A stretch of 64,000 nucleotides of DNA from Candidatus Aquidulcis sp. (lineage in GTDB: Bacteria; Chloroflexota; Anaerolineae; UBA4142), in contig DYJA01000020.1 in NCBI GenBank assembly GCA_020723345.1, positions 1-64,000 of the forward strand. Direction: 5' to 3'. The notes beneath the pieces are model-generated. The model saw only the letters and a program-made list of their open reading frames with translations, had not been told where the DNA came from and did no database searches. The position numbers were made by a program, and so were the translations under genes. Position 1 is the first letter of the stretch; each line of letters opens with the position of its first letter. Shown here one piece after another: positions 1 to 64,000 of this stretch.

Positions 1-683
1 CCCTGATCTTCTTCAACGTGGGAATGGCACTGGTCATCTCGCTGCTGACCACCAGCATCAACAAAACTGCGGGCTCCATCTTTCGCGCGCTGTGGCTCTT
101 GCCGCGCATCACCCCCGCCGTGATCTATGTCATCATGTTGCAGTACATGTTGGCGGACGCGCCCTCCGGTATTCTCAGTCAAGTCGTGACCGCGTTGGGC
201 GGACCCGCGAAAAACTGGCTCTATTCGTACCCGATGGTGGCAGTCGTCATCGCGAATGGTTTGATCGGCACGTCCTTCGGTATGATCATCTTCACTTCCG
301 CGATTGAATCCATTCCGCCGGAATATATGATGGCAGCGCGCGTGGATGGCGCATCGGCTTGGCAAATCATTTGGCGCATCACGATTCCGCTCATTCGGTG
401 GCCCCTGCTTTTCGTCACCGCGTATCAAACGTTGTCGCTCTTGACTTCGTTCGAACAAATTTTGCTTTTGACCGGCGGCGGTCCCGGATTTTATACCACC
501 GAAGTTTGGGCGTTGTACGCCTATCACACCGCGCTCTCCAATTATTGGGGCAACACCGAGTTCGGTTTCGGCTCGGCGTTGGCGGCAATTTTGGTTGTCC
601 TCGGAATCATCGCGTCGGTAGTTTATCTGCGCGTCTTTCGATTCAACGAAATGGTCGCCGAGCCCAAGATCGAAGTGCTATAG
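1..683 (+). CDS. Carbohydrate-type ABC transporter permease, MalF/UgpA-like (5' end cut)
   Basis: Inner-membrane permease of a binding-protein-dependent importer. The reading frame is open to the left edge (in frame from base 3), so the true start lies outside; the GTG at 18 is internal. Hydrophobic helices alternate with a typical EAA loop near residues 100-130 (PPEYMMAARVDGAS followed by a Pro-containing helix start), which is where the ATPase subunit docks. The second permease follows after 12 bases and the ATPase directly after that, so the three are one operon. The substrate cannot be read from the permease; a glycerophosphodiester phosphodiesterase gene 1 kb downstream makes a glycerol-phosphate (Ugp-like) role possible but unproven. 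Confidence 0.9.
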   Translation, partial: LIFFNVGMALVISLLTTSINKTAGSIFRALWLLPRITPAVIYVIMLQYMLADAPSGILSQVVTALGGPAKNWLYSYPMVAVVIANGLIGTSFGMIIFTSAIESIPPEYMMAARVDGASAWQIIWRITIPLIRWPLLFVTAYQTLSLLTSFEQILLLTGGGPGFYTTEVWALYAYHTALSNYWGNTEFGFGSALAAILVVLGIIASVVYLRVFRFNEMVAEPKIEVL

Positions 684-695
684 GGAGATTTCGCC

Positions 696-1523
696 ATGCC
701 TAATCGTCTGCGTTCCGCGATCCCGTACGTTCTCTTGATTTTGCTGACGACGCCGATTCTCGTCGGCTATCTGTGGCTTTTCATCTCTTCGATGTCTGCG
801 CGTACGTATGGCTTGCGTCCAGAGGGCTTGACTTTGGAGAACTGGCGCTTTCTCGTCGAGCCGATCCGGAGTCGTCCCAGCATCTGGCAGGTGTTGCTCA
901 GCACGCTCGCCTTTGCGATCCCCCTCGGACTTTTGGACGTAACAATATCTTCGATGGCGGGCTACGCGCTCTCGCGTCTCCGATTTCCGGGGCGGCGAAT
1001 GTTCTTATCGTTCACCATCGTTCTGCATGCTTTTCCCAGCGCGACGCTTTTGATCGCGATCTTTTTCGTCTTGCGCGCGATCAAACTCTACGATTCGATC
1101 CTGGGTGTCGTCCTGGTCAGCGTCTCGCTGGGCTTGCCGCTCGGCATTTGGCTGATGAAAGGTTTTTACGACAACGTTTCCTGGGACATCGAAATGGCGG
1201 CGCTGATTGACGGCTGCTCGCGTCTGCGAACCTGGTGGTCGGTCGTCTTGCCGATCATTCGACCGGGACTTGCCGCGCTGCTGATCTTTTCGTTTCTGGG
1301 CGGCTGGGGCGCGTACATCATCCCCTACACCTTTTTGGTGACCGCCACGATTCAACCCATCTCGGTCTTTTTGCAAAGTCTGACCGGCGATTACACCTTT
1401 GTCAATTACGGCGTGGTGACGGCGGTGGGCTTGTTCCAACTTTTGCCGGTCTTGCTCTTTTATCTGTTCACTCAACGCTACCTGCTGAATCTGTACAGCG
1501 GCGGGATGAAGGGAGGCGCGTAG
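696..1523 (+). CDS. Carbohydrate-type ABC transporter permease, MalG/UgpE-like
   Basis: Second inner-membrane permease of the importer, 275 residues, the usual length for the MalG family. An N-terminal helix (residues about 10-30) is followed by about five further helices, with an EAA loop near residue 165-195 (WDIEMAALIDGCSRLRTWW, then LPIIRPGL). The ATG at 696 has GGAG at 684-687, directly after the stop of the first permease. Its stop is immediately followed by the ATPase start. The periplasmic binding protein of the system is not in the window and probably lies to the left. Confidence 0.93.
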   Translation: MPNRLRSAIPYVLLILLTTPILVGYLWLFISSMSARTYGLRPEGLTLENWRFLVEPIRSRPSIWQVLLSTLAFAIPLGLLDVTISSMAGYALSRLRFPGRRMFLSFTIVLHAFPSATLLIAIFFVLRAIKLYDSILGVVLVSVSLGLPLGIWLMKGFYDNVSWDIEMAALIDGCSRLRTWWSVVLPIIRPGLAALLIFSFLGGWGAYIIPYTFLVTATIQPISVFLQSLTGDYTFVNYGVVTAVGLFQLLPVLLFYLFTQRYLLNLYSGGMKGGA

Positions 1524-2609
1524 ATGGAAATCGCATTGGATAATCTCAGCAAGCATTTTGGCAAGGTCAAAGCGGTTGACGAAGTGAGCATCAAAGTGCC
1601 GGATGGCGAATTCGTCGCGCTCCTGGGTCCTTCCGGTTGCGGCAAGACGACGCTGCTGCTGATGCTCGCCGGAATTTACAAGCCGACGACCGGCACGATT
1701 CGCTTTGGCGAGAAAGTGGTCAACGATCTTTTGCCCAAGGATCGCAAGATCGGAATGGTCTTTCAGAGTTACGCGCTCTATCCGCACATGTCGGTCTACG
1801 AGAACATCGTTTTTCCGCTGCGCCTGCAACGCCTCCCCGCGAACGTTGTGCGCGACCGCGCGCACAAGATGGCGGAGTTGGTGCAAGTGCAAGGGCTTTT
1901 GGATCGCAAGCCGGGGCAACTCTCCGGCGGTCAGCAGCAGCGCGTCGCGCTTTCGCGCGCGTTGATCAAAGAGCCGGATCTGTTGTTGCTCGACGAGCCG
2001 CTGTCGAACCTGGACGCCAAACTGCGGATCGCGATGCGCGCGGAGATCAAGCGTTTGCAGAAAGACTTGGGCATCACCACGATTTTCGTCACGCACGATC
2101 AACTCGAAGCGATGACGATGGCGGATCGGATCGCGCTACTGAACAACGGCAAACTCGTCGCGTACAGTCAGCCGCACGATCTGTACGATCGCCCCAAGAC
2201 GCTCTTCGCCGCCGAATTCATCGGCAGCCCGCCAATGAACTTTTTGAGGATTCGGATCGAGGAAAAGGACGGCGGCGTGGCACTCGCAGGCGAAGGTATC
2301 CAAATGCCGCTGGCCGGCGAGATCGCGCAAAAGGTAAAATCGCTCGGAGGCGGACGCGAAGTTATCCTGGGAATTCGTCCCGAAGACATCACCGTCGCGA
2401 CCGACTCGGGCGACGCGAAAGCCGAAGTCTACATTATCGAGCCGCTCGGACGCGATATGCTGGTCGATCTGCACGTGCAAGCCACGCCCGTACGCGTTCT
2501 CGCCCCGCCGACCTTCAACGCGCCAATCGGCGCGTCGGTCGCGCTGACGATGGATCGCACCAAGATTCATCTCTTCGATCCACAAACGGAGCAGGCGCTG
2601 TTGAATTGA
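1524..2609 (+). CDS. ABC transporter ATPase, MalK/UgpC-like
   Basis: Cytoplasmic ATPase that powers the two preceding permeases. Walker A is GPSGCGKTT near residue 36, the signature is LSGGQQQR near residue 133, Walker B is LLLLDEPLSNLDAKLR near 153, and the switch His is in TIFVTHD. Residues about 235-361 form the extra C-terminal TOBE/OB region with IGIRPEDI-like text (here LGIRPEDI), typical of MalK/UgpC. At 361 residues it has the family's normal length. The start codon abuts the preceding stop. A hairpin with a T-run at 2615-2650 closes the transcription unit. Confidence 0.95.
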   Translation: MEIALDNLSKHFGKVKAVDEVSIKVPDGEFVALLGPSGCGKTTLLLMLAGIYKPTTGTIRFGEKVVNDLLPKDRKIGMVFQSYALYPHMSVYENIVFPLRLQRLPANVVRDRAHKMAELVQVQGLLDRKPGQLSGGQQQRVALSRALIKEPDLLLLDEPLSNLDAKLRIAMRAEIKRLQKDLGITTIFVTHDQLEAMTMADRIALLNNGKLVAYSQPHDLYDRPKTLFAAEFIGSPPMNFLRIRIEEKDGGVALAGEGIQMPLAGEIAQKVKSLGGGREVILGIRPEDITVATDSGDAKAEVYIIEPLGRDMLVDLHVQATPVRVLAPPTFNAPIGASVALTMDRTKIHLFDPQTEQALLN

Positions 2610-2614
2610 GACAC

Positions 2615-2650
2615 AGACCTGTCAGGTCTTGGAGACCTGACAGGTCTTTT
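2615..2650 (+). repeat. Palindromic repeat, ACCTNNNAGGT family, probable terminator (copy 1)
   Basis: A 14-bp perfect stem (2615-2628 with 2634-2647) around the loop TTGGA is followed by TTTT. Each arm is itself an inverted repeat (ACCT-GTC-AGGT). It sits right after the ABC operon, where a Rho-independent terminator is expected. Four relatives lie at 6318, 48955, 53404 and 63137. Confidence 0.85.
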
Positions 2651-2669
2651 GCAAAAAGGATCACACCTC

Positions 2670-3437
2670 ATGACAACACTCAACGGATCGCGCGTGCCGA
2701 AACCGCGCCAGAGTCGCACGACGCGCGATCTCGCCGCGCGGTACGCGCCGCTGATTTACTTTGATCGCAAAGAACCATTTCTGCCGCTCGCCGGCGGTTA
2801 CACGATTTTCACGCAAGACGGCGAGTCGCCTTCGTTCCCGCGTCGCATCGAATTGCGCGGACGCGCGCCCGCGCCCGCCGCGTTCGCCGTCGAGTACGCG
2901 ATCTGGTGGGACTGGGACATCGGGCATCTCTACGAGTTGGAACACACGTGGACGTACGTCGGCGCGAATGGCAAGGTCGTTTTCGCCGAAGCGAGTTGGC
3001 ACGGCGGTTTCAACGCGATGACGCGCGACGACGGCAAATTCCGTGTCGTCGCGCGCGACGGCGCGCATCCGGTCGTCTATTCCGAGCCGGGCAAACACGC
3101 GTTCGCGGCGAAACCCGAAATTCTTTTGGAACAGCGACGCGCGAAAACGCTGGCGAGTTGCGGCAAGCGCGCTGGCACCGGCGGACTGTGGGTGACGCCG
3201 CTGTTCCAAGATATTCTCGCGCGGCGCAAGAATCCGCAAGTAGACGCGCGCGTGACCGCCTACTTGAAGAAATTCGCGTTTACCCCGGCGTTTGTCTGGA
3301 ACAAAAAATTTCTCGTCACCAAAGATTTGCTCATCCCCTGGCAAACCTTGTTCGAGTGGGTACCCGCGCGAATGGATTGGTGGATCGCGCGGTTGAAGCA
3401 CCGCCGTGGATTAGAAATCGGCGTCTCAACAAGGTGA
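2670..3437 (+). CDS. Protein of unknown function, faint Vps62-like N-terminal motif
   Basis: A 255-residue soluble protein with no signal peptide or membrane segment. The start chosen is the ATG at 2670, preceded by AAAAAGGA; the frame is open slightly upstream, but only to a TTG inside the hairpin. The region around residue 20-60 (RYAPLIYFDRKEPFLPLAGG) followed by a W/D-rich strand (EYAIWWDWDIGHLYELEHTW) recalls the Vps62/DUF946 type of protein, but I cannot confirm this by eye. It lies between the ABC operon and a phosphodiesterase gene on the same strand. Several adjacent Trp, His and Asp residues would suit a metal or phosphate site, which is inference. Confidence 0.6.
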   Translation: MTTLNGSRVPKPRQSRTTRDLAARYAPLIYFDRKEPFLPLAGGYTIFTQDGESPSFPRRIELRGRAPAPAAFAVEYAIWWDWDIGHLYELEHTWTYVGANGKVVFAEASWHGGFNAMTRDDGKFRVVARDGAHPVVYSEPGKHAFAAKPEILLEQRRAKTLASCGKRAGTGGLWVTPLFQDILARRKNPQVDARVTAYLKKFAFTPAFVWNKKFLVTKDLLIPWQTLFEWVPARMDWWIARLKHRRGLEIGVSTR

Positions 3438-3438
3438 A

Positions 3439-3517
3439 AATCGGTTGCAAACCGATTAGATTTCAACCCGATTCCATCGGGTTTTTACCTGTTTGAGACC
3501 CCGAATTGCATTCGGGG
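3439..3517 (+). terminator. Three consecutive hairpins, including a Rho-independent terminator
   Basis: Hairpin 1 is 3439-3446 with 3450-3457. Hairpin 2 is CCCGAT (3467-3472) with ATCGGG (3476-3481), followed by TTTTT, a good terminator for the preceding gene. Hairpin 3 is CCCCGAA (3499-3505) with TTCGGGG (3511-3517), whose right arm contains the G-run that would serve as ribosome binding site for the next gene at 3526, so it could mask translation. Confidence 0.7.
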
Positions 3518-3525
3518 GCGCGTCT

Positions 3526-4362
3526 ATGAATCGCAGGCATTTTATCATTGGCGTGATCGGAGTTGCGGCAACCGGGCTTGTGGGCTGGTTGCTTCGCCCC
3601 GTTCGCCGCTTGGAAAACGAAAACAATCGAATGGAGAAAAGCAGAATGAATTCGCCTCGCCGTTACCTCAACATCGCGCATCGCGGCGCGTCGGCGTACG
3701 AGCCGGAGAATACTCTGCGCGCGTTTCGCCGCGCGATCGAACTGGGCGCGGATATGAGCGAATTGGACGCGCATCTCAGTAAAGATGGTCACGTGATGAT
3801 CATGCACAACGCCACCGTCGAAAAGACGACGAACGGACGCGGCGCGATCCGCGAAATGACGTTGGCGGAATTGAAACGCCTCGACGCCGGAAAAGGCGAA
3901 CAAATTCCGACGCTGCCCGAAGTAATCGATCTGGTGCGCGGCAAGAATGGCTTGTACATCGAACTCAAAGGCGAAGGGACGCCGCCCGCCGTCGTCAAAA
4001 TCTTGCGCGACCAAAATTTCACCGAGCGTCGCCAGGTGATCGTCGGTTCATTCCTCGCGCCGCTAGTGCAAGAGGTCAAAGAACTCGCGCCGGAGATCGC
4101 GACTTCACTGCTCGTCGGTCCCGTTTTCCCCGCCGATCAATTGATCGCGATGACACGCGCCGTCAATGCCGATTACGTGCATTTGTGTTGGGAGAATCGT
4201 CATCCGACGCCGCACAAGTTGTTGACGCCGGAACTCTTGAGCGCGCTGCGCGCCGCGCGTTTGGGCATCGTCTTGTGGCACGAGGAGCGACCGAGCGAGT
4301 TGGAAGTTCTCCGCACGCTGGACGTGGACGCGATTTGCACGAACACGCCGGATCAATTGTGA
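3526..4362 (+). CDS. Glycerophosphodiester phosphodiesterase family protein
   Basis: Hydrolyses glycerophosphodiesters to glycerol-3-phosphate and an alcohol. After an N-terminal segment that looks exported (residues 1-25, NRRHF followed by a hydrophobic stretch, Tat-like), the catalytic domain begins at about residue 45 with HRGASAYEPENT, then GADMSELDAHLSKDG and IMHN, matching the family's HRG, ENT, E.D and H signature. The usual HD is HN here. Length (278 residues) is normal. The start at 3526 was chosen because a G-rich ribosome site and the export-like N-terminus follow. Proximity to the ABC importer suggests, by analogy with UgpQ and UgpABCE, uptake of the phosphodiester product. Confidence 0.88.
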   Translation: MNRRHFIIGVIGVAATGLVGWLLRPVRRLENENNRMEKSRMNSPRRYLNIAHRGASAYEPENTLRAFRRAIELGADMSELDAHLSKDGHVMIMHNATVEKTTNGRGAIREMTLAELKRLDAGKGEQIPTLPEVIDLVRGKNGLYIELKGEGTPPAVVKILRDQNFTERRQVIVGSFLAPLVQEVKELAPEIATSLLVGPVFPADQLIAMTRAVNADYVHLCWENRHPTPHKLLTPELLSALRAARLGIVLWHEERPSELEVLRTLDVDAICTNTPDQL

Positions 4363-4376
4363 ATGTGCGTGATTTC

Positions 4377-4462
4377 GGTGTCAACGAATGAAGGAACGAA
4401 TAAACGAATAGCGCGCGCCGGGATTGCGTCATTCGTTTATTCGTTCGCGATTCGTTGACACC
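4377..4462. repeat. Long imperfect palindrome
   Basis: The outer arms (4377-4389 and 4450-4462, 13 bp) are exact complements, and inside them the ACGAATAAACGAAT-type block is repeated inverted (about 4394-4409 with 4431-4445). It fills the gap between the phosphodiesterase and the lipoprotein gene, and its right end lies about 20 bases ahead of the next start codon. Confidence 0.85.
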
Positions 4463-4484
4463 CAATCGCAAAAGGGTCCTCTAC

Positions 4485-5846
4485 ATGAAATCTGAATTGA
4501 TCGCAATTCTAATGGTTCTGACTTGCTCCTTGATCGCGTGCGCGACGAGTACGCCCGCGCCGCCCACGCCGACCGGCGCGCCAGCCCCCGGCATCTTGGT
4601 TCTGGAAAAAGAGATCACGCTCCCCGCCGACGGTCAAGTCGCGCTGGCGGTACGCGCGAGCGCGCCCGGCGCGGCGTGGAATCGTCTCGACGCGGAAGCC
4701 GCGACGATTTCGGTTCACGTGGACGGCGCGTACAAGTCGGATGTCGTTTTGTTTCGCGGCGAGACCGCGTTCACGTACGAAACACTCGTCGGCGAGTTGC
4801 GCGCGGGTAAGCATCACATCGCGATTTATCGCGAGCCGACGAAATCCGCCGCGCACGCGACTCAGGTGCGCGTGGACGAAATCGCCGCGCGCGTCTTTGC
4901 GCGTACCGATCCGCTGTACCAGGTGATGGCGCACGCGCCGATCCTGTACGGGCGCGACGAATCGCGTTCCAGCGACACGCCGCTTTTCATGTATCACGAG
5001 ATCACGCGCGACGCGAGCGCGACGACGATTCAGTACACGATCATTTTCAGCAACGAAGATGGCGGCACGGCGGCGGACGCGTTGATGGCGCGCTGGGGGC
5101 GGCTGACCGATATCGAGTGGGTGTATCGCGTGACGCTAAACGCAAACGGCGAAATCACGCGCGAGGAATTTCAAGACAAGGAGCACAAGACCGCGCTTTT
5201 TCGCGGAACGAAAGAAAGACAACATCCTTTCTTGAAAGACGTGACGCGGAACAATCTCTTTGCCGATACCGGCATTTCGGCTTGGCGTTTCGCGCTTGTC
5301 CCAACCGAAACCTTGCCCGACGCGGCGCGCGAAGAAATGATGGACCAACATCCCTGGATGTATCGCGTGATGGCGGAGGAATGGGAGCGCGAGAAACAAT
5401 CGCTGACTGAACGCGCCGCCGATCCGGACACGCGCGCGGTGAGCGATCCGCGCAATTATCTGTACGTCGAATTTCGCAGCAACCCCGCGAGTCCGACGTG
5501 CGATGCGAAACTCGCGTTCGAGGCAAAACTGCGCGGGAGTGATCGCTGGTACGCGTCCGATCACGCGACCGATAGTTTGCGGATTCAGAGCCAGGGCTGG
5601 CGGCGCGGCGCAATCGAATTGCCGCCGGGGACATCGGAGGAACAGATCGAAGCGTTGCGATTCGTCGCGTATCCCGGCAAAAATTCGCCGAACTGCGCGC
5701 TGACGCTGACGGATGTGCGAAAAATTTTTCTGCTGAATCAAGATTACGCGCCGGGTTCGTCGCTGTTGACGTGGCGCGGTCAGCAAGTCTTGGACGCCGA
5801 TGACTCGACGCCTGCCCCGGCAAATTTCGTGGCGCCGGTTCACTGA
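4485..5846 (+). CDS. Secreted lipoprotein of unknown function
   Basis: A 453-residue protein with a lipoprotein signal: MKSELIAILMVLTCSLIAC gives a lipobox ending at Cys19, followed by a short Thr/Pro-rich linker. The mature part has a beta-rich N-terminal region (residues about 45-140) and a longer C-terminal region with many Trp and Tyr residues (for example around MYHEITRD and QHPWMYRVMAEEWE). I do not recognise the family. The ATG at 4485 was chosen because the signal peptide starts there. It is co-oriented with the phosphodiesterase but separated from it by a palindrome, so it may have its own transcript. Confidence 0.75.
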   Translation: MKSELIAILMVLTCSLIACATSTPAPPTPTGAPAPGILVLEKEITLPADGQVALAVRASAPGAAWNRLDAEAATISVHVDGAYKSDVVLFRGETAFTYETLVGELRAGKHHIAIYREPTKSAAHATQVRVDEIAARVFARTDPLYQVMAHAPILYGRDESRSSDTPLFMYHEITRDASATTIQYTIIFSNEDGGTAADALMARWGRLTDIEWVYRVTLNANGEITREEFQDKEHKTALFRGTKERQHPFLKDVTRNNLFADTGISAWRFALVPTETLPDAAREEMMDQHPWMYRVMAEEWEREKQSLTERAADPDTRAVSDPRNYLYVEFRSNPASPTCDAKLAFEAKLRGSDRWYASDHATDSLRIQSQGWRRGAIELPPGTSEEQIEALRFVAYPGKNSPNCALTLTDVRKIFLLNQDYAPGSSLLTWRGQQVLDADDSTPAPANFVAPVH

Positions 5847-5889
5847 CTCGGACAAGCCGAAATCCAAATGGAACCGCAAAGGCGCGAGG

Positions 5890-6303
5890 GTCGCGAAGAT
5901 TCATGACGCGCTGCCTAATTTGGACGACGTGTTGACAGATACGCAAGCAGTCGCGGCGTTTGAAACCCGGGAACACAACGGCTATCGCTTCGCGTCCTAT
6001 CGAGCGTTTCACGCGGAAGGACACATCGAAGCGTTGTTCTACAGCGTAGATGACGGGCGTCATCGTTTCCTGTACGCGACGGACACAGGACCATTTCCCG
6101 AAGCGACATGGCAAGCGCTGGCGGGGCAAATGCTCGACGCGATCGTGATAGAGGAAACGATGGGATCCGGCGAATATCCGCAGCACATGAACGCGCAAAA
6201 ATTTCTAGCGCGCTATCGCCGATTGCAAGAAGAGGGAATGCTCCGACCTGGCAGCAGAATGATCGCAACTCACATTTCCCACAACTGGAAGTCGGTCAAG
6301 TAA
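5890..6303 (+). pseudogene. MBL-fold metallo-hydrolase, 5'-truncated remnant
   Basis: The translation matches only the C-terminal half of a metallo-beta-lactamase-fold hydrolase: an LYATDTG strand carrying a metal-ligand Asp, an IEETMG-type segment, and a C-terminal ATHISHNW with the last metal-binding His. The N-terminal HxHxDH motif is absent, and the frame runs straight upstream into the end of the preceding lipoprotein gene without a credible start codon. It is therefore read as a remnant left by a deletion or rearrangement joining it to the lipoprotein gene. An alternative is a short standalone domain of unknown role, which I think less likely because the metal site is incomplete. Confidence 0.6.
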
Positions 6304-6317
6304 TAGTGCGTTGACCG

Positions 6318-6351
6318 AGACCTGACGGGTTTCCAAAAACCTGTCAGGTCT
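6318..6351. repeat. Palindromic repeat, ACCTNNNAGGT family (copy 2)
   Basis: A 15-bp stem (6318-6332 with 6337-6351) with a single G.T-type mismatch around the loop CCAA. The arms are again self-complementary (ACCT-GAC-GGGT). Read on the minus strand it shows the same TTGG loop as copy 1. It lies between the MBL remnant and the converging aldolase operon and could terminate transcription from either side. Confidence 0.8.
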
Positions 6352-6411
6352 ACGCGGCGATTACTGGACCGATGCTCTAGAGAGAATTTTGGCAAAGGCG
6401 CCCTCACGCGT

Positions 6412-7023
6412 TTACCACTTTTTGTATCCCTCGCTCATGCCGCGATATTCAATGAACGGCTCGTTGATCAGTTTGGTTTTGAGCGCGATCTCGCATGATT
6501 CTTCGAGGGTCGAGGACCAGTGGAACGCCTCGTCGAGCGTTTGACCGATCGCGAAACTGCCGTGCCCGCGCAGCATGACGATCTTGTACTCCGCTAACGT
6601 CTTCGCCAGATTGTTCGCCATCTCCGGCGAACCCGACGCGAATTCTTCCCAGATGACGGGCACTTTTTTCAACAAGTACGACGCCTCGTTATCGATCGGA
6701 ATGATCTCGTCGCGCGAAAGCGAGAACGCGATCGCGGTGCGCGGGTGGCAGTGAACGATCGCGAGCGCCGGAGTCGTTTTGTAGATTGTGCGATGGATCA
6801 AAAGTTCCGACGACGCGAGCGCGACGCCGCTGTCGTTCTTTTCCAAACCAGTTTCAATCAAGTCGTGCGGCGCAAGCCGCCCCAGCATCGCGCCGCGCCG
6901 CTTGATGATCACGCGGTCGCCGAACCGCACGCTGAGGTTGCCGCCGTGCGAACTGACCATGTCCGCTTCAAACAAATCGCGCCCGATGTCGCGAAACATT
7001 TCGTAGACGCGTTCGTCAATCAT
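6412..7023 (-). CDS. Class II aldolase/adducin family protein, FucA-like
   Basis: Zinc-dependent aldolase of about 203 residues, close to the size of L-fuculose-1-phosphate aldolase. The conserved points are SSHGGNLSVR near residue 24-33 (phosphate binding), ASSELLIH near 70 (the catalytic acid in SSE), HCHP near 91 (zinc ligands) and RGHGSFAIG near 153 (third zinc His). It would split a ketose-1-phosphate into dihydroxyacetone phosphate and an aldehyde, L-lactaldehyde if the sugar is fuculose or rhamnulose. Its ATG overlaps the stop of the AOR gene (ATGA), so the two are translationally coupled. It is the last gene of a five-gene minus-strand unit that begins at 11003. Confidence 0.9.
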   Translation of the reverse strand: MIDERVYEMFRDIGRDLFEADMVSSHGGNLSVRFGDRVIIKRRGAMLGRLAPHDLIETGLEKNDSGVALASSELLIHRTIYKTTPALAIVHCHPRTAIAFSLSRDEIIPIDNEASYLLKKVPVIWEEFASGSPEMANNLAKTLAEYKIVMLRGHGSFAIGQTLDEAFHWSSTLEESCEIALKTKLINEPFIEYRGMSEGYKKW

Positions 7024-8828
7024 AGCGCTCCCAACTCCAATTCTTCTAGTTTCGCGCGCCGCGGCACACCGCGCTCATCCCACCCGCGCGCGCGATAATA
7101 CTCTTTCAGCATCGGTTCCAGTTGGTTGACCCAGCCCTTGCTCGGTCCATCGCTCACCGGCTCTTTGAGCAAGCGCGGCGGCAGCGTGTCATCCGCGTTC
7201 GTGAATCCCTCGCGCAGATTGTACAATCGCTCCAAGTTCCACACACGCTCCCCGACGCGAATCAAATCGCCGGTCGCGTACTTGACGCCGGTGACCGCCG
7301 AGAGCGTGCGCGCGAAATATTCTTCGGCGACGCCCAGGTTGGTGAACTTGCAGACGACGAGCGAATCAATCGCCGCGGACGCGTTCTGATGCAGAATCAC
7401 GTACGATGATTTGCCGTACACCTGGAACCGATCGATCAACTTGGGTAAGCCCAGCACTTCCAAGCCGAGCATGTTGCCGCGCATGTGACACGCGCCGCGG
7501 TTCGACGTCGCGTACAGCAAACCCTGCCCTTGCAAACCGCGCGGATCGTACGCCGGCATTTCCAAACCTTTGACGCTCATCGAAAGTTCGGGCGCGCCAT
7601 ACTTCTTCGCGAGCCGCAAACTTCCGTCGGCAAGTTCAGCGCCGAGACCGCGCCGCGCGCCCAGCGCTTCGAGCGTCGGCGCGAGCAAGTCCGCGCGTCC
7701 GAACCGCAAATCGGAATCGAGCAAACCCTTCTCGGTCAACTCCATCGCGCAGCCAAGCGTCGAGCCCGCGGAGATCGTGTCCAGACCCAGGTCGTTGCAA
7801 ATCGCGTTCGCTTCGATGATCGCCGCGAGATCGTCCACGCCGCACTGCGCGCCAAATGCCCACGTCGTTTCAAATTCTGGCCCTTCGACTCCGCCTTCGG
7901 CGCCGCTCAGGGCGCCTTCGATCTTGTCGGTCTTGCTGACGCGCGTGCAGCCGATCGGGCAAGCCCAGCACGCGGCATTCTTGACGAGATATTTTTCCGC
8001 GAGCGTCTCGCCGGAGATCGCTTCGGCGCGCTCAAATTGCGATTGTTGGAAATTGCGCGTGGGCAGCGCGCCGATATGGTTGACGATGTTCAACACGACC
8101 GCGGTGCCGAACTCGGGCAGCGCCTGACTGGTCAACGGGCTTTGGCGCAGCAGCTTGCGCGCTTCGTACAGCATAAACTTGAATTGTTCCTGATCCAACA
8201 CCTGGGGGCGCGCCGTGCCTTCGACGACGATCGCTTTCAAGTTTTTGCTGCCCATCACCGCACCGGGACCGCCGCGGGCGAGCGAACGTTCGCCGTCGTT
8301 CATGATCGCGGCGATGCGGCTCTGATTTTCGCCCGCGGGTCCAATGCAAAGCACGTTCCGTTTGTTGTTGTTCTGCCCCAGGGTTTGCGTCGTCGCGCGC
8401 ACGCGCTGTCCCCACACATGCCGCGCAGCGAGAATCTTCGCGCCCGCGTCTTTGATTTCGATGTAGACCGGCGCGGGCGCGCGCCCGCGCACGATGAGCG
8501 CGTCGTAGCCGGTCTTTTTGAATTGCATTCCCCAGTAGCCGCCCGAATTCGCGTCGAGCACCGTGCCCGTGAGCGGACTTTTCGTGCTAACCGAAAAACG
8601 ATTGCTGGTCTGATAACCGGTCGCAGTCAGCGGACCTGTCGCAAAAATCAAAACGTTCTCCGGCGAAAGCGGAGCGACGCCGGGACCAACCGCGTCCCAC
8701 AACAGGCGCGCGCCCAAACCGCGCCCACCTAAAAACAATCGTGCCGTCTCCTCGTCGAGCGGATAATTCTTGATCGCGCCCTTGCTCAAATCAATATCGA
8801 GTACTTTGCCTGCCCAACCGTGCATCAT
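7020..8828 (-). CDS. aor: Tungsten-containing aldehyde ferredoxin oxidoreductase (AOR family)
   Basis: Cytoplasmic tungstopterin enzyme that oxidises aldehydes to acids with ferredoxin. The N-terminal domain starts WAGKVLDIDLSKG, then GGRGLGARLL and NRFSVSTKSPLTG. The [4Fe-4S] ligands are CWACPIGC near residue 290 and a fourth Cys in SLVVCKFTN near residue 495. A pterin-contacting DLGLDTIS lies near 350. Length (602 residues) is normal. The start is ATG at 8828 after AAAGGATC. A MoaD-like gene precedes it by 7 bases and an aldolase gene overlaps its end. By context the natural substrate may be lactaldehyde from the deoxysugar aldolase; this is inference. Confidence 0.95.
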   Translation of the reverse strand: MMHGWAGKVLDIDLSKGAIKNYPLDEETARLFLGGRGLGARLLWDAVGPGVAPLSPENVLIFATGPLTATGYQTSNRFSVSTKSPLTGTVLDANSGGYWGMQFKKTGYDALIVRGRAPAPVYIEIKDAGAKILAARHVWGQRVRATTQTLGQNNNKRNVLCIGPAGENQSRIAAIMNDGERSLARGGPGAVMGSKNLKAIVVEGTARPQVLDQEQFKFMLYEARKLLRQSPLTSQALPEFGTAVVLNIVNHIGALPTRNFQQSQFERAEAISGETLAEKYLVKNAACWACPIGCTRVSKTDKIEGALSGAEGGVEGPEFETTWAFGAQCGVDDLAAIIEANAICNDLGLDTISAGSTLGCAMELTEKGLLDSDLRFGRADLLAPTLEALGARRGLGAELADGSLRLAKKYGAPELSMSVKGLEMPAYDPRGLQGQGLLYATSNRGACHMRGNMLGLEVLGLPKLIDRFQVYGKSSYVILHQNASAAIDSLVVCKFTNLGVAEEYFARTLSAVTGVKYATGDLIRVGERVWNLERLYNLREGFTNADDTLPPRLLKEPVSDGPSKGWVNQLEPMLKEYYRARGWDERGVPRRAKLEELELGAL

Positions 8829-8835
8829 GATCCTT

Positions 8836-9114
8836 TCAGGTTGTATTTCCGCCACTCCCAATCGGTGGAAAGATTGCGATTTCGTCGTCGGCGGTCACGC
8901 GCGTTGCGAGCCCGCGACCCAGTTCGATGGCTTGTCCGCCGATCAGGCCGCGGACGTGATCGCGCACGCGAGCGCCGTCCCAGATTACCGCGTGCAATCC
9001 TGGGTTGTCGCGGCACAGCGATGCCAAAACATCGCGCGCCGTCACGCCGTCCACGCTTATTTTAGGATCGCGCGCGCGTCGCCGCAATCCGCCGAACAGT
9101 CTTACGGTTGCCAT
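8836..9114 (-). CDS. MoaD/ThiS-family ubiquitin-like sulfur carrier
   Basis: A 92-residue beta-grasp protein that carries sulfur as a C-terminal thiocarboxylate for molybdopterin or tungstopterin synthesis. The N-terminus MATVRLFGGLRR and the end IFPPIGSGG fit MoaD. The Gly-Gly is not terminal: three residues (NTT) follow before the stop, so the protein would need trimming to be activated. It lies 7 bases upstream of the AOR gene, an arrangement seen for AOR-linked MoaD homologues, and 7 bases downstream of the mutarotase gene. Confidence 0.85.
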   Translation of the reverse strand: MATVRLFGGLRRRARDPKISVDGVTARDVLASLCRDNPGLHAVIWDGARVRDHVRGLIGGQAIELGRGLATRVTADDEIAIFPPIGSGGNTT

Positions 9115-9121
9115 TCAAACG

Positions 9122-9541
9122 TCACGGCATCACGACGCCAATCGTCAGCAAGAGATTCGCGTACACCCGTTGCTCGCCGGTGGCGATGACGAGCGCGGTG
9201 TTCGGTTCGCGCGCGGCGTCGTAGAATTCGAAACGTCCCAGCGGTTGCAGCGCGATTTCTTTCGGCAACAGTTTGCGAAACTCTGCGAAAATGGGCGGCT
9301 CGTCACCAGACGCGGGCGACATGACTTGCGCCGCTTCGATCGGGATGACGTCGACCAGCACGCGCAGCACATCGGTGACCGCGACCAATCCGGGCGCGAG
9401 GTTTAGGTATACGCGCCGGGCAGTTGGATTCGCCCCCGTGCCGAACGGGAAATTGCCGTCGGCGATCAGAATCTGGGCGCCGTGCCCCGCGCCGCCCAGC
9501 GCGGCGAGAATTTCAGGATGAAGTAGTTTGGTCTTGAGCAT
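9122..9541 (-). CDS. RbsD/FucU family sugar mutarotase
   Basis: Interconverts sugar anomers ahead of isomerase or kinase steps. The 139-residue length is typical. The signature GHGAQILIADGNFP near residue 19-32 contains the catalytic His and Asp region, and the C-terminal Y-A-N (RVYANLLL) matches the conserved sugar-binding Tyr. The start overlaps the end of the kinase gene by 29 bases, which supports co-translation. With a rhamnulokinase upstream and a FucA-like aldolase downstream, L-fucose, L-rhamnose or a related 6-deoxyhexose is the likely substrate. Confidence 0.88.
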   Translation of the reverse strand: MLKTKLLHPEILAALGGAGHGAQILIADGNFPFGTGANPTARRVYLNLAPGLVAVTDVLRVLVDVIPIEAAQVMSPASGDEPPIFAEFRKLLPKEIALQPLGRFEFYDAAREPNTALVIATGEQRVYANLLLTIGVVMP

Positions 9542-11003
9542 TTTTCATCACCTGGCTAAAGCGCGCGTACGCGTCGTCCCACGCGCCGGTCGCGCGCGGT
9601 TCGTAGGTCTCGAGCGGGAACGTCGCGCGCACGATCGCGCGCGCGTCGTCCCAGGACGCGAATTCGCCGAGCGCCAACGCTTGCGCCAGCAGGTTGCCAA
9701 TCGCCGTCGCCTCGACGGGACCCGCGTAGACCGGTCGCGCGCACGCATCCGCGGTGAATTGGCAGAGCAGTTCATTCTGCGAACCGCCGCCGACGATGTG
9801 AATCGCTTCGAGCCGATAACCCAGGATGCTTTCGAGTTGTCCCAAGGTCGCGCGATATTTCAGCGCGAGTCCTTCCAGCGCGACGCGCGCGAATGTGCCG
9901 GGGTCTTGCGGAACCGGTTGCCCGGTCGACGCGCAGAACTGCGCGATCGCTTGCGGCATGTCGTCGGGATTCAGGAACGCCGCGTGATCGGGGTCTACCA
10001 ACATCTGGAACGGCTGCGCGCGTTCGGCGAGCGCGACGATCGCATCGTACGACAGATCGTTGCCGCCGCGCGCCCACGCGCGCCGACATTCCTGAACCAA
10101 CCACAACCCGGCGATGTTTTTCAGCAGACGAAATGTGCCGCCGACTCCACCTTCGTTTGTAAAGTTGAAATCGCGCGTCGCGTCGTTGATAACCGCGTTC
10201 GGCGCGACGACGCCCATCAGCGACCACGTCCCGGAACTGATGTACGCAAAGCGCTCCGTGCGCGCGGGAACCGCCGCGACCGCCGAGCCGGTATCGTGAC
10301 ACGCGGGCGCGATGACCTGGGTCGCTTGCAGACCGGCGTGATCGGCGAACGCCGGAAGCAGCGCGCCAATCTTCGTCGTCGGCGGAATCACGCGCGGCAG
10401 AATATCGCCGGGCAGTCCCACGCGTCCCAGCATCTCTGTCGCCCAAGCGCGCTGGCGCGAATCGTAGAACTGTGTCGTCGTCGCGATCGTGAACTCACCT
10501 AGTTTTTCGCCGGTGAGCCAGTAATTGAATAGATCGGGCATCATCAAGAGCGTGCGCGCGCGCGCAAGCGCGGGCGAATCGCGCATCGCAAACAACTGAT
10601 AGAGCGTGTTCAGTTGCATGAACTGAATGCCGGTCGTCGCAAAGACCTGCGCGCGCGGCACGCAATCGAACACGCGCGCCATGACGCCGTCGGTGCGATG
10701 ATCGCGATAGTGGTACGGGTTGCCGATCAGCGCGCCGTCCCGATCGAGCAGTCCGAAATCTACGCCCCAGGTGTCCACGCCGATACTCGCGATCGCGCCG
10801 CACTGTTTCGCCGCGAGTTGAACGCCGATCAGGATTTCGTCGAACAGGCGTAGCGCGTCCCAATGCAAATGACCCGCGACGCGCACGGCGCGATTCGGAA
10901 AACGATGGACTGGCGTCAACGCCAACTGCATCCCCTCCAATTTTCCGACGACCGCGCGTCCGCTTTCCGCGCCTAAATCAATCGCGACAAAATTTTTTGG
11001 CAT
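9513..11003 (-). CDS. rhaB: Rhamnulokinase-like FGGY family kinase
   Basis: Phosphorylates a ketose, most likely L-rhamnulose (or L-fuculose), with ATP. The N-terminal FVAIDLGAESGRAVVG corresponds to the DLGASSGR motif of RhaB rather than the DxGT of xylulokinases, and GVDTWGVDFGLLD near residue 75 is the rhamnulokinase sugar-site motif. HIVGGGSQNELLCQ near residue 395 is the FGGY C-terminal signature. Length is 496 residues. The ATG at 11003 was chosen because the domain begins there; an ATG at 11030 in frame is an alternative. It is the first gene of the fucU-moaD-aor-aldolase unit. No isomerase gene is in the window. Confidence 0.9.
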   Translation of the reverse strand: MPKNFVAIDLGAESGRAVVGKLEGMQLALTPVHRFPNRAVRVAGHLHWDALRLFDEILIGVQLAAKQCGAIASIGVDTWGVDFGLLDRDGALIGNPYHYRDHRTDGVMARVFDCVPRAQVFATTGIQFMQLNTLYQLFAMRDSPALARARTLLMMPDLFNYWLTGEKLGEFTIATTTQFYDSRQRAWATEMLGRVGLPGDILPRVIPPTTKIGALLPAFADHAGLQATQVIAPACHDTGSAVAAVPARTERFAYISSGTWSLMGVVAPNAVINDATRDFNFTNEGGVGGTFRLLKNIAGLWLVQECRRAWARGGNDLSYDAIVALAERAQPFQMLVDPDHAAFLNPDDMPQAIAQFCASTGQPVPQDPGTFARVALEGLALKYRATLGQLESILGYRLEAIHIVGGGSQNELLCQFTADACARPVYAGPVEATAIGNLLAQALALGEFASWDDARAIVRATFPLETYEPRATGAWDDAYARFSQVMKNAQDQTTSS

Positions 11004-11139
11004 GGGTCTCAACTCACCATAGTTTCGCATTCATCTCGCCGCCGTTCCAAGTACAGCAGCGGCACCGGACGATCGATGAGACTGGATGTGAAAAGATTTT
11101 ATCGGAAAAAGGCGATTTTCGCAAAAAAGGATTCGCGGA

Positions 11140-11172
11140 GTAGGATGGAGTCGGAGACCAACTCCATCCTAC
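11140..11172. repeat. 12-bp inverted repeat
   Basis: GTAGGATGGAGT (11140-11151) and its complement (11161-11172) with a 9-base loop, in the non-coding stretch between the divergent rhaB and xylB regions. Just beyond it, 11190-11225 holds a degraded piece of the TTGCGAG/GAAGCAA repeat family. Confidence 0.75.
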
Positions 11173-11332
11173 CGCGTTGTCCATTTGTCGTTGCGAGCGG
11201 TCTTTGCGAAGCAAGCGCGACGAATACAGGCGGCGGCTTGCACGATGTGCTCCATTTGAATGGCATCTGGGTTGCCCTGACAAAGCGCAAGGAGATCGGG
11301 CGCCGTTATGTGTTGCTTGTCAACCTATCTAT

Positions 11333-11467
11333 ATTAGACATTATCGGAAATAAACCCAATCCAGAATTTGGACACAGATTAACACAGATTAACACTGATC
11401 TCTAGGTTTTCAATCTGTGTGCATCTGTGTTTATCAGTGTCCAAAATTATTTCCGATAAAGTCTATT
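11333..11467. repeat. Large dispersed inverted repeat, GGACACAGAT family
   Basis: A palindrome of about 135 bp. The outer arms contain ATTATCGG and CCGATAAA; the inner arms contain GGACACAGATTAACACAGAT on the left and ATCTGTGT...ATCAGTGTCC on the right. Related but diverged copies are at 17669-17712 and inside the coding region at 27015-27091. Between the rhaB start and the ROK remnant (11004-11640) nothing else convincing was seen; 11470-11640 is noticeably AT-richer than its surroundings. Confidence 0.85.
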
Positions 11468-11640
11468 ATCCACTCAATCATCAAATTTATTCTCCTGGCA
11501 GGATCATGCTTTAATTTTGTTTCGCTAATGGAAATACTAAACAGCCAAACTTGATTTTCATGCAAAATACCATAGAATATCGCTGATTGTTACTCCAGTT
11601 ATTGGAAAAATAGACGCGCTACAGCTGGCGACCGACATTT

Positions 11641-11838
11641 ATACACGAAGGATTGGAAAAATGGGTTTCGTTGACCATTGTTCTCAATCGTGAAATTGCA
11701 AGCCGCGCGACGCGCTGGTCCCAACGCGCGCAAGTCCTGACTGCCGCTCACGGAGCGGATGCGTGCGTGATGGGTGGAATCGCGGCAGTGTACCAGCGCA
11801 TTCTGAGCCAGCCCAATTTATCTCAAAGGATTTGCTGA
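11641..11838 (+). pseudogene. ROK-family repressor, C-terminal remnant
   Basis: The frame ending at 11838 reads LTIVLNREIASRATRWSQR, then a Gly/Ala-rich segment with GADACVMGGIAAVYQRIL. This matches the last 60 or so residues of ROK transcriptional repressors (NagC/XylR type), where a G-[AN]-x-A-x-x-G-[AG] motif precedes the final helix. The DNA-binding winged helix and the sugar-kinase core are missing. It ends by overlapping the xylulokinase start by one base, the position an intact xylose repressor gene often takes. The xylulokinase gene therefore seems to have lost its neighbouring repressor. Confidence 0.65.
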
Positions 11839-13370
11839 TGCCACCCTACTTGCTTGGAATAGACATCGGAACGACCGGGGCAAAAGCGCTGTTGCTCGAT
11901 GTGGCTAATGATGTTGCGCAAGCCAGCGCCACGACGGAATACCCAACGCTCACCGCTCACCCGTTATGGGCGGAACAGAATCCGGTAGATTGGTGGGCGG
12001 CGACGGTCGCAAGCATTCGCGCGGTTCTTCGTGGCGATACCATCCAGCCCCAGCAGGTGATCGGCGTTGGACTCACGGGGCAGATGCATGGGCTGGTGTT
12101 GCTCGACAAGCAGGGTCGCGTGTTGCGTCCTTGCATCATGTGGAACGATCAACGCACCGGCGCGCAGTGCGCGGCGATCACCGAAAAAATCGGCGCGCCC
12201 AGATTACTGGAACTGATTGCGAACCCGGTGCTCCCCGGTTTCACCGCGCCGAAAATTATCTGGGTTCGCGAGAATGAGCCGAAGGTGTATGCCGAAGTTG
12301 CGCGCATCTTGTTGCCGAAAGATTACATTCGGTTTTGCCTAACCGGCGCATTCGCGACTGATGTCTCCGACGCATCAGGGACTGCGTTGTTCGACGTGCA
12401 ACACCGTCGCTGGTCGTCCGAGATGTTGGCGGCGCTGGACATCCCGAGCCAGTGGTTGCCGGAAAGTTTTGAATCGACTATTCCCAGCACCCAGATCTCG
12501 GCAGCCGCTGCAAGCGAAACCGGTCTCGTCGAAGGAACGCCCATTGTCGGCGGCGGCGGCGATCAAGTCGCGCAAGCGGTGGGTGCTGGGATCATTCGCT
12601 CGGGGATTATTTCGGCGACCCTGGGAACTTCGGGTGTGGTTTTCGCTGCGGCTGAAACATTTTTGGCTGAACCGGAGGGTCGGCTGCACACGTTTTGCCA
12701 TGCGGTGCCGGGCCAGTGGCATTGGATGGGCGTCATGCTATCGGCGGCGGGTTCGTTGCATTGGTTTCGCGATTGCTTGGCAGAAACCGAAATAGCGCGC
12801 GCGAAAGAAACGGGCGCCGATGTTTACGATTTGTTGACCGCTCGAGCAGCGCAAGCCCCCGCCGGTTCGGAAGGACTGATCTTCTTGCCATACCTCTCCG
12901 GCGAGCGTACGCCGTACAGCGATCCCGACGCGCGCGGCGTCTACTTTGGCTTGACACTCCGGCATACCAAAGCGCATTTGATCCGAGCCGTCTTGGAAGG
13001 CGTGGCGTACGGTTTGCGCGATTCGCTCGAATTGACGCGCGCGCTGGGGCTGCAAGTCACCCAACTGCGCGTTTCGGGTGGCGGCGCACGCAGCGCGCTG
13101 TGGCGTCAGATTCTCGCGGACGTGTTTGACACAGAGATCGCCTTGGTCAATGTACCGGAGGGCGCGGCGTTTGGAGCGGCGCTACTCGCCGGTGTCGGCG
13201 TTCGCGTCTATGAGGATTTGCAGGACGCGTGTGCGCGCACGGTTCGGACGATCGAACAGACAAATCCAGACGCCGACACGCAGAAGTACGCCGCCTATTA
13301 TCCAATTTATCGCGCGCTGTATCCTGCGCTGGCGCCCTTGTTCAAGCAAGTGAGCGCGTCTGTCTCTTGA
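11838..13370 (+). CDS. xylB: Xylulokinase
   Basis: FGGY kinase that phosphorylates D-xylulose to xylulose-5-phosphate for the pentose phosphate pathway. MPPYLLGIDIGTTGAK is the N-terminal phosphate motif, GLTGQMHGLVLLD near residue 75-87 carries the substrate-site sequence of xylulokinases, followed by IMWNDQRT. GGGDQVAQAVG near residue 238 and SGGGARSALWRQILAD near 412 are the second-domain motifs. The 510-residue length is normal. ATG at 11838 follows AAAGGATTTG. No xylose isomerase gene is in the window. Confidence 0.95.
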   Translation: MPPYLLGIDIGTTGAKALLLDVANDVAQASATTEYPTLTAHPLWAEQNPVDWWAATVASIRAVLRGDTIQPQQVIGVGLTGQMHGLVLLDKQGRVLRPCIMWNDQRTGAQCAAITEKIGAPRLLELIANPVLPGFTAPKIIWVRENEPKVYAEVARILLPKDYIRFCLTGAFATDVSDASGTALFDVQHRRWSSEMLAALDIPSQWLPESFESTIPSTQISAAAASETGLVEGTPIVGGGGDQVAQAVGAGIIRSGIISATLGTSGVVFAAAETFLAEPEGRLHTFCHAVPGQWHWMGVMLSAAGSLHWFRDCLAETEIARAKETGADVYDLLTARAAQAPAGSEGLIFLPYLSGERTPYSDPDARGVYFGLTLRHTKAHLIRAVLEGVAYGLRDSLELTRALGLQVTQLRVSGGGARSALWRQILADVFDTEIALVNVPEGAAFGAALLAGVGVRVYEDLQDACARTVRTIEQTNPDADTQKYAAYYPIYRALYPALAPLFKQVSASVS

Positions 13371-13691
13371 TGGTGATTTGACAGATAGGAGGAAAACATA
13401 ATATTACAACGAGACTTTACTACGAGCTTTCGGTGATAGTAAGCGGCTTACTAATTTCGGGACTACCTCCACAATTCGTGGAGCAAGAAGAAGCCCGGCG
13501 TAGCATCATGTAACAATACGCGCAAGACGACTCCGGTGTCTACTGAACGCAAAGTCTCGGAGTCATACCAAGTCTCGGAGCAACCCGATGAAGGAACTAT
13601 CTTGAGCGCGACCAGCGTGAGTCCGCGCAAGATCATTTGCCTGCGCTCGCGTGCGGCGCAGCGTTTTTTCTTCCATTGATGCTCCTTTCGA
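13371..13691. other. Non-coding stretch between xylB and the cytochrome gene
   Basis: No convincing reading frame. A strong Shine-Dalgarno-like AGGAGG at about 13387 is not followed by a start codon at a usable distance. There are small hairpins (for example ACCTCCACAATTCGTGGAG near 13467) and a direct repeat AAGTCTCGGAG (about 13552 and 13579). It may be degenerate sequence of a former gene. Confidence 0.4.
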
Positions 13692-14163
13692 TTATTTCTG
13701 TTCTTTCAATCCGCAATCAAAAACAAATGATCGAATGAAACTGATCGCATCCTCCATCGCCGCATCGGTGTACAGCGTGCGCCACTCCGGCATGCCCGTG
13801 CCCATTCCGCCGCGTACGATTTTGCCTTGCAACAGCGCGTCGCTCGCGCCGAGCATTTGCGCCGCGTCGGCGAAATCGGCGGGACCACGTTTCATCCTCG
13901 GAGCCATCGCGGCAAGCCCCGGCAAATTCCTGCCCGCCGGTCCGTTTCCCTTGCCCGATTCGCCGTGACACGCGGCGCAATCGCGCGCGGACAATTTTTG
14001 TCCGCGCGTGATCGCGTCGTCGCCGGCCGCGCTTTTCCAGACGAATGCAATCGCGTCCCACAATTCGGCGTCGCTGTACGATTTCAACGCGGACTCGACG
14101 CGCAAGCGGGCAAATACATTGCTGGGCGACTGGATCCGCCAATCGTCGCCATCGAAAATCAGA
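13692..14163 (-). CDS. c-type cytochrome, N-terminal frame disrupted
   Basis: A single haem-c domain: CAACH binds the haem, and GTGMPEW supplies the probable distal Met. An upstream segment (GDDWRIQSPSNVFARLR...YSDAELWDAIAFVW) continues the same frame. No ATG, GTG or well-placed TTG starts this frame. A well-placed ATG at 14166, with AGGA upstream and overlapping the polyferredoxin stop, begins MSDF in a frame one base off and would need a single-base deletion near 14150 to join GDDW. Either the gene is frameshifted or it starts at a non-standard codon. No signal peptide is visible. It is the last gene of the redox block. Confidence 0.6.
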
Positions 14164-15613
14164 CATACAATCCTATCAGTATCAACGTGAACGCGACGCA
14201 GAACGCGACAATCGGCAGCGCGGCGCGCGGCGGCGCGTGGTGTTCGCGCGCGGTGCGAAACGCAATCGCAATCGCGCCAAACAAGCCGCCGAGCAGAATC
14301 GGAATTTGTAACGCGGATTGCCAGCCCGCAAGGTACGGCGCCCATTTCCAATTCGCGGCGCCGAACAAATTCCAGCCCCAGCCAAACGGATCGGACAGCG
14401 CTTGCCACGCGTACGAAAAATTGACGAGGACGAACGACACGCTGAACGCCGCCCACGCCGCGAGTCCCAGCGGCACGAGCGCGTACGCGTACGCCACAAA
14501 GAGTGTGCTTATCTTGCGTGAGTGGAGTTGAGCGTTGACGCGGTTTGACCCACTAGCGCGTCGAGTCCATGTTTGATGCAAGTCGCGCGCGGAAAACTGT
14601 TGCGCGGCGTTGTGACTTGCCATGACGTTCGACAGCGCGGCGCACGCGAAGAAAATTCCTGGGACGATGACGAGGTTCAGCGCGAGAAAAACCAGCGCGT
14701 ACAGCCACCAGCCCGGCGCGCCGATGGTGTAGGCGGTCTCTTTCAAGATCGACCAGGGACCGATCAACACAATCGAATACACGAGCGCGCACGTCAACAT
14801 GATGAACGCTTTGTACGCTTCGTCGAGTTTGCGCCCTTTGTTCGTCGCCAAATCCGCGCCAAACGGTCGCGCGTACAACGCGACGTTGTCGAGCGGGCAG
14901 GTCTTGAAACACTCGGTACACATGCCGCAGTACGTGTTCTTGTCGAGGGCGCCGGGAAAGACGAGCCAGGGACAGCCGTAACCCGCGGCGCTGCCGACGT
15001 AGCACGTTTTTTCTTTGTGCGACGCGCAAATCGTGCGATCCTTGACGCGGATTTCGACCGGCGCGAGTTGCGCATACAAACCGATAAAACCGCCGACCGG
15101 ACAGAGGTACCGGCAAAAGGTGCGACGTTCAAAGAGCACACTCGCGCCGAGCGCGACGATGGCGAAGAGCGCGAGGACGAGCGCGCTGACGAGCGGCGTC
15201 GTCAGAATCACGACGGAGAAGAGCGCCACCGCGAGGAACGACGCGTTTTGCAGCCAGATGTTTTTCAAGCGCGGCGACCATTTCCAACCCAGGGTGTAGA
15301 GTTTGCCGCCCGCGCGCGGTTGAATGAGCGCGCGGCGTTGCAGCCATTCACCCGGCGCGGGAAGCGGACAGATCGCGCACCACAATCGTCCCGCGAACGG
15401 CAGCATCAACAAAATCAACAGCGCCCACCAGACGATCCAGACGAAGACGATCCCAAAGTTGCGGCTGCCGACGGGCGTGCCGAAAAATCCCGTGAGGATC
15501 GCGAGCAAGACGATCGGCAAAGTGACTGCGATGAGCGACCACTGCAGCCAGCGCGACGCGAGCGCGCGCTTGACGATTGGAATTCGAGTTAACTCAAACC
15601 GCGGTGTTGCCAT
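14159..15613 (-). CDS. Membrane polyferredoxin, NapH/NosR-like 4Fe-4S protein
   Basis: An integral membrane iron-sulfur protein of about 484 residues. Early helices are followed by CAICPLP (near residue 80), FCRYLCPVGG (near 165), a Cys-rich stretch (CASHKEKTCY...GYGCPW) and a ferredoxin motif CGMCTECFKTCP near 230. More helices follow, with about 10 membrane segments in all. Such proteins pass electrons between quinone or ferredoxin and periplasmic acceptors. The ATG at 15613 (MATPRF) lacks a clear ribosome site; an in-frame ATG at 15643 falls in a small palindrome. The segment near residue 345-375 is encoded by a dispersed repeat (14514-14569). It lies between a CuA-type protein and a cytochrome gene. 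Confidence 0.85.
   Translation of the reverse strand: MATPRFELTRIPIVKRALASRWLQWSLIAVTLPIVLLAILTGFFGTPVGSRNFGIVFVWIVWWALLILLMLPFAGRLWCAICPLPAPGEWLQRRALIQPRAGGKLYTLGWKWSPRLKNIWLQNASFLAVALFSVVILTTPLVSALVLALFAIVALGASVLFERRTFCRYLCPVGGFIGLYAQLAPVEIRVKDRTICASHKEKTCYVGSAAGYGCPWLVFPGALDKNTYCGMCTECFKTCPLDNVALYARPFGADLATNKGRKLDEAYKAFIMLTCALVYSIVLIGPWSILKETAYTIGAPGWWLYALVFLALNLVIVPGIFFACAALSNVMASHNAAQQFSARDLHQTWTRRASGSNRVNAQLHSRKISTLFVAYAYALVPLGLAAWAAFSVSFVLVNFSYAWQALSDPFGWGWNLFGAANWKWAPYLAGWQSALQIPILLGGLFGAIAIAFRTAREHHAPPRAALPIVAFCVAFTLILIGLYV
14514..14569. repeat. Dispersed repeat inside the polyferredoxin gene
   Basis: About 55 bp that align with 58841-58895 with about eight differences and one gap; the shared blocks include TGGAGTTGA and TTGACCCACTA. 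Here it encodes a hydrophilic loop (TRRASGSNRVNAQLHSRK) between two membrane segments. Confidence 0.75.
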
Positions 15614-15649
15614 TGAAATTATCGTGATGCGTGATTCACGCATCGCGCA

Positions 15650-16126
15650 TCATGTCGTCTTTCCCCAAAAGAATACCACTGCCCCTGCCGCCGCGATCAG
15701 CGCCGCGATCAGCGCGCGCACGCGCAAGCCCGGCGCGACGTTCAGTTCGCCGATCATGAATGGGTGCAAATTGCCGCAGGGTATCGAGCAACGCAACTTG
15801 AACGCACCTTCTTTATCCGCGACGAAAGTGATTTCCGCGCTCTTGCCCGGCTCGGCTTGGATGTTCACATCGTAACCGTCGACGAACAAGCCGTGCGCCG
15901 CGTCGAGCGATTCGAGGCGCAACGTGATCGTGTCGCCGCGATTTACCGCGAGCGCCGCGGGTTCGTAGGCGAATTGCCGCGCGCTGATTTCGATGCGGCG
16001 CGTTTGCGGCGCGGATGCAACAACAGGCAGCGGAATGGCGAACGCACCGAGAATCAAGAGCGCAGTCGCCGCGAGGATGACCCTTCGGCGATTGTCCGAT
16101 CCATTTGTCATGTGTTCATTTGTCAT
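15650..16126 (-). CDS. Membrane-anchored cupredoxin with CuA-type site
   Basis: 158 residues with an N-terminal hydrophobic segment (residues about 16-37) and a second one near the C-terminus. The cupredoxin domain has HGLFVDGYDV followed by KLRCSIPCGNLHPFM, so the ligand set His, CxxxC, xxxH, xxM matches the binuclear CuA centre of cytochrome oxidase subunit II and nitrous oxide reductase. No catalytic subunit lies nearby, so it may act as a free electron carrier. The start ATG at 16126 overlaps the preceding stop (AATGA), which couples it to the PCYCGC gene. The C-terminal hydrophobic stretch before a Lys-Thr-Thr end may be a second anchor. Confidence 0.85.
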   Translation of the reverse strand: MTNEHMTNGSDNRRRVILAATALLILGAFAIPLPVVASAPQTRRIEISARQFAYEPAALAVNRGDTITLRLESLDAAHGLFVDGYDVNIQAEPGKSAEITFVADKEGAFKLRCSIPCGNLHPFMIGELNVAPGLRVRALIAALIAAAGAVVFFWGKTT

Positions 16127-16542
16127 TGATTCGGCGGTCCAAACTGACTGTACGTCGCGACGATGAACGCGCGAATCTCCGGCGGCGATTTGCCGTCGCG
16201 CGTCAAGCGCATCACATCCTGCGCAATGTCCACGCACACGCTGCAACCGAGCGCGTGTTCGTCAAACGATTTCTTGGCTTCGTCGTAGTAACACGCATAA
16301 TTGCTGGCGTGCCCGATTCCGCCGCAGCCACAGTAGCATGGCACGTTCTTCAACGCGTCGGGATTCGCAACCGCGAACTGGTACGCTTCGCGCACACGCG
16401 TCGGCGCGTTCTGCATTTTCGTGGGCAATGTGTTCAGCGGCGCCATCTTCAAATCGCGCGTTGAACTAGACGCGCACGCGGTCGTCAGCAACAAAGGGAC
16501 AAGTATCACCGCCAGCAGAGCAACAGACAAAATCCGATTCAC
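16123..16542 (-). CDS. PCYCGC-motif lipoprotein
   Basis: A small lipoprotein (139 residues) of the family named after its PCYCGC motif, whose role is unknown to me. A signal segment ends in LLTTAC (lipobox). The mature protein holds VPCYCGCGGIGH near residue 68, YACYYDEA and HALGCSVCVD, so six conserved-looking cysteines could bind metal or form disulfides. GTG at 16542 was chosen because GAGG stands at the right distance and the signal peptide starts there; the frame is open further upstream. It is the first gene of a four-gene unit with the CuA protein, polyferredoxin and cytochrome. Confidence 0.82.
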   Translation of the reverse strand: MNRILSVALLAVILVPLLLTTACASSSTRDLKMAPLNTLPTKMQNAPTRVREAYQFAVANPDALKNVPCYCGCGGIGHASNYACYYDEAKKSFDEHALGCSVCVDIAQDVMRLTRDGKSPPEIRAFIVATYSQFGPPNQ

Positions 16543-16638
16543 AGTTCGCCTCGCGAGAAAAATGAGATTTGTTACGCACATCCGCAGTTTACAATGCGCT
16601 GGCGTCAAGCACACGCGCAAAAACGCGTATCCCCAAGT

Positions 16639-16654
16639 ACGCCAATTGGCGTAT
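16639..16654. promoter_or_regulatory. Perfect 16-bp palindrome, possible operator
   Basis: TACGCCAATTGGCGTA lies about 100 bases upstream of the PCYCGC gene start, on the upstream side of the redox block. It is a perfect dyad without loop or T-run, so it looks like a protein site rather than a terminator (coordinates within one base). Confidence 0.5.
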
Positions 16655-16659
16655 TGTAA

Positions 16660-16691
16660 AAACAAAAAACGACGCGCCTAATTGCGCGTCG
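16660..16691 (-). terminator. Rho-independent terminator of the cbi/coo unit
   Basis: On the minus strand an 8-bp GC-rich stem (CGACGCGC with GCGCGTCG) is followed by TTTTTTGTTTTT. It lies about 140 bases after the CbiO stop and separates that unit from the redox block. The stretch 16692-16827 contains no gene that I can support. Confidence 0.85.
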
Positions 16692-16827
16692 CCGCCCAAT
16701 ACCGAACTGTCTTCCACCTCATCTTCCTTCTACCAGACGATGCCGCGCACGCGCGCGGCGCGCGAGCGCGCGCGACGTTGTCGGCGGTCATCGTCAACAT
16801 GAGCCGATCCAATACGCCACCACGCGG

Positions 16828-17652
16828 CTAATGCTGATGCTCGTGCGCGACCGGGTGCAAATGATGATGCGCGTGCTCCGCGCCGTCGTGCTTGTGGCGA
16901 TGCTCGTGAATCAAGTTGCACTCGATCAAGCGATCATAGTCCGCCAATAACTCGCGCGGCGCGCCGTCGCTGGTGATTTCGTGCTCCTCGCAAAACATCA
17001 CAACGCGATCCGCGATTTCCTCCACGATGTCAAGATCGTGCGTCGCGGTGATGATCGTCTTGCCCTCTTTCGATAGTTCCCCGATGAAATCGAGCAAGCG
17101 CGACTGACTGCGCGGATCGAGCGACGCGGTCGGCTCGTCCAACAGCCACACGTCAGGACGCAGCGACAGCACGGACGCGAGCGCGACTTTTTTCTTCTCG
17201 CCGCCGCTCAAACGATGCGGCGCGCGGTCGCGCAGTTTCGTAATGTTCAGCAAATCCATCGCCCATTCCGCGCGTTCGATCACTTCTGTCTTGGGTAACC
17301 CAAGATGCAGCGGCGCGAACGTCACCTCGTCCCACACCGTCGGCGAAAAAAGTTGCACGTCCGGATCCTGAAACACCAAGCCGACGCGCCGCCGAAGCGC
17401 GAACGCGCGCGCTTCGTCTTGCAGCGCGGCTTCGGTCAACGCTTCGCCGAACGCGCACACCTTCCCGCTCTGCGGAAAATAGAGCGCGTCGAGAATTTTC
17501 AGCAACGTGCTTTTTCCCGATCCATTCGCGCCGAGAATCGCGATGCGTTCGCCCGCGCGAACCGTCAGCGAAATATCCTTCAGCGCGATTTGGTTATTGT
17601 ATTTGTACGTGATCTGCTCGACTTGAAATGCGTATGTATCATTTTTTACCAT
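16828..17652 (-). CDS. cbiO: Nickel/cobalt ECF transporter ATPase CbiO
   Basis: ATPase of a group I energy-coupling-factor transporter. Walker A is LGANGSGKST near residue 41-50, the Q-loop is VFQDPDVQLF, the signature is LSGGEKKKVALA near 145 and Walker B is VWLLDEPTASLDPR. The CbiO-typical ATHDLDIV follows. The last 30 residues form a His-rich tail (HEHRHKHDGAEHAHHHLH and more), a likely metal-binding end in a nickel or cobalt system. ATG at 17652 follows AAGGGAATTGCCG. It is the last gene of the unit that begins with the Fur-like regulator. Confidence 0.93.
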   Translation of the reverse strand: MVKNDTYAFQVEQITYKYNNQIALKDISLTVRAGERIAILGANGSGKSTLLKILDALYFPQSGKVCAFGEALTEAALQDEARAFALRRRVGLVFQDPDVQLFSPTVWDEVTFAPLHLGLPKTEVIERAEWAMDLLNITKLRDRAPHRLSGGEKKKVALASVLSLRPDVWLLDEPTASLDPRSQSRLLDFIGELSKEGKTIITATHDLDIVEEIADRVVMFCEEHEITSDGAPRELLADYDRLIECNLIHEHRHKHDGAEHAHHHLHPVAHEHQH

Positions 17653-17668
17653 CGGCAATTCCCTTATT

Positions 17669-17712
17669 GGGACACGGATAAATCAGCGTTAATCTGCGTG
17701 CATCAGTGTCCT
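17669..17712. repeat. Inverted repeat, GGACACGGAT family
   Basis: A diverged copy of the element at 11333-11467: GGACACGGATAAATCAGCG on the left and CTGCGTGCATCAGTGTCC on the right, in the CbiQ-CbiO gap and overlapping the last codons of cbiQ. Confidence 0.75.
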
Positions 17713-18584
17713 AAGATTATCGCCATCGCCGCTACCGCGACGAACACCGCGAGCCACACCCAATCGACCGCGCGCCACGTCAGCGTCTCCATCACCTGCG
17801 CCTCGCCGCGAAAACCGCGCGACTGCATCGCGAGATACACGTCGTCGCTCAGCGCGTACGATTTGGCGAACAGCGCGCCCATGCTCGCCGCGAGCCACCG
17901 CCGATGGTCCGCGCTCGCCACGCGTCCGACGACGCGGCTCTGCCGCGCGAGAAACATATTGTTGACCGCGTGAAGCAGCACATAAATATAGCGGTACGTC
18001 ATGCCAAGAATCAGGACGAATGCCTGCGGCACGCGCAAAACGCGCAACGCCTTGAGCAGCGTCGTCCAGCGCGTCGTGAGGACGAGCAGCACCGCCATCG
18101 AAACAGACGCGCCGACGCGCAAAAGCAAAAACGCCGCGGTGATGACACCTGGTTCGGTAATCGCGAGATAGACGCGCGGCGACGCGAGATCGATCAGCGT
18201 GACGACCGGCGCGCCGGGCGAAAATGGACTGAACAGCGCGGGGAGCGCGACGACGCCGGTGAATAACGGCATAAATACCCAGACGCGCTTGAGATAAAAT
18301 CCCATCGGCACGCGCGATGCGTAGGCGACCGGCAGCGTCAGCGCGTACAGCGCGAGGATCACGATCAAATTGCGCGACGCGCTAATCGCGATCAACAGCG
18401 CGAGCGCGCCGACCAGTTTCGCGCGCGGGTCGAGCGATTGCAGCAAACCATCGCGCCGCGCGATCTCTTCCGCGAAGAGCGTTTGCTCGAGCGCGCCGGT
18501 AATATCGTTCAATGTCTTTTCGAAAAAGCCGCGAGCAGATTTGTGTCTCAACTTTATTGACCAATAGAAGGGCGAAGAAGGCAC
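17703..18584 (-). CDS. cbiQ: Nickel/cobalt ECF transporter membrane subunit CbiQ
   Basis: The transmembrane T-subunit that couples CbiO to CbiM. It has five to six hydrophobic helices from residue about 60 on. SLDPRAKLVGALALLI near residue 50 is the CbiQ start signature, and the cytoplasmic helix MQSRGFRG near residue 254 is the family's coupling motif. The start is uncertain: the frame opens with GTG at 18584, but that lies in a long palindrome and has no clear ribosome site; a TTG at 18551 is possible and the conserved part starts near residue 25. The last residues lie in a small repeat. Confidence 0.9.
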   Translation of the reverse strand: MPSSPFYWSIKLRHKSARGFFEKTLNDITGALEQTLFAEEIARRDGLLQSLDPRAKLVGALALLIAISASRNLIVILALYALTLPVAYASRVPMGFYLKRVWVFMPLFTGVVALPALFSPFSPGAPVVTLIDLASPRVYLAITEPGVITAAFLLLRVGASVSMAVLLVLTTRWTTLLKALRVLRVPQAFVLILGMTYRYIYVLLHAVNNMFLARQSRVVGRVASADHRRWLAASMGALFAKSYALSDDVYLAMQSRGFRGEAQVMETLTWRAVDWVWLAVFVAVAAMAIILGH

Positions 18585-18705
18585 AAGAGGGCATCAGAAG
18601 GCACAGAGGACAAAGAAGGCAGAGACGGAGTGCGTGCCGCGCCCTCTCCGTCTTCTCCGCCTTCTTTCACTTCTCTGCCCTCTTATGCCTTCTTATCCCT
18701 TCTTC
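18567..18705. repeat. Long imperfect palindrome of GAAGG/CCTTC blocks
   Basis: About 140 bp in which a left arm rich in AGAAGGCA is mirrored by TGCCTTCT-rich sequence on the right, around a GC-rich centre. It covers the end of the first CooC gene and the start of cbiQ. Confidence 0.8.
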
Positions 18706-19463
18706 AGTTCCTCCACAATCGCGCGTGTCTCCTCCGCCAACTTCGGCGCGAGATCGTACACCGGCTTGTGTTCGCGATCCGCGCTCAGCACCGCCGGATC
18801 AGCCGAAATGAAACCGAGCACCGGCAAGCCCGGCGAATTCGCGGCGATGAAATCGCGGTCGGCTTGGCTTGCGACTTTACTGCCGACGAGATAGAAGCGC
18901 GGAATCTTGATGTCGGTCGCGAGTTGTTTGATCTGCGCGGCGGTACCGAGCGAGCGCGCGGTCGGTTCCGCGACGATGAGGAGCGCGTCCACCATATCCG
19001 ACGTCGCGCGCCCCAAGTGCTCGACTCCGGCGTACATATCCATCAGTACAACTTCGTTGCGCTGCAACAGAATCGTCGTGACGAGTTGTTTCAGCAGCAC
19101 ACTCTCCGCGCAAATGCAACCCGAGCCACCCATCTTCACCGCGCCCAGTTCGAGCAGTTTGATGCCGCGATGCGTCGCGGAAAAGCGATCCGGAATATCG
19201 TCGACGCGCGGATTCATCTTGAAAATGCTGCCGTAGGTGCCGGGCTGCGCGCCGGTACGTTCGTGGATCAATTCGTGCATTTCCGCAATTGGCGTGAGAC
19301 CCTGGATCAATTCGCGCGGGAAACCGAGCGCGTCGCCCAAGCACGGCGACGGATCGGCGTCAATCGCGAGCACGTTGTAATTTTGATTGGCGAACGTGTA
19401 TGCCAGCAAACTGGTGAGCGTCGTTTTGCCGACGCCCCCTTTGCCGGAAACCGCAAGTTTCAT
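18693..19463 (-). CDS. CooC-like nickel-insertion ATPase (copy A)
   Basis: MinD/ParA-type ATPase of the kind that loads nickel into CO dehydrogenase. The deviant Walker A is SGKGGVGKTTL at residues 6-16, with DADPS near 38, and a CxC element (GSGCICAES) near residue 130 matches the Cys pair that holds metal at the CooC dimer interface. MDMYAGVEHLGRAT near 165 is the family's switch II region. ATG at 19463 follows AGGAGA. 256 residues is a normal length. No CO dehydrogenase or acetyl-CoA synthase gene is in the window, so the client is elsewhere or different. Confidence 0.9.
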   Translation of the reverse strand: MKLAVSGKGGVGKTTLTSLLAYTFANQNYNVLAIDADPSPCLGDALGFPRELIQGLTPIAEMHELIHERTGAQPGTYGSIFKMNPRVDDIPDRFSATHRGIKLLELGAVKMGGSGCICAESVLLKQLVTTILLQRNEVVLMDMYAGVEHLGRATSDMVDALLIVAEPTARSLGTAAQIKQLATDIKIPRFYLVGSKVASQADRDFIAANSPGLPVLGFISADPAVLSADREHKPVYDLAPKLAEETRAIVEELKKG

Positions 19464-19489
19464 TGCATCTCTCCTAAAAAATATTATCG

Positions 19490-19541
19490 TCCACGAAGGA
19501 CACGAAGATTCTTCTTGGCGTTTCTTCGTGTCCTTCATGGA
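19490..19541. repeat. 18-bp inverted repeat
   Basis: TCCACGAAGGACACGAAG (19490-19507) pairs with 19524-19541 with one mismatch. It lies between the CtaG-like gene and CooC copy A, inside the operon. Confidence 0.8.
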
Positions 19542-19561
19542 AGTTTTCGTTTACCTGCTCG

Positions 19562-20305
19562 TCACGTCTCCGCGTCGGCGGTGGAGAACCAACGGAAGAA
19601 CAAAATCGTCAAGGCGAACAGATCGATGATCGCTCCGGCGTACCACATCACGAGTCCTCCGGCTTGCTGATCGCCGAGAAACGCGGGCGCGCAAATCTCG
19701 AACGCCAACGCCCGCGCGCTGTAAACCAGGTTCGGCGCGAGCGTGAAGAGCGCGCCGAGCACCGTCGTGGGAATCGATAAGAAGAAAAGATACAGCAACC
19801 GGAGCGGATGATAATTTTTCCCCCACAACGATTCGCGCTCGAACACCGGCGCCCACGCGATCAACCCGGCGCTCAGCAGGATCGATTGCTTGAGCGACCA
19901 GAAGATCGGATCGCGCGACGCGGTCTCGAACGCGATGGGCAGATGCCAGCCGAGAAAAACCGCGTTCGCGATCAGGTACGCGCGCACCGGCGATTTCAAC
20001 CAGCGCAGCGCGCGGTCGAACGCGGCGGGCAAGTGAATCAGCGACTTGGGAATGCCCAAGAGAAACAACGGCGCGGCGAGTCCGGTCAACAAAAAAAACT
20101 CGACCATGTTCGCGGTGAAACGATAATTCGCGCCGAACAATTCCGGCGAAGGAACGAATGCGACGAGCGCGGCGATCAGTCCTCCGGTGAACCAAAACAG
20201 ATGTCGCCGCTGAGCCGATGGCGTCAATCGATCCGCCCAGCGATTCATCGCGATAAAATAAGATCCCAAGACCGCGAGCGAGACGATCGATTGCCAGATC
20301 ATCAT
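19562..20305 (-). CDS. CtaG-like cytochrome c oxidase assembly protein
   Basis: A multi-helix membrane protein of 247 residues in the caa3-type CtaG family, which assists copper delivery to cytochrome c oxidase. Several segments are recognisable: RRHLFWFTGGL near residue 34, a helix with HLP in FLGWHLPIAFE near 122, and MWYAGAIIDL near the end. About seven hydrophobic helices. Its ATG overlaps the stop of the PCu(A)C gene. Together with the SCO and PCu(A)C genes upstream it forms a copper-centre assembly set. Confidence 0.85.
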   Translation of the reverse strand: MMIWQSIVSLAVLGSYFIAMNRWADRLTPSAQRRHLFWFTGGLIAALVAFVPSPELFGANYRFTANMVEFFLLTGLAAPLFLLGIPKSLIHLPAAFDRALRWLKSPVRAYLIANAVFLGWHLPIAFETASRDPIFWSLKQSILLSAGLIAWAPVFERESLWGKNYHPLRLLYLFFLSIPTTVLGALFTLAPNLVYSARALAFEICAPAFLGDQQAGGLVMWYAGAIIDLFALTILFFRWFSTADAET

Positions 20306-20778
20306 TTCGATTTCTCCAATTGAATCGGCACGTCCAGCGTCATCGCGCCGCTCTTTTCAAATCGGAGTGTCACCGCGATCTTTTTTCCAACCGCTAATTC
20401 CTGCGTCACTCCCATCAGCATAATGTGCAATCCGCCGGGTTTGAACTCAACGCGTCCTTGCGCGGGCACTTCGACGCGCGGCACCGGCACCATCTTCGCG
20501 ACATCGCCGACGCGCAGCGTCTCGTTGAGTTCCGCGCTCGCGGCGACGGGCGTGGTCGCGCCGCTCAACGCGTCCGGCGTGTTCGTCGCGTTGACGATGA
20601 CGAAATAAACCGCGCTCGACTTTTCGCCGCCCGCCATTCCGCTGTGGCTCGGCGCGCCCGCCGCCGATGGGACCGCCCACGCGTTTTCGACGCGAATCCG
20701 CGCGCTCGGCGTAACCGGCGCGCCGCAAGCCGTCGCGACGAACAGTCCCGTAATCAGAACAGACAAGACGCGATACAT
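20302..20778 (-). CDS. PCu(A)C-type copper chaperone, first copper ligand replaced
   Basis: A lipoprotein (lipobox VATAC near residue 18) with the PCu(A)C domain that delivers copper to CuA centres. The second half of the motif is intact: AKMVPVPRVEVPAQG with one Met, then GGLHIMLMG with His and Met. The first ligand, normally a His in an HET-like segment, is Asn here (ELNETLRVG near residue 86), and no other His is placed to replace it. An insertion of about 10 residues with HSGM lies earlier (near residue 45) and could compensate, which is inference. Length is 158 residues. It follows the SCO gene by 11 bases. Confidence 0.85.
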   Translation of the reverse strand: MYRVLSVLITGLFVATACGAPVTPSARIRVENAWAVPSAAGAPSHSGMAGGEKSSAVYFVIVNATNTPDALSGATTPVAASAELNETLRVGDVAKMVPVPRVEVPAQGRVEFKPGGLHIMLMGVTQELAVGKKIAVTLRFEKSGAMTLDVPIQLEKSK

Positions 20779-20789
20779 TTACATCCCCT

Positions 20790-21443
20790 TCACTCGCGCA
20801 CGAGTTGCTGAATGAGCGGCATCGCTTCGTCCACGTTGGTTTGACTGCCGGGCAACAGCGCGCGCACATTGCCTTTGCGATCGATCAGAAACAGCCGGTC
20901 GGTGTGATTGATCGAGTAATAGGCGTTCTTCAAGTTTGCTTCGTCAAACGCGCTGGGCGGCACCGGCGTTCCGTCACGATAATAGACGCGTTCGACGTAC
21001 ACCTTCAAACCGTTGACGAGAGTTTGAACTTGATCGGCAGAGCCGGTGAGCAAAACCCAGTTCGCCCAATCGATTTGGTAGATCGTACCGAACTGTTTGA
21101 GAACCGCCGGCGAGTCGCGTTCTGGATCGACTGAAAACGAAACTAACTCAACTTGATTTGACACGCCTGCGGTTTGAACGCGTTGCTGAATTTGCTTCAT
21201 CCGCGCGGTGATGAGCGGACAAATGTCCGGGCAGTTGGTGAAGATGATGCCCATCACCACAACCTTGCCGCGCGTTTGGCTCAACGGAAACGCGCGCCCG
21301 GCCTGATCGGTCAACGTCACGTCGGGCAACGCCATGTAGACCGGCAACGGCTCGACGCGCGCGATCACGATTTGAAGAATGGCGAGTATCACCGCCAGAC
21401 ACAACAGTCCGATTCCAGCCACAAGCCACATTCGTCGTGCCAT
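20790..21443 (-). CDS. SCO1/SenC-family copper assembly protein
   Basis: Thioredoxin-fold protein that inserts or reduces copper at the CuA site. One N-terminal membrane anchor (residues about 6-27) is followed by FTNCPDICP near residue 72, with the CxxxC copper ligands, and by the third ligand His in INHTDRLFLID near residue 180. All three ligands are present. Length is 217 residues. It opens the copper-assembly part (SCO, PCu(A)C, CtaG) of the metal operon and is preceded by CooC copy B. Confidence 0.92.
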   Translation of the reverse strand: MARRMWLVAGIGLLCLAVILAILQIVIARVEPLPVYMALPDVTLTDQAGRAFPLSQTRGKVVVMGIIFTNCPDICPLITARMKQIQQRVQTAGVSNQVELVSFSVDPERDSPAVLKQFGTIYQIDWANWVLLTGSADQVQTLVNGLKVYVERVYYRDGTPVPPSAFDEANLKNAYYSINHTDRLFLIDRKGNVRALLPGSQTNVDEAMPLIQQLVRE

Positions 21444-21478
21444 GCGCGTCCTCCTTCACAGCATCGTCAGAGCGAGTT

Positions 21479-22225
21479 TCACGCGACTAACTGCTGCGCG
21501 ATCTGCGCGACCGCTCGACTGATCGGCGCGTTGTCCGGCAATTCTACCAGAGGACGCCCATTGCTGTCGAATTCGACGAGTTGGGAATCGTACGGAATCG
21601 TCGCCAGAAGTGGTATGCCCATCTGATTGATCTTCTCGTCCCACGCCGCCGGCAACGCACCCGTGACGCGATTGACGACGAGGTGCGTCTGCCGAACGCT
21701 GATCTCCAATTCCTTGCTCAGCGCGAGCATCGCCTCGGCTGCCGCGAGTCCGCGCATACTCGCATCGCTGACAAGCAACAAGTGATCGACGTCGCGCGTC
21801 GTGCGGCGACTGAGATGTTCCATCCCGGCTTCGTTGTCCATAATCACACAATCGTACGACTTGCAAATGCCGTCGATGATGTTGCGGAGCAAATGGTTCG
21901 CCGCGCAATAACACCCGCGTCCTTCGGGGCGTCCCATCGCCAACAGATCAACCGCGTCGCCCTCTTCCATCGCGGTGCGAATCGCGTAATCGAGCCAGTC
22001 CTGGCGCGACATTCCCGCCGGCACATTGTCGCGCGCGTCCTCGCGAATGTCGCCGACGGTTTTAGTGAGCGACATTCCCAAGACTAAATGCAAATTGCTG
22101 CTCGGGTCGGCGTCAATCGCAAGCACCTTGCCCAAGTGATTGGTTACCCAATAGCGCGTCAGTAATCCCGATAAAGTTGTTTTGCCGGTGCCGCCTTTTC
22201 CAGCAACCGCAATTGTAGTTGTCAT
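21479..22225 (-). CDS. CooC-like nickel-insertion ATPase (copy B)
   Basis: A second CooC/AcsF-type ATPase, clearly different in sequence from copy A. The deviant Walker A is AGKGGTGKTTL near residue 8, with DADPSSNLH near 38; the CxC element is GRGCYCAANHLLR near residue 109, and MDNEAGMEHLSRRT is the switch II region. ATG at 22225 follows GGAGATTTG. It stands directly after CbiM (13-base gap). Two CooC copies with their own transporter suggest maturation of a nickel enzyme, such as CO dehydrogenase or acetyl-CoA synthase, encoded outside the window. Confidence 0.9.
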   Translation of the reverse strand: MTTTIAVAGKGGTGKTTLSGLLTRYWVTNHLGKVLAIDADPSSNLHLVLGMSLTKTVGDIREDARDNVPAGMSRQDWLDYAIRTAMEEGDAVDLLAMGRPEGRGCYCAANHLLRNIIDGICKSYDCVIMDNEAGMEHLSRRTTRDVDHLLLVSDASMRGLAAAEAMLALSKELEISVRQTHLVVNRVTGALPAAWDEKINQMGIPLLATIPYDSQLVEFDSNGRPLVELPDNAPISRAVAQIAQQLVA

Positions 22226-22238
22226 CAAATCTCCAATG

Positions 22239-23264
22239 TCACGTGGTCTGCGCGTGCCCTCGCGTCCAGCGCGCCACCAGCCAACCGATTCCCAGGATCG
22301 CAAGGAATACGATGGCGACGCCAAGCACCGCGGAAAAAATGTAGCCGAGCGTCGAATTGTTCAGCGCGGCAAGTTCATAGCCGGGCAGCGGCGCGCTCCA
22401 CAGATTCGACCAATGATCGAATCCGGCGGGAATGTAGCCGAGTCCAAGTTGTTCGAGTTCGCTGCGCCCCCATTCGCCCCACGCGGTACCGGGCGCGAGC
22501 AAGCCAATCGGCGTCAGTACGATCAGCGCGAGCAATCCAAGCCACGCCCAGCGCGAAACCCGCGCGACGCGCGCGCCGGGCTGCGCGCCGCTAAAGGTTT
22601 CGAGCAATTCGGGATTCGTCCGCTGCATCCACGCAACGACCAGTCCAGTCGCCACTGCTTCGACCGCGCCGGCAATCGTGAGATGCCCGATCAGCATCGC
22701 CGGGATCGCGACGCTCAGATCGTACGGAAAATAGATCGCGCGCCCTGCCGCGTCGCGGAACAACATCGGTTGAATGCCGAGTTCGATGCCCGTCAACAGC
22801 GCGGCGACGTTGATGCTGATGTATCCGGCAATCGCCGCCGCAACGACGCGCCGCGACGAAGTGATCGCCGCGCTGCCGCTGATCCAGCGATAGAGCAAGT
22901 ACGCGACGAACGACATCGCAATCGCCATGTTGAACACGTTCGCGCCAATCGCGAGAATACCGCCGTCGCCGAAGAACAATGCCTGGATGACGAGCGCGAC
23001 GGAAACCGCGAGCACCGCCGCCCAGGGACCCAGCACAATCGCCGCGAGCGCGGACCCGACTGCGTGTCCGGTCGTCCCGCCGGGCAGCGGCAAATTGACC
23101 ATCTGGATCACGAACGCCACCGCCGCGAAAAGCGCAATGAGCGGCACGAGCCGCCCCGTCACCAACGTTTTTATTTTTTGCGACGCGCGGTACCAAAACG
23201 GCAGCGACGCCGCGTACATTACCGCCGCCGTCGCGGGACTGAGATAACCATCGGGAATGTGCAT
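22239..23264 (-). CDS. cbiM: CbiM-type nickel/cobalt ECF substrate-binding subunit with PDGLE-like C-terminal domain
   Basis: Membrane substrate-binding subunit of the ECF transporter. It starts MHIPDGYLS, whose Met-His N-terminus coordinates the metal; this strongly supports ATG at 23264 (AGGAG upstream). LPLPGGTTGHAVGSAL near residue 62 and QALFFGDGG near 93 are conserved metal-site segments. After the seven-helix CbiM core, residues about 240-341 add two more helices (from WAWLGLL to WLVARW) corresponding to the CbiN/PDGLE-type accessory domain fused in some systems. The association with two CooC genes favours nickel over cobalt. Confidence 0.93.
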   Translation of the reverse strand: MHIPDGYLSPATAAVMYAASLPFWYRASQKIKTLVTGRLVPLIALFAAVAFVIQMVNLPLPGGTTGHAVGSALAAIVLGPWAAVLAVSVALVIQALFFGDGGILAIGANVFNMAIAMSFVAYLLYRWISGSAAITSSRRVVAAAIAGYISINVAALLTGIELGIQPMLFRDAAGRAIYFPYDLSVAIPAMLIGHLTIAGAVEAVATGLVVAWMQRTNPELLETFSGAQPGARVARVSRWAWLGLLALIVLTPIGLLAPGTAWGEWGRSELEQLGLGYIPAGFDHWSNLWSAPLPGYELAALNNSTLGYIFSAVLGVAIVFLAILGIGWLVARWTRGHAQTT

Positions 23265-23277
23265 GGCAACTCCTCTG

Positions 23278-23348
23278 AAGGATGAAAGATGAAGAATGAA
23301 TTCCACCCAATTGATTTTTTCATCCTTCATCCTTCTGCCTTCATCCTT
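23278..23348. repeat. Imperfect palindrome of GGATGAA/TTCATCC blocks
   Basis: Left arm about 23278-23302, right arm about 23315-23348. It fills the 76-base gap between the Fur-like gene and cbiM and includes the Fur stop codon; it could attenuate transcription into cbiM. Confidence 0.7.
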
Positions 23349-23766
23349 TCTTTTGGCATTTCCGGCACAGACCGAAAATCGCGAAATGGTGCAGATCGGG
23401 CGCAAAGGCGTACTCGTCGCGCAATTTCCTCTCGACGGGTGCGAACACTCCGGCATCCACCTCGATCATTTTGCCGCACTCGCGGCAGACGAGATGATGA
23501 TGATGCGGGTCGCGATGAATTTCGTACGTAACCGAGCCGGAGCCAAAATCCGTCGGATTGACGAAACCGGTCTGCACGAGCAAATTGAGCGTGCGATACA
23601 CCGCCGATTTGTTCAGGTGGGGATAACGCTTGCGGACGCGCGTGATAATTTCGTCAGCCGTGATGTGTCCATCGCACTCGCAGATCACCTGCAAGATCAT
23701 TTCGCGCTGCGGCGTCCGCCGATGTCCGCGCTGCCGCAAGTCTTTGAGAAATTCGGTGGGCTGCAT
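23341..23766 (-). CDS. Fur-family metal-responsive repressor (possibly nickel-responsive, Nur-like)
   Basis: 141 residues: a winged helix (RTPQREMILQVI near residue 17, recognition region SAVYRTLNLLVQTGFV near 55) and a C-terminal dimer domain with HHHHLVCRECGK near residue 88 and a terminal CRKC, giving two structural zinc Cys pairs plus a His-rich regulatory site. ATG at 23766 follows AGGAGA. It leads the unit that encodes CbiM, CooC, SCO, PCu(A)C, CtaG, CooC, CbiQ and CbiO. The operator found at its start site (23777-23796) resembles the published Streptomyces Nur box, so nickel sensing is the leading idea; Zur or PerR roles are not excluded. Confidence 0.92.
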   Translation of the reverse strand: MQPTEFLKDLRQRGHRRTPQREMILQVICECDGHITADEIITRVRKRYPHLNKSAVYRTLNLLVQTGFVNPTDFGSGSVTYEIHRDPHHHHLVCRECGKMIEVDAGVFAPVERKLRDEYAFAPDLHHFAIFGLCRKCQKKG

Positions 23767-23776
23767 GAGTTCTCCT

Positions 23777-23796
23777 AATTGCAACTAGTTGCAATT
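23777..23796. promoter_or_regulatory. Perfect 20-bp palindromic operator, Nur-box-like
   Basis: AATTGCAACTAGTTGCAATT is a perfect dyad directly upstream of the ribosome site of the Fur-like gene and just downstream of its -10 box, so it covers the expected transcription start. The core TTGCAA-N4-TTGCAA is close to the Nur box of Streptomyces, which I recall as TTGCAA-N5-TTGCAA. A repressor bound here would shut off the whole metal operon, including its own gene. Confidence 0.8.
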
Positions 23797-23799
23797 GAA

Positions 23800-23828
23800 A
23801 ATATAGCCGATTCAGGGAAATCTGTCAA
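23800..23828 (-). promoter_or_regulatory. Sigma-70-type promoter of the metal operon
   Basis: On the minus strand, TTGACA (23823-23828) and TATATT (23800-23805) are separated by exactly 17 bases. The predicted start falls in the palindrome at 23777-23796. It is one of the best promoter matches in the window. Confidence 0.85.
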
Positions 23829-23907
23829 TAGGGGCGGGGCGAAACTTTTTACAGAAATTTTACAACACCCTAATACACCGTTTGTGCGGAACTGGTACCC
23901 TAGAATT

Positions 23908-24028
23908 AGGGATGCTGCGCAATCACTCATCCCTGCGAAGATGCCCGAAGATCAATCTTCGGGCTGAGTAGCCGAAGGACGCTCAAGCGTCCTTAAATTG
24001 CTCAGCCCTGTCGTTCACGACTGGGGCT
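23908..24028 (+). promoter_or_regulatory. Structured 5' leader with mutually exclusive hairpins
   Basis: Possible stems: 23908-23914 with 23928-23934; 23943-23952 with 23955-23964; 23975-23983 with 23986-23994; GGGCTGAG (23961-23968) with CTCAGCCC (24001-24008); and 24004-24013 with 24018-24028. The fourth stem shares bases with the second and the fifth, so forming one breaks others. The last stem ends about 7 bases before the AAAGGAGG ribosome site of the TPR gene. I do not recognise a known riboswitch class. It might also be a cluster of palindromic repeats. Confidence 0.45.
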
Positions 24029-24047
24029 ATTTCCAAAGGAGGCACCG

Positions 24048-25154
24048 ATGCGTAAACTTGGACTGCTCGTACTGACACTCGCGCTGATCGGCGTCAGCGC
24101 GTTCCTGTTGGGCTGCGCGCCGCTTGCGCTGGTATCTGCCGCGCCAGTGCAGCCGGTTACTGCTTCAATCGCGCAAGTCAATCCGGCGTCCGCCGTCGTT
24201 CAACCCAACGCCCCTAAACTTTCCGTCGCCACGCGCAAAGTCCTCGACGAAGGCAACAAGCAAATGCGCGCCAAGGACTACGAAGCCGCGCTGGCGTCGT
24301 ACCAAACCGTCGTGCAAGCGCAACCCGAAGTCGCCGACGGCTATCTCGCGCTCGGGCGCGCGTACGGCGCGATGAAAAATTACGATCAGGCAATCGCCGT
24401 GTACGAATCCGGCGTCACCACCCTGCCGAACAACGTGGACATGCGGATCGCGCTCGGCAACACGTACAACGCGCGCGGATTTCACATCGACCCACGCTGC
24501 GGCTCGCCGCACAGCGGCATCGGCGCGTCGCCCGGAACGAAGGACGACAAGTTCTTGCGCGAGCAATGGATCGCCAAAGCCGACAGCAATTACCAAAGCG
24601 CGCTGGGCGCGTTCGGCGGCGCGCTGGCGTTGAGTCCCAACAACGTCGCCGCGCACGACGGCATCGCGTACGCGCACTTTCGGCAGGGGAATTACGACAT
24701 CGCCGCCGCGTGGGCGGGACGCGCGGTGCAACTCGCGCCGAAAGATTCGCATCGCTATGTCGCCGTCGCGAATAATTATCGGCGGATGCGCGATTACGAA
24801 ACCGCGCTGACGTGGTACGATCAAGCGATCGCGCGCAACGTCAAGGATTACGGCGCGATCAAGTACCTGTGGGAAACGTACCAAGCGCTGAAAGATTGGG
24901 ATCGCGCGATTGCGCGCTTGACGCAAATCGTTCAAGCCGATCCGAAAAACACCGAAGCGAGTTTGCGACTTGGACAAGCGTACGCCGCGAAAGGCGATCT
25001 GACATCCGCGCTGACCTGGTTCGAGAATACGTTGACGCTAAATCCGGAGTTGGGCGAAGCGTGGAAGTACGCCGCGCCGGTTTACAAGAAACTGGGTAAT
25101 ACGGAAAAATTCCAACTCGCGGTGAGGAACGCCGAATGGTACAAGCACAAGTAA
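24048..25154 (+). CDS. TPR-repeat lipoprotein
   Basis: A 368-residue lipoprotein: signal peptide with lipobox LLGC (Cys near residue 23), a linker of about 35 residues, then tetratricopeptide repeats from residue about 65 to 360 (for example YEAALASYQTVVQAQPEVADGYLALGRAYG and YETALTWYDQAIARN). A non-TPR insertion near residue 145-175 contains HIDPRCGSPHSGIG. ATG at 24048 follows AAAGGAGG. It overlaps the AmrS-like gene by 19 bases, so the two are co-translated. TPR lipoproteins usually act as envelope scaffolds. Confidence 0.88.
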   Translation: MRKLGLLVLTLALIGVSAFLLGCAPLALVSAAPVQPVTASIAQVNPASAVVQPNAPKLSVATRKVLDEGNKQMRAKDYEAALASYQTVVQAQPEVADGYLALGRAYGAMKNYDQAIAVYESGVTTLPNNVDMRIALGNTYNARGFHIDPRCGSPHSGIGASPGTKDDKFLREQWIAKADSNYQSALGAFGGALALSPNNVAAHDGIAYAHFRQGNYDIAAAWAGRAVQLAPKDSHRYVAVANNYRRMRDYETALTWYDQAIARNVKDYGAIKYLWETYQALKDWDRAIARLTQIVQADPKNTEASLRLGQAYAAKGDLTSALTWFENTLTLNPELGEAWKYAAPVYKKLGNTEKFQLAVRNAEWYKHK

Positions 25155-26335
25155 CGCGCCGCGAATTTCTCAAGGCGTCCGCGCTCGTCGCCGCGCAAGT
25201 CACTTGCGGCGCGTGGTTGACCGGCTGCGCGAACGCGCTCGCGGCGAGCGCGCCGCCGCCCGCCGCGAGCGACGCGCCCGCGCCCATCGCCACGCCGACG
25301 CTGTCGCGCGAACTGCCTTTCTCCGGTTGGCGCGAGGTCAAGTACTACGACCAACTCGCGAGCGCGGTCGTGCAGTGCGCGCAGTGTCCGCGCCGGTGCG
25401 TGATCGCGCCGAACGCGCGCGGCTTTTGTCAGACGCGCGAAAATCGCGACGGCAAACTGTACTCGGTCGTCTACGGTCGCCCGTGCATCACCAAAACCAC
25501 ACCCATCGAAAAAGCGGCGATCTATCACATGCTGCCGGGGACGCAAAGTTATTCGCTCGGCACGGCGGGGTGCAATCTCGCGTGCCTCTATTGCCAGAAT
25601 TACACGATTGCGCGCGCCAAGCCGGAAGAAGTCGAATCGTACACGATGACGCCGGACGACGTGGTCGCCGCTGCGCTGAAAGCGAAAACGAAATCGATCA
25701 CGTTTTCGTACTCGGAGGCGAGCGTCGCGTTCGAGTGGATGATGGATATCGCGAAAGTCGCACGCGCAAAAGGATTGAAGGTCATCCTGAAAACCGGCGG
25801 CTATATCAACGAAGCGCCGTTGAAAGAATTGTGCGGCGCGCTCGACGCGATCAACGTCGACATGAAGGGCTTTAGCCAAACGTTTTACGATCAGGTGTGT
25901 CAAGGCGAACTCAAGTACGTGCTCGAAACGATCAAGACGATTCGCCGCGAGAACAAAGCGTGGCTCGAAGTGGCGAACCTGGTCGTGCCCGGTTACAACG
26001 ATGATCCGAAAATGATCGGCGATTTTTGCGCGTGGTTCAAAGAGAATCTCGGCGACGATGTGCCGGTCTTTTTCACGCGGTACGAACCGGCGTACCGTCT
26101 GCGAATGCCGCCGACGCCGGTCGAAACGATGGAGCGCACGTACAAAATCGCGCGCGACGCCGGACTCAAGTACGCGTACGTCGGCAATCTACCGGGGCAT
26201 ACCGGCGCGAACACGTACTGTCCCAAGTGTGGCAAGTTGTTGATCGAGCGCGTCGGTTTCGACATCAAGCAGAACCAGATCGCCAAGGGCAAGTGTAAAT
26301 TCTGCGGCGAAACGATCAATGGCAAATGGGCTTAA
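25136..26335 (+). CDS. AmmeMemoRadiSam system radical SAM protein (AmrS-like) with Tat-like signal
   Basis: Radical SAM enzyme of the AmrS type, of unknown reaction. The cluster motif CNLACLYCQ near residue 147 is CxxxCxxC; an upstream Cys-rich segment (CAQCPRRC...GFCQ) near residue 82-100 and a C-terminal zinc-ribbon-like pair (CPKCG and CKFCG) are present. Unusually the N-terminus reads RREFLKASALVAAQVTCGAWLTGC followed by an Ala/Pro linker, a Tat signal with lipobox. Export would place a SAM- and reductant-dependent enzyme outside the membrane. The start at 25136 has GAGG upstream and keeps the RR motif. The AmmeMemoRadiSam partner proteins AmmA and Memo are not adjacent. Confidence 0.88.
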   Translation: MVQAQVTRREFLKASALVAAQVTCGAWLTGCANALAASAPPPAASDAPAPIATPTLSRELPFSGWREVKYYDQLASAVVQCAQCPRRCVIAPNARGFCQTRENRDGKLYSVVYGRPCITKTTPIEKAAIYHMLPGTQSYSLGTAGCNLACLYCQNYTIARAKPEEVESYTMTPDDVVAAALKAKTKSITFSYSEASVAFEWMMDIAKVARAKGLKVILKTGGYINEAPLKELCGALDAINVDMKGFSQTFYDQVCQGELKYVLETIKTIRRENKAWLEVANLVVPGYNDDPKMIGDFCAWFKENLGDDVPVFFTRYEPAYRLRMPPTPVETMERTYKIARDAGLKYAYVGNLPGHTGANTYCPKCGKLLIERVGFDIKQNQIAKGKCKFCGETINGKWA

Positions 26336-28686
26336 TGGCACTCGCGTTCGCATTGATCGGCTTGACCAGTTTGATCGGTCAAATCGTGCTGCTGCGCGAA
26401 CTGTTCGTCGTCTTTTACGGCAACGAACTTTCTGTTGGCGCGATTCTGGCGGGCTGGCTGGGCTGGGTCGCCGTTGGCAGTTGGCTGTTGCCGCGTATGT
26501 CATTGCGAGCGATTTCTGCGAAGCAATCCCCAACTCGCGAATCGGGGATTGCTTCGTCGCGGTCCTTCGACTCCGCAACAAAAACCGCTGCTCCGCTCAG
26601 GACGCTCCTCGCAATGACAGAATCAACCTCCGCGTCCATCCGCGTTTGTCCGCGTCGTCTATTTGCAATTCTCCAAGCTGCGACACTCATCGTTTTGCCG
26701 CTCCAACTTTTCCTCGTTTCGAATATTCGCGCGTGGGCGGGCGCGATTCCCGGCGAAATTCTCGGCTTCTTCCCGATGCTCGCGTGGTCGCTCGTCGCGC
26801 TTGCGCCGTTGTGTCTGCTCCTCGGTTGGCAATTCACGACCGCGTGCCAGGTCGCCGCGCCGCGCTTTTCCCCCGGTCAAGTGTATCTTTTCGAATCGCT
26901 CGGCGCGGTCGCGGGCGGTTTGCTCGCGAGTTTTATTTTGCTGGAACGTTTCGACGCGTGGCAGATCGCGCTCGCGCTGGCATGGGTGAATGTGTTATCG
27001 GCAACCCTCCTATTGGGACGCAGACAAATGCGGACAAACGCGGACAACCTACAGAATGATCCGTGTTCATCCGCGTTCGTCCGCGTCCTATTTTTCATAA
27101 TCTTCGTTGCGGGACTAACATTATTACCAGCGCTGGCGACGAATTTGCGCGCAGTCTCCCTCGCGCAACTGTGGCGCGGCTTTACGCTCGTCGAAAGCCG
27201 CGATTCGATCTACGGCAATCTCGCGGTGACGACGCGCGGCGCGCAGTTCGCGTTTTTCGAAAACGGCTTGCTGCTCGCGACGACGGAAGATTTTCTCGCG
27301 GCGGAAGAGACCGCGCATTACGCGCTGCTGCAACAGACCAACCCCGCGCGCGTTCTGCTGATCGGCGGCGGCGTCAACGGCACGCTGCGCGAAATCTTGA
27401 AACACCCGGTCGCGCACGTCGATTACGTCGAACTCGATCCGACGCTCGTCGCGACCGCGCGCAAATATCTGCCGGAGCCGGATCGCCGCGCGCTGGACGA
27501 TCCGCGTGTGACGATCCACAACGTCGACGGGCGGCTGTTCGTGCGCGAACAGATCGCGCGCGGCGAAAAGTACGCGGTCGTCCTGCAAAGCGTCCCGCAT
27601 CCGTTCACCGCGCAGATCAACCGGATGTACACGCGCGAATTTTTCGCGGAGGCGCGACAGATTCTGCGCGACGACGGCGTGTTCGCGCTCACGCTCATCT
27701 CGAACGAAAACGCGGCGAGCCGCGAAATGCAAAATCTCGACGCGTCGGTGGACCGCGCGCTGCGCGAGGTGTTTGCCGACGTTTTGATCTTGCCGGGCGA
27801 CGACGCGCTTCTCCTCGCGTCGCCGCGCGCGAACGTGTTGACGCGCGACATCAAAACACTTGCGCGGCGCTGGACGCAGCGCAAATTGCAAACGACGCTC
27901 GCGACGCCATCGCATTTGGAACAGCGGTTGAACGAGGAACGCATCGAGTACGCGCGCCAAGTATTCGGGCGCGCCGCGCCGGTGAATCGCGATTTTGAAC
28001 CGGTCGGTTTGTACTTCGACTTGACACTGTGGGCGAGTTACTGGTCGGCATCGCTGCGCGACGCGATGAACGCGGCGATGCAATTGCAAACGTGGTGGTT
28101 CGTGCCGTTGCTGATCGTCGTCGGCGCGGGCGCGCTGGCGTTCGCGCGTTCGGCGCGGCGATCACGACACGCGATTGTGTGGACGCTCGCGGCGTTGGGA
28201 TTCGCGGGGATGGTGTGGCAAGTCGTCGTGATCTTTGCGTTTCAAATTTTGCACGGCTATGTGTACCACGAAATCGCGCTGATGATGACCGCGTTCATGG
28301 CGGGTCTCGCGGTCGGGAGCGCGTGGGCGACGCGCGCGCGCGCGACCATTCGCGGGCTGATCGTCATCGAAATTGGCGCGGTGATCTTTTCGCTGCTCTT
28401 GCCGCTGGCATTGATCGCGATGCAGAACGCAAGCAGCGCGCCGTCGATTCTTTTGCCGGCGCTGATCGGCGTGAGCGGATTGCTCGTCGGCGCGGCGTTT
28501 CCGTTGGCGACGCGATTTGTGGAGGACGCCGCCGGCGCGCTGTACGCGGCGGATCTTCTCGGCGCGAGTGTCGGCGCGTTGCTCGCGGGCGCGCTCCTCA
28601 TTCCGATCCTGGGACTGTCGCAGACGATGCTCGCGGTGGCGAGCTTGAATTTGTTCGCGTTGGGTTTGCTGATCATCGAAAAGTAA
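26326..28686 (+). CDS. Membrane protein with spermidine-synthase-like domain, two repeats inserted in frame
   Basis: Membrane helices at the N-terminus (about residues 3-55 and 105-230), a spermidine-synthase-fold domain at residues about 285-590, and about five to six helices at the end. The fold is shown by YGNLAV, LIGGGVNGTLREIL, DYVELDPTLV and MYTREFFAEARQIL. The catalytic aspartates are not obvious: where a D-x-x-D-P segment is expected the text is VVLQSVPHPFT, so aminopropyl transfer is doubtful. Residues about 58-113 and 230-256 are translated from palindromic repeats (26499-26619 and 27015-27091) that kept the frame. It overlaps the radical SAM gene by 10 bases. Confidence 0.82.
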   Translation: MGLMALAFALIGLTSLIGQIVLLRELFVVFYGNELSVGAILAGWLGWVAVGSWLLPRMSLRAISAKQSPTRESGIASSRSFDSATKTAAPLRTLLAMTESTSASIRVCPRRLFAILQAATLIVLPLQLFLVSNIRAWAGAIPGEILGFFPMLAWSLVALAPLCLLLGWQFTTACQVAAPRFSPGQVYLFESLGAVAGGLLASFILLERFDAWQIALALAWVNVLSATLLLGRRQMRTNADNLQNDPCSSAFVRVLFFIIFVAGLTLLPALATNLRAVSLAQLWRGFTLVESRDSIYGNLAVTTRGAQFAFFENGLLLATTEDFLAAEETAHYALLQQTNPARVLLIGGGVNGTLREILKHPVAHVDYVELDPTLVATARKYLPEPDRRALDDPRVTIHNVDGRLFVREQIARGEKYAVVLQSVPHPFTAQINRMYTREFFAEARQILRDDGVFALTLISNENAASREMQNLDASVDRALREVFADVLILPGDDALLLASPRANVLTRDIKTLARRWTQRKLQTTLATPSHLEQRLNEERIEYARQVFGRAAPVNRDFEPVGLYFDLTLWASYWSASLRDAMNAAMQLQTWWFVPLLIVVGAGALAFARSARRSRHAIVWTLAALGFAGMVWQVVVIFAFQILHGYVYHEIALMMTAFMAGLAVGSAWATRARATIRGLIVIEIGAVIFSLLLPLALIAMQNASSAPSILLPALIGVSGLLVGAAFPLATRFVEDAAGALYAADLLGASVGALLAGALLIPILGLSQTMLAVASLNLFALGLLIIEK
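26499..26619. repeat. Dispersed palindrome GTCATTGCGAG family, inserted in a coding region
   Basis: A 121-bp element bounded by GTCATTGCGAG and CTCGCAATGAC, with an internal palindrome GAAGCAATCCCC...GGGGATTGCTTCG. Related sequences are at 42534-42596, and parts occur at 11190-11225 and 58782-58800. Its translation (RAISAKQSPTRESGIASSR and so on) interrupts a membrane region of the host protein. Confidence 0.88.
27015..27091. repeat. Dispersed palindrome GGACGCGGAC family, inserted in a coding region
   Basis: Left arm GGGACGCAGACAAATGCGG and following bases, right arm from CCGTGTTCATCCGCG to CCGCGTCC. It is a relative of the elements at 11333 and 17669, lying in frame in the same membrane-protein gene as the repeat at 26499. 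A single arm-like piece also follows that first insertion (about 26628-26660). Confidence 0.82.
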
Positions 28687-28754
28687 GGGCGAAGCATTTT
28701 TCTGATCCTTCGACTCTGCTGCGCTCCGCTCAGGACGAAAAATGCTTCGCCCCT
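28686..28754. repeat. Palindrome with GGGCGAAGCATTTTTC arms
   Basis: Left arm about 28686-28702, right arm 28737-28754, loop about 34 bases with a CCTTCGACT...GCTCAGGA core that also occurs in the element at 26499 (about 26562-26602). It sits between two convergent genes and may terminate both. Confidence 0.85.
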
Positions 28755-28760
28755 ACCCGG

Positions 28761-31700
28761 TCACCGCACGATCTTCAGAAATCTCTCCAACAGTTTTGGA
28801 TCAAAGTGTTTTCCGACTTGCTGGCGGATGTATTCGCGCGCCTGTTCCTCAGACCACGCCGCGCGGTACGGACGCTCGGAACGTAACGCATCCCAGACAT
28901 CGACCAGCGCAAAGATGCGCGCGGTGAGTGGAATGGCTTCGCCCGCCAAACCGCGCGGGTACCCGGTGCCATCCCATTTTTCGTGGTGACAGTACGGAAT
29001 GTCGAGCGCGGAGTGCAAATAGGGAATCGGCTTGAGCAAGTCGAGCGCGAATTCCGGATGACGACGCATGATTTTCCATTCTTCATCCGTTAGCGACTCC
29101 GGTTTTCGCAGAATGTGATCGGGCACGCCGATCTTGCCGATATCGTGCAGCAACGCGCCGCGCCGGATGTTGATCAATTCGATTTCGTTGACGCCGACTG
29201 CGCGCGCCAGTTGCTCTGTGAGTTCGGCGACGCGCTCCGAGTGTCCTTCGGTTTCTTGATCGCGCAGATCGAGCGCGCGCGACCATCCTTCGATGGTCGC
29301 GTCGTAGGACAAGACCAGACCCGAGTGGGTGCGCTGCAATTCTTCGAACAACTGCGCGTTGTCGATCGCGATGGCGGCTTGCCCCGCGAGCATCTGGATA
29401 AAGTTCAGCCATTCCGGATCCGCGCGGAGCGGCGCGCGCTGATAAACTTCGAGCACGCCTTTGATCTTGCCTTTGGCAACGAGCGGCACACCGCAGTACG
29501 CCGCGAACCCTTCCCCGGCGGACTCGCGTTCTGTGGACTGCGCGAGATTGCGCACGGTCACGACACGCCGTTCGCGCGCGACGGTTCCCGCGTATCCTTC
29601 GCCGATCCGCCACGTGCGTCGTTCGATCCCTTTGGTGCGGAAACCGCGCCCGGCGGCATATTCGAGCGATTGGAGCGCCGGATTGAACAACAAGATCACG
29701 GCGGCATCGACGCGCAATTGCGTGATCGCCTGGTCGAGGAGGATGTTGAGCGTAAACCGCAAATCGAGACTGGCGTTGATGGTTTGATCCACCGTTCGCA
29801 GCGCGACGAGATACTGCAATTGCTGTTCGGTTTTTTCGTGCAGCGACGCGCGGTGCAGCGCGTTCGCGGTGATGTCGGCAATCGCGGTCAGAACGTTTAG
29901 TTCCTCCGGCGCGATCGGGGTGACGCGTCCGATGGCGAGCGCGCCGACGACGCTGCCTTGCACGATCAGAGGCACCATCGCCAGCGCGGTCAGATAACCG
30001 ATCTGGTCGCGCCAATAGTAATACGGATCATTCTGCAAATCGTTCGTCACGTACGGACGCGCCGTTTCAAAGACGTGCCCGCTGATGCCCTTGCCGGCCG
30101 GCACCTGGAATTCGGGGCCCCCGGACCAAATCCCGCAGCCCACTTCGACATGCGCCGCGCCGTCGTCCGGGTCGCGCGTGATGATCGATGCCGCGTCCGC
30201 GTTCAAGAGCGTTTGCGCTTGGTCGAGAATCACCGGCAGCATTTCGGCGCGCGTCGGCGCGGCGCGCAATGCTGCGCTCACTGCCGCGACGGCGAGCAAT
30301 TCGCGCTCGCGCTGTTTGCGTTCGGTAATGTCGGTCAGCGTCCCTTCGAAATACGTGACGTTGCCGCGCAGGTCGCGCACCACGCGCGCGTTGTCCAGCG
30401 CGACGATCGGGCGACCGTCTTTACGCTTGAGCGTGACTTCGACGTTGCGAACCTCGCCGTTTTGCATCATCGCGGCAACCACGGCTGTGCGCGCGGCCGG
30501 ATCGACGTACAGCGCGGCGCCAATGTCGACCGCCATCAATTCTTCGAGCGACGCGTAGCCGAGCAGGCGCAGCAAGGCAGGATTCGCCGCGAGGATTTGC
30601 CCATCCGGCGTGCTGCGGTACACTCCATCCGGCACGTTCTCGAACAGACTGCGATAATTCGTTTCGGCGGCGCGCTGCGCGGCTTCGGCGTGCTTGCGGG
30701 CTTCCTCCACGGCGATAGCGGAAGCGAGCACGCCCATCACTTGTTCGTCTTCCGCGCTCGGCGCGAGATCGCGTTGGTAAACGACGCACAGCGAACCGAC
30801 CGCTTCCTCACCCAATTTGACGACGCGACCGATATAAGTCTGCAATTGATAGGGCAAAACGTTCGGATCGGTTTGCGCGTAAGGCGTTTCGAGCAGATGG
30901 CGCACGACGAGCGATTGATCGCGCGCGTGTTGAATCACGTCGTAGCAGAGATGCCCTTGGGGTTGGTCGACCGGATTGTAGCCGGGCGGCGCGTGCCATT
31001 GTCCCCACGAGCAGAGGAGTCCTTGATCGAGGCGATTGTACAACGCGCAATCTGCGCCCAGCAATTCGCCGCACAGCGCGGTCAGACGATTGATGTTCTC
31101 CCCCACATCGGGTCCAAAACTTAGGAAACATTCGGCGATTCGGGAAACGCGTTCTTCCGCGCGTTTGTGTTCGGTGATATCGCGGCTGATGCCGACCAGA
31201 CCGCTGATGTGTCCTCGCGGATCGCGGAGGGGAACCTTGGTCACCAACAACCACCGCGGCTCCCCACTAGGCAATGGCGATAACTCTTCTTGGTTGATCA
31301 GCGGGCTAGCCGACTCGAGTACTTTTCGATCGTCAGCCAAGAATCGTTCAGCAAGTTCTCGCGGACGAAAGTCAAAGTCGGTTTTGCCCAGCGCATCCTC
31401 CTGCGATTTCGCGCCCAGGGCTTGGAGATGCGCCGGATTGTTCAACACGAATTTGCACGCCGCGTCCTTGACATAGACGCGATCCGGCAAGTTGTCGATG
31501 ACCGTCCGCAATAGATTGCGCTCGGCTGCCAATGCCTGTTCTGCGCGTTTGCGCTCGATGGCTGCCGCCAAGACGTTGGCAACCGCCTGAAGAAAATCCG
31601 TATCGCCCTGCGAAAAAATGCGGTGGGCGGTGGTGTGCGCGCCGAGTACGCCAAAGGGTTGCGTCGGTCCGCGAATGATGACGCTCATTCCGCTGACGAC

Positions 31701-32489
31701 GCCGTGATCGAACAGCAGCGGCGGACCATTGAAACGCTTTTCCGCGCGCAAATCTTCCACCACGACCGGTTGCTCGGAAAGCAAAGTATATCCCGCTTGA
31801 GATTCCAAACCCGCGCTCACCGTCGCGCGTCCAACGAGACCGGGTTGCCAGCCCACGCCGGCGCGCAAGAGCAACGTTTGATCGTTGGGCGATAACTCGA
31901 GCACTTTGGCAAATTCGACGCGCAAGGTTTGGGCAACCAACGCGACCACCTCGTCGAACAACTCGGTGAGGGTGATGTGACTCGCCAGCGCGCGCTGACC
32001 GAGCGCGGCGACCTGGGCTTGTTGCTGCGCGTGGATTTGCAGTGTGTGCTCCGCGTGTCTGCGCTCATTCAATTCGCTCTGAACGTCCTGCAACAATTGT
32101 CGATTTTCGATCACGAGACTCTGCTTATCCAGCGCCTGGTCGAGCGTGATGAGCAATTCGTCCACATTGATCGGTTTGATGAAATAGTGATACGCGCCGT
32201 GCGACAATGCGTGGATCGCGGTCTCCAGCGTCGCGTGCCCGGTGATGATGAGCGCTTCCAAATCGGGATGCCGGGTTTTGAGTTGCGCGAGCAGATCGGT
32301 GCCGGAAAGATCAGGCAAGCGAATATCGAGGAGCGCGAGGTTGAAAAAGCGTTCCTCCACGAGAGCCAGCGCGGTTTTGCCATCGGGCGCGGAGACGGGC
32401 TGATAATTCTTTTTCGCCAAAATCATTTCGAGGGTACGGCGGATCCCCTCATCATCGTCAACAATGAGTATGCTGGGTCGATCGTTCAT
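28761..32489 (-). CDS. Response regulator with GAF/PAS array and HD-GYP phosphodiesterase
   Basis: 1242 residues: receiver domain (1-120, phosphorylatable Asp in LALLDIRLPD near residue 55), coiled coil, GAF (about 165-310), PAS (about 325-440), GAF-like (about 450-610), PAS (about 630-750), GAF (about 765-905), GAF (about 925-1065) and HD-GYP (about 1085-1242). The HD-GYP part has LLHDIGKIG and HHEKWDGTGYPRGL, so the metal site and the GYP loop are intact and c-di-GMP hydrolysis is expected. GAGGAATGTGGC precedes ATG at 32489. It follows a double-receiver gene by 10 bases and is the downstream end of a kinase/receiver run. Confidence 0.92.
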   Translation of the reverse strand: MNDRPSILIVDDDEGIRRTLEMILAKKNYQPVSAPDGKTALALVEERFFNLALLDIRLPDLSGTDLLAQLKTRHPDLEALIITGHATLETAIHALSHGAYHYFIKPINVDELLITLDQALDKQSLVIENRQLLQDVQSELNERRHAEHTLQIHAQQQAQVAALGQRALASHITLTELFDEVVALVAQTLRVEFAKVLELSPNDQTLLLRAGVGWQPGLVGRATVSAGLESQAGYTLLSEQPVVVEDLRAEKRFNGPPLLFDHGVVSGMSVIIRGPTQPFGVLGAHTTAHRIFSQGDTDFLQAVANVLAAAIERKRAEQALAAERNLLRTVIDNLPDRVYVKDAACKFVLNNPAHLQALGAKSQEDALGKTDFDFRPRELAERFLADDRKVLESASPLINQEELSPLPSGEPRWLLVTKVPLRDPRGHISGLVGISRDITEHKRAEERVSRIAECFLSFGPDVGENINRLTALCGELLGADCALYNRLDQGLLCSWGQWHAPPGYNPVDQPQGHLCYDVIQHARDQSLVVRHLLETPYAQTDPNVLPYQLQTYIGRVVKLGEEAVGSLCVVYQRDLAPSAEDEQVMGVLASAIAVEEARKHAEAAQRAAETNYRSLFENVPDGVYRSTPDGQILAANPALLRLLGYASLEELMAVDIGAALYVDPAARTAVVAAMMQNGEVRNVEVTLKRKDGRPIVALDNARVVRDLRGNVTYFEGTLTDITERKQRERELLAVAAVSAALRAAPTRAEMLPVILDQAQTLLNADAASIITRDPDDGAAHVEVGCGIWSGGPEFQVPAGKGISGHVFETARPYVTNDLQNDPYYYWRDQIGYLTALAMVPLIVQGSVVGALAIGRVTPIAPEELNVLTAIADITANALHRASLHEKTEQQLQYLVALRTVDQTINASLDLRFTLNILLDQAITQLRVDAAVILLFNPALQSLEYAAGRGFRTKGIERRTWRIGEGYAGTVARERRVVTVRNLAQSTERESAGEGFAAYCGVPLVAKGKIKGVLEVYQRAPLRADPEWLNFIQMLAGQAAIAIDNAQLFEELQRTHSGLVLSYDATIEGWSRALDLRDQETEGHSERVAELTEQLARAVGVNEIELINIRRGALLHDIGKIGVPDHILRKPESLTDEEWKIMRRHPEFALDLLKPIPYLHSALDIPYCHHEKWDGTGYPRGLAGEAIPLTARIFALVDVWDALRSERPYRAAWSEEQAREYIRQQVGKHFDPKLLERFLKIVR

Positions 32490-32499
32490 GCCACATTCC

Positions 32500-33264
32500 T
32501 CACGCCTTTTTGCGTTTCCCCTGCCTCACCTCTTCCACGAGTGTCAACACCTGTTCCGGGTCGAAGGGTTTGTAGAGACACGCCGACGCGCTGGCGCGCA
32601 ACGCGATTTCGACGAGCGTGTCCATTTCTTCGCGATAGCCGGTCATCATCACCACCGTCACCGCCGGATCGAGTTCGCGAATCGCCAAATAGGTCTGCAA
32701 ACCATCGATCGTCGGCAGTTTGAGATCGATAAAGATAATGTTGTATCGGTTTTGCTTTACCAACGCGATGGCTTGTTCGCCATTCTCTGTGCTCGCGACG
32801 CGGTGCCCTCTCCGTTCGAGAATCTTGGTGAGCGTCACGCACGTATCGAGGTAATCGTCGACCACGAGCACGAGCGACGCGCGCCGCGCGACGGCTTCTT
32901 CGATCAATTGCAGCAAACGATCTAAATCCAGGGGTTTGGTCAACACGGCGAGCGCGCCTTCGCGCAGCGCTTCCTGAATGCGATCCTCGACCGAAAACCC
33001 GGTCATCATGATCGCCGCGATGTCGGGCTGGATCGTCTTGATCTGTTTGTATGCGTCCACGCCATCCATGCCCGGCATCTTGATGTCCATCAGCGCGATG
33101 TCGAACGGCTGTTGCTCGACTTGATGGATTGCTGCCATCCCATCCGCGGCGATGCTCACGTTATAGCCATGGCGCTTGAGGACGAGCGCAGTCGTGCGCG
33201 CCAAATCCGCGTCATCGTCCACGACGAGCACATTCGTTTTTTCTAGCTGATTCGATTTATCCAT
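32500..33264 (-). CDS. Double receiver-domain protein
   Basis: 254 residues made of two CheY-like receiver domains and no output domain. Domain 1 (about residues 8-125) has VLVVDDDAD and the acceptor Asp in IALMDIKMPGMDG; domain 2 (about 132-250) has LVLVVDDYLD and IIFIDLKLPTIDG. Both carry the conserved Lys (TKPLD and YKPFD). Such proteins relay or split phosphoryl flow. GTG-free start: ATG at 33264 after GGAGGCGCGG; the frame is open 27 bases further upstream. It lies 39 bases after a histidine kinase and 10 bases before the HD-GYP gene, so it may link them. Confidence 0.9.
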   Translation of the reverse strand: MDKSNQLEKTNVLVVDDDADLARTTALVLKRHGYNVSIAADGMAAIHQVEQQPFDIALMDIKMPGMDGVDAYKQIKTIQPDIAAIMMTGFSVEDRIQEALREGALAVLTKPLDLDRLLQLIEEAVARRASLVLVVDDYLDTCVTLTKILERRGHRVASTENGEQAIALVKQNRYNIIFIDLKLPTIDGLQTYLAIRELDPAVTVVMMTGYREEMDTLVEIALRASASACLYKPFDPEQVLTLVEEVRQGKRKKA

Positions 33265-33303
33265 TCCGCGCCTCCAGTCGCGGGCAATCACGCCGGATTG
33301 CCC

Positions 33304-36300
33304 CTACGATGAGATGGGCAAAGAAACAATGAACGTCGTTCCCCTTCCCACTTGACTGGTCACTTCAATTTTGCCGTTATGTCCTTCGACGAGTAATTTA
33401 CAGAGCGCGAGTCCCAAGCCCATCCCGCGCGTCCTGGTTGTGAACATCGGTTGGAAAATCTTGTCCATAATCTCCGGCGCGATCCCGACGCCGGTATCGC
33501 CGAAAGAAATGGCGACTTGATCGGCATCGTCTCGCGCGGCAATTGTCAGTGTGCCGCCATCCGGCATCGCCTGCGCCGCGTTGCGAATCAGATTGCCAAA
33601 GACGATTTGCAGTTGCGCCGGATCTACCGACAGCACTGGCAGCGCGGCGTCGAATTGCTGCTGGACGGCGATGTGATTCGGGAGGACGACTTGCGCCAAC
33701 GCGGCGTCGATCAGTTCGCGCAGATTCGTTTTGCGGCGATAGGGCGGTTTGGGGCGCGCGAAATCGAGCAAACTGGTGATGACACGGTCAGACGCATCCA
33801 CCTGCCGTTTGAGAATATCCATCGTCTCTTGAATGTCCGGATCCGGCGTCTTGAGCGACAGATTGAGCAGATAGACCGCGTTCTTGATCGCGCCCAACGG
33901 GCTGCGGAGTTCGTGTCCGATCCCTCCGGCGAGTTGCCCCAACATCGCCAAGCGTTCCTGGCGAACGAGTTGTTCGTGCGCGTCGCGCAGTTCGCGCGCG
34001 CGATCTTCGACCATCTGCTCAAGACGCGTCGAGTATTCTTGGAGCGCGGCTTGCGCGCGTTTGCGCTCGGTGATGTTCTCCACGACGCTGAGAATTCTTG
34101 GAATCGTTCCGTCTGGCGCACGCAGCGGCACAGCGCGATAGAGTTGGTGCTGGTTGTTGATAAAGAGTTCAAAGGATTGCTCTTGACCCTCAAACGTTTT
34201 CAAGTAATGTTCGCGTACCGTTGGCGTTTGGTCGCCAAAGACCTGTTCCAACGCGAGTCCAACAAACTGATTTGGATCCAGATGCTGATTCTTGAATTCC
34301 TGCCCGGAGGTAAAACCAATTGTCAAGTCTCGTTCGATGATCGAAAGATAGGAATTCGGATAGTTGTCGGCGATCGTGCGGAGGAGCGTCTCGTTTTCGC
34401 GCAGCCGTTCTTCTGCATGCTTGCGCTCGGTGATATCAATCGTGTAAATGCGCGCGACGTCGAATTGTGGCACATAGTAGATATTCTCGCCCAAAACCAA
34501 ACCGTCGATCTCGACTTCCCGGTAAAGCATCTGAGATTGTTTAGCCGCGAAGGTTTGGAGAATCTCCGGCAGGTCGGGCGGGAGCAGGGCGCGCACATCT
34601 TGTTGTGTTCTACTAGCAAGAGCGCTTGCCGCGTCATTTTGATACGTGATCGTTCCCGTCGCATCCACTTCCAATACCGGATTGGGATTCAAGCGTGGGA
34701 AAGAAGCCAGTCGTTCGATTTCTTGCTGCGCGCGTTTACGTTCGGTAATGTTGTCAAACACCGCCACAAAGTGTTCTCGCGCGGGGCTATACACCGAAAC
34801 TGAAAACCAAATTCCCAGCGCCGGTAAATAGGTCTCGAATTTTTCGGGTTGACCGGTCGACGCCACCCTGCCATAAATCTCGAAGAGTTCAGGATTGGTC
34901 GTTCGAATGCCGGGGACGACTTGGCTGACTTTTTGCCCGACCACATTCTTCAGTCCCGTGAGCATTTCAAACGCGGGATTGACATCCAGGTAGACAAAGT
35001 CGTATGGTTGCCCTTGCTCGAAAAGCATCTGGCAGTACGCATAACCTTCGAGCATATTCTCAAAGAGAGAGCGATAGCGTTCTTCGCTCGCACGCAACGC
35101 GTCTTCCGCCCGCTTGCGCTCGGTAATGTCGGAATTGATCCCCGTCATCCGCAACGGCTTGCCGTCCGCATCCCAAATCACTTGACCATTGGCTTTGATC
35201 ACGCGGACCGTCCCATTGGGCCAGACAACTCGGAACTCGGTGTCGTATGCGCGTTCGCCGCGGCGCGCTTGCTCCGAGATTTCGTTGCTGGGCGCGCGGT
35301 CATCCGGATGGACGCCGTTCAGCCACGCTTCGTACGCGCCGGGAAAATCTTCTTTTTTGATGCCGTAAAGTTCGTACATCCGGTCGTCCCAGACCAATAC
35401 GTTCTTTTGGATATCCCAATCCCAAATTCCCAGGTGCGCCGCGCGTGTTGCCAAATCCAACCGTTCTGCCAACTTGTTGATCCGGGCTTCTGTCTCTTTG
35501 CGTGCGGTAATGTCGCGATTGCTCGCGCGCCGACCGAGCCAGCGCCCATCGTCGCCATACACCGGTACGCAAACGTGATTGAGCCACCGCTCGGCGCCGC
35601 CGCGCGTGATGATCCGAAAATCGACCGCGGCAGTTTCGCTTTTTTCGAATCCGTCGTGCAAGTGCGAATTGAGCAACGCGCGGTCGTCGGGATGGATGAG
35701 CGTGCGCAGCAAGTTCGGCTCGCGCATAAATTCTTCCGCGCGATAACCGGTGATGCGCTCGCACGCGGGCGAAACGTAAATGTGCCTGCCCTCCGGACTG
35801 ACCCAGTATTCCCAATCGTACGTAAAATTCGCGACGGTACGAAAACGCTCTTCGTTTTCGCGCAGCAATTGCTCCGCGCGCTTGCGTTCAGTAATGTCGC
35901 TGATGCTGGAAAGAATGCACGTTTGACCGCCAGACGTAAAGATGCTCGCCGAGATCAAGCCGAAGAGGATCGAACCGTCTTTTTTGCGGAAGCGAAATTC
36001 GCGCGCGGCAACCGGCGCGCCTTTGCCAAATTCCGCCACAAAGCGCGCGCGGTCGTGTTGGTCCACCCACAAGTTCAATTCCAACGTCGTTTTGCCGATA
36101 CATTCGGCGGCGGAATATCCGGCGATCTGGGTAAAGCCCTCGTTCACTTCGATGATCTTGCCATCCAACGCGCGGGTGATCATGATCGCGTACGGCGACG
36201 AGCGGAACGCGAGCGCGAATCTTCGCTCGCTCTCTCCCAACACCTGCTCGGCATGGCGGCGCTCGGTGGTTTGTGCCTGAACGTCCTGTTCCAATCGCCG

Positions 36301-36939
36301 CGTGACCATCAAGATCAACGCGAACGTCAGCGCGATGCAGAGGATTTGATTGATCAGAATGAAAAGCGCTTGGATGGGTGGCGACTCGAAGAAACTGCTC
36401 GTCGCCGGAAGCGGCAGCAAGATCAATTCGACGATGCGAGCCAACGCGACCAGTACGTACAACAGAAAAACAATGCCGACCTGGCGGGTGATCGGACGCA
36501 ACGATAGATCGACGCGGCGCAACAGCAGCCACGCGCTTTGCCCGGTCAACAGAATGGTCGCCGCAGAGATCACGATCGTGCGAATCGAAATATCCGGCTG
36601 GATGAACGTAAAGTACGCCATCAGCCCGACAAAACCGACGATGCCGATCCAGTTGTGAGTTTGCGAACTCGGTTTGCCGACAAAACGCTCCAACCCGATG
36701 AAGATGCAGAGCGCGCCAATCTGAATCGATGCATTTCCGATGACGATAGAACCGAGATCCGGCGCAATGCCGCGCAGCATGACGAGTAGAATCCCCACGG
36801 CTTGGAGGACATAATCGACCAGCCATAATCCCAACCCCGCATACCGTTGCCGGTTCTGATGCCACAACAGCGCGATGAATAACATGATCAGCGTATTGGT
36901 GATCACGTAGCTGAATACGATTGTCTTCATTTCGAACAT
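33304..36939 (-). CDS. Multi-PAS sensor histidine kinase with N-terminal membrane domain
   Basis: About 1211 residues. Seven hydrophobic helices fill residues about 1-220, followed by six PAS domains (about 230-985), each ending in the ITERKRA-type linker, then HisKA (GGIGHELRSPLGAIKNAVY near residue 1010) and a HATPase domain (NLIRNAAQAMPDGG, FGDTGVGIAPEIMDKIFQP, GMGLGLALCK). ATG at 36939 has AGGAACG upstream; earlier in-frame codons lack a ribosome site. The kinase core closely resembles that of the kinases at 37050 and 38586, so the three are paralogues. Confidence 0.92.
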   Translation of the reverse strand: MFEMKTIVFSYVITNTLIMLFIALLWHQNRQRYAGLGLWLVDYVLQAVGILLVMLRGIAPDLGSIVIGNASIQIGALCIFIGLERFVGKPSSQTHNWIGIVGFVGLMAYFTFIQPDISIRTIVISAATILLTGQSAWLLLRRVDLSLRPITRQVGIVFLLYVLVALARIVELILLPLPATSSFFESPPIQALFILINQILCIALTFALILMVTRRLEQDVQAQTTERRHAEQVLGESERRFALAFRSSPYAIMITRALDGKIIEVNEGFTQIAGYSAAECIGKTTLELNLWVDQHDRARFVAEFGKGAPVAAREFRFRKKDGSILFGLISASIFTSGGQTCILSSISDITERKRAEQLLRENEERFRTVANFTYDWEYWVSPEGRHIYVSPACERITGYRAEEFMREPNLLRTLIHPDDRALLNSHLHDGFEKSETAAVDFRIITRGGAERWLNHVCVPVYGDDGRWLGRRASNRDITARKETEARINKLAERLDLATRAAHLGIWDWDIQKNVLVWDDRMYELYGIKKEDFPGAYEAWLNGVHPDDRAPSNEISEQARRGERAYDTEFRVVWPNGTVRVIKANGQVIWDADGKPLRMTGINSDITERKRAEDALRASEERYRSLFENMLEGYAYCQMLFEQGQPYDFVYLDVNPAFEMLTGLKNVVGQKVSQVVPGIRTTNPELFEIYGRVASTGQPEKFETYLPALGIWFSVSVYSPAREHFVAVFDNITERKRAQQEIERLASFPRLNPNPVLEVDATGTITYQNDAASALASRTQQDVRALLPPDLPEILQTFAAKQSQMLYREVEIDGLVLGENIYYVPQFDVARIYTIDITERKHAEERLRENETLLRTIADNYPNSYLSIIERDLTIGFTSGQEFKNQHLDPNQFVGLALEQVFGDQTPTVREHYLKTFEGQEQSFELFINNQHQLYRAVPLRAPDGTIPRILSVVENITERKRAQAALQEYSTRLEQMVEDRARELRDAHEQLVRQERLAMLGQLAGGIGHELRSPLGAIKNAVYLLNLSLKTPDPDIQETMDILKRQVDASDRVITSLLDFARPKPPYRRKTNLRELIDAALAQVVLPNHIAVQQQFDAALPVLSVDPAQLQIVFGNLIRNAAQAMPDGGTLTIAARDDADQVAISFGDTGVGIAPEIMDKIFQPMFTTRTRGMGLGLALCKLLVEGHNGKIEVTSQVGRGTTFIVSLPISS

Positions 36940-36980
36940 AGCATCGTTCCTTTGGTTGAACTGTTCATCTCTCGTCAATC

Positions 36981-37060
36981 GGGTGATTAGGGATTGGGTG
37001 ATTGGGCAACTGATTGACTAATCAACTAGTTGACTGATTGACCAATTGACTAATCACCCA
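36981..37060. repeat. Long imperfect palindrome of GATTGACTAATCA blocks
   Basis: Outer arms GGGTGATTAG (36981-36990) and CTAATCACCC (37050-37059), with smaller palindromes inside such as GACTAATCAACTAGTTGACT. It fills the gap between two histidine kinase genes and holds the stop codon of the upstream one. Confidence 0.8.
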
Positions 37061-38549
37061 TTGGCAACACAATCGTAAACGTCGTCCCTTTACCGATTTG
37101 GCTTGTTACGTGTATTCGACCGCCATGTCCTTCGACGAGCAATTTGCACAATGCCAAGCCCAGTCCCAACCCGCGCGCTTTGGTCGTGAACATCGGCTGA
37201 AAAATCTTGTCGAGCAGTTCGGGCGCGATCCCGACGCCGGTATCGCCGAACGAAATTTCGATTTCCTGCTCCGCTGCGTGCGCGGCAATCGTCAACTGCC
37301 CGCCCTCCGGCATCGCTTGCGCCGCGTTGCGAATCAAATTGCCGAAGACGATTTGGAGTTGATCGGGATCCGCCTGCAACTCCGGCAGCGTCTCCGCGAA
37401 TTCACGCCGGACGACGATGTTTTCCGGGAGCGCGCTCTGCGCGAGCGCGAGATCCAGAATGTCGCGCACATCCGTTGGGCGATGGTGCGGCGGCTGCGGG
37501 CGCGCAAAATCCATCAAACTGGTGATGACGTGTTCGGAATTGGCGACCTGCTTTTCGAGAATCTGTAGAATTTCCGTCATTTCGGGATCGGGGGATGGCT
37601 GCGCGAGTTTGAGCAAATAGAGCGCGTTCTTGATCGCGCCGAGCGGTGAGCGCAATTCGTGACTGATGCCGCCCGCGATTTGCCCCAAAACGGCAAGGCG
37701 TTCCTGACGCAGCAATTGGTCTTGCGCGACGCGCAGTTCGCGCGTACGCGCTTGTACCATTTGCTCCAACCGTTCCGAGTACTCTTTGAGCGCGGCTTGC
37801 GCGCGTGTATGTTCAGTAATATCGCGCGCGGTCGAGAGCGCGCCGGTCACCTTGCCTTGCGCGTCTTTGAGCGTCCGACACCACCACGCCAACAGACGTT
37901 TTTCGCCGTCGTGACGCCGTTGCCAACTCTCGACATAGATCACATCTTCTTTGCCGTTGAACAGCGGTTGAACAATTTGGTAGGTATCTTGGTCGCCCTC
38001 AAAATAGAACGCGGCTTCTTTGCCGATCACGTCCGCGCCGAAAAATTCCAACCCCGCCTGATTTGCCCAGGTATATACTTTGGCGTTGTCCACTTCCATG
38101 ATAATGTCCGGCATTGCCGCCAGCGTGGCTTGATAACGTTCGGATAATCGGCGCAGCGCGTCCTCCGCCGACTTGATCCGCAACAATGCCTGCACCCGCG
38201 CGAACAATTCGCGATTGGAAACCGGACGCGCGACATAGTCGTCTGCCCCGGCTTCGATGCCATTGGCTCGACTTTCGGAATCGGTCTTGGTGCTGGAAAG
38301 CAAAACGACAAACGCGCGCGCGGCGACCGGATCGGCTTTGATTCGTCGACAAACCTCGACGCCATCCAAATCGCGCAGCGCGACATCCAGCAAAATCAGA
38401 TCAGGCGATTGTTCTTGCGCCGCGCGCAAACCCTCCTTGCCTGTCGACGCCTCGATGACTTGGTACCCAACCGATTGCAGGACCCGACTGACGACGCGCA
38501 GATTTGCCGCGGCATTATCCACAATCAAAATACGCGGGGATTCGTTCAC
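37050..38549 (-). CDS. Hybrid receiver-PAS histidine kinase
   Basis: 499 residues: N-terminal receiver domain (1-120; acceptor Asp in LILLDVALRDLDG), PAS (about 135-250), HisKA (GGISHELRSPLGAIKNALY near residue 290) and HATPase (NLIRNAAQAMPEGG, FGDTGVGIAPELLDKIFQP, GLGLGLALCK). No membrane segment, so it is a cytoplasmic kinase whose receiver is probably phosphorylated by another kinase. GTG at 38549 follows AAGGAGAAATCAG, the best ribosome site in this frame; the frame is open a little further. The kinase part is a close paralogue of the neighbour at 33304. Confidence 0.92.
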   Translation of the reverse strand: MNESPRILIVDNAAANLRVVSRVLQSVGYQVIEASTGKEGLRAAQEQSPDLILLDVALRDLDGVEVCRRIKADPVAARAFVVLLSSTKTDSESRANGIEAGADDYVARPVSNRELFARVQALLRIKSAEDALRRLSERYQATLAAMPDIIMEVDNAKVYTWANQAGLEFFGADVIGKEAAFYFEGDQDTYQIVQPLFNGKEDVIYVESWQRRHDGEKRLLAWWCRTLKDAQGKVTGALSTARDITEHTRAQAALKEYSERLEQMVQARTRELRVAQDQLLRQERLAVLGQIAGGISHELRSPLGAIKNALYLLKLAQPSPDPEMTEILQILEKQVANSEHVITSLMDFARPQPPHHRPTDVRDILDLALAQSALPENIVVRREFAETLPELQADPDQLQIVFGNLIRNAAQAMPEGGQLTIAAHAAEQEIEISFGDTGVGIAPELLDKIFQPMFTTKARGLGLGLALCKLLVEGHGGRIHVTSQIGKGTTFTIVLPMGD

Positions 38550-38585
38550 CTGATTTCTCCTTGAGACGCGTCCGGTCTCCAAACC

Positions 38586-41500
38586 TTAGCGGTCTTGCGC
38601 TCGACCGCGCGGCAACGACACGACGAACGTCGTCCCCTTGCCCACCACACTCGTCACGACAATCGCGCCGCCGTGCGCCTCGACGATGATTCGGCTCAAT
38701 GCCAAGCCCAAACCGATGCCTTTGGCTTTAGTCGTGTACAACGGTTGGAACACTTTGTCAAGCGCGTCCGGCGCAATCCCAACGCCGGTGTCGCTGACGG
38801 TCACTTGCGCTTGGTCGCCGACGAGTTGCGTCGCGATGGTGAGTTGCCCGCCGTGCGGCATGGCTTGCGCCGCGTTGGTGATCAAGTTGCCCAACACCAG
38901 TCGCATTTGTTCCGCGTCGACTTGCAGCGGCGGCAAACTCTCGTCGGCTTGCCACGCGACGGCAATGTTTTGCGGAATGTTGCACTGACAAATCGCCGCG
39001 TCCACCACGCGCGACAATTGCGTCGGTTGCAAGGCGGGCGTCTTGGGGCGCGCGAAATCCAACAAACTGTTGATGATGCGCGCGCTCACGTCGATCTGCT
39101 GATCGAGAATGTCCATCATTTCGCGCGCGTCCGGCGCGGGGTGTTCGACCACCATCTTGAAATAGTACGCCGCGTTCTTGATCGCGCTGAGCGGCGACCG
39201 CAATTCGTGCGCGATGCCGCCCGCCAGTTGCCCCAGCACCGCGAGCCGTTCTTGGCGGATGAGTTGTTCTTGCGCGTCGCGCAGTTCGCGCGTGCGCGCC
39301 GCGACCATCTGCTCCAGCCGCTCCGAGTACTCTTTGCGTTCGGTAATATCGCGCGCGATGTGAAACGTCCCGGCAATCTGCCCGTCCTGGCGCAACGTGC
39401 GCCCGCGAACTTCGAGCGCGATGCGCTGCTGGTCACGCGTGAGGGCTTGCAGTTCAAACCGTTCGACGTCCTCTCCCTGGAGCACGCGTTGGAGCGCCGC
39501 CTGCGCGGCATCGCGCGTCTCTGGCGCGATAAACGCCAAAGGACTTGTGCCCCGCAACTCCGCTTCACTGTGACCGAGCGCGTTACACGCGGCGCGATTC
39601 ACCAACGTAAAGCGACCCGCCGCGTCCAGCGCGAAAATCAAATCATTCGCCTGCTCGATGTACGTGCGCCAGCGTTCCTCGCTTTCGCGCAACGCGCGCT
39701 CCAATTGCTTTTGTTCCGTAATGTCGTGCGCGATGCCGCGCACGATCGGTTCGGCGACGCCTTCGGTGCGGAGCGTGTTGTGGTACTCCCAGATGCGCTT
39801 TTCGCCCGCGCGCGTCTGAACCACCATCACACCATGCGCGCCCCCATCGCGTTGAATCCGCGCCAAGTATTCATCCATCTGCTCGCGCACTTCGGGCGCA
39901 AGCAGGTCGCGGAGATTCACCCGCGTGACGGCAGTCGGTTCGTATCCGAGCAGGTCGAGCGCCCACTGATTGGCGGAGAGGAACCGCCCTTGCAGATCGT
40001 GCGTGCAGATCAAGGCGTGGCTGTGCTCGACCAGATCGCGATAGCGCTCCTCGCTTTCGCGCAGCGCCACTTCGGCGTTTTTGCGCGCCGTAACATCCGA
40101 CATCACACCGGAGATTCCCGCAACCGCTGCATCTTTGATGATCAAGCGGCTCGAACTCCGAATGTAACGCACCTGTCCATTCTTATCGAAGATGCGGTAC
40201 TCGAATGGTTCGATCTCACCGCGCATCGTCCGGTGGTAACTCTCCAGCAAACTGGGCAAATCGCCGGGATGAACGAAATCGGTAAAACGCCTGCCCAGCA
40301 GATCCTCCATTTTGTACGCGCTGAGTCGTTCGACGACCGGGCTCACAAAAGTGAATCGCCCATCGAGATCCAACGTATAGATTACTTCGTTGATATTTTC
40401 GACCAGCGCGCGATATTTCTCCTCCGATTCTCGCAACGCCTCTTCTGCCTGCTTGTGTTTGGTCAGATCGTGAATCAAAACCAGCGCCGCCGGTTTCTCG
40501 CGATACGTGATCAACGCCGCGTTGATCTCGACCGGCACCGTGACGCCATCTTTGCGGTGAAGCGTCGTCTCGTAGGTGGCATTCACGTCCTCGCCCGCGA
40601 GCCGGCGCTGATAACGTTCCAACAAGGCGGGCAGATCGTCGGCAGAAAGATGATTGATGAAGGGCGTGTCCACGACTTCGTCGAACGCGCCGCCCCAGGC
40701 GTCCAAAATTCGCGGGTTTGCGTATTGCACCAACCCATCTTGCAGAATGACGATGCCGTCGTTCGCGCGTTCGACCAACGTCCGGTATTTTTCTTCGCTT
40801 TCGCGCAGCGCTTCTGCCGCGCGCTTGCGCTCCGTAATGTCGAGCGCGAACCCGGTCACGCCCACGACCTGATCGTTCTCCATCTGCGGCAGACCCAAGA
40901 GTTCCACTGTCACAATGTCGCCGGTTTTGGAAAGAATGCGCCGTTCGGCGTATTTGGGTAATTCGCCGCGGAGGGCTTGTTGGAAAACTTGCTGCATTTC
41001 CGGCACATCTTGCGGCGGAACGATCTCGGCGAACGAACGCCCCAGCCATTCCGCGCGCGTCCAACCGGTGATTTGCTCGAACGCGGGATTGAGCGCGGTG
41101 AATCGACCGGCAGAATCCAACGCGTAGATGATCATCGGCGCGCCTTCGAACAGCGCGCGATAGCGCTGCTCGCTCGTCTGGATCGCTTGCAGCATCCGGT
41201 TGATCTCGCGCGCCAAACTGGCGATTTCGTCGCTGCCGCGCGCCAAGACCCGCCGCGCCGGATCGCCGTCCGCACCGACGCGCCGGACGTTTTCGCTGAG
41301 GCGCGCGAGCCGGGACAGCACCAGGCGTTCTATTCCAAAAGCAATCAGCACGTAACCGACAATGCCCGCGCCCAGCAAGAGCGCGATCAAATAGGTTTTG
41401 CTGAGATTGCCTTGTTGATAAATATCGCGCGCCGCCTCGGCGCGCAGCACGAACGCCGGACGATCATAAATATCGTTCACCAGCGCATAGCCCGCGACGG

Positions 41501-42218
41501 TTTGCTCACTAAGCGCGCGAACGACGACAGGCATTTGCTCCGACAGCGCGGCGCGCGCGGCTTGAACATCGGCGGGGAGCGGCGCGTGGTCCAAGCGCTG
41601 GATCGCCAAAGACAATTGCGTAATCTGCGCCAAGCGCGCGGTTTCGGCAGGATCCAGCCATCGTCCAAAAATCAGCGTGCCGCGTGAGGGTCCTTCGTCC
41701 TGACTCGTCAAAATTGGCAGCGCGGCAACCAGCAAGGGACCTTCGGGCAAAACCACAACGCCCTGCACACCGCTTTTGTCGTCGGGATGATTCAGGAGCA
41801 AACTATCGCGCGTCAGATGTTCCGCTAAACTTGCCGGAGCAGGAACCTCGGTGCGGCGCGATAAATCGTAACCCTTGGCGATCACGACGCGCCCGGAAGA
41901 ATGGACAAACACCATCAAATTGAGTTTGAGATTGGCGAAAGCGGAATCGGTAAGATTCGCCTCGATGTACTCGCCGTTGCCGTCCTCGACGAACGCGTAG
42001 GTGTCGTCCCACCACGCCCAATCGCTTGCCGCGCTGACCAGCTGCGCGCGATTGACCGCCAACGCGTTCAGCGCGCGCGCGGTATTCTCGCGCATCGCGC
42101 GCTCTTCCAACCGCGCGAAACTATCGGACAATACGATTTCCAAGACCAAGTACGAAACGGCGAGCAGACTCGCCAGGATGACGCTGCTCACGAGCAACGC
42201 TTTACGCCGCAGTGACAT
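38586..42218 (-). CDS. CHASE4-HAMP-PAS sensor histidine kinase
   Basis: About 1210 residues. A membrane helix (residues about 9-30), an extracytoplasmic CHASE4-like sensor (about 45-270, containing WAWWDDTYAFVEDGNGEYIEAN), a second helix (about 275-300), HAMP (about 300-355), five PAS domains (about 355-975), then HisKA (GGIAHELRSPLSAIKNAAYY) and HATPase (NLITNAAQAMPHGG, DTGVGIAPDALDKVFQP, GIGLGLALSR). ATG at 42218 has GGAGAAGG upstream. The five PAS domains have different pockets, so several signals may be integrated. It is the first gene of the five-gene kinase/receiver run. Confidence 0.92.
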   Translation of the reverse strand: MSLRRKALLVSSVILASLLAVSYLVLEIVLSDSFARLEERAMRENTARALNALAVNRAQLVSAASDWAWWDDTYAFVEDGNGEYIEANLTDSAFANLKLNLMVFVHSSGRVVIAKGYDLSRRTEVPAPASLAEHLTRDSLLLNHPDDKSGVQGVVVLPEGPLLVAALPILTSQDEGPSRGTLIFGRWLDPAETARLAQITQLSLAIQRLDHAPLPADVQAARAALSEQMPVVVRALSEQTVAGYALVNDIYDRPAFVLRAEAARDIYQQGNLSKTYLIALLLGAGIVGYVLIAFGIERLVLSRLARLSENVRRVGADGDPARRVLARGSDEIASLAREINRMLQAIQTSEQRYRALFEGAPMIIYALDSAGRFTALNPAFEQITGWTRAEWLGRSFAEIVPPQDVPEMQQVFQQALRGELPKYAERRILSKTGDIVTVELLGLPQMENDQVVGVTGFALDITERKRAAEALRESEEKYRTLVERANDGIVILQDGLVQYANPRILDAWGGAFDEVVDTPFINHLSADDLPALLERYQRRLAGEDVNATYETTLHRKDGVTVPVEINAALITYREKPAALVLIHDLTKHKQAEEALRESEEKYRALVENINEVIYTLDLDGRFTFVSPVVERLSAYKMEDLLGRRFTDFVHPGDLPSLLESYHRTMRGEIEPFEYRIFDKNGQVRYIRSSSRLIIKDAAVAGISGVMSDVTARKNAEVALRESEERYRDLVEHSHALICTHDLQGRFLSANQWALDLLGYEPTAVTRVNLRDLLAPEVREQMDEYLARIQRDGGAHGVMVVQTRAGEKRIWEYHNTLRTEGVAEPIVRGIAHDITEQKQLERALRESEERWRTYIEQANDLIFALDAAGRFTLVNRAACNALGHSEAELRGTSPLAFIAPETRDAAQAALQRVLQGEDVERFELQALTRDQQRIALEVRGRTLRQDGQIAGTFHIARDITERKEYSERLEQMVAARTRELRDAQEQLIRQERLAVLGQLAGGIAHELRSPLSAIKNAAYYFKMVVEHPAPDAREMMDILDQQIDVSARIINSLLDFARPKTPALQPTQLSRVVDAAICQCNIPQNIAVAWQADESLPPLQVDAEQMRLVLGNLITNAAQAMPHGGQLTIATQLVGDQAQVTVSDTGVGIAPDALDKVFQPLYTTKAKGIGLGLALSRIIVEAHGGAIVVTSVVGKGTTFVVSLPRGRAQDR

Positions 42219-42613
42219 AACCTTCTCCATTCGATCCGGGACAATCCTACTACGTTGTTCTCAACTTTTTCCTCAATACGCATCCACTTTTGAATACGGA
42301 TGCAGTATAACTATCGTACCACGTACGCAAGTCTTCTGTCAATAGTACGTGTTAGGGTGTGTGTGCGTCAAACTTTTGGGTGACTCGCTGCGGGCGATTG
42401 AAATCGCGCCAACGCATGGCGAATTCGACCTGCGTCGAATCTCTTTCCAAAAATGCGACGCACACTCTATCAGGGCTTTCACTCGCGCTGAAGCGCATAC
42501 TACTTTCTGGATAGGAGCGCGCAGTGGGCGCGGTTGCGAGGGGAAAAAAGCAAAGCAATCCCCAACATACTCGGAGATTGCTTTGCTCTCGCAATAACAC
42601 GGTGGTGACTGTT
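42219..42613. other. Non-coding stretch with a palindromic repeat
   Basis: It holds an element of the TTGCGAG/GCAATCCCC family at about 42534-42596 (left arm TTGCGAGGG with AAAGCAATCCCC, right arm GGAGATTGCTTTG with CTCTCGCAA). The remaining part, 42219-42530, has no frame I can support and lies in the convergent or same-direction gap between the CHASE4 kinase and the EnvZ-like kinase. Confidence 0.6.
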
Positions 42614-44014
42614 TCACGCAAGTCCCAAATCCAACGAAAACGTGCTGCCTCTGCCAACCCCTTCGCTCGTCGCCGTGAGCGCGCCTCCATGCGCTTCTAC
42701 CAACGATTTCGCAATCGCCAAACCCAAGCCGGATTCCGATTCGCCTTGGCGCGACGTGTCGGCGCGATAGAAACGTTCAAAGATGTGCGGCAGTACATCG
42801 GGCGCGATGCCCGCGCCGTTGTCTACAACGGAAAGAATAATTTTCTGCGCGTGACGTTTCGCCGCCAAAGTGATGTGCCCACCATTTGGCGTGTAGCGTA
42901 ACGCATTGCCCACCAAGTTACCCAGCACTTGCGTCATCCGCATCTCGTCTACTGCGATTTCCGGCAACCCAGGTTCCGCTTCCACGCGCAACATGATTTG
43001 TTTCTGCGCGGCTTGATGCTCGAACATGGATGCCGTTTGCTCCAACAAAGTTTGCGGAGCGATACGCTGACGATTCAATTTCAATTCGCCCGCGTCGGCA
43101 AGCGACAAGGTTCGCAAATCTTCAACCAAGTGCTGGAGATGCTCGACTTGTTGGCGCATCACGTCAAAGCGCGCGGGGTTGGGTTCGAGCACACCATCGC
43201 TCAACGATTCGACGTATCCGCCAATGACGGATAGCGGCGTTCGCAAATCGTGCGCGATGTCGGCAGTCATTTGGCGGCGCAATTGATTGGCGCGCGCGAG
43301 GTCGGCGCTCATCTGATTGAACGCGCTCGTCAACTCGCCGATCTCGTCGCGCGATCGCACGGCGACTGCCACGCCTAGTTTGCCCTGCGCCATCGCGCGA
43401 ATTGCACGCGTCAATTCGCGCATCGGTTTGGTGAGTGTGCGCGCGACAACGATACTCAGCAGCAATGCGATGGTCGCCGTGGCAAGCGCGGACACGAGCA
43501 ATGCCTGATTCGTCCGGTCGAGATACTGTTGTTCTTGTTCGCTCAGTGGAGGCGCGCTCCCGGTTGCCAGCATCGTCCCAACAACCTGGCTGCCGATTTT
43601 TATTGGCGTGCCTTGAGCCAGTTTGTTGGCTGACATGTACTCGCCCGGACGATACGGCGGCACCGCATGAACCACATAGCCGTTCTGATCGATCAGGATA
43701 AATGGCACGGGTGCCTGTCGCGGCGCAGCACCTACATTTTGCGGCGGCGGTCGTAGATTGCCGGGATCACCGGGTCGAGGCGGCATTTGGAGCGATTGAG
43801 ATTTCTGGTGAAAATATTCGCTCACCCCGACCCAGGAGCCATGCGTTTGATAGTAAACCGTGACCTCGTTCAAAAAGTTGTTGTGCGCTTGCTCCAGCAC
43901 CAAGCGATCGAATTCTTGCACCGTCGTCCAGCGCGCCAAGACCGACGCCAGCCCCACGCCCATCAAGCTGAGACCGAGAAACGCAAGCAACAATTTCGTC
44001 GAGAGGGATCGCAT
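42614..44014 (-). CDS. EnvZ-like sensor histidine kinase
   Basis: 466 residues: membrane helix (about 8-28), periplasmic sensor (about 30-175) with a Pro-rich segment (RPGDPGNLRPPPQNVG), second helix (about 178-198), HAMP (about 200-255), HisKA with IAHDLRTPLSVIGGY near residue 270 and HATPase with NLVGNALRYTPNGG, DNGAGIAPDVLPHIFERFYRAD and SGLGLAIAK. ATG at 44014 begins one base after the stop of the OmpR-type regulator gene and has AGAGGATT upstream, so the two form a classical pair. A possible target is the DUF1566 pair just upstream. Confidence 0.93.
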   Translation of the reverse strand: MRSLSTKLLLAFLGLSLMGVGLASVLARWTTVQEFDRLVLEQAHNNFLNEVTVYYQTHGSWVGVSEYFHQKSQSLQMPPRPGDPGNLRPPPQNVGAAPRQAPVPFILIDQNGYVVHAVPPYRPGEYMSANKLAQGTPIKIGSQVVGTMLATGSAPPLSEQEQQYLDRTNQALLVSALATATIALLLSIVVARTLTKPMRELTRAIRAMAQGKLGVAVAVRSRDEIGELTSAFNQMSADLARANQLRRQMTADIAHDLRTPLSVIGGYVESLSDGVLEPNPARFDVMRQQVEHLQHLVEDLRTLSLADAGELKLNRQRIAPQTLLEQTASMFEHQAAQKQIMLRVEAEPGLPEIAVDEMRMTQVLGNLVGNALRYTPNGGHITLAAKRHAQKIILSVVDNGAGIAPDVLPHIFERFYRADTSRQGESESGLGLAIAKSLVEAHGGALTATSEGVGRGSTFSLDLGLA

Positions 44015-44015
44015 T

Positions 44016-44699
44016 TTAATCCTCTGTCCGAAAACGATAACCGACGCCGAACACAGTTTCGATGTAACGCGGCTCGCTGGGCTGCGGTTCGATTTTCGCG
44101 CGCAGGTTGCGAATGTGCACATCCACCGTTCGCTCGATGCTTTCGAAGGCGATGCCCTGTAATCGTTCGAGCAATGCCGCACGCGAAAAAACGTGCCCTG
44201 GCGCAGACATCAACGTCGCCAATAATTCAAACTCGGATGGTGTGAGTCGCACGGCGCGTTCGTTCACTTTGACGGTGTGCTCGTGCGGGTCGAGTACGAT
44301 GTCGGCAACGCGCAGAACCTGGGTCGGCGTCTCCTGATCCATGCGACGCAACACGGCGCGAATGCGCGCGACGAGTTCGCGCAGACTGAAGGGCTTGGTC
44401 ACGTAATCGTCCGCGCCGAGTTCCAGACCCAGCACCTTGTCCGATTCTTCGAGTTTCGCGGTGAGCAGAATGACCGGCGTGTTGCGCTCTTTGCGGTACG
44501 CCTGAAGAAATTCATAGCCGCTCATCTCGGGCATCATGATGTCGAGCAGGATGAGATCGGGCTTTTCGGCGCGCGCGACAAAGAGCGCATCGCGTCCGTT
44601 GTTCGCGGTCACCACGCGAAAATTTTCCACGGTGAGATGGTCGCGCACCAGCGTCCGCATCGCGGCTTTGTCATCCACGACGAGAATTGTTTTTGCCAT
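44016..44699 (-). CDS. OmpR/PhoB-family response regulator
   Basis: 227 residues: receiver domain (1-120; acceptor Asp in LILLDIMMPEMSG, Lys in VTKPFS) and an OmpR-type winged helix (about 130-227; RLTPSEFELLATLMS and VDVHIRNLRAKIE...GVGYRF). It is paired with the kinase at 42614. ATG at 44699 follows AAAGGCAAT. An extended -10 promoter is at 44727-44735. OmpR-family proteins bind direct repeats with about 11-bp spacing, and such a repeat lies ahead of the DUF1566 gene at 47959. Confidence 0.95.
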   Translation of the reverse strand: MAKTILVVDDKAAMRTLVRDHLTVENFRVVTANNGRDALFVARAEKPDLILLDIMMPEMSGYEFLQAYRKERNTPVILLTAKLEESDKVLGLELGADDYVTKPFSLRELVARIRAVLRRMDQETPTQVLRVADIVLDPHEHTVKVNERAVRLTPSEFELLATLMSAPGHVFSRAALLERLQGIAFESIERTVDVHIRNLRAKIEPQPSEPRYIETVFGVGYRFRTED

Positions 44700-44726
44700 A
44701 TTGCCTTTCGGTGATTGCTGCGCGTG

Positions 44727-44735
44727 ATTATAGCA
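44727..44735 (-). promoter_or_regulatory. Extended -10 promoter of the OmpR/EnvZ-like pair
   Basis: On the minus strand TGCTATAAT, a TGN-extended perfect -10 box, lies about 28 bases ahead of the regulator start codon. A -35 box is not obvious. It is a possible start for the regulator-kinase transcript. Confidence 0.6.
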
Positions 44736-44753
44736 CAAGTCATCATCATTCCT

Positions 44754-46076
44754 CTACTGATTGATCAGCGGCAGATAGAGCCGGGGAGTTGTTTGCGGGG
44801 CGGATGAAGTATCGCGCACGAGACGCGCATAATTGTAGATGCGGACGGCATCGCCTTGAGGACCGCGCCCGGTGGAATAATCGGAAGGATTTCCAGTCTT
44901 CGGATCGCTGCGCTGCGCGCCGGCTCCATGCGCATCCGTCCATCTCCCGTTCATGTAACCCAATGCCCTGCCGAAAGCAATATACACTGCCTCGCCGGGT
45001 ATTCCCACTGGAGAACTCGCCGACCCGAACGTCGTTCCGGTCCAGTAGAAGGGATAATCCGTTTGACCGGCTTCGTTGGTAATCAAAGCGCAAGAAAACA
45101 TGGAGGCGATGGCGGCTGACCCAGTTGTAGATGGTGAGCGCGTGTAATCGACGATGCTCTGCAATTCCTTGGCATTGGGTAAACGCCAATCGCTATGACC
45201 CAGGTAGTTTGCCGCGTTCTTCGTTTGTACCCAGGCGAGCGCATCTTGCCAATTCGTCCCGGCGCCGCTGTCGGCTTTTGCCCACATCAAGCCCGTCGCA
45301 TTGTCCACGATGGTTTCGTCACCTTGGTCTACAAATTGGTTTACTCCATAGTTGGTGTTGCCGCGAACGTACAGCACGTAATATTTTTTCTGCGTACCGT
45401 TTGGGTAACCTTTGATGCGTCCGTCCGCAAAATTGACGCCAAACATCTGCCCCGTTGCGCCCACGTAGAGAGTTTGAGTGGCATATTGGGCATCGATGAG
45501 TCGTTCGCCAGCGCTGAGATCACCGTAGCCAAAGTCAAAGTAGGTCGTGTCGATAAACGGAATCGCGCCAGCGGTGGATGTGGCGTCCGGCGACGGTTCG
45601 GCTCCGCTAAACACGATCAGAGAGTAAAGTTCCTTGATGGTTGGCAATCGCCAATCGGTGTAGCCGGCGAGAGAAAATGTGGATGCGCCGCTCAGCGCAT
45701 CGCTGTAATACAGTTTGTCGCTGGAATTGATGACTCCGTCGCCGTTTCGATCCGGGCTTTTCTGCCACATCAAGCCGGTGTTCAGATCGGTGGTCGTGCC
45801 ATCGCCGTTGTTTTGGTAACGTGGTGAGTTGCCAGCCGACTGCGCGTCCTGCCCGTAAAACGCTGCGCCGGCGGAAGGGCAAGTGATTTCGCTCGCGGCG
45901 TCGTAACATTTGGTTTGCCCGGTATCTACGATGGGATAACTCGTCGCGACGGCGCGTGTGTGATGCGCTGCCGCAACGATGGGGAGATGTGTCGGCGAAA
46001 ACATATTTGCGAAAAGGATCAATCCCAGGAACAGAGCCGTCATGTGACTAGCACGGAATCGCAAATCGTGTTTCAT
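44754..46076 (-). CDS. Secreted DUF1566-type protein with two tandem domains
   Basis: 440 residues with a signal peptide (hydrophobic stretch near residue 12-35). Two DUF1566-like (Fib_succ_major/DUF1566-type) repeats follow: each has a DxxTGLMW motif (DLNTGLMWQKSPD and DNATGLMWAKADS), then YTDWRLPTIKELYSL or HSDWRLPNAKELQSI. A calcium-loop-like DRNGDGVINSSDKLY is present near residue 115. It ends with PRLYLPLINQ. It is a close paralogue of the gene at 46160. ATG at 46076 follows GGAGG. It is a cell-surface or exported protein of unknown role. Confidence 0.85.
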   Translation of the reverse strand: MKHDLRFRASHMTALFLGLILFANMFSPTHLPIVAAAHHTRAVATSYPIVDTGQTKCYDAASEITCPSAGAAFYGQDAQSAGNSPRYQNNGDGTTTDLNTGLMWQKSPDRNGDGVINSSDKLYYSDALSGASTFSLAGYTDWRLPTIKELYSLIVFSGAEPSPDATSTAGAIPFIDTTYFDFGYGDLSAGERLIDAQYATQTLYVGATGQMFGVNFADGRIKGYPNGTQKKYYVLYVRGNTNYGVNQFVDQGDETIVDNATGLMWAKADSGAGTNWQDALAWVQTKNAANYLGHSDWRLPNAKELQSIVDYTRSPSTTGSAAIASMFSCALITNEAGQTDYPFYWTGTTFGSASSPVGIPGEAVYIAFGRALGYMNGRWTDAHGAGAQRSDPKTGNPSDYSTGRGPQGDAVRIYNYARLVRDTSSAPQTTPRLYLPLINQ

Positions 46077-46111
46077 GTTGTCCTCCAAGATTGAATCTGA
46101 TTGGATATCCA

Positions 46112-46142
46112 GACTTCCGAAATCTCGCAGATTTCGGAAGTC
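46112..46142. repeat. Perfect 14-bp hairpin
   Basis: GACTTCCGAAATCT (46112-46125) and AGATTTCGGAAGTC (46129-46142) with the loop CGC, between the two DUF1566 genes. There is no T-run, so terminator action is uncertain. Confidence 0.8.
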
Positions 46143-46159
46143 GGGATGGCACACTCCAT

Positions 46160-47959
46160 TTACCGATTGGTTGGCGATTGCCCTTGTCCAGGTGGCATGG
46201 GCGGACGGTCGGCAATCGTGATTTGTGATGCGACCCAGGTTCCATCGGCTTGTTTTTGTCCAACGACCTCGATGAATTTTCCGATGGTCACGTTCGCCAA
46301 TTTGCTCGTCTGTCCATTCGACGTGAACTGGGTGCTGGCATTGGTAACAATCGTCGCTTTGCCTTCGAGATTTTCTACCGAGATTGTGCTGCCACTGATC
46401 GCCGTCACTCTGCCGCCGGTGCGATCGCCCGGTTGCGCGTTCTGATTCGCCGGTGGTTGACCCTGCGATGGCTGTTGTCTCGATGGCGGCGTTTGACCCG
46501 GCGGCGCATTTTGTCCGGGTCGCGATTGTTGCCCCTGTCCTTGCCCAGGTTGTGGTTGCTGTCCCGACATCGGCGGTTGACCTTGTCCTGGTTGTTGTCC
46601 GGTCGCGCCGGATGGCGCTGCCGTGTTCGTCGTGAACGTGACATTGCCGCCGCGCACCAAGCGCACATAATTGTTGATGCGGATCGCATCGCCTTGAGGA
46701 CCGCGCCCGGTCGCATAGTTCGCCGGATTTCCATGCTTGGGATCGCTGCGCTGCGCGCCGGCGCCGTGCACGTCAACCCAGCCGCTCCCCTGTGGACCTC
46801 CTTGCATATTGCCCAATGCCCTGCCGAAGGCAACGTACACTCCCTCCCCTGGCAATCCCGCAGGAGGGGCGCCCAACCCATGCGTGGTTCCCGTCCAGTA
46901 ATAAGGATAATCCGATTTACCGGCTTCATTCGTAATCGCCGTCACGCTGAAGACCGGATCAATCGCGGCAGAATTAGTCGTGTCGGGAGAGCGCGCATAA
47001 TCCACGATGCTTTGTAATTCTTTCGCACTCGGCAATCGCCAATCGTTGTAACCCAGATATTTTTCGGCATTCTTTTGCTGAACCCACGCGAGTGCGCTTT
47101 CCCAGTTCATGCCTTTGCCGCTGTCCGGTTGCGACCACATGAGACTCGTCGCGTTGTCGGTGATCGTGCCGTCGCCGTTGTTGACGAAACTGTTCACACC
47201 GTAATTGGTGTTGCCGCGCACACCGATCGCAAAATACTTTTTGCCGATGGATTCAGATAGCGGATAACCCTTGATGCGCCCGTCGGCGAAATTCACTCCA
47301 AACATCATGGTCGAATTGGCGACATACGTGGTACTCGTTGCCCATTGGGAATCGATGATGCGTTCGCCATTGCCGGTAAAGCCGTAAGAGAAAACAAAGT
47401 AGTTGGTGTTGATGAACGGCTTGAGATCTGACGTATCGGTACTCGTCGGATTCGGATCCGTGCCGTTGAAATCGATCAGCGAGTAAAGTTCCTTGATCGT
47501 CGGCAAACGCCAATCGTTGTACCCGCCGAATTTGGCGGCGTTGAGTTTGGCGGGTAGTGCTTGGGCTTGCGTGTACGTCAGTTTGTCGCTGTAGGTGACG
47601 GAACCGTCGCCGTTCGTGTCAGGGCTACGCTGCCAGGTTAGACCAGTGACGTTGTCGCGCACCGTTAGCCCATCAGCACTGAGCGTATAACTGGGTTGGT
47701 TTCCCTGATACTGCGCGTCCTGTCCAAAGAACGCCGCGCCATTTCGTGGACATGAAATTTGCTGGTTGTTGTTGTAGCAATGTGTCTGTCCCGTGTCCAC
47801 GATAGGGTAACTGGGCGCAGTTGTCGCCGATGCGATAGATGGGTTCACACTCGACGATAGCGTTTTTGCGTTCGTCATGGTGGAAGAGCAAGCCATTAGC
47901 ATCAGGGCAAGGGATAGGATTGCCACATGCCGGCAAACTAACCGGGAAATGTTTTTCAT
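46160..47959 (-). CDS. Secreted DUF1566 lipoprotein with Gln/Pro-rich linker and DUF5666-like end
   Basis: 599 residues. Signal peptide with lipobox LMLMAC (Cys near residue 24). Two DUF1566-like repeats (residues about 50-420; DNVTGLTWQRSPD and DNATSLMWSQPDS, with YNDWRLPTIKELYSL and YNDWRLPSAKELQSI) match the neighbour at 44754, so one gene copied the other. A Gln/Pro/Gly-rich linker (about 445-515) leads to a beta-rich domain (GGRVTAISGSTISVENLEGK, near 520-585) of DUF5666 type. ATG at 47959 follows AAGGAGG. Function unknown; the repeated calcium-loop-like TNGDGSVTYSD suggests metal-dependent folding. Confidence 0.85.
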   Translation of the reverse strand: MKNISRLVCRHVAILSLALMLMACSSTMTNAKTLSSSVNPSIASATTAPSYPIVDTGQTHCYNNNQQISCPRNGAAFFGQDAQYQGNQPSYTLSADGLTVRDNVTGLTWQRSPDTNGDGSVTYSDKLTYTQAQALPAKLNAAKFGGYNDWRLPTIKELYSLIDFNGTDPNPTSTDTSDLKPFINTNYFVFSYGFTGNGERIIDSQWATSTTYVANSTMMFGVNFADGRIKGYPLSESIGKKYFAIGVRGNTNYGVNSFVNNGDGTITDNATSLMWSQPDSGKGMNWESALAWVQQKNAEKYLGYNDWRLPSAKELQSIVDYARSPDTTNSAAIDPVFSVTAITNEAGKSDYPYYWTGTTHGLGAPPAGLPGEGVYVAFGRALGNMQGGPQGSGWVDVHGAGAQRSDPKHGNPANYATGRGPQGDAIRINNYVRLVRGGNVTFTTNTAAPSGATGQQPGQGQPPMSGQQPQPGQGQGQQSRPGQNAPPGQTPPSRQQPSQGQPPANQNAQPGDRTGGRVTAISGSTISVENLEGKATIVTNASTQFTSNGQTSKLANVTIGKFIEVVGQKQADGTWVASQITIADRPPMPPGQGQSPTNR

Positions 47960-48006
47960 TGAAAACCTCCTTGAGTGGTTTTATTGCCGGCAGGATAACA
48001 GGAGGA

Positions 48007-48023
48007 TGTTCAGATTCTGTTAA
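48007..48023 (-). promoter_or_regulatory. Direct repeat typical of an OmpR/PhoB-family site
   Basis: On the minus strand TTAACAGAATCTGAACA: two TTAACA-like half-sites with an 11-bp period, about 48 bases ahead of the DUF1566 gene start. The spacing fits the OmpR family, and the only such regulator in the window is at 44016. Confidence 0.45.
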
Positions 48024-48156
48024 GAAGTGTTTGAGGTTCGATTTAGGTTAGCGCATGTACGCGTTTGACGCGCGACGCGTCTCGGTGTGGACTGGCAGTG
48101 TAGAATAGTGCCTGCGAACAAGATAATTCCGCGAGACTGGGGGTCTGTTTTGATGC

Positions 48157-48185
48157 TTGACAATGCCCCGAATCCAGACTAGAAT
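48157..48185 (+). promoter_or_regulatory. Promoter of the toxin-antitoxin pair
   Basis: TTGACA (48157-48162), 17-base spacer, TAGAAT (48180-48185). The antitoxin ATG is about 37 bases further. A second promoter-like sequence at 48064-48106 resembles that of radA (53348-53376) but has about 11 extra bases in the spacer region. Confidence 0.8.
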
Positions 48186-48221
48186 ATGATCCAAAGTATA
48201 TATTCAGACTAGGAGTTGAGT

Positions 48222-48548
48222 ATGAACAAAATAATCGGCGTGACGGAACTCCAGCGGCAGTTCCGCACCGTCTTCGACGAAGTGGTCAAGCACCACGTAC
48301 CGTACGTTCTGACGCGCGGCAGTCGTCCCGAAGCCGTGCTCGTCCCGTACGAACAATACTTGAAATTCGCGCAAGCAGACGAGGCGGGCGTACTCAAGCG
48401 ATTTGACGCGCTGACGGCGCGAATGGACGCGGTCAATGCGCGCTATTCGGACGCGGAAGTGGAAGTCGATTTGCGCGCGGCAACGAAAACCATCCGCGCG
48501 CGCAAACGCGCCGGGGAGACACGTGGCAATGTTGCGCGCCGTCGTTGA
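48222..48548 (+). CDS. Phd/YefM-family antitoxin
   Basis: 108 residues. The N-terminal MNKIIGVTELQRQFRTVFDEVVKHHVPYVLTRGSRPEAVLVPYEQY is the Phd/YefM DNA-binding fold, followed by a charged, helical toxin-neutralising tail rich in Arg and Ala. ATG at 48222 has AGGAG upstream. The PIN toxin gene overlaps its 3' end by 20 bases. A repressor of this family usually binds palindromes in its own promoter; the stretch 48186-48221 includes TATATATT-like sequence near the start site. Confidence 0.88.
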   Translation: MNKIIGVTELQRQFRTVFDEVVKHHVPYVLTRGSRPEAVLVPYEQYLKFAQADEAGVLKRFDALTARMDAVNARYSDAEVEVDLRAATKTIRARKRAGETRGNVARRR

Positions 48549-48948
48549 CACCAACATTCTCATTCGCGCGCTGATCAAGCCGCGCGGGACGGTTGGTCCG
48601 ATCTTGACGCAACTTGCCGCGAACGCGTACACGCTCGTTTACTCTCAGCCGTTGCTAGACGAGTTGGTGGAGAAATTGGCGCTGCCGCGCATCCGCGACA
48701 AGTACGGACTAGACAAGCAAGCGATTGAAACGGCGCTCGCGCTGTTAGCATTGCGCGGCGCGTTGGTGCAGCCAACGCGTGCAGTGAAAGTGTGCCGCGA
48801 TCCGGACGACAACGCGCTGATTGAAGCCGCGCTTGCGGGCGGCGCGGAGTACGTGGTGACCGGCGACGAGGATTTGCTCGTGCTCAAGAAATTTGAAACG
48901 GTGCGGATCGTGACGCCGCGCGTGTTTTTGGCGGCGGTGGGAAAATAG
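48529..48948 (+). CDS. PIN-domain toxin (VapC-like ribonuclease)
   Basis: 139 residues. The acidic residues of a PIN nuclease are present: Asp in AVVDTNILIRAL near residue 9, Glu in LLDELVEKL near 44, Asp in CRDPDDNALIEAALAGGA near residue 90, and Asp in VTGDEDLL near 110. It probably cleaves RNA and is held inactive by the preceding antitoxin. GGGGAG precedes ATG at 48529; a GTG at 48523 is possible. The hairpin at 48955 follows the stop. Confidence 0.88.
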   Translation: MLRAVVDTNILIRALIKPRGTVGPILTQLAANAYTLVYSQPLLDELVEKLALPRIRDKYGLDKQAIETALALLALRGALVQPTRAVKVCRDPDDNALIEAALAGGAEYVVTGDEDLLVLKKFETVRIVTPRVFLAAVGK

Positions 48949-48954
48949 AAGCGC

Positions 48955-48991
48955 AAACCCGAAGGGTCTTGGAGACCCTTCGGGTTTTTGT
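48955..48991 (+). repeat. Palindromic repeat, ACCCNNNGGGT variant, terminator (copy 3)
   Basis: A 14-bp perfect stem (48955-48968 with 48974-48987) around loop TTGGA and then TTTTTG. Each arm is again an inner palindrome (ACCC-GAA-GGGT). The loop equals that of copy 1, although the arms differ. Confidence 0.85.
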
Positions 48992-49030
48992 GTCACAATG
49001 TCCCACGAAACGCGCGCGCGCCAAAAACGC

Positions 49031-51517
49031 TTAGCACGCTGTTTCAGAAACGGAGAACAAGGCGTTCAGGACGCGCTGCCATTCTTCTTCGTGAACGATT
49101 TGGAAGTTGATCTTGTGACCGGCGAATTGTTGCGCTATCTCATCCCAGGGAGTTGGTTGACTGTGAACGTTGCACAGGGCAAAGAGTTGCTTCTTGTAGT
49201 CGGTGTCTTCGTTTTTCAAGTGGATTCCCTTTATCTCCAGCACCTGAACAGTAGAAAGACGTTGTAGGCCGGCTTTATCAGTTTCGCCTTGAAGGGCAAA
49301 AAAATCGGGATAGACGCGATGGGGTTGCCAACCTTGAATACTGTAGCCGGTCTTGACCATATTGCGGAACCACGCCAGCACCCATTGTTGCTGATCAAGG
49401 AATAACGCGACGGCGCTTTCTGTTTCGTTAAATTCTTCTGCGGCGTAATCGAACATTGACCGCGCGGGCAAAGCGTCCGTGTCGGGATGACGCAACTTGC
49501 GTCCAATGCGAGCGCGGATGCGGTCAGGAATCGCGTTGCCCGCGCAACCCGTGATCAGCCAAAAATGAAGTTGGTCGTTCTTGAGCAGATTCTGGAAAAT
49601 CTGTTTGGCTTGATCGTCGCGTCCTTTGATGAGCCCGTTCTTCAATTCGGCGATAACGAACCCCAAGTCACGTCGAATCTCCTTTTCGGAATAGCGCTTT
49701 CGCAAACGGGTGATTGCATTTTCGGAAACCGCGTAGGCGACCCACGGATTGGGAACGGCATCAAGTAGTTGGCGCGTGACAAACGCGAGATCGAGCGGCA
49801 GGTCAACGGCGGTTGTTACTTGGATCGCGGTCTCTGCACCGTCCAATCCAATTGCGACGGCGGTATTACCGGTGCTCGTCGGGTTTAGTTGCAAAAGATC
49901 GAAACTGCTGAGATCAATCTTTTCAAAATCAATCCGGCTGAGAATGTCCATTTCATAGCCGACTTCTCGAAATTGTCCCGGCGCATCGGACACCACAAAG
50001 CACGGTAGGTACACCTTGCCGGCGTAACTCGCAAATTGCTGCCGAATCGCCAAGTCGGTCATTGCGGTTGCCGCTGCGCCCGCTTCGCTTCGCACATTCA
50101 CGCCGCCCGGCACATCGTCTAATCCTTCGTCGCGCAATGATTCGTACACGCGGCGCAGCAATTCGCCGGTGCGGTCGCGGCAAAAGAAAACGTAACTTTC
50201 GTCGAGCGCAGGCACGTTCGTCTTTTGCGCGTACGGCTGACGTAGCACGCGCCCAACCAATTGCGTCATGCTCACCGGGGCTTTGGTGTTGACGAGCGTC
50301 GCCAAAACGTAGGCGAACGGACAATCCCATCCTTCTTGCAATGCTTGTTTTGTGATGATGTAGCGAATCTGGCACTGTGGATCGAGCAGGTCAATGTTTT
50401 CGATTTCGTCGCGTTCGCTGCTCTTGACCGCGATCTCTTCCGGCAGAACATTGCACTTGGCGATGAGATAATCGCGCACGTCTTCGGCATGGACGAAGCC
50501 AGGCAAGCGTTGTTTTTCGCCGGTGCGCTCGACTTGAATCAGACTGATCGGGCGGATGTAGACGCCAGTTTGATTCTGATATTCTTTCGCCGCGTCTTCG
50601 AGTTCTTTGCGCTTGAGATGACTTGCCACCAACGCGTCGCGCCAATCGGCGCTGACTCGGCTGTGGACATTGATCGGCAACTTGATCATCCCCGCGCGGT
50701 GTACTTCTTGCCCGCTGATTTTCACCAGCACGTTGCTTTCGCGCGTCGGCGTCGCGGAAAGTTCCAAGATGAAAGATGGATTGAACCCGCGCAAGGTGCT
50801 TTGCGCGAGGTCGCCGTATGCCTTGTGCCCTTCGTCGAGAACGATGATCGGGTTGAGTAGGCGTAACGTATTGCCAAGCGACGTTTTGATCAAGCGACTG
50901 AACGCGCCCGCATCCGCGCCATAAGCGTCAAGGTTTGGTACGCGCTCCAACAACGCAGCGTGCGCTTCGAGCTGATCTTCGGGTGGAAAGAATGCTTCAA
51001 AGCCGCCGCGATCTTGAAAAATTTTGAGCGTCTCTTTGTTTTGCCGATTCGCAGAGGGCAGCATCAGCAAAAGTACGACGAGATTTTCCTGAACGTCTTC
51101 CGGCGAAAAGATTTGATCTTTTTCCAGAATCAGCGTGCGTCCGCCGCTTGCCATATCCAATTCTTGGCGGTACGGATGCGCGCGATCGCGCAACGCGCGG
51201 TAGGTTTGATTATAGATTTGCGTCGAAGGCACGATCCACAGCGTCAGCCCGGTTTGCGTGCGGCGATAGAGATTGTTGATCGCGTCTAATGCTTTGATCG
51301 CCAATAGCGTTTTGCCGCCGCCGGTAGGTACTTTGAAACAGACGACGGGTAACGGATCGCCGATTCCATTTTTGCGCGAGAGGTACCGAATGTTACGGAC
51401 GCGCTCCCACGCGTACTCGTCCCACTTGTACGGAATTTTGACGCGCGCGTCCTGCAGCGCGTTTAGGTAATCGCGCAGTTGTTTGAGCGTGCTTTGCTGG
51501 TACTGCTTGAGTTCCAT
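49031..51517 (-). CDS. Type III restriction enzyme, Res subunit
   Basis: 828 residues: an SF2 helicase with PTGGGKT (motif I, near residue 64), DEGH (motif II, near residue 228), SATPT (motif III, near residue 255) and QLVGRVLRQP (motif VI, near residue 420). The C-terminal nuclease has PDFFAL...VLEIKG (PD-ExK type, near residue 745-775). With Mod it forms a complex that translocates on DNA and cuts away from unmethylated sites. The ATG begins one base after the Mod stop. Near-complete for the subfamily at this length. Confidence 0.9.
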   Translation of the reverse strand: MELKQYQQSTLKQLRDYLNALQDARVKIPYKWDEYAWERVRNIRYLSRKNGIGDPLPVVCFKVPTGGGKTLLAIKALDAINNLYRRTQTGLTLWIVPSTQIYNQTYRALRDRAHPYRQELDMASGGRTLILEKDQIFSPEDVQENLVVLLLMLPSANRQNKETLKIFQDRGGFEAFFPPEDQLEAHAALLERVPNLDAYGADAGAFSRLIKTSLGNTLRLLNPIIVLDEGHKAYGDLAQSTLRGFNPSFILELSATPTRESNVLVKISGQEVHRAGMIKLPINVHSRVSADWRDALVASHLKRKELEDAAKEYQNQTGVYIRPISLIQVERTGEKQRLPGFVHAEDVRDYLIAKCNVLPEEIAVKSSERDEIENIDLLDPQCQIRYIITKQALQEGWDCPFAYVLATLVNTKAPVSMTQLVGRVLRQPYAQKTNVPALDESYVFFCRDRTGELLRRVYESLRDEGLDDVPGGVNVRSEAGAAATAMTDLAIRQQFASYAGKVYLPCFVVSDAPGQFREVGYEMDILSRIDFEKIDLSSFDLLQLNPTSTGNTAVAIGLDGAETAIQVTTAVDLPLDLAFVTRQLLDAVPNPWVAYAVSENAITRLRKRYSEKEIRRDLGFVIAELKNGLIKGRDDQAKQIFQNLLKNDQLHFWLITGCAGNAIPDRIRARIGRKLRHPDTDALPARSMFDYAAEEFNETESAVALFLDQQQWVLAWFRNMVKTGYSIQGWQPHRVYPDFFALQGETDKAGLQRLSTVQVLEIKGIHLKNEDTDYKKQLFALCNVHSQPTPWDEIAQQFAGHKINFQIVHEEEWQRVLNALFSVSETAC

Positions 51518-51518
51518 T

Positions 51519-53195
51519 TTATTGCGCTCGGAAACGATAAATCGCGAACGGGAGTTGGCAAAACTCGATCCGCATTTCGCGCAGGCGGTCGTCGTCCAGA
51601 TATTTGTGCGACGCGATGACGAGCCGTGGTTTTTCTGACTTTGGCAATGCTTGGGCGAACGACAGATTGAGCGGCGTGTTTTTCAAAAAGTCCACGTTGG
51701 GTTGGTAGAGCAAATAAACCACGTATTGCCGACTTTCGCCCAGATAATAGCGCGCTTCGTCTACCTGCGCCTCGTCCAGTTGTTCGCCGGTCGCGGTGAA
51801 GAAAACGTACCGCGCCAAGTCGAGATACGACGGCATTTCCTTGCCGCTAAGCACAGCGGCGTCGTCGAGCGCGGGACCGAGCGTGAAGAACGAGAACGTG
51901 CCGCCGTACCCTTTTCGCAATGCTTCGTCTTTGGCATTTGGCACACCGCGCATCACGCGCCGCACGCGCTCGGCGGTGATCGTGTCCGCGTAATCTTCTT
52001 GCTCGACCAAGATGAATTTGCGATTGCCGCCATCCTCCGCGTTGAGCGCGAGAACAGCGTGTGCAGTTGTACCGCTACCAGCGAAACTGTCGAGGATGAT
52101 GTCGTCTCCCTTGGTTACTTGCTGGATTATATCTCTAATTAGGTACGGAGATTTTGGATTCGCGAATGAAATTTTTCCCATTACTTGCTTATAAATCCGA
52201 GTGCCAGTATCTGTTGAATGCAAACTGCTGAGCCAAAACGATTTTGGTTTGATAGTCTTCAATCCACCACCAATAAGCATAGGGTCTTTCTGAAAAACAT
52301 CATACTCATCCCTGCCTTCAACTTTACGTGCAACTAACTCCTCGATACGACCCGACGAAGTGTTTTTTCCCCAGCGCCACCGTCCATCAGTACCATCAGA
52401 AAGTTTTGGCAAAATCTTAATGTCGGATTTATCCGAACGTTCCAATGCCAAAATGTTCATTGCTTCATTGTAGCAGAACGGGTAAAACATTTCGGGGCGG
52501 TCTTCTCGTTTGGATCCAGCACCACGTTTTCTTAATCCCTGCAAGCGATAGAATTCTCCATTCTCATCGCGTTCTGTATATTCGTCTTGATATTCTTCTG
52601 GAATCGGCAGTCCATATGTCTCAAAAAGTGGACTCTTCCTATAAACTAAGAGATACTCGTGAGCCGTTGCGATGTACTTGTCATCACTTCGCCCCTTAAG
52701 GTTGTTAACGACTGTGATATCCGCAACAAAATTTTCTTCTCCAAAAATCTCGTCCATCAAGGCGCGCAAGTGATGGACTTCGTTATCATCAATCGAAATG
52801 AAAATGACGCCATCCTCGCGCAGGAGTTCGCGGAGCAACACCAAGCGGGACCACATCATACACAGCCATTTGTCGTGGCGCGTCAAATCCTCTTTGTCCA
52901 CAACAGATTTTAGCCACGCGGCGTGCATCGGACTATTCACGTTATCGTTGTAGACCCAGTTCTCGTTGCCGGTGTTGTACGGCGGATCAATGTAAATGCA
53001 CTTGACCTTGCCAGAGAAGGAAGGCAACAATGCTTTGAGCGCGAGCAAGTTGTCGCCGTGAATGATCAGGTTATCGCTCAAATTCGGCTTGCTTTTCGTC
53101 AGCGATTTCTTAGCGTTCGGCTTCAACTGGCGATACGGCACGGTCAAATGATGCGTGCGGACGATGCTTTTGCCTTTGAAGTTGAGTGCGGGCAT
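51519..53195 (-). CDS. Type III restriction-modification N6-adenine methyltransferase, Mod subunit
   Basis: 558 residues, a beta-class N6-adenine DNA methyltransferase. IYIDPPYNTG near residue 68-77 is the catalytic DPPY motif, and DSFAGSGTTAHAV near residue 360-372 binds SAM. Between them (about residues 160-345) lies the target-recognition part; its DNA (about 52130-52760) is visibly AT-richer than the gene's ends and than the genome around it. The first 40 residues are Lys-rich. It precedes the Res gene by one base, the normal order. Confidence 0.92.
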   Translation of the reverse strand: MPALNFKGKSIVRTHHLTVPYRQLKPNAKKSLTKSKPNLSDNLIIHGDNLLALKALLPSFSGKVKCIYIDPPYNTGNENWVYNDNVNSPMHAAWLKSVVDKEDLTRHDKWLCMMWSRLVLLRELLREDGVIFISIDDNEVHHLRALMDEIFGEENFVADITVVNNLKGRSDDKYIATAHEYLLVYRKSPLFETYGLPIPEEYQDEYTERDENGEFYRLQGLRKRGAGSKREDRPEMFYPFCYNEAMNILALERSDKSDIKILPKLSDGTDGRWRWGKNTSSGRIEELVARKVEGRDEYDVFQKDPMLIGGGLKTIKPKSFWLSSLHSTDTGTRIYKQVMGKISFANPKSPYLIRDIIQQVTKGDDIILDSFAGSGTTAHAVLALNAEDGGNRKFILVEQEDYADTITAERVRRVMRGVPNAKDEALRKGYGGTFSFFTLGPALDDAAVLSGKEMPSYLDLARYVFFTATGEQLDEAQVDEARYYLGESRQYVVYLLYQPNVDFLKNTPLNLSFAQALPKSEKPRLVIASHKYLDDDRLREMRIEFCQLPFAIYRFRAQ

Positions 53196-53347
53196 AGTGA
53201 CTCCGGTTTGAAATCAAAAAACGCTGAGAGTGTGGTGGACGTTTCAGCGAAACGGTGGAGGAGGGGCTTGCGATCGGGATTATACCACAGTGCGGCGAAA
53301 GTGAAAAGTGGTTAAGATTTCCCTTTTTTGTTTCTCACCACGCGCGT

Positions 53348-53376
53348 TTGACGCGCGGCGCGTCTCGTTGTAAAAT
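53348..53376 (+). promoter_or_regulatory. Promoter of radA
   Basis: TTGACG (53348-53353), 17-base spacer, TAAAAT (53371-53376). The radA ATG is 75 bases downstream, so there is a 5' leader that includes a palindromic repeat. Confidence 0.85.
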
Positions 53377-53403
53377 AGCGGCGTAGAACAAACGTTTGTG
53401 GCA

Positions 53404-53436
53404 AAACCTTCCAGGTCTCGGAGACCTGGAAAGTTT
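53404..53436 (+). repeat. Palindromic repeat, ACCTNNNAGGT family (copy 4)
   Basis: A 14-bp stem (53404-53417 with 53423-53436) with one mismatch around loop TCGGA; arms ACCT-TCC-AGGT. Unlike the terminator copies it lies in the 5' leader of radA, between its promoter and ribosome site (GAGG at 53441-53444). Confidence 0.85.
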
Positions 53437-53450
53437 AACCGAGGTTGCGA

Positions 53451-54830
53451 ATGCCCCCCAAATCTAAAACCCACAGCAAATGGACGTGCCAGCAATGCGG
53501 CTTCGTCTCGACGAAATCGTACGGCAAATGCCCCGAGTGCGGCGAGTGGAACTCGCTGGTTGAAGCGGTGGTGACGCGCGCGGAAGAGAAAAAATCGTCG
53601 CTTGCCGCGCTCGCGCCGCGCAGTACGCCGCAAAAAATTTCTGACGTCGTCACGGAAGGTTTCGCGCGCATCCCCGTGCCGATGACGGAACTCGCGCGCG
53701 TCCTCGGCGGCGGGATTGTGCCGGGCTCACTCGTACTGATCGGTGGCGAACCTGGGATCGGCAAATCAACTTTGCTGCTGCAAATGGCGGCGACGCTCGC
53801 GCAGACTTCGCCGGTGTTGTACGTCTCCGGCGAAGAATCGGTGCAACAGATGAAAATGCGCGCCGAACGGCTCGCGCTCAAACCGGACGCGCTCTACCTG
53901 CTTACCGAAACGAACCTCGACGAAATTATCGCGCATCTCGAACGACTCACGCCGAAGCTCGTCGTGATTGATTCGATTCAAACGGTGTATCTCGAAGAAT
54001 TGACGAGCGCGGCGGGCAGCATTTCGCAAGTGCGCGAATCGGCGGCGCGCTTGATGCACGCCGCCAAAGAAACCGGCGTGCCGATCTTCCTCGTCGGGCA
54101 CGTCACCAAAGCCGGAGCGATCGCCGGTCCGCGCGTCCTCGAGCACATCGTGGACACGGTGCTGTACCTCGAAGGCGAACGCTTTCACGCGTACCGGCTG
54201 CTACGCTCGGTGAAAAATCGTTTCGGCGCGACATCGGAAGTCGGCGTGTTCGAGATGACGCAGGAAGGAATGATCGAAGTGGACAACCCGTCCGCCGCGT
54301 TTCTCGCCGAGCGCGCGCCGGGTTCATCCGGCAGCGCGATCGCGGTGACAATGGAAGGAACGCGCCCGCTCCTCGTCGAGATTCAAGCGCTGACGAATTC
54401 GACGGCGTTCGCATATCCGCGCCGCGCCGCGAACGGTTTCGATATGGGGCGGCTGCTTTTGTTGACGGCGGTTTTGCAGCAACGCGTCGGTTTGAAACTC
54501 GGCGCGCAAGATGTTTTCGTCAACGTCGTCGGCGGATTGAAGATTACAGAACCCGCCGCCGATTTGACGGTCGCGCTCGCGGTCGCGTCGTCGTTTCGCA
54601 ATCAGCCGGTCGCAGAAGACCTGGTCGTCATCGGCGAAGTCGGGTTGAGCGGCGAACTTCGCACGGTCGCGCAAGCGCAACGGCGTTTGATCGAAGCGGC
54701 GCGGCTCGGTTTCAAGCGCGCGCTTGTCCCGCAAGCGTTGACGCGGATGAAGGACAAACCCGAGGGCATCGAGTTGATCGGCGCGCGTTCGCTCGCGCAA
54801 GCGATGGAGGTCGCGTTGGTGCGAGGTTAG
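53451..54830 (+). CDS. radA: DNA repair protein RadA
   Basis: 459 residues. Zinc finger near residue 12-30 (CQQCG and CPECG), RecA-like core with Walker A GEPGIGKST near residue 101, the RadA-specific KNRFG motif near 260, and the C-terminal Lon-protease-like domain (about 290-459, GLKITEPAADL and GEVGLSGELRTV). RadA promotes branch migration in recombination repair. ATG at 53451 follows GAGGTTGCGA; a TTG two codons earlier is in frame. Its 3' end overlaps the convergent gene's stop by four bases. Confidence 0.97.
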   Translation: MPPKSKTHSKWTCQQCGFVSTKSYGKCPECGEWNSLVEAVVTRAEEKKSSLAALAPRSTPQKISDVVTEGFARIPVPMTELARVLGGGIVPGSLVLIGGEPGIGKSTLLLQMAATLAQTSPVLYVSGEESVQQMKMRAERLALKPDALYLLTETNLDEIIAHLERLTPKLVVIDSIQTVYLEELTSAAGSISQVRESAARLMHAAKETGVPIFLVGHVTKAGAIAGPRVLEHIVDTVLYLEGERFHAYRLLRSVKNRFGATSEVGVFEMTQEGMIEVDNPSAAFLAERAPGSSGSAIAVTMEGTRPLLVEIQALTNSTAFAYPRRAANGFDMGRLLLLTAVLQQRVGLKLGAQDVFVNVVGGLKITEPAADLTVALAVASSFRNQPVAEDLVVIGEVGLSGELRTVAQAQRRLIEAARLGFKRALVPQALTRMKDKPEGIELIGARSLAQAMEVALVRG

Positions 54831-56005
54831 AACGGGCACTCTGAAAGGAAGAGATTCGGCCCGCCTGATTCTCCGGCGGCGTTGTACGCTTTGACCTCAT
54901 ATTCAACATCTTGCGATTTGTTGAAACCGCTGGTGTCCGTGTACTGCTCCGAGTTCGCGCCCACCGTCGCGCGGAGCGACCATGCCGACCACGGCGAACT
55001 AGAATTCTCACGCAAGCGGCGATAGATCCGAAAGCCCGTTTCGTTGTTCGAATGGTCGTCCCACGCAATCCGAATCTGGTCAGGCGTCCCGCACGAACGA
55101 CTGACTTGACGCAGGTTGCTCGGCGCGGCAGGCGGTTGTTGCAGCGTTGGTGTGCGCGTGCGCGTCGGGGTATTGGCGGGCGGCGCGGGGTTGACGATGA
55201 TCGTGGCTTGACGCGTGACCGTGCCGCCGCAACCGGTCGCGGTGATCGTGTACGTCGTCGTCGTCTGCGGATTGATGACGCGCGAGCCCGGCGTTGCGAC
55301 GCCGCCGATGCCGTGATCAATCGTCACGCTCGTCGCGTTTTGCGCCGCGCCCCAACTCAACGTCGCCGACTGTCCGGCGATGATCGCGCTCGGCGACACG
55401 GTGAAGGCACCGATGACCGGCGCGCCGGGACAAACCGGCGCGAGTGTCCAGGTCGGCGTCGGAGTTATCAATCTCAGAGTCGGCGTGGGAGAAATCGTTG
55501 CGTCTCTTGGCGTGGTTGTGTGCGTCGGCGTGGGAGTGATGCTCGGAGCGGTCGGCGAAATTTCTCTGGGCAAAGTTGGCGTTAGCGTCGGCGCCGACGC
55601 GCGCGTAGGATCCGCGCCCGGCGCGGGACTAGAAAGTGTTTGACCGATGCTCACAAAGACCGGCGCGGAAACGCTCACCGCGCCGCTCCCCGTTGTCGCG
55701 CGCGCTTCGAGCCGATAGTTGCCGGGCTGCGTGGGGTTCCAGTTGATGCGGCAGGTCGCGAGCGTCGGCGCAGAATTTTCGCAGTTCATCGCGCCAAGCA
55801 GATTTCCGTTGGCGAGAAATTCCATTTGGCGCACGCCGCTCGCATCGCTCGCATGCGCGATCACTTGAAACGGCGCGACCGGCAACGTCGAGTGATTGCG
55901 CGGCGCATCAATCCACACGCGCGCGCCGCGCAGCGCGATCTGTTCCGGCTCACACCCGGCGAGGAGCAGCGAAAGCAAACCAAGGAGCGCGAATCTCGTT
56001 TTCAT
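54827..56005 (-). CDS. Ig-like/FN3 lipoprotein
   Basis: 392 residues with lipobox LLLAGC (Cys18). An Ig-like domain (about residues 28-120) is followed by a long Thr/Pro linker with TPT repeats (about 130-190), a second Ig-like domain (about 195-275) and an FN3-like domain (about 290-385; SNLRQVSRSCGTPDQIRIAWDD). No catalytic motif. It stands 2 bases after the stop of the gene at 56008, so the two are one operon. It is probably a surface protein for adhesion or binding. Confidence 0.82.
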   Translation of the reverse strand: MKTRFALLGLLSLLLAGCEPEQIALRGARVWIDAPRNHSTLPVAPFQVIAHASDASGVRQMEFLANGNLLGAMNCENSAPTLATCRINWNPTQPGNYRLEARATTGSGAVSVSAPVFVSIGQTLSSPAPGADPTRASAPTLTPTLPREISPTAPSITPTPTHTTTPRDATISPTPTLRLITPTPTWTLAPVCPGAPVIGAFTVSPSAIIAGQSATLSWGAAQNATSVTIDHGIGGVATPGSRVINPQTTTTYTITATGCGGTVTRQATIIVNPAPPANTPTRTRTPTLQQPPAAPSNLRQVSRSCGTPDQIRIAWDDHSNNETGFRIYRRLRENSSSPWSAWSLRATVGANSEQYTDTSGFNKSQDVEYEVKAYNAAGESGGPNLFLSECPF

Positions 56006-56007
56006 CG

Positions 56008-58617
56008 CTACCTCCCGCGGAGATTTCGCTCCGCCTCGTTGTTGTTCAAATTCAAATCAATGAAACTGAGCGGAATCAATTTGACGCGCACGCGATTGCT
56101 GACCGGTTGCACCGGCAATTCAATCGTCGCCGAGCCGCCGACCGGAATGGTGAGCATCTGTTCGTAACTGGAATTCTCATAGTTGATCTGCGCGAATTCG
56201 TTCAGCACGAACTGAGGTCCACGATTGCGAATGACGACGTGAAGGTTCTCGTCCGGCAACGCGTAGAGCGATTCCACTTCCAGGTCGGTTCTGACGCCGC
56301 CGCCGCCCGCGCCCGCGCCGGGATCGGGCGGGCCCAAACCATTCACCGTCACGTACGAAGTGAACGAGGGCCCACCCACCGGCAGACTTCCACTGCGAAA
56401 CGTCGCCCAGTCCATATTGCCGCGCAGCGCGATCGTCCGTGATTCAACCCAAATGGCTCCGCCGAAATCTTCATCGTTGACGATTTCAAAGCCGATGGTG
56501 AGCGTATCGTTTTCGTCGAGCGGCACGATGAACTCGCGATCGCTCGGATCGAACAAGAGGTTTGACCATGACGCGGTGCGACCGCCGCCCACGTTCACTG
56601 GCGCGCACGGCACTCCTTCGCCGAAACCGGGCGTCGGACAACCCCACCCGCGTCGTTGATCGTTCACGTAGATCGAACCCATTCCGGCGAACGTCCCGCG
56701 CACGATGTTTTCGAGCGTGTCGAACGTGACGCGCACGTACGCTTTACACGGATTGCCGCGCGTCAAAATGGATTCGCGGCTCTTGGGCGATTCGTGAGTG
56801 CCGAAGAACGCGGTCACGCGGTATTCGCTGTTTTGCCCGCACACGCGATAGGGCGCGATCGCGCCGCGCGCGCGCCCCGAATATGTCTCGGCGGCGACGT
56901 ACATGTTTTCCGACCCAGATTGTCCGGGGATCCAACGGCGCAGATAAACGCGAAAGCCGTCGAGTCGGTTGGTCGCGCCGGGACCGTCGCTGACGTACGC
57001 GTTGCCAACCCAGTCCCACATCAACGCCCAATTTTTCGCGCACAGATCGCGGTCTATCTGCGAAATGTCAATCTGCCCGGCAAATACATTGGACAAACAC
57101 CGCGCGATTTCCTCCGGACTGGCATCCAACATTCCGCTGAGATTGAACGGCGCGGGAATCTCCGCGTCGGTCAACAGCCAGTTTTGTCCGGCAGGCAACA
57201 GATCGCGCCGGTAAATGCGATACGTGAGCCGGAATCCGGCGACGCCTCCGCCCGGTTGACCACTCACGCCGGACGCGTTCAGTGTCAACTCGCGCCCGTC
57301 CCATTCCTCCGGCGGATGCTGTTTGGAAAATCGTCCGAGAAAATCAACCGTCACTCCGCGCACGCCCCAACATTCCCCATTGAAAGGCAACGGCGCGTCG
57401 CTTACCCAAATAATCGTACGCGCATTGTCTCCGGCAAAATGATCGCGAATGTCGTACGCGCCGCCGACCGGGCGAATCGTCGCGTCGCCTTCCGGAATGC
57501 GATCGTACAACCCGAGTCCGATTTGCGCGTAACAGTAGATTTCGCTGTACGGTCCGATCGTGCTGAGCGAATCCGCGCCGATCACCAACTCGACGTCGCG
57601 ACGCGTCCCCGCAGCAGGGCACACGGCGGCATTGACTGCGACGGTGTTGCTGCGCCCCCATTCTCCATGACCCGGCACGAGGCGCGTCACGTAGAATTGA
57701 TAATTTCCCGCGCGCGGCAGATCGCTCGTGAACTCGGTCGTGTTCGCGCCGACGATGCTGATGCGTTCGGGAATCGCGTTTGCCGCCGCGCGGCGAAAGA
57801 TGTGATACCCGACTTCTTCGGCGCTGGTGTCGGTCCAACGCAAACGGACGCGGCACGCTCCGATCAAGTCGGCGGTGAGATTTTCAGGACGCGTGTCCGG
57901 TCCGTATGGGCGATCACGGATTGGCAAGGGAGGACCAAAAATCACCGGTTCACGCGGTTGACCCGGTTGATCCGGTTGTCCGACTTGCCCTGGCTGCCCT
58001 GGTTGCCCGGGCTGTGCCGATGGCGTGGGCTGCGCGGGCTGCGCGGATGGCGTGGGCTGTCCGGGCGGGCTGGGCGAACTCGACGGCGTAGGTTGTCCGA
58101 CCGGCGTGGAGGTTGGCTGCGGAGTTGGCTCCGGTGTCGGCGCGCGCAGCCCGGGCTGCGCGATCACCGGCTCCGCGTTGACGGTGATGACGTACGACTG
58201 TCCGGCACGACTGTCGGTGCTGTACGCCACAAGGAAAATTGAGTGCGCGCCGGGCTGCGGTTTCCAATCGAACGCGGTCGGGAACGGATTGGTTCCGTCC
58301 GGCGCGGAACTCGCGCGCCCCTCGACGAATTGTCCATCTACCCACAATTCAACGCGCGCCATCCTTGTGGGATGGCGCGCGATGGCAAAGACCGTATTCG
58401 AATGATTCGCCCACACGCGTGCGCCGGGGGCGGGCTCCTGAATGCTGACCTCCGGCGTGCCTGCCTGCGCCGGCTGCGCCGCGTAGAATACGAGCGCGCC
58501 GATCAGAATGCACACCAACAGCGCGAGCAGAATAATCGGGAGCACGACGAGCCAGCCGCATCCACCGCGCGGGCGCGACGACGCCCTGCCTGGCAAACCG
58601 TAATTCGTCCTTGCCAT
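56008..58617 (-). CDS. Large exported Ig/FN3-type protein with collagen-like linker
   Basis: About 869 residues. One membrane segment (about residues 22-50) anchors an extracytoplasmic part: an Ig-like domain (about 55-150), a Pro/Gln/Gly-rich linker (about 155-230, GQPGQPGQ-type), an FN3-like domain (about 245-330), then a long region with several beta domains; a CARDB-like end (about 775-865) closes it. ATG at 58617 is preferred over 58620 because of the distance to GGAGG. It is followed by the lipoprotein gene at 54827. The function is unknown; domain types suggest extracellular binding. Confidence 0.8.
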   Translation of the reverse strand: MARTNYGLPGRASSRPRGGCGWLVVLPIILLALLVCILIGALVFYAAQPAQAGTPEVSIQEPAPGARVWANHSNTVFAIARHPTRMARVELWVDGQFVEGRASSAPDGTNPFPTAFDWKPQPGAHSIFLVAYSTDSRAGQSYVITVNAEPVIAQPGLRAPTPEPTPQPTSTPVGQPTPSSSPSPPGQPTPSAQPAQPTPSAQPGQPGQPGQVGQPDQPGQPREPVIFGPPLPIRDRPYGPDTRPENLTADLIGACRVRLRWTDTSAEEVGYHIFRRAAANAIPERISIVGANTTEFTSDLPRAGNYQFYVTRLVPGHGEWGRSNTVAVNAAVCPAAGTRRDVELVIGADSLSTIGPYSEIYCYAQIGLGLYDRIPEGDATIRPVGGAYDIRDHFAGDNARTIIWVSDAPLPFNGECWGVRGVTVDFLGRFSKQHPPEEWDGRELTLNASGVSGQPGGGVAGFRLTYRIYRRDLLPAGQNWLLTDAEIPAPFNLSGMLDASPEEIARCLSNVFAGQIDISQIDRDLCAKNWALMWDWVGNAYVSDGPGATNRLDGFRVYLRRWIPGQSGSENMYVAAETYSGRARGAIAPYRVCGQNSEYRVTAFFGTHESPKSRESILTRGNPCKAYVRVTFDTLENIVRGTFAGMGSIYVNDQRRGWGCPTPGFGEGVPCAPVNVGGGRTASWSNLLFDPSDREFIVPLDENDTLTIGFEIVNDEDFGGAIWVESRTIALRGNMDWATFRSGSLPVGGPSFTSYVTVNGLGPPDPGAGAGGGGVRTDLEVESLYALPDENLHVVIRNRGPQFVLNEFAQINYENSSYEQMLTIPVGGSATIELPVQPVSNRVRVKLIPLSFIDLNLNNNEAERNLRGR

Positions 58618-58706
58618 CATGCACCTCCTTGATGCAGCGCGGCGGCTTCGCCACGCGCACTCAGTTCCCGCGATTGGCGTCAAGACTTTTGATTTCTTTT
58701 GCGCAC

Positions 58707-58813
58707 ATTGTACTACAAACTCGGCGCAAATACAATGTCTGCGCGCCGGCGATTAGGGCTTTGTCAGAGTCGCGTACGTGTCTCATTGCGAGGAGCGCAA
58801 GCCCTAGCCGGCG
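58707..58813. repeat. Palindromes in the groES upstream gap
   Basis: A hairpin CATTGTA...TACAATG (58707-58737) and a second palindrome with GATTAGGGCTT and AAGCCCTAGCC arms (about 58746-58813). The latter contains TCATTGCGAGGAGCG, one arm of the family seen at 26499. Confidence 0.7.
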
Positions 58814-58840
58814 ATTACCTGAACGCGCAAGGGTGGAAAC

Positions 58841-58895
58841 TTGCGCGATTGGAGTTGAACGTTGCGCGGCTTGACCCACTAAAGCGTCGCGTCCA
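58841..58895. repeat. Dispersed repeat matching the polyferredoxin gene
   Basis: It aligns with 14514-14569 over about 55 bp with about eight differences. It follows a hairpin CGCGCAAG...CTTGCGCG (58824-58847). A frame runs through it from 58699 to 58926, but the repeat makes its reality doubtful. Confidence 0.75.
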
Positions 58896-58929
58896 GTGGT
58901 TATGGCACGATGACACGTGGCATTAGCAC

Positions 58930-58974
58930 CCGGACAGCACGACTGCTATCGAGTCGCTGTCCGGTTTTGCTTTT
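58930..58974 (+). terminator. Rho-independent terminator without an assigned gene
   Basis: Stem CCGGACAGC (58930-58938) with GCTGTCCGG (58956-58964) and the tail TTTTGCTTTT on the plus strand. The only plus-strand candidate upstream is the doubtful frame 58699-58926, so an unrecognised small gene or RNA may end here. Confidence 0.75.
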
Positions 58975-58983
58975 GGGCGGGGC

Positions 58984-59011
58984 TTGACAAATCAAAAAAA
59001 TCGTGTATATT
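58984..59011 (+). promoter_or_regulatory. Promoter of groESL
   Basis: TTGACA (58984-58989), 16-base A-rich spacer, TATATT (59006-59011). The predicted start falls at the edge of the CIRCE element. Confidence 0.85.
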
Positions 59012-59018
59012 ATGCACG

Positions 59019-59045
59019 CTAGCACTCTATAGAAATGAGTGCTAA
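59019..59045. promoter_or_regulatory. CIRCE element (HrcA operator)
   Basis: CTAGCACTC, 9 bases, GAGTGCTAA: the consensus inverted repeat with a single change at its first base. It overlaps the transcription start of groES, so the heat-shock repressor HrcA should control the operon. hrcA itself is not in the window. Confidence 0.95.
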
Positions 59046-59080
59046 TCCTATTCTCAAATCCTTGCAAGGAGGTTTTTGTT

Positions 59081-59389
59081 ATGGCAGAGAAGAAACTCAA
59101 AATGCGACCACTTGCGGATCGAGTGATCGTCGAGCCACTCGAAGGGGAAGAAAAAACCGCGAGCGGAATTTTGCTTCCCGAAACCGCCAAGGAAAAGCCG
59201 CAAGAAGGGCTAATCGTCGCGATCGGTCCGGGCCGCTGGGATGAAGATGGCAAAAAGCGCGTCGAGATGGAAGTTGCGCTCGGCGATACCGTCGTCTTCG
59301 CCAAGTACTCCGGCAGCGAGATCAAGATTGACGACAAAAAGTATTTGATCTTGAGCGAGAAAGACATCCTCGCCGTCGTCACCAAGTAA
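59081..59389 (+). CDS. groES: Co-chaperonin GroES
   Basis: 102 residues. It caps GroEL in ATP-dependent protein folding. [33 protein letters not shown] is the GroES mobile-loop region and [27 protein letters not shown] the C-terminal half. ATG at 59081 follows AGGAGG; it lies 36 bases after the CIRCE element. The next gene is groEL after 109 bases that are mostly taken up by a palindrome. Confidence 0.97.
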
Positions 59390-59397
59390 ATTCATTT

Positions 59398-59470
59398 TTG
59401 TCATTTCGAGCGGAGCGAGAAATCTCATGTAGAACCAGATTTCTCGTCGCTTCGCTCCTCGAAATGACAA
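59398..59470. repeat. Palindromic repeat between groES and groEL
   Basis: TTGTCATTTCGAGCGGAGCGAGAAATCT-type left arm and AGATTTCTCG...CGAAATGACAA right arm. Transcribed, it forms a long hairpin in the middle of the groESL message. No other copy of this exact family is in the window, but it shares the TCATT...GAGCG style with the 26499 element. Confidence 0.9.
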
Positions 59471-59498
59471 GCAGCCATTCAACTAGGAGGAATCACTT

Positions 59499-61133
59499 AT
59501 GCCTGCTAAACAACTTGCGTTCGCCGAAGAGGCGCGCAGACACTTGAAAATCGGCGTGGATGCGATGGCGAATGCCGTCAAAACTACGCTCGGACCGAAA
59601 GGTCGCAACGTCGCGCTCGACAAGAAATTCGGCGCGCCGACTGTCACGCACGACGGTGTGACCGTTGCGAAAGAGATCGAACTGCAAAACCCGTACGAAA
59701 ACATGGGCGCGCAGTTGCTCAAAGAAGCCGCGACCAAGACGAACGACGTCGCGGGCGATGGCACGACGACCGCGACCGTGCTCGCGCAGACCATCGTTAC
59801 TGAAGGTTTGAAGAACGTCGCCGCGGGCGCGAACCCGATGCTCTTAAAGCGCGGCATTGAAAAAGGTACCGCCGTGCTCGTCGAAGAAATTAAAAAGATG
59901 GCAAAGCCGGTCAAAGGCAAAGCCGAAATCGCGAACGTCGCCGCCATTTCCGCTGCCGATTCCGAAATCGGCAATTTGCTCGCGGACGTGATGGACAAAG
60001 TCGGCAAGGATGGCGTCATTACGGTCGAAGAATCCAAGACCGGTCTCGCGTTCGAAACCGAGTACGTGGACGGGATGCAAATCGATCGCGGCTACATTTC
60101 GCCCTATTTCGTCACGAACCCGGAGCGGATGGAATCCGTCCTTGAGAACGTCTACGTTTTGCTCACCGACAAGAAAATTTCCGCGCACACCGACATCGTG
60201 CCCCTGCTCGAAAAATTGGTGCAGATGGGCAAGCGCGAACTCGTGATCATCGCCGAAGATGTGGACGGCGAAGCCCTGGCGACGCTCGTGCTGAACAAAT
60301 TGCGCGGCATGTTGAACGTCCTCGCGGTCAAGGCGCCCGGTTTCGGCGACCGCCGCAAAGAAATGTTGCGCGATATGGCGATCCTCGCCGGCGGCAACGT
60401 CATCACCGAAGAAATGGGTCGCAAATTGGAAACCACGCAGATCAGCGACCTGGGTCAATTCGACAAAGTGATCTCGACCAAAGACGACACGACCTTCGTC
60501 GGCGGCAAGGGCTCCGACAAAGACATCAAAGGGCGCATCAACGAGATCAAAGCGCAGATTGACAAGACGACCTCCGATTACGACAAGGAAAAATTGCAAG
60601 AACGCCTCGCCAAACTCGCAGGCGGCGTTGCCGTGATCCGCGTCGGCGCGGCGACCGAAACCGAATTGAAAGAAAAGAAGCACCGCGTCGAAGACGCGCT
60701 GAGCGCAACCCGCGCGGCAGTCGAGGAAGGTATCGTGCCCGGTGGTGGAGTCGCTCTGCTCAACGTGATCCCCGCGCTCGAAAAAGTGGGCGGCAACGGC
60801 GACATCGCGACCGGCGTGATGATTTTGAAGCGCGCGCTCGAAGAACCGATGCGCATGCTCGCCGAGAACGCGGGCTACGACGGCGCGGTCGTCGTGCAAG
60901 AAGTGCGCCGCAACCAGAAAGAAAAGAACAACCCGAACATCGGCTTCGACGTTCTGGCGGAAGAGTATACCGATCTGGTTGAGCGCGGCATCATCGACCC
61001 GGCGAAAGTGACGCGCAGCGGTTTGGAAAACGCGGCATCCATCGCGGCGATGATCCTGACGACCGAAGCGTTGATCACGGATATGCCGGAGAAGGAAAAA
61101 GCTGCGCCAATGCCGCAGATGCCTGAGTATTAA
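59499..61133 (+). CDS. groEL: Chaperonin GroEL
   Basis: 544 residues, the 60-kDa chaperonin that folds proteins in the GroES-capped chamber. [33 protein letters not shown] near residue 29-60 and [11 protein letters not shown] near 86 form the ATP site; [39 protein letters not shown] near residue 370-410 is the conserved intermediate segment. AGGAGGAATCACTT precedes the ATG. The C-terminus is MPQMPEY, without the GGM repeat of many GroELs. A terminator follows at 61163. Confidence 0.98.
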
Positions 61134-61162
61134 AAGCAGTAGACAGTCCACAGTAGACAGAC

Positions 61163-61199
61163 AAAACCCCCTCTCGCAGATGCGGGAGGGGGTTTATTG
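61163..61199 (+). terminator. Terminator of groESL
   Basis: AAACCCCCTCTCGCA and TGCGGGAGGGGGTTT form a strong stem followed by TTTATTGTT. It stands about 30 bases after the groEL stop. Confidence 0.9.
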
Positions 61200-61225
61200 T
61201 TGAGTTATGTAAACCCCAATCCCGT

Positions 61226-61254
61226 TTGACACCCGGCTAGTTTGATGCTAGAAT
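61226..61254 (+). promoter_or_regulatory. Promoter of the DUF5679 gene
   Basis: TTGACA (61226-61231), 17-base spacer, TAGAAT (61249-61254). The gene's ATG lies about 74 bases downstream with AAAAGGAGG ahead of it. Confidence 0.88.
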
Positions 61255-61327
61255 AGCGACAGTTATCGAACAAAAGTGCGACGCGAGTGCGCCGCCAATT
61301 TACGCTCAGAAAAAGGAGGCATTTCGA

Positions 61328-61561
61328 ATGGCAGACGAAGTTATCCTGGGATACTGTGTCAAGGAAAAGGCGCAAAAGCCGATGAAGGATCCCGAGGAAG
61401 TAGTACTCAAAAATGGCAAGCACGCGATCCGGGGCATTTGCGCATCCTGCGGTACCAAGATGATGAAGTTCGTCTCAGCGAAAAAAGCAGACCCCGCCGC
61501 GCCGGCGGTTGCGCCTGCTCCCGCCGTACCAGGCACGCCGCCAACCCCCAAAACCGCATAG
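61328..61561 (+). CDS. DUF5679-type small zinc-ribbon-like protein
   Basis: 77 residues. The sequence YCVKEKAQKPMKDPEEVVLKNGKHAIRGICASCGTKMMKFV follows the DUF5679 pattern, in which a CxxC is followed by a KNGR segment and GxCxxCG. Here the first pair keeps one Cys (CVKE for CVKC), so a four-Cys site is incomplete; the second CASC is present. A Pro/Ala-rich tail (about residues 52-77) follows. AAAAAGGAGGCATTTCGA precedes the ATG. The family is small and basic; its function is unknown. It has its own promoter and terminator. Confidence 0.85.
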   Translation: MADEVILGYCVKEKAQKPMKDPEEVVLKNGKHAIRGICASCGTKMMKFVSAKKADPAAPAVAPAPAVPGTPPTPKTA

Positions 61562-61588
61562 CCCAACCGGCGACACCCGTCGCACAAT

Positions 61589-61616
61589 GCCCGTCTCCTC
61601 CGCGAGGCGGGCTTTT
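61589..61616 (+). terminator. Terminator after the DUF5679 gene
   Basis: GCCCGTCTC (61589-61597) with GAGGCGGGC (61604-61612) and TTTTGTG. The next gene's ribosome site (GGAGAAAGG) starts about 8 bases later. Confidence 0.85.
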
Positions 61617-61637
61617 GTGTTGGAGAAAGGTATACCG

Positions 61638-63134
61638 ATGAAACTCAAACCCGCCTTGCTGCTCGCCATTCTTCTCTTAACCGCCTGCACCACCGCGCCG
61701 ACGGTGACACCGGTTGCGACGAGCGCGCCGACTCTCGCTGCCGACCTTGCGCCCTATCGCCTTGCGCTGAACGCGGCAAACCAAAACGATCTCGCGCTCG
61801 CGGATCGACCGACGCGCTACACGTTGACGCTGAATTACATCGCCGATCCGCCGACGCTCGCCGGCAGCCAAGCGGTCGTCTTTTTCAACCGCCAAGCCGC
61901 GCCGCTGAACGAAATCTACTTTCGCCTCTTTGCGAATTATCCCGATTACGGCGCAAAAATCACCGTCGCCAACGTTTCGGTGAACGGCGCAGCAGTCACG
62001 CCGACGCTCGAAGCGAGGGATACCGCGCTGCGCGTTCCGATGGCGAAGCCGCTCGCGCCGAATGCATCGGTCAACCTTCATCTCGATTTCACGCTGACGA
62101 TTCCGCGCATCAGCAAAAGTCGCTACGGCGATTTTGGCGCGAGCGATACCGTCGTCACGCTGCCGTCGTTCTACCCGCTGATTCCGGCATACGACGCGAA
62201 AGGGTGGCACATCGAACTGCCGCCGCCGTACGGCGATCTGGTGTACGCCGATGCTTCGCTGTACGCGGTGACGCTGACCGCGCCGTCCGCGCTGACCGTC
62301 ATCGCTTCCGGCACGACGATTGACACGCGCGATAACGGCAACGGCGCCAAGACATGGAAAATCGTCGGCGCGCCGATGCGCGATTTCGCCATCGTCCTGA
62401 CGGCGGTTTTGCAAAAGACTAGCGATACCGTCAACGGCATCACCGTGAACTCGTATCACGAACCGGGCGACGCGGAGGGGGGCAAAAAGGCGCTTCGTTT
62501 TGCGATGGATTCGCTGCGCGTCTTTCAGGCGCGGTTCGGCGCGTACCCGTACACCGAATTCGACGTGGTGGAAACGCAGACGAGCGCGCTCGGCATCGAG
62601 TACCCCGGCGTCATTGTGATCGCGCAGGGGCTGTACAAAAATCCGCGCGAGGCGGAGACGTTCGAGTTCGTCATCGCGCACGAAGTCGCGCACCAGTGGT
62701 GGTACGCGCTCGTCGGAAACGATCAAGTCAACTCGCCGTGGGTGGATGAAGCGCTCGCGCAGTACAGCGAAGTCGTTTACATCGAAGAGATGCGCGGCAA
62801 AGGCGCGGGGCAGTCGCTCGTGCGCGGTTATTTCGGCGAGGTATACAAGCGCGTTCAATCTGCCGGACGCGACGCCGCCGTGAATCAGCCGGTCGCCGCG
62901 TTCACCGAAGAGGCGTACGGTGAAATCGTCTACGGCAAAGGTCCACTTTTTTACGACGCGATTCGGAAAAAGATGGGGGACGAGAATTTTTCCAAGTTTC
63001 TCAAGACGTACGCCGACCGCTATCGGTACAAGGTCGCGTTTCCCGACGATGTTGTGAAATCAGCCGAGGACGTGTGCGCGTGCAATCTGCGCGCGGAATA
63101 TCAACAGTGGATTTTGAGCCCGGCGGCAAAATGA
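61638..63134 (+). CDS. M1-family (gluzincin) metallopeptidase lipoprotein
   Basis: 498 residues. Signal peptide with lipobox LLLTAC (Cys16). An N-terminal beta-saddle domain (about residues 40-240) is followed by the thermolysin-like catalytic domain with the zinc motif HEVAHQWW near residue 345 and the third ligand Glu in VDEALAQYS about 18 residues later. The exopeptidase motif region reads GIEYPG in place of GxMEN, as in other bacterial lipoprotein members. ATG at 61638 has GGAGAAAGG upstream. It should act outside the cytoplasmic membrane, digesting peptides; exact specificity is unknown. Confidence 0.9.
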   Translation: MKLKPALLLAILLLTACTTAPTVTPVATSAPTLAADLAPYRLALNAANQNDLALADRPTRYTLTLNYIADPPTLAGSQAVVFFNRQAAPLNEIYFRLFANYPDYGAKITVANVSVNGAAVTPTLEARDTALRVPMAKPLAPNASVNLHLDFTLTIPRISKSRYGDFGASDTVVTLPSFYPLIPAYDAKGWHIELPPPYGDLVYADASLYAVTLTAPSALTVIASGTTIDTRDNGNGAKTWKIVGAPMRDFAIVLTAVLQKTSDTVNGITVNSYHEPGDAEGGKKALRFAMDSLRVFQARFGAYPYTEFDVVETQTSALGIEYPGVIVIAQGLYKNPREAETFEFVIAHEVAHQWWYALVGNDQVNSPWVDEALAQYSEVVYIEEMRGKGAGQSLVRGYFGEVYKRVQSAGRDAAVNQPVAAFTEEAYGEIVYGKGPLFYDAIRKKMGDENFSKFLKTYADRYRYKVAFPDDVVKSAEDVCACNLRAEYQQWILSPAAK

Positions 63135-63136
63135 AA

Positions 63137-63169
63137 AAACCTGGAAGGTTTCTAAAACCTTCCAGGTTT
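63137..63169 (+). repeat. Palindromic repeat, ACCTNNNAGGT family (copy 5)
   Basis: A 15-bp perfect stem (63137-63151 with 63155-63169) around a three-base loop; the arms are ACCT-GGA-AGGT. It stands 3 bases after the peptidase stop and 8 bases ahead of the convergent RRM gene's stop, where it can terminate both. Confidence 0.85.
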
Positions 63170-63176
63170 GTGCGAT

Positions 63177-63551
63177 CTAATACCGTCCGCGCGGTCTGCC
63201 GCCGCCACCGCCGCCGCGGCCACCGCGATGGGTTCCGAAGCCACCCCCGCGATTTCCACCGCCGCCGCGATAGCCGCCGCCACCACCGCCGCCGCCGCGT
63301 TCTTCGCGCGGGCGCGCGATGTTGACGATCAACTTGCGTCCGTCGAGATCATACTCGTTGAACATCTCGATCGCTTTTTGAGCGTCGGCGTCCGTCGTCA
63401 TTTCGACAAAGCCAAAGCCCTTGGATTGGTGCGTCGCGCGATCCATGATCAGCGCGACTTCTTTGACTTCACCGGCTTGGGCGAAGAGTCGTTGCAAGTC
63501 TCCCTCGCTCACGTTGTACGACAGATTGCCGACGTACAGTTTCGATTCCAT
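63177..63551 (-). CDS. Glycine-rich RNA-binding protein with one RRM
   Basis: 124 residues. RRM (about residues 1-82) with RNP2 LYVGNL near residue 5 and RNP1 KGFGFVEM near 45, then a Gly/Arg-rich tail (GGGGYRGG and GGRGGGG) that binds RNA weakly. It resembles cyanobacterial and Chloroflexota cold-inducible RNA-binding proteins. AAAAGGAGAGGTCACA precedes the ATG at 63551. It follows the DEAD-box helicase gene by about 85 bases. Together they suggest an RNA-remodelling or cold-adaptation unit. Confidence 0.95.
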   Translation of the reverse strand: MESKLYVGNLSYNVSEGDLQRLFAQAGEVKEVALIMDRATHQSKGFGFVEMTTDADAQKAIEMFNEYDLDGRKLIVNIARPREERGGGGGGGGYRGGGGNRGGGFGTHRGGRGGGGGGRPRGRY

Positions 63552-63636
63552 TGTGACCTCTCCTTTTGGGTCTTGGAAAAAATGCCCCGGCTCTTCGCTT
63601 CGGCAATTCCTTCCGAATCAACTTGGCGACCGGACA

Positions 63637-64000
63637 TCAAGCCCGCGCCGCCGCCATTTTGTGCCGCGCTTGTCGATGGGCTTCGACATAGCGGCGAATT
63701 GCGTCCGCGTTGGGTTGGACCAACGCCGGCGCGCGATAATCGATGCCCTCCAGACGACGGCGTTCGATTTTTTGTTGCAGTACGATTTCAATCCGGCGGA
63801 CGAGCGTTTCGTCCGTCGGCGTGACGAGCGTGTACGCGCGTCCGGCGGCTTGCATCCGTCCCGTCCGCCCGATGCGATGGACATAGTCCTCGACGTGCAT
63901 CGGCGCGTCGTAGTTGACGACGTGCGAAATGCCTTCGACGTCGATCCCGCGCGCGGCGATGTCGGTTGCGACGAGCACGCGCGATTTGCCGCGCCGAAAA
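63637..64000 (-). CDS. DEAD-box RNA helicase, C-terminal part (gene cut by window edge)
   Basis: The frame is open to the right edge. The visible 121 residues contain SF2 motif V ([14 protein letters not shown]) and motif VI (HRIGRTGR), then a basic C-terminal tail ([11 protein letters not shown] and [11 protein letters not shown]). The DEAD motif lies outside the window. It unwinds RNA with ATP. The gene for an RRM protein follows on the same strand after 85 bases. The GTG at 63978 is an internal Val codon. Confidence 0.9.

What the first reader, a model, noticed from the sequence alone, without database searches (positions are those of the whole stretch)
6412..11003. Deoxysugar catabolism genes fused into one operon with a tungsten AOR and its MoaD
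rhaB-like kinase, FucU-like mutarotase, MoaD-like carrier, AOR and FucA-like aldolase overlap or lie within 7 bases of each other. The aldolase would yield L-lactaldehyde, and the AOR is the only oxidoreductase in the unit. This suggests oxidation of lactaldehyde to lactate with reduced ferredoxin as product, in place of the usual NAD-linked lactaldehyde enzymes. The sugar isomerase is missing from the window.
Basis: partly seen in the sequence, partly recalled or inferred. Interest (0 to 1): 0.75.

Follow-up and report, generated by a model that had tools for sequence, protein, structure and literature searches.

The report
Rhamnose operon with tungsten lactaldehyde oxidase
In a group of uncultured Chloroflexota, the genes for breaking down the plant sugar L-rhamnose are tied to a tungsten enzyme that probably oxidises the toxic intermediate lactaldehyde to lactate and passes the electrons to ferredoxin instead of NAD, a step not described for this pathway in the papers searched.

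Summary
The five genes are real, on the minus strand (6412-11003), and overlap or lie at most 7 nt apart. They are a rhamnulokinase-like FGGY kinase, an RbsD/FucU mutarotase, a MoaD/ThiS-like protein, a canonical single-subunit AOR and a FucA-like class II aldolase. The arrangement is not a one-off. In Anaerolineae, AOR orthologues (69-84% identical) are followed directly by the same aldolase in 26 of 27 uncut loci. In a 298-genome class sample both genes occur in the same 13 genomes, adjacent in all 13. Many relatives have the pathway in one locus: rhamnose isomerase (15 loci), rhamnulokinase, a RhaD-like aldolase, then AOR, aldolase and LutABC L-lactate oxidation (11 loci) or lactate racemase LarA (2). 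An enzyme between lactaldehyde-forming and lactate-consuming genes most simply makes lactate from lactaldehyde. The window's genome carries rhaA and LutABC on other contigs, no RhaEW, and no curated lactaldehyde reductase match. Best reading: ferredoxin-linked L-lactaldehyde oxidation in L-rhamnose catabolism; inferred, no enzyme tested. Open points: the aldolase's own substrate (it persists beside RhaD-like or RhaEW enzymes, with Arg at the phosphate-site position), and Thermoflexus, which has both RhaEW and the AOR. New variant of a known pathway.

The parts
9513..11003 (-). FGGY sugar kinase, rhamnulokinase-like (RhaB); ORF opens at 11030
   Evidence: Pfam FGGY_N/FGGY_C; NCBIfam TIGR02627 471 bits, below its 528 cut-off, against 123 for L-fuculokinase; homologues (48-60% id) in 13 of the related loci
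9122..9541 (-). RbsD/FucU-family sugar mutarotase
   Evidence: Pfam RbsD_FucU 115 bits; sub-type unresolved, RbsD 41.9 against FucU 36.2 bits, both below cut-off
8836..9114 (-). MoaD/ThiS-like small protein (called WorX in PMC13328260), C-terminus ...GSGGNTT
   Evidence: Pfam ThiS 29.4 bits, cut-off 22.5; homologues in 8 related loci, five ending exactly in -GG
7020..8828 (-). single-subunit aldehyde:ferredoxin oxidoreductase (Class I WOR type)
   Evidence: Pfam AFOR_N 258 and AFOR_C 480 bits; best solved relatives 9mqx and 1aor, canonical AORs; C287, C290, C294, E318, H448, C493 invariant in the orthologues
6412..7023 (-). class II aldolase, FucA-like (ALD), start codon overlapping the AOR stop
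   Evidence: Aldolase_II 128 bits; PRK08660 above cut-off; predicted fold nearest to Thermus FucA 2fk5; E73, H91, H93, H154 invariant, R43 also invariant
11763..13370 (+). neighbouring xylulokinase-like gene, opposite strand; sugar-locus context, not part of the operon
   Evidence: NCBIfam XylB 554 bits, cut-off 380; homologues 63% identical near the same operon in L011 and L012

Best explanation
This is an L-rhamnose catabolic operon in which a ferredoxin-linked tungsten AOR carries out the aldehyde-disposal step. Proposed route: the mutarotase supplies the right anomer; RhaA (elsewhere in this genome) makes L-rhamnulose; the kinase makes L-rhamnulose-1-phosphate; a class II aldolase cleaves it to DHAP and L-lactaldehyde; the AOR oxidises L-lactaldehyde to L-lactate and reduces ferredoxin; LutABC oxidises L-lactate to pyruvate. 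The MoaD-like protein probably serves maturation of the tungstopterin cofactor. Shown here: gene identities, gene order, its conservation, and the presence of RhaA and LutAB in the genome. Inferred: the AOR's substrate, product and electron acceptor, the metal, and which aldolase feeds it.
For: (1) Order in relatives: rhamnose isomerase in the locus in 15 cases (RhaA in 14, RhaI in L028), usually directly before AOR; LutABC after the aldolase in 11; LarA in 2. Several loci (L010, L013, L014, L019, L020, L023, L025) hold both the rhamnose end and the lactate end around the AOR. (2) The rhamnose label occurs across the AOR tree, including its deep branches. (3) Class sample: AOR orthologue and rhaA co-occur (8 of 13 against 56 of 285, Fisher p = 0.0016, not corrected for relatedness), and no AOR genome of that sample has RhaEW (0 of 13; within rhaA+ genomes p = 0.049). 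A rhamnulokinase-like gene is present in 11 of the 13. (4) Own genome: rhaA, LutB and LutA present plus a second LUD_dom gene where LutC is expected; no RhaEW, no FucO equivalog; its three ALDH genes are BADH-like, EutE-like and SauS-like and none passes a lactaldehyde dehydrogenase model. (5) AOR is of the canonical type, with the [4Fe-4S] cysteines and the catalytic Glu/His conserved.
Against: No assay. Characterised AORs are broad, so substrate cannot be read from sequence. The BADH-like ALDH of this genome (C15) could in principle oxidise lactaldehyde. Thermoflexus L028 has RhaEW, the NAD-linked enzyme, immediately upstream of the AOR. Five of the 13 AOR genomes have no detected rhaA, one of them a 99% complete single contig that also lacks the kinase (G213), so the AOR-aldolase pair can exist without the RhaA pathway. 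In the window's genome RhaA and LutABC are on other contigs.
Confidence: 0.72

Rival explanations
1. The AOR-aldolase pair is a separate module for another 1-phosphorylated deoxyketose (for example L-fuculose-1-phosphate), while RhaD-like or RhaEW enzymes handle L-rhamnulose-1-phosphate. The AOR still makes lactate from lactaldehyde, but mainly in the L-fucose branch.
For: ALD persists in 9 loci that also have a RhaD-like aldolase and in one with RhaEW; its nearest solved relative is annotated fuculose-1-phosphate aldolase; the mutarotase of L021 passes the L-fucose mutarotase model; a GH29 fucosidase lies beside kinase-RhaD in G118.
Against: The window's genome has no convincing L-fucose isomerase (its only Fucose_iso_C hit sits beside an AraD-like epimerase); the kinase is rhamnulokinase-like; the isomerases found at the AOR are rhamnose isomerases.
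Confidence: 0.15
2. The pair handles a different aldehyde: the aldolase cleaves 5-deoxyribulose-1-phosphate or a relative (radical-SAM by-product salvage) and the AOR oxidises acetaldehyde, with the rhamnose genes as frequent neighbours only.
For: FucA-like aldolases serve this salvage pathway in other bacteria (PMC6079011); some carriers lack rhaA; the invariant Arg at position 43 hints at a changed substrate site.
Against: No MtnA-like isomerase or MTR kinase was recognised among the recurrent neighbours, which are rhamnose and lactate genes; acetaldehyde would not call for LutABC or LarA.
Confidence: 0.07
3. The AOR is a general detoxifying enzyme for aldehydes, placed in the operon to protect against leaked lactaldehyde, with the main flux going elsewhere (RhaEW, an ALDH or a reductase).
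For: Physiological role proposed for several characterised Class I WORs (PMC13328260); L028 carries RhaEW next to the AOR.
Against: No RhaEW and no curated lactaldehyde reductase match in the window's genome; tight coupling to an aldolase and recurrent LutABC point to a flux-carrying step.
Confidence: 0.06

Closest known systems
L-rhamnose pathway with RhaEW (Chloroflexus aurantiacus, Bacillus subtilis; PMC3870299)
   Same: Isomerase, kinase and class II aldolase giving DHAP and L-lactate, in Chloroflexota; lactate oxidation genes join the regulon in some lineages
   Different: There lactaldehyde is oxidised by the NAD-dependent domain of RhaEW; here a separate AOR stands in its place (no RhaEW in the window's genome or the 13 sampled AOR genomes), with Thermoflexus L028 holding both
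Pyrococcus furiosus AOR and Clostridium autoethanogenum AOR (Class I WOR, clade 87; 1aor, 9g7j)
   Same: Single-subunit AOR with the same cluster cysteines and catalytic residues; MoaD/ThiS-like WorX beside some Class I enzymes
   Different: Those act in peptide/aldehyde detoxification or acetate reduction; none is reported in a deoxysugar pathway in the papers searched
GAPOR of P. furiosus and GOR of Caldicellulosiruptor
   Same: A tungsten enzyme replaces an NAD-linked dehydrogenase in a sugar pathway and yields reduced ferredoxin
   Different: Different clades and substrate (glyceraldehyde-3-phosphate)
Escherichia coli FucA/RhaD and Thermus FucA (2fk5)
   Same: Fold, metal-binding histidines and catalytic Glu of the aldolase
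   Different: Invariant KRRG in place of the T/S-G phosphate-site motif; next to the AOR in nearly all Chloroflexota loci seen

Membership tests
Canonical aldehyde:ferredoxin oxidoreductase (Class I WOR) | Both AFOR domains over cut-off | tested here: met
   AFOR_N 257.8 and AFOR_C 479.5 bits
Canonical aldehyde:ferredoxin oxidoreductase (Class I WOR) | [4Fe-4S] cysteines and catalytic Glu/His of PfAOR (C288, C291, C295, C494, E313, H448) | tested here: met
   C287, C290, C294, C493, E315/E318 and H448 line up and are invariant; roles of the residues are from memory of the PfAOR literature
Canonical aldehyde:ferredoxin oxidoreductase (Class I WOR) | Large subunit alone, no WorS/WorN/bifurcating subunits beside it | tested here: met
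   No such gene in the window operon; none among the recurrent neighbours of orthologues
Canonical aldehyde:ferredoxin oxidoreductase (Class I WOR) | Tungsten content and ferredoxin as acceptor | not testable with these tools
   needs purified protein
L-rhamnose catabolic operon (isomerase-kinase-aldolase type) | L-rhamnose isomerase | tested here: met
   RhaA at G000:C100, over the TIGR01748 cut-off; in the same locus in 14 relatives, RhaI in one more
L-rhamnose catabolic operon (isomerase-kinase-aldolase type) | Rhamnulokinase | tested here: inconclusive
   best model TIGR02627, 471 bits, below its 528 cut-off
L-rhamnose catabolic operon (isomerase-kinase-aldolase type) | Rhamnulose-1-phosphate aldolase | tested here: inconclusive
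   no RhaD-like gene in the window's genome; FucA-like ALD is the candidate; 9 relatives have a RhaD-like gene
L-rhamnose catabolic operon (isomerase-kinase-aldolase type) | NAD-linked RhaEW or FucO-type lactaldehyde reductase (the usual last step) | tested here: not met
   no RhaEW and no TIGR02638 match in the window's genome or the 13 AOR genomes
L-fuculose-1-phosphate aldolase (FucA) | Metal-binding histidines and catalytic Glu | tested here: met
   H91, H93, H154, E73 invariant; roles from memory of the E. coli FucA structure
L-fuculose-1-phosphate aldolase (FucA) | Phosphate-site T/S-G motif | tested here: not met
   KRRG invariant in all 15 aligned ALD, where Thermus FucA has TKSG
L-fuculose-1-phosphate aldolase (FucA) | TIGR01086 equivalog score | tested here: not met
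   43 bits, cut-off 400
MoaD/ThiS sulfur carrier | C-terminal Gly-Gly | tested here: inconclusive
   GG present but followed by NTT in the window; five of the eight homologues end exactly in GG

The most novel reading that the evidence does not exclude
The AOR and its coupled aldolase form an obligate two-enzyme module, with an aldolase of changed phosphate site, that hands a toxic 2-hydroxyaldehyde straight to a tungsten enzyme: a dedicated sugar-catabolic WOR whose ferredoxin electrons raise the energy yield of deoxysugar growth in Anaerolineae.
Probability: 0.2. Interest if true: 0.8.

Novelty: new variant of a known kind. Interest (0 to 1): 0.64.

Why it matters
By a 2026 review only five of 92 WOR clades have a defined physiological role (PMC13328260). 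This context gives one AOR lineage a concrete, testable substrate, L-lactaldehyde, and adds a ferredoxin-linked branch to rhamnose catabolism beside the NAD-linked RhaEW and propanediol routes. If true, deoxysugar growth of these Anaerolineae would depend on tungsten and would yield low-potential electrons usable for H2 or ion pumping.

Tried and rejected
L-fucose as the main sugar of the window's genome: no convincing FucI; the only Fucose_iso_C hit is beside an AraD-like gene. Replacement of AOR by RhaEW or FucO in this genome: neither found. Deoxyribose salvage (DrdAIK): no matching kinase/isomerase seen at the loci. Chance neighbourhood: excluded by conservation. A strict 'AOR excludes RhaEW' rule: refuted by Thermoflexus L028, and the statistic is weak (p = 0.049 within rhaA+ genomes, p = 0.14 overall). 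AlphaFold2 model of the AOR: too poor to use (mean pLDDT 47). Literature: no paper in the open library was found that joins AOR with lactaldehyde or rhamnulose catabolism; subscription papers were not searchable.
Full report
Observation. Five genes on the minus strand, 11003-6412, overlap or lie at most 7 nt apart: FGGY kinase, RbsD/FucU mutarotase, MoaD/ThiS-like protein, AOR and class II aldolase (ALD). Pfam confirms each family above its cut-off. In NCBIfam the kinase is nearest to rhamnulokinase (471 bits, cut-off 528) and far from L-fuculokinase (123); the aldolase passes PRK08660; the mutarotase cannot be assigned between RbsD and FucU.

The AOR. It is a single large subunit with no partner gene. 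Its nearest solved relatives are canonical AORs (9mqx, 1aor, 9g7j; 580-601 bits), well ahead of FOR (331) and WOR5 (223). The cysteines and the Glu/His pair that line up with PfAOR are invariant in the orthologues. Together with the MoaD/ThiS-like neighbour this fits the Class I WOR with WorX of the recent classification (PMC13328260). The genome holds 15 places of this family, so an AOR as such is not unusual here; what matters is which operon it sits in.

Conservation. A scan of one genome per species returned 28 Chloroflexota loci at 69-84% identity and one distant archaeal hit. ALD follows the AOR directly in 26 of the 27 uncut loci, often with a 4-nt overlap; the exception is L027. In a second draw of 298 genomes of the class (some genomes are shared with the first set), AOR orthologues of 70% or more and ALD orthologues of 63% or more occur in the same 13 genomes and are adjacent in all 13. 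Distances in the two proteins correlate (Mantel r = 0.90), as expected for genes inherited together.

What surrounds the pair. Clustering of neighbouring proteins and family scans show L-rhamnose isomerase in 14 loci, usually directly before the AOR; rhamnulokinase-like kinase in 13; a RhaD-like aldolase (158 bits, cut-off 170) in 9; MoaD-like in 8; and LutA-LutB-LutC after ALD in 11 (LutB over its cut-off; L019 is cut off after LutB). A Thermoflexus locus reads RhaI-RhaEW-AOR-ALD-LarA, and L037 has LarA after ALD; both LarA pass the lactate racemase cut-off. So the genes before the AOR make L-lactaldehyde and those after it use lactate. This ordering is the strongest evidence for the substrate and product. 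On the AOR tree the rhamnose context appears across the clade, deep branches included, which suggests it is ancestral; loci without it (the Anaerolinea thermolimosa group) look derived, but the tree does not prove this.

The window's genome. RhaA is on contig C100 (over its cut-off), beginning 157 bases from the contig end. LutB and LutA are on C18, with a second LUD_dom gene beside them where LutC is expected. There are three class II aldolases: ALD, an AraD-like epimerase on C81 and an unassigned one on C60; the search would have found a RhaD-like gene, since a relative's scores well with the same model. There is no RhaEW and no curated lactaldehyde reductase match. Three ALDH-family genes exist: BADH-like, EutE-like and SauS-like. 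The BADH-like one cannot be excluded as a lactaldehyde dehydrogenase. The genome is estimated 95.5% complete, so absences are provisional.

Profile statistics. AOR orthologues associate with rhaA (8 of 13 against 56 of 285, Fisher p = 0.0016). None of the 13 has RhaEW, whereas 20 of 64 rhaA genomes do (p = 0.049 within rhaA genomes; p = 0.14 over all genomes). Neither test corrects for shared ancestry. Thermoflexus L028, outside the sample, has both RhaEW and AOR, so the two are not strictly exclusive. Another 36 rhaA genomes have neither; how they dispose of lactaldehyde is unknown.

The aldolase puzzle. ALD has the metal-binding histidines and catalytic Glu of FucA and its predicted fold is nearest to Thermus FucA (model confidence moderate, mean pLDDT 74). 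But the T/S-G phosphate-site motif is replaced by an invariant KRRG, and ALD stays with the AOR even where a RhaD-like aldolase or RhaEW is present. Either ALD serves a second sugar phosphate that also yields lactaldehyde or a related aldehyde, or it works with the AOR in some other way. In the window's genome it is the best candidate for the rhamnulose-1-phosphate step.

Mechanism proposed. Rhamnose is isomerised, phosphorylated and cleaved to DHAP and L-lactaldehyde; the AOR oxidises L-lactaldehyde to L-lactate and reduces ferredoxin; LutABC takes L-lactate to pyruvate. Gene content and order are shown; substrate, metal, acceptor and flux are inferred. Aldehyde oxidation has a low enough potential to reduce ferredoxin (general knowledge of AORs).

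Relation to what is known. Chloroflexus uses RhaEW, an aldolase fused to an NAD-linked lactaldehyde dehydrogenase (PMC3870299). In the searchable open literature no paper was found that links an AOR to rhamnulose or lactaldehyde catabolism; one paper on Anaerolineaceae assigns AORs to amino-acid-derived aldehydes (PMC5481317). Replacement of an NAD enzyme by a tungsten enzyme in a sugar pathway has precedent in GAPOR and GOR (PMC13328260). I therefore file this as a new variant of a known kind.

Noticed in passing
window 8836-9114: The MoaD-like protein ends GSGGNTT, three residues past the Gly-Gly; L015, L017 and L021 also have tails while L020, L023, L031, L033 and L034 end exactly in GG, so some may need trimming or may not act as sulfur carriers.
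   Followed up: partly
L096:8589-9020 (G292:C128): A 143-aa ORF joins the AOR N-terminus in frame to the aldolase C-terminus, a deletion remnant or assembly chimera of a second AOR-aldolase copy.
   Followed up: partly
L028:4640-11986: Thermoflexus locus with RhaI, RhaEW, AOR, aldolase and lactate racemase LarA in a row: both the NAD-linked and the ferredoxin-linked lactaldehyde enzyme together.
   Followed up: partly
L098:2748-6588 (G118:C42): Rhamnulokinase-like and RhaD-like genes next to a GH29 alpha-L-fucosidase in a genome without detected rhaA.
   Followed up: partly
G000 (whole genome): Fifteen AOR-family places in a 6.3 Mb genome, a large set of tungsten-type oxidoreductases.
   Followed up: no
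298 class genomes: 36 of 64 rhaA-bearing genomes of the class have neither RhaEW nor this AOR; their lactaldehyde step is unassigned.
   Followed up: no
L095:6728-8814 and G294:C159: More distant homologues of the aldolase (53-57%) lie beside a glycerol kinase gene in two genomes, without the AOR, still with the KRRG motif in L095.
   Followed up: partly
window 18693-23456: Two MinD/ParA-like (CbiA-domain) ATPases near a CbiM-type cobalt/nickel transporter gene.
   Followed up: no
window 44754-47959: Two tandem, similar proteins with Lcl C-terminal domains, one carrying a DUF5666 domain.
   Followed up: no
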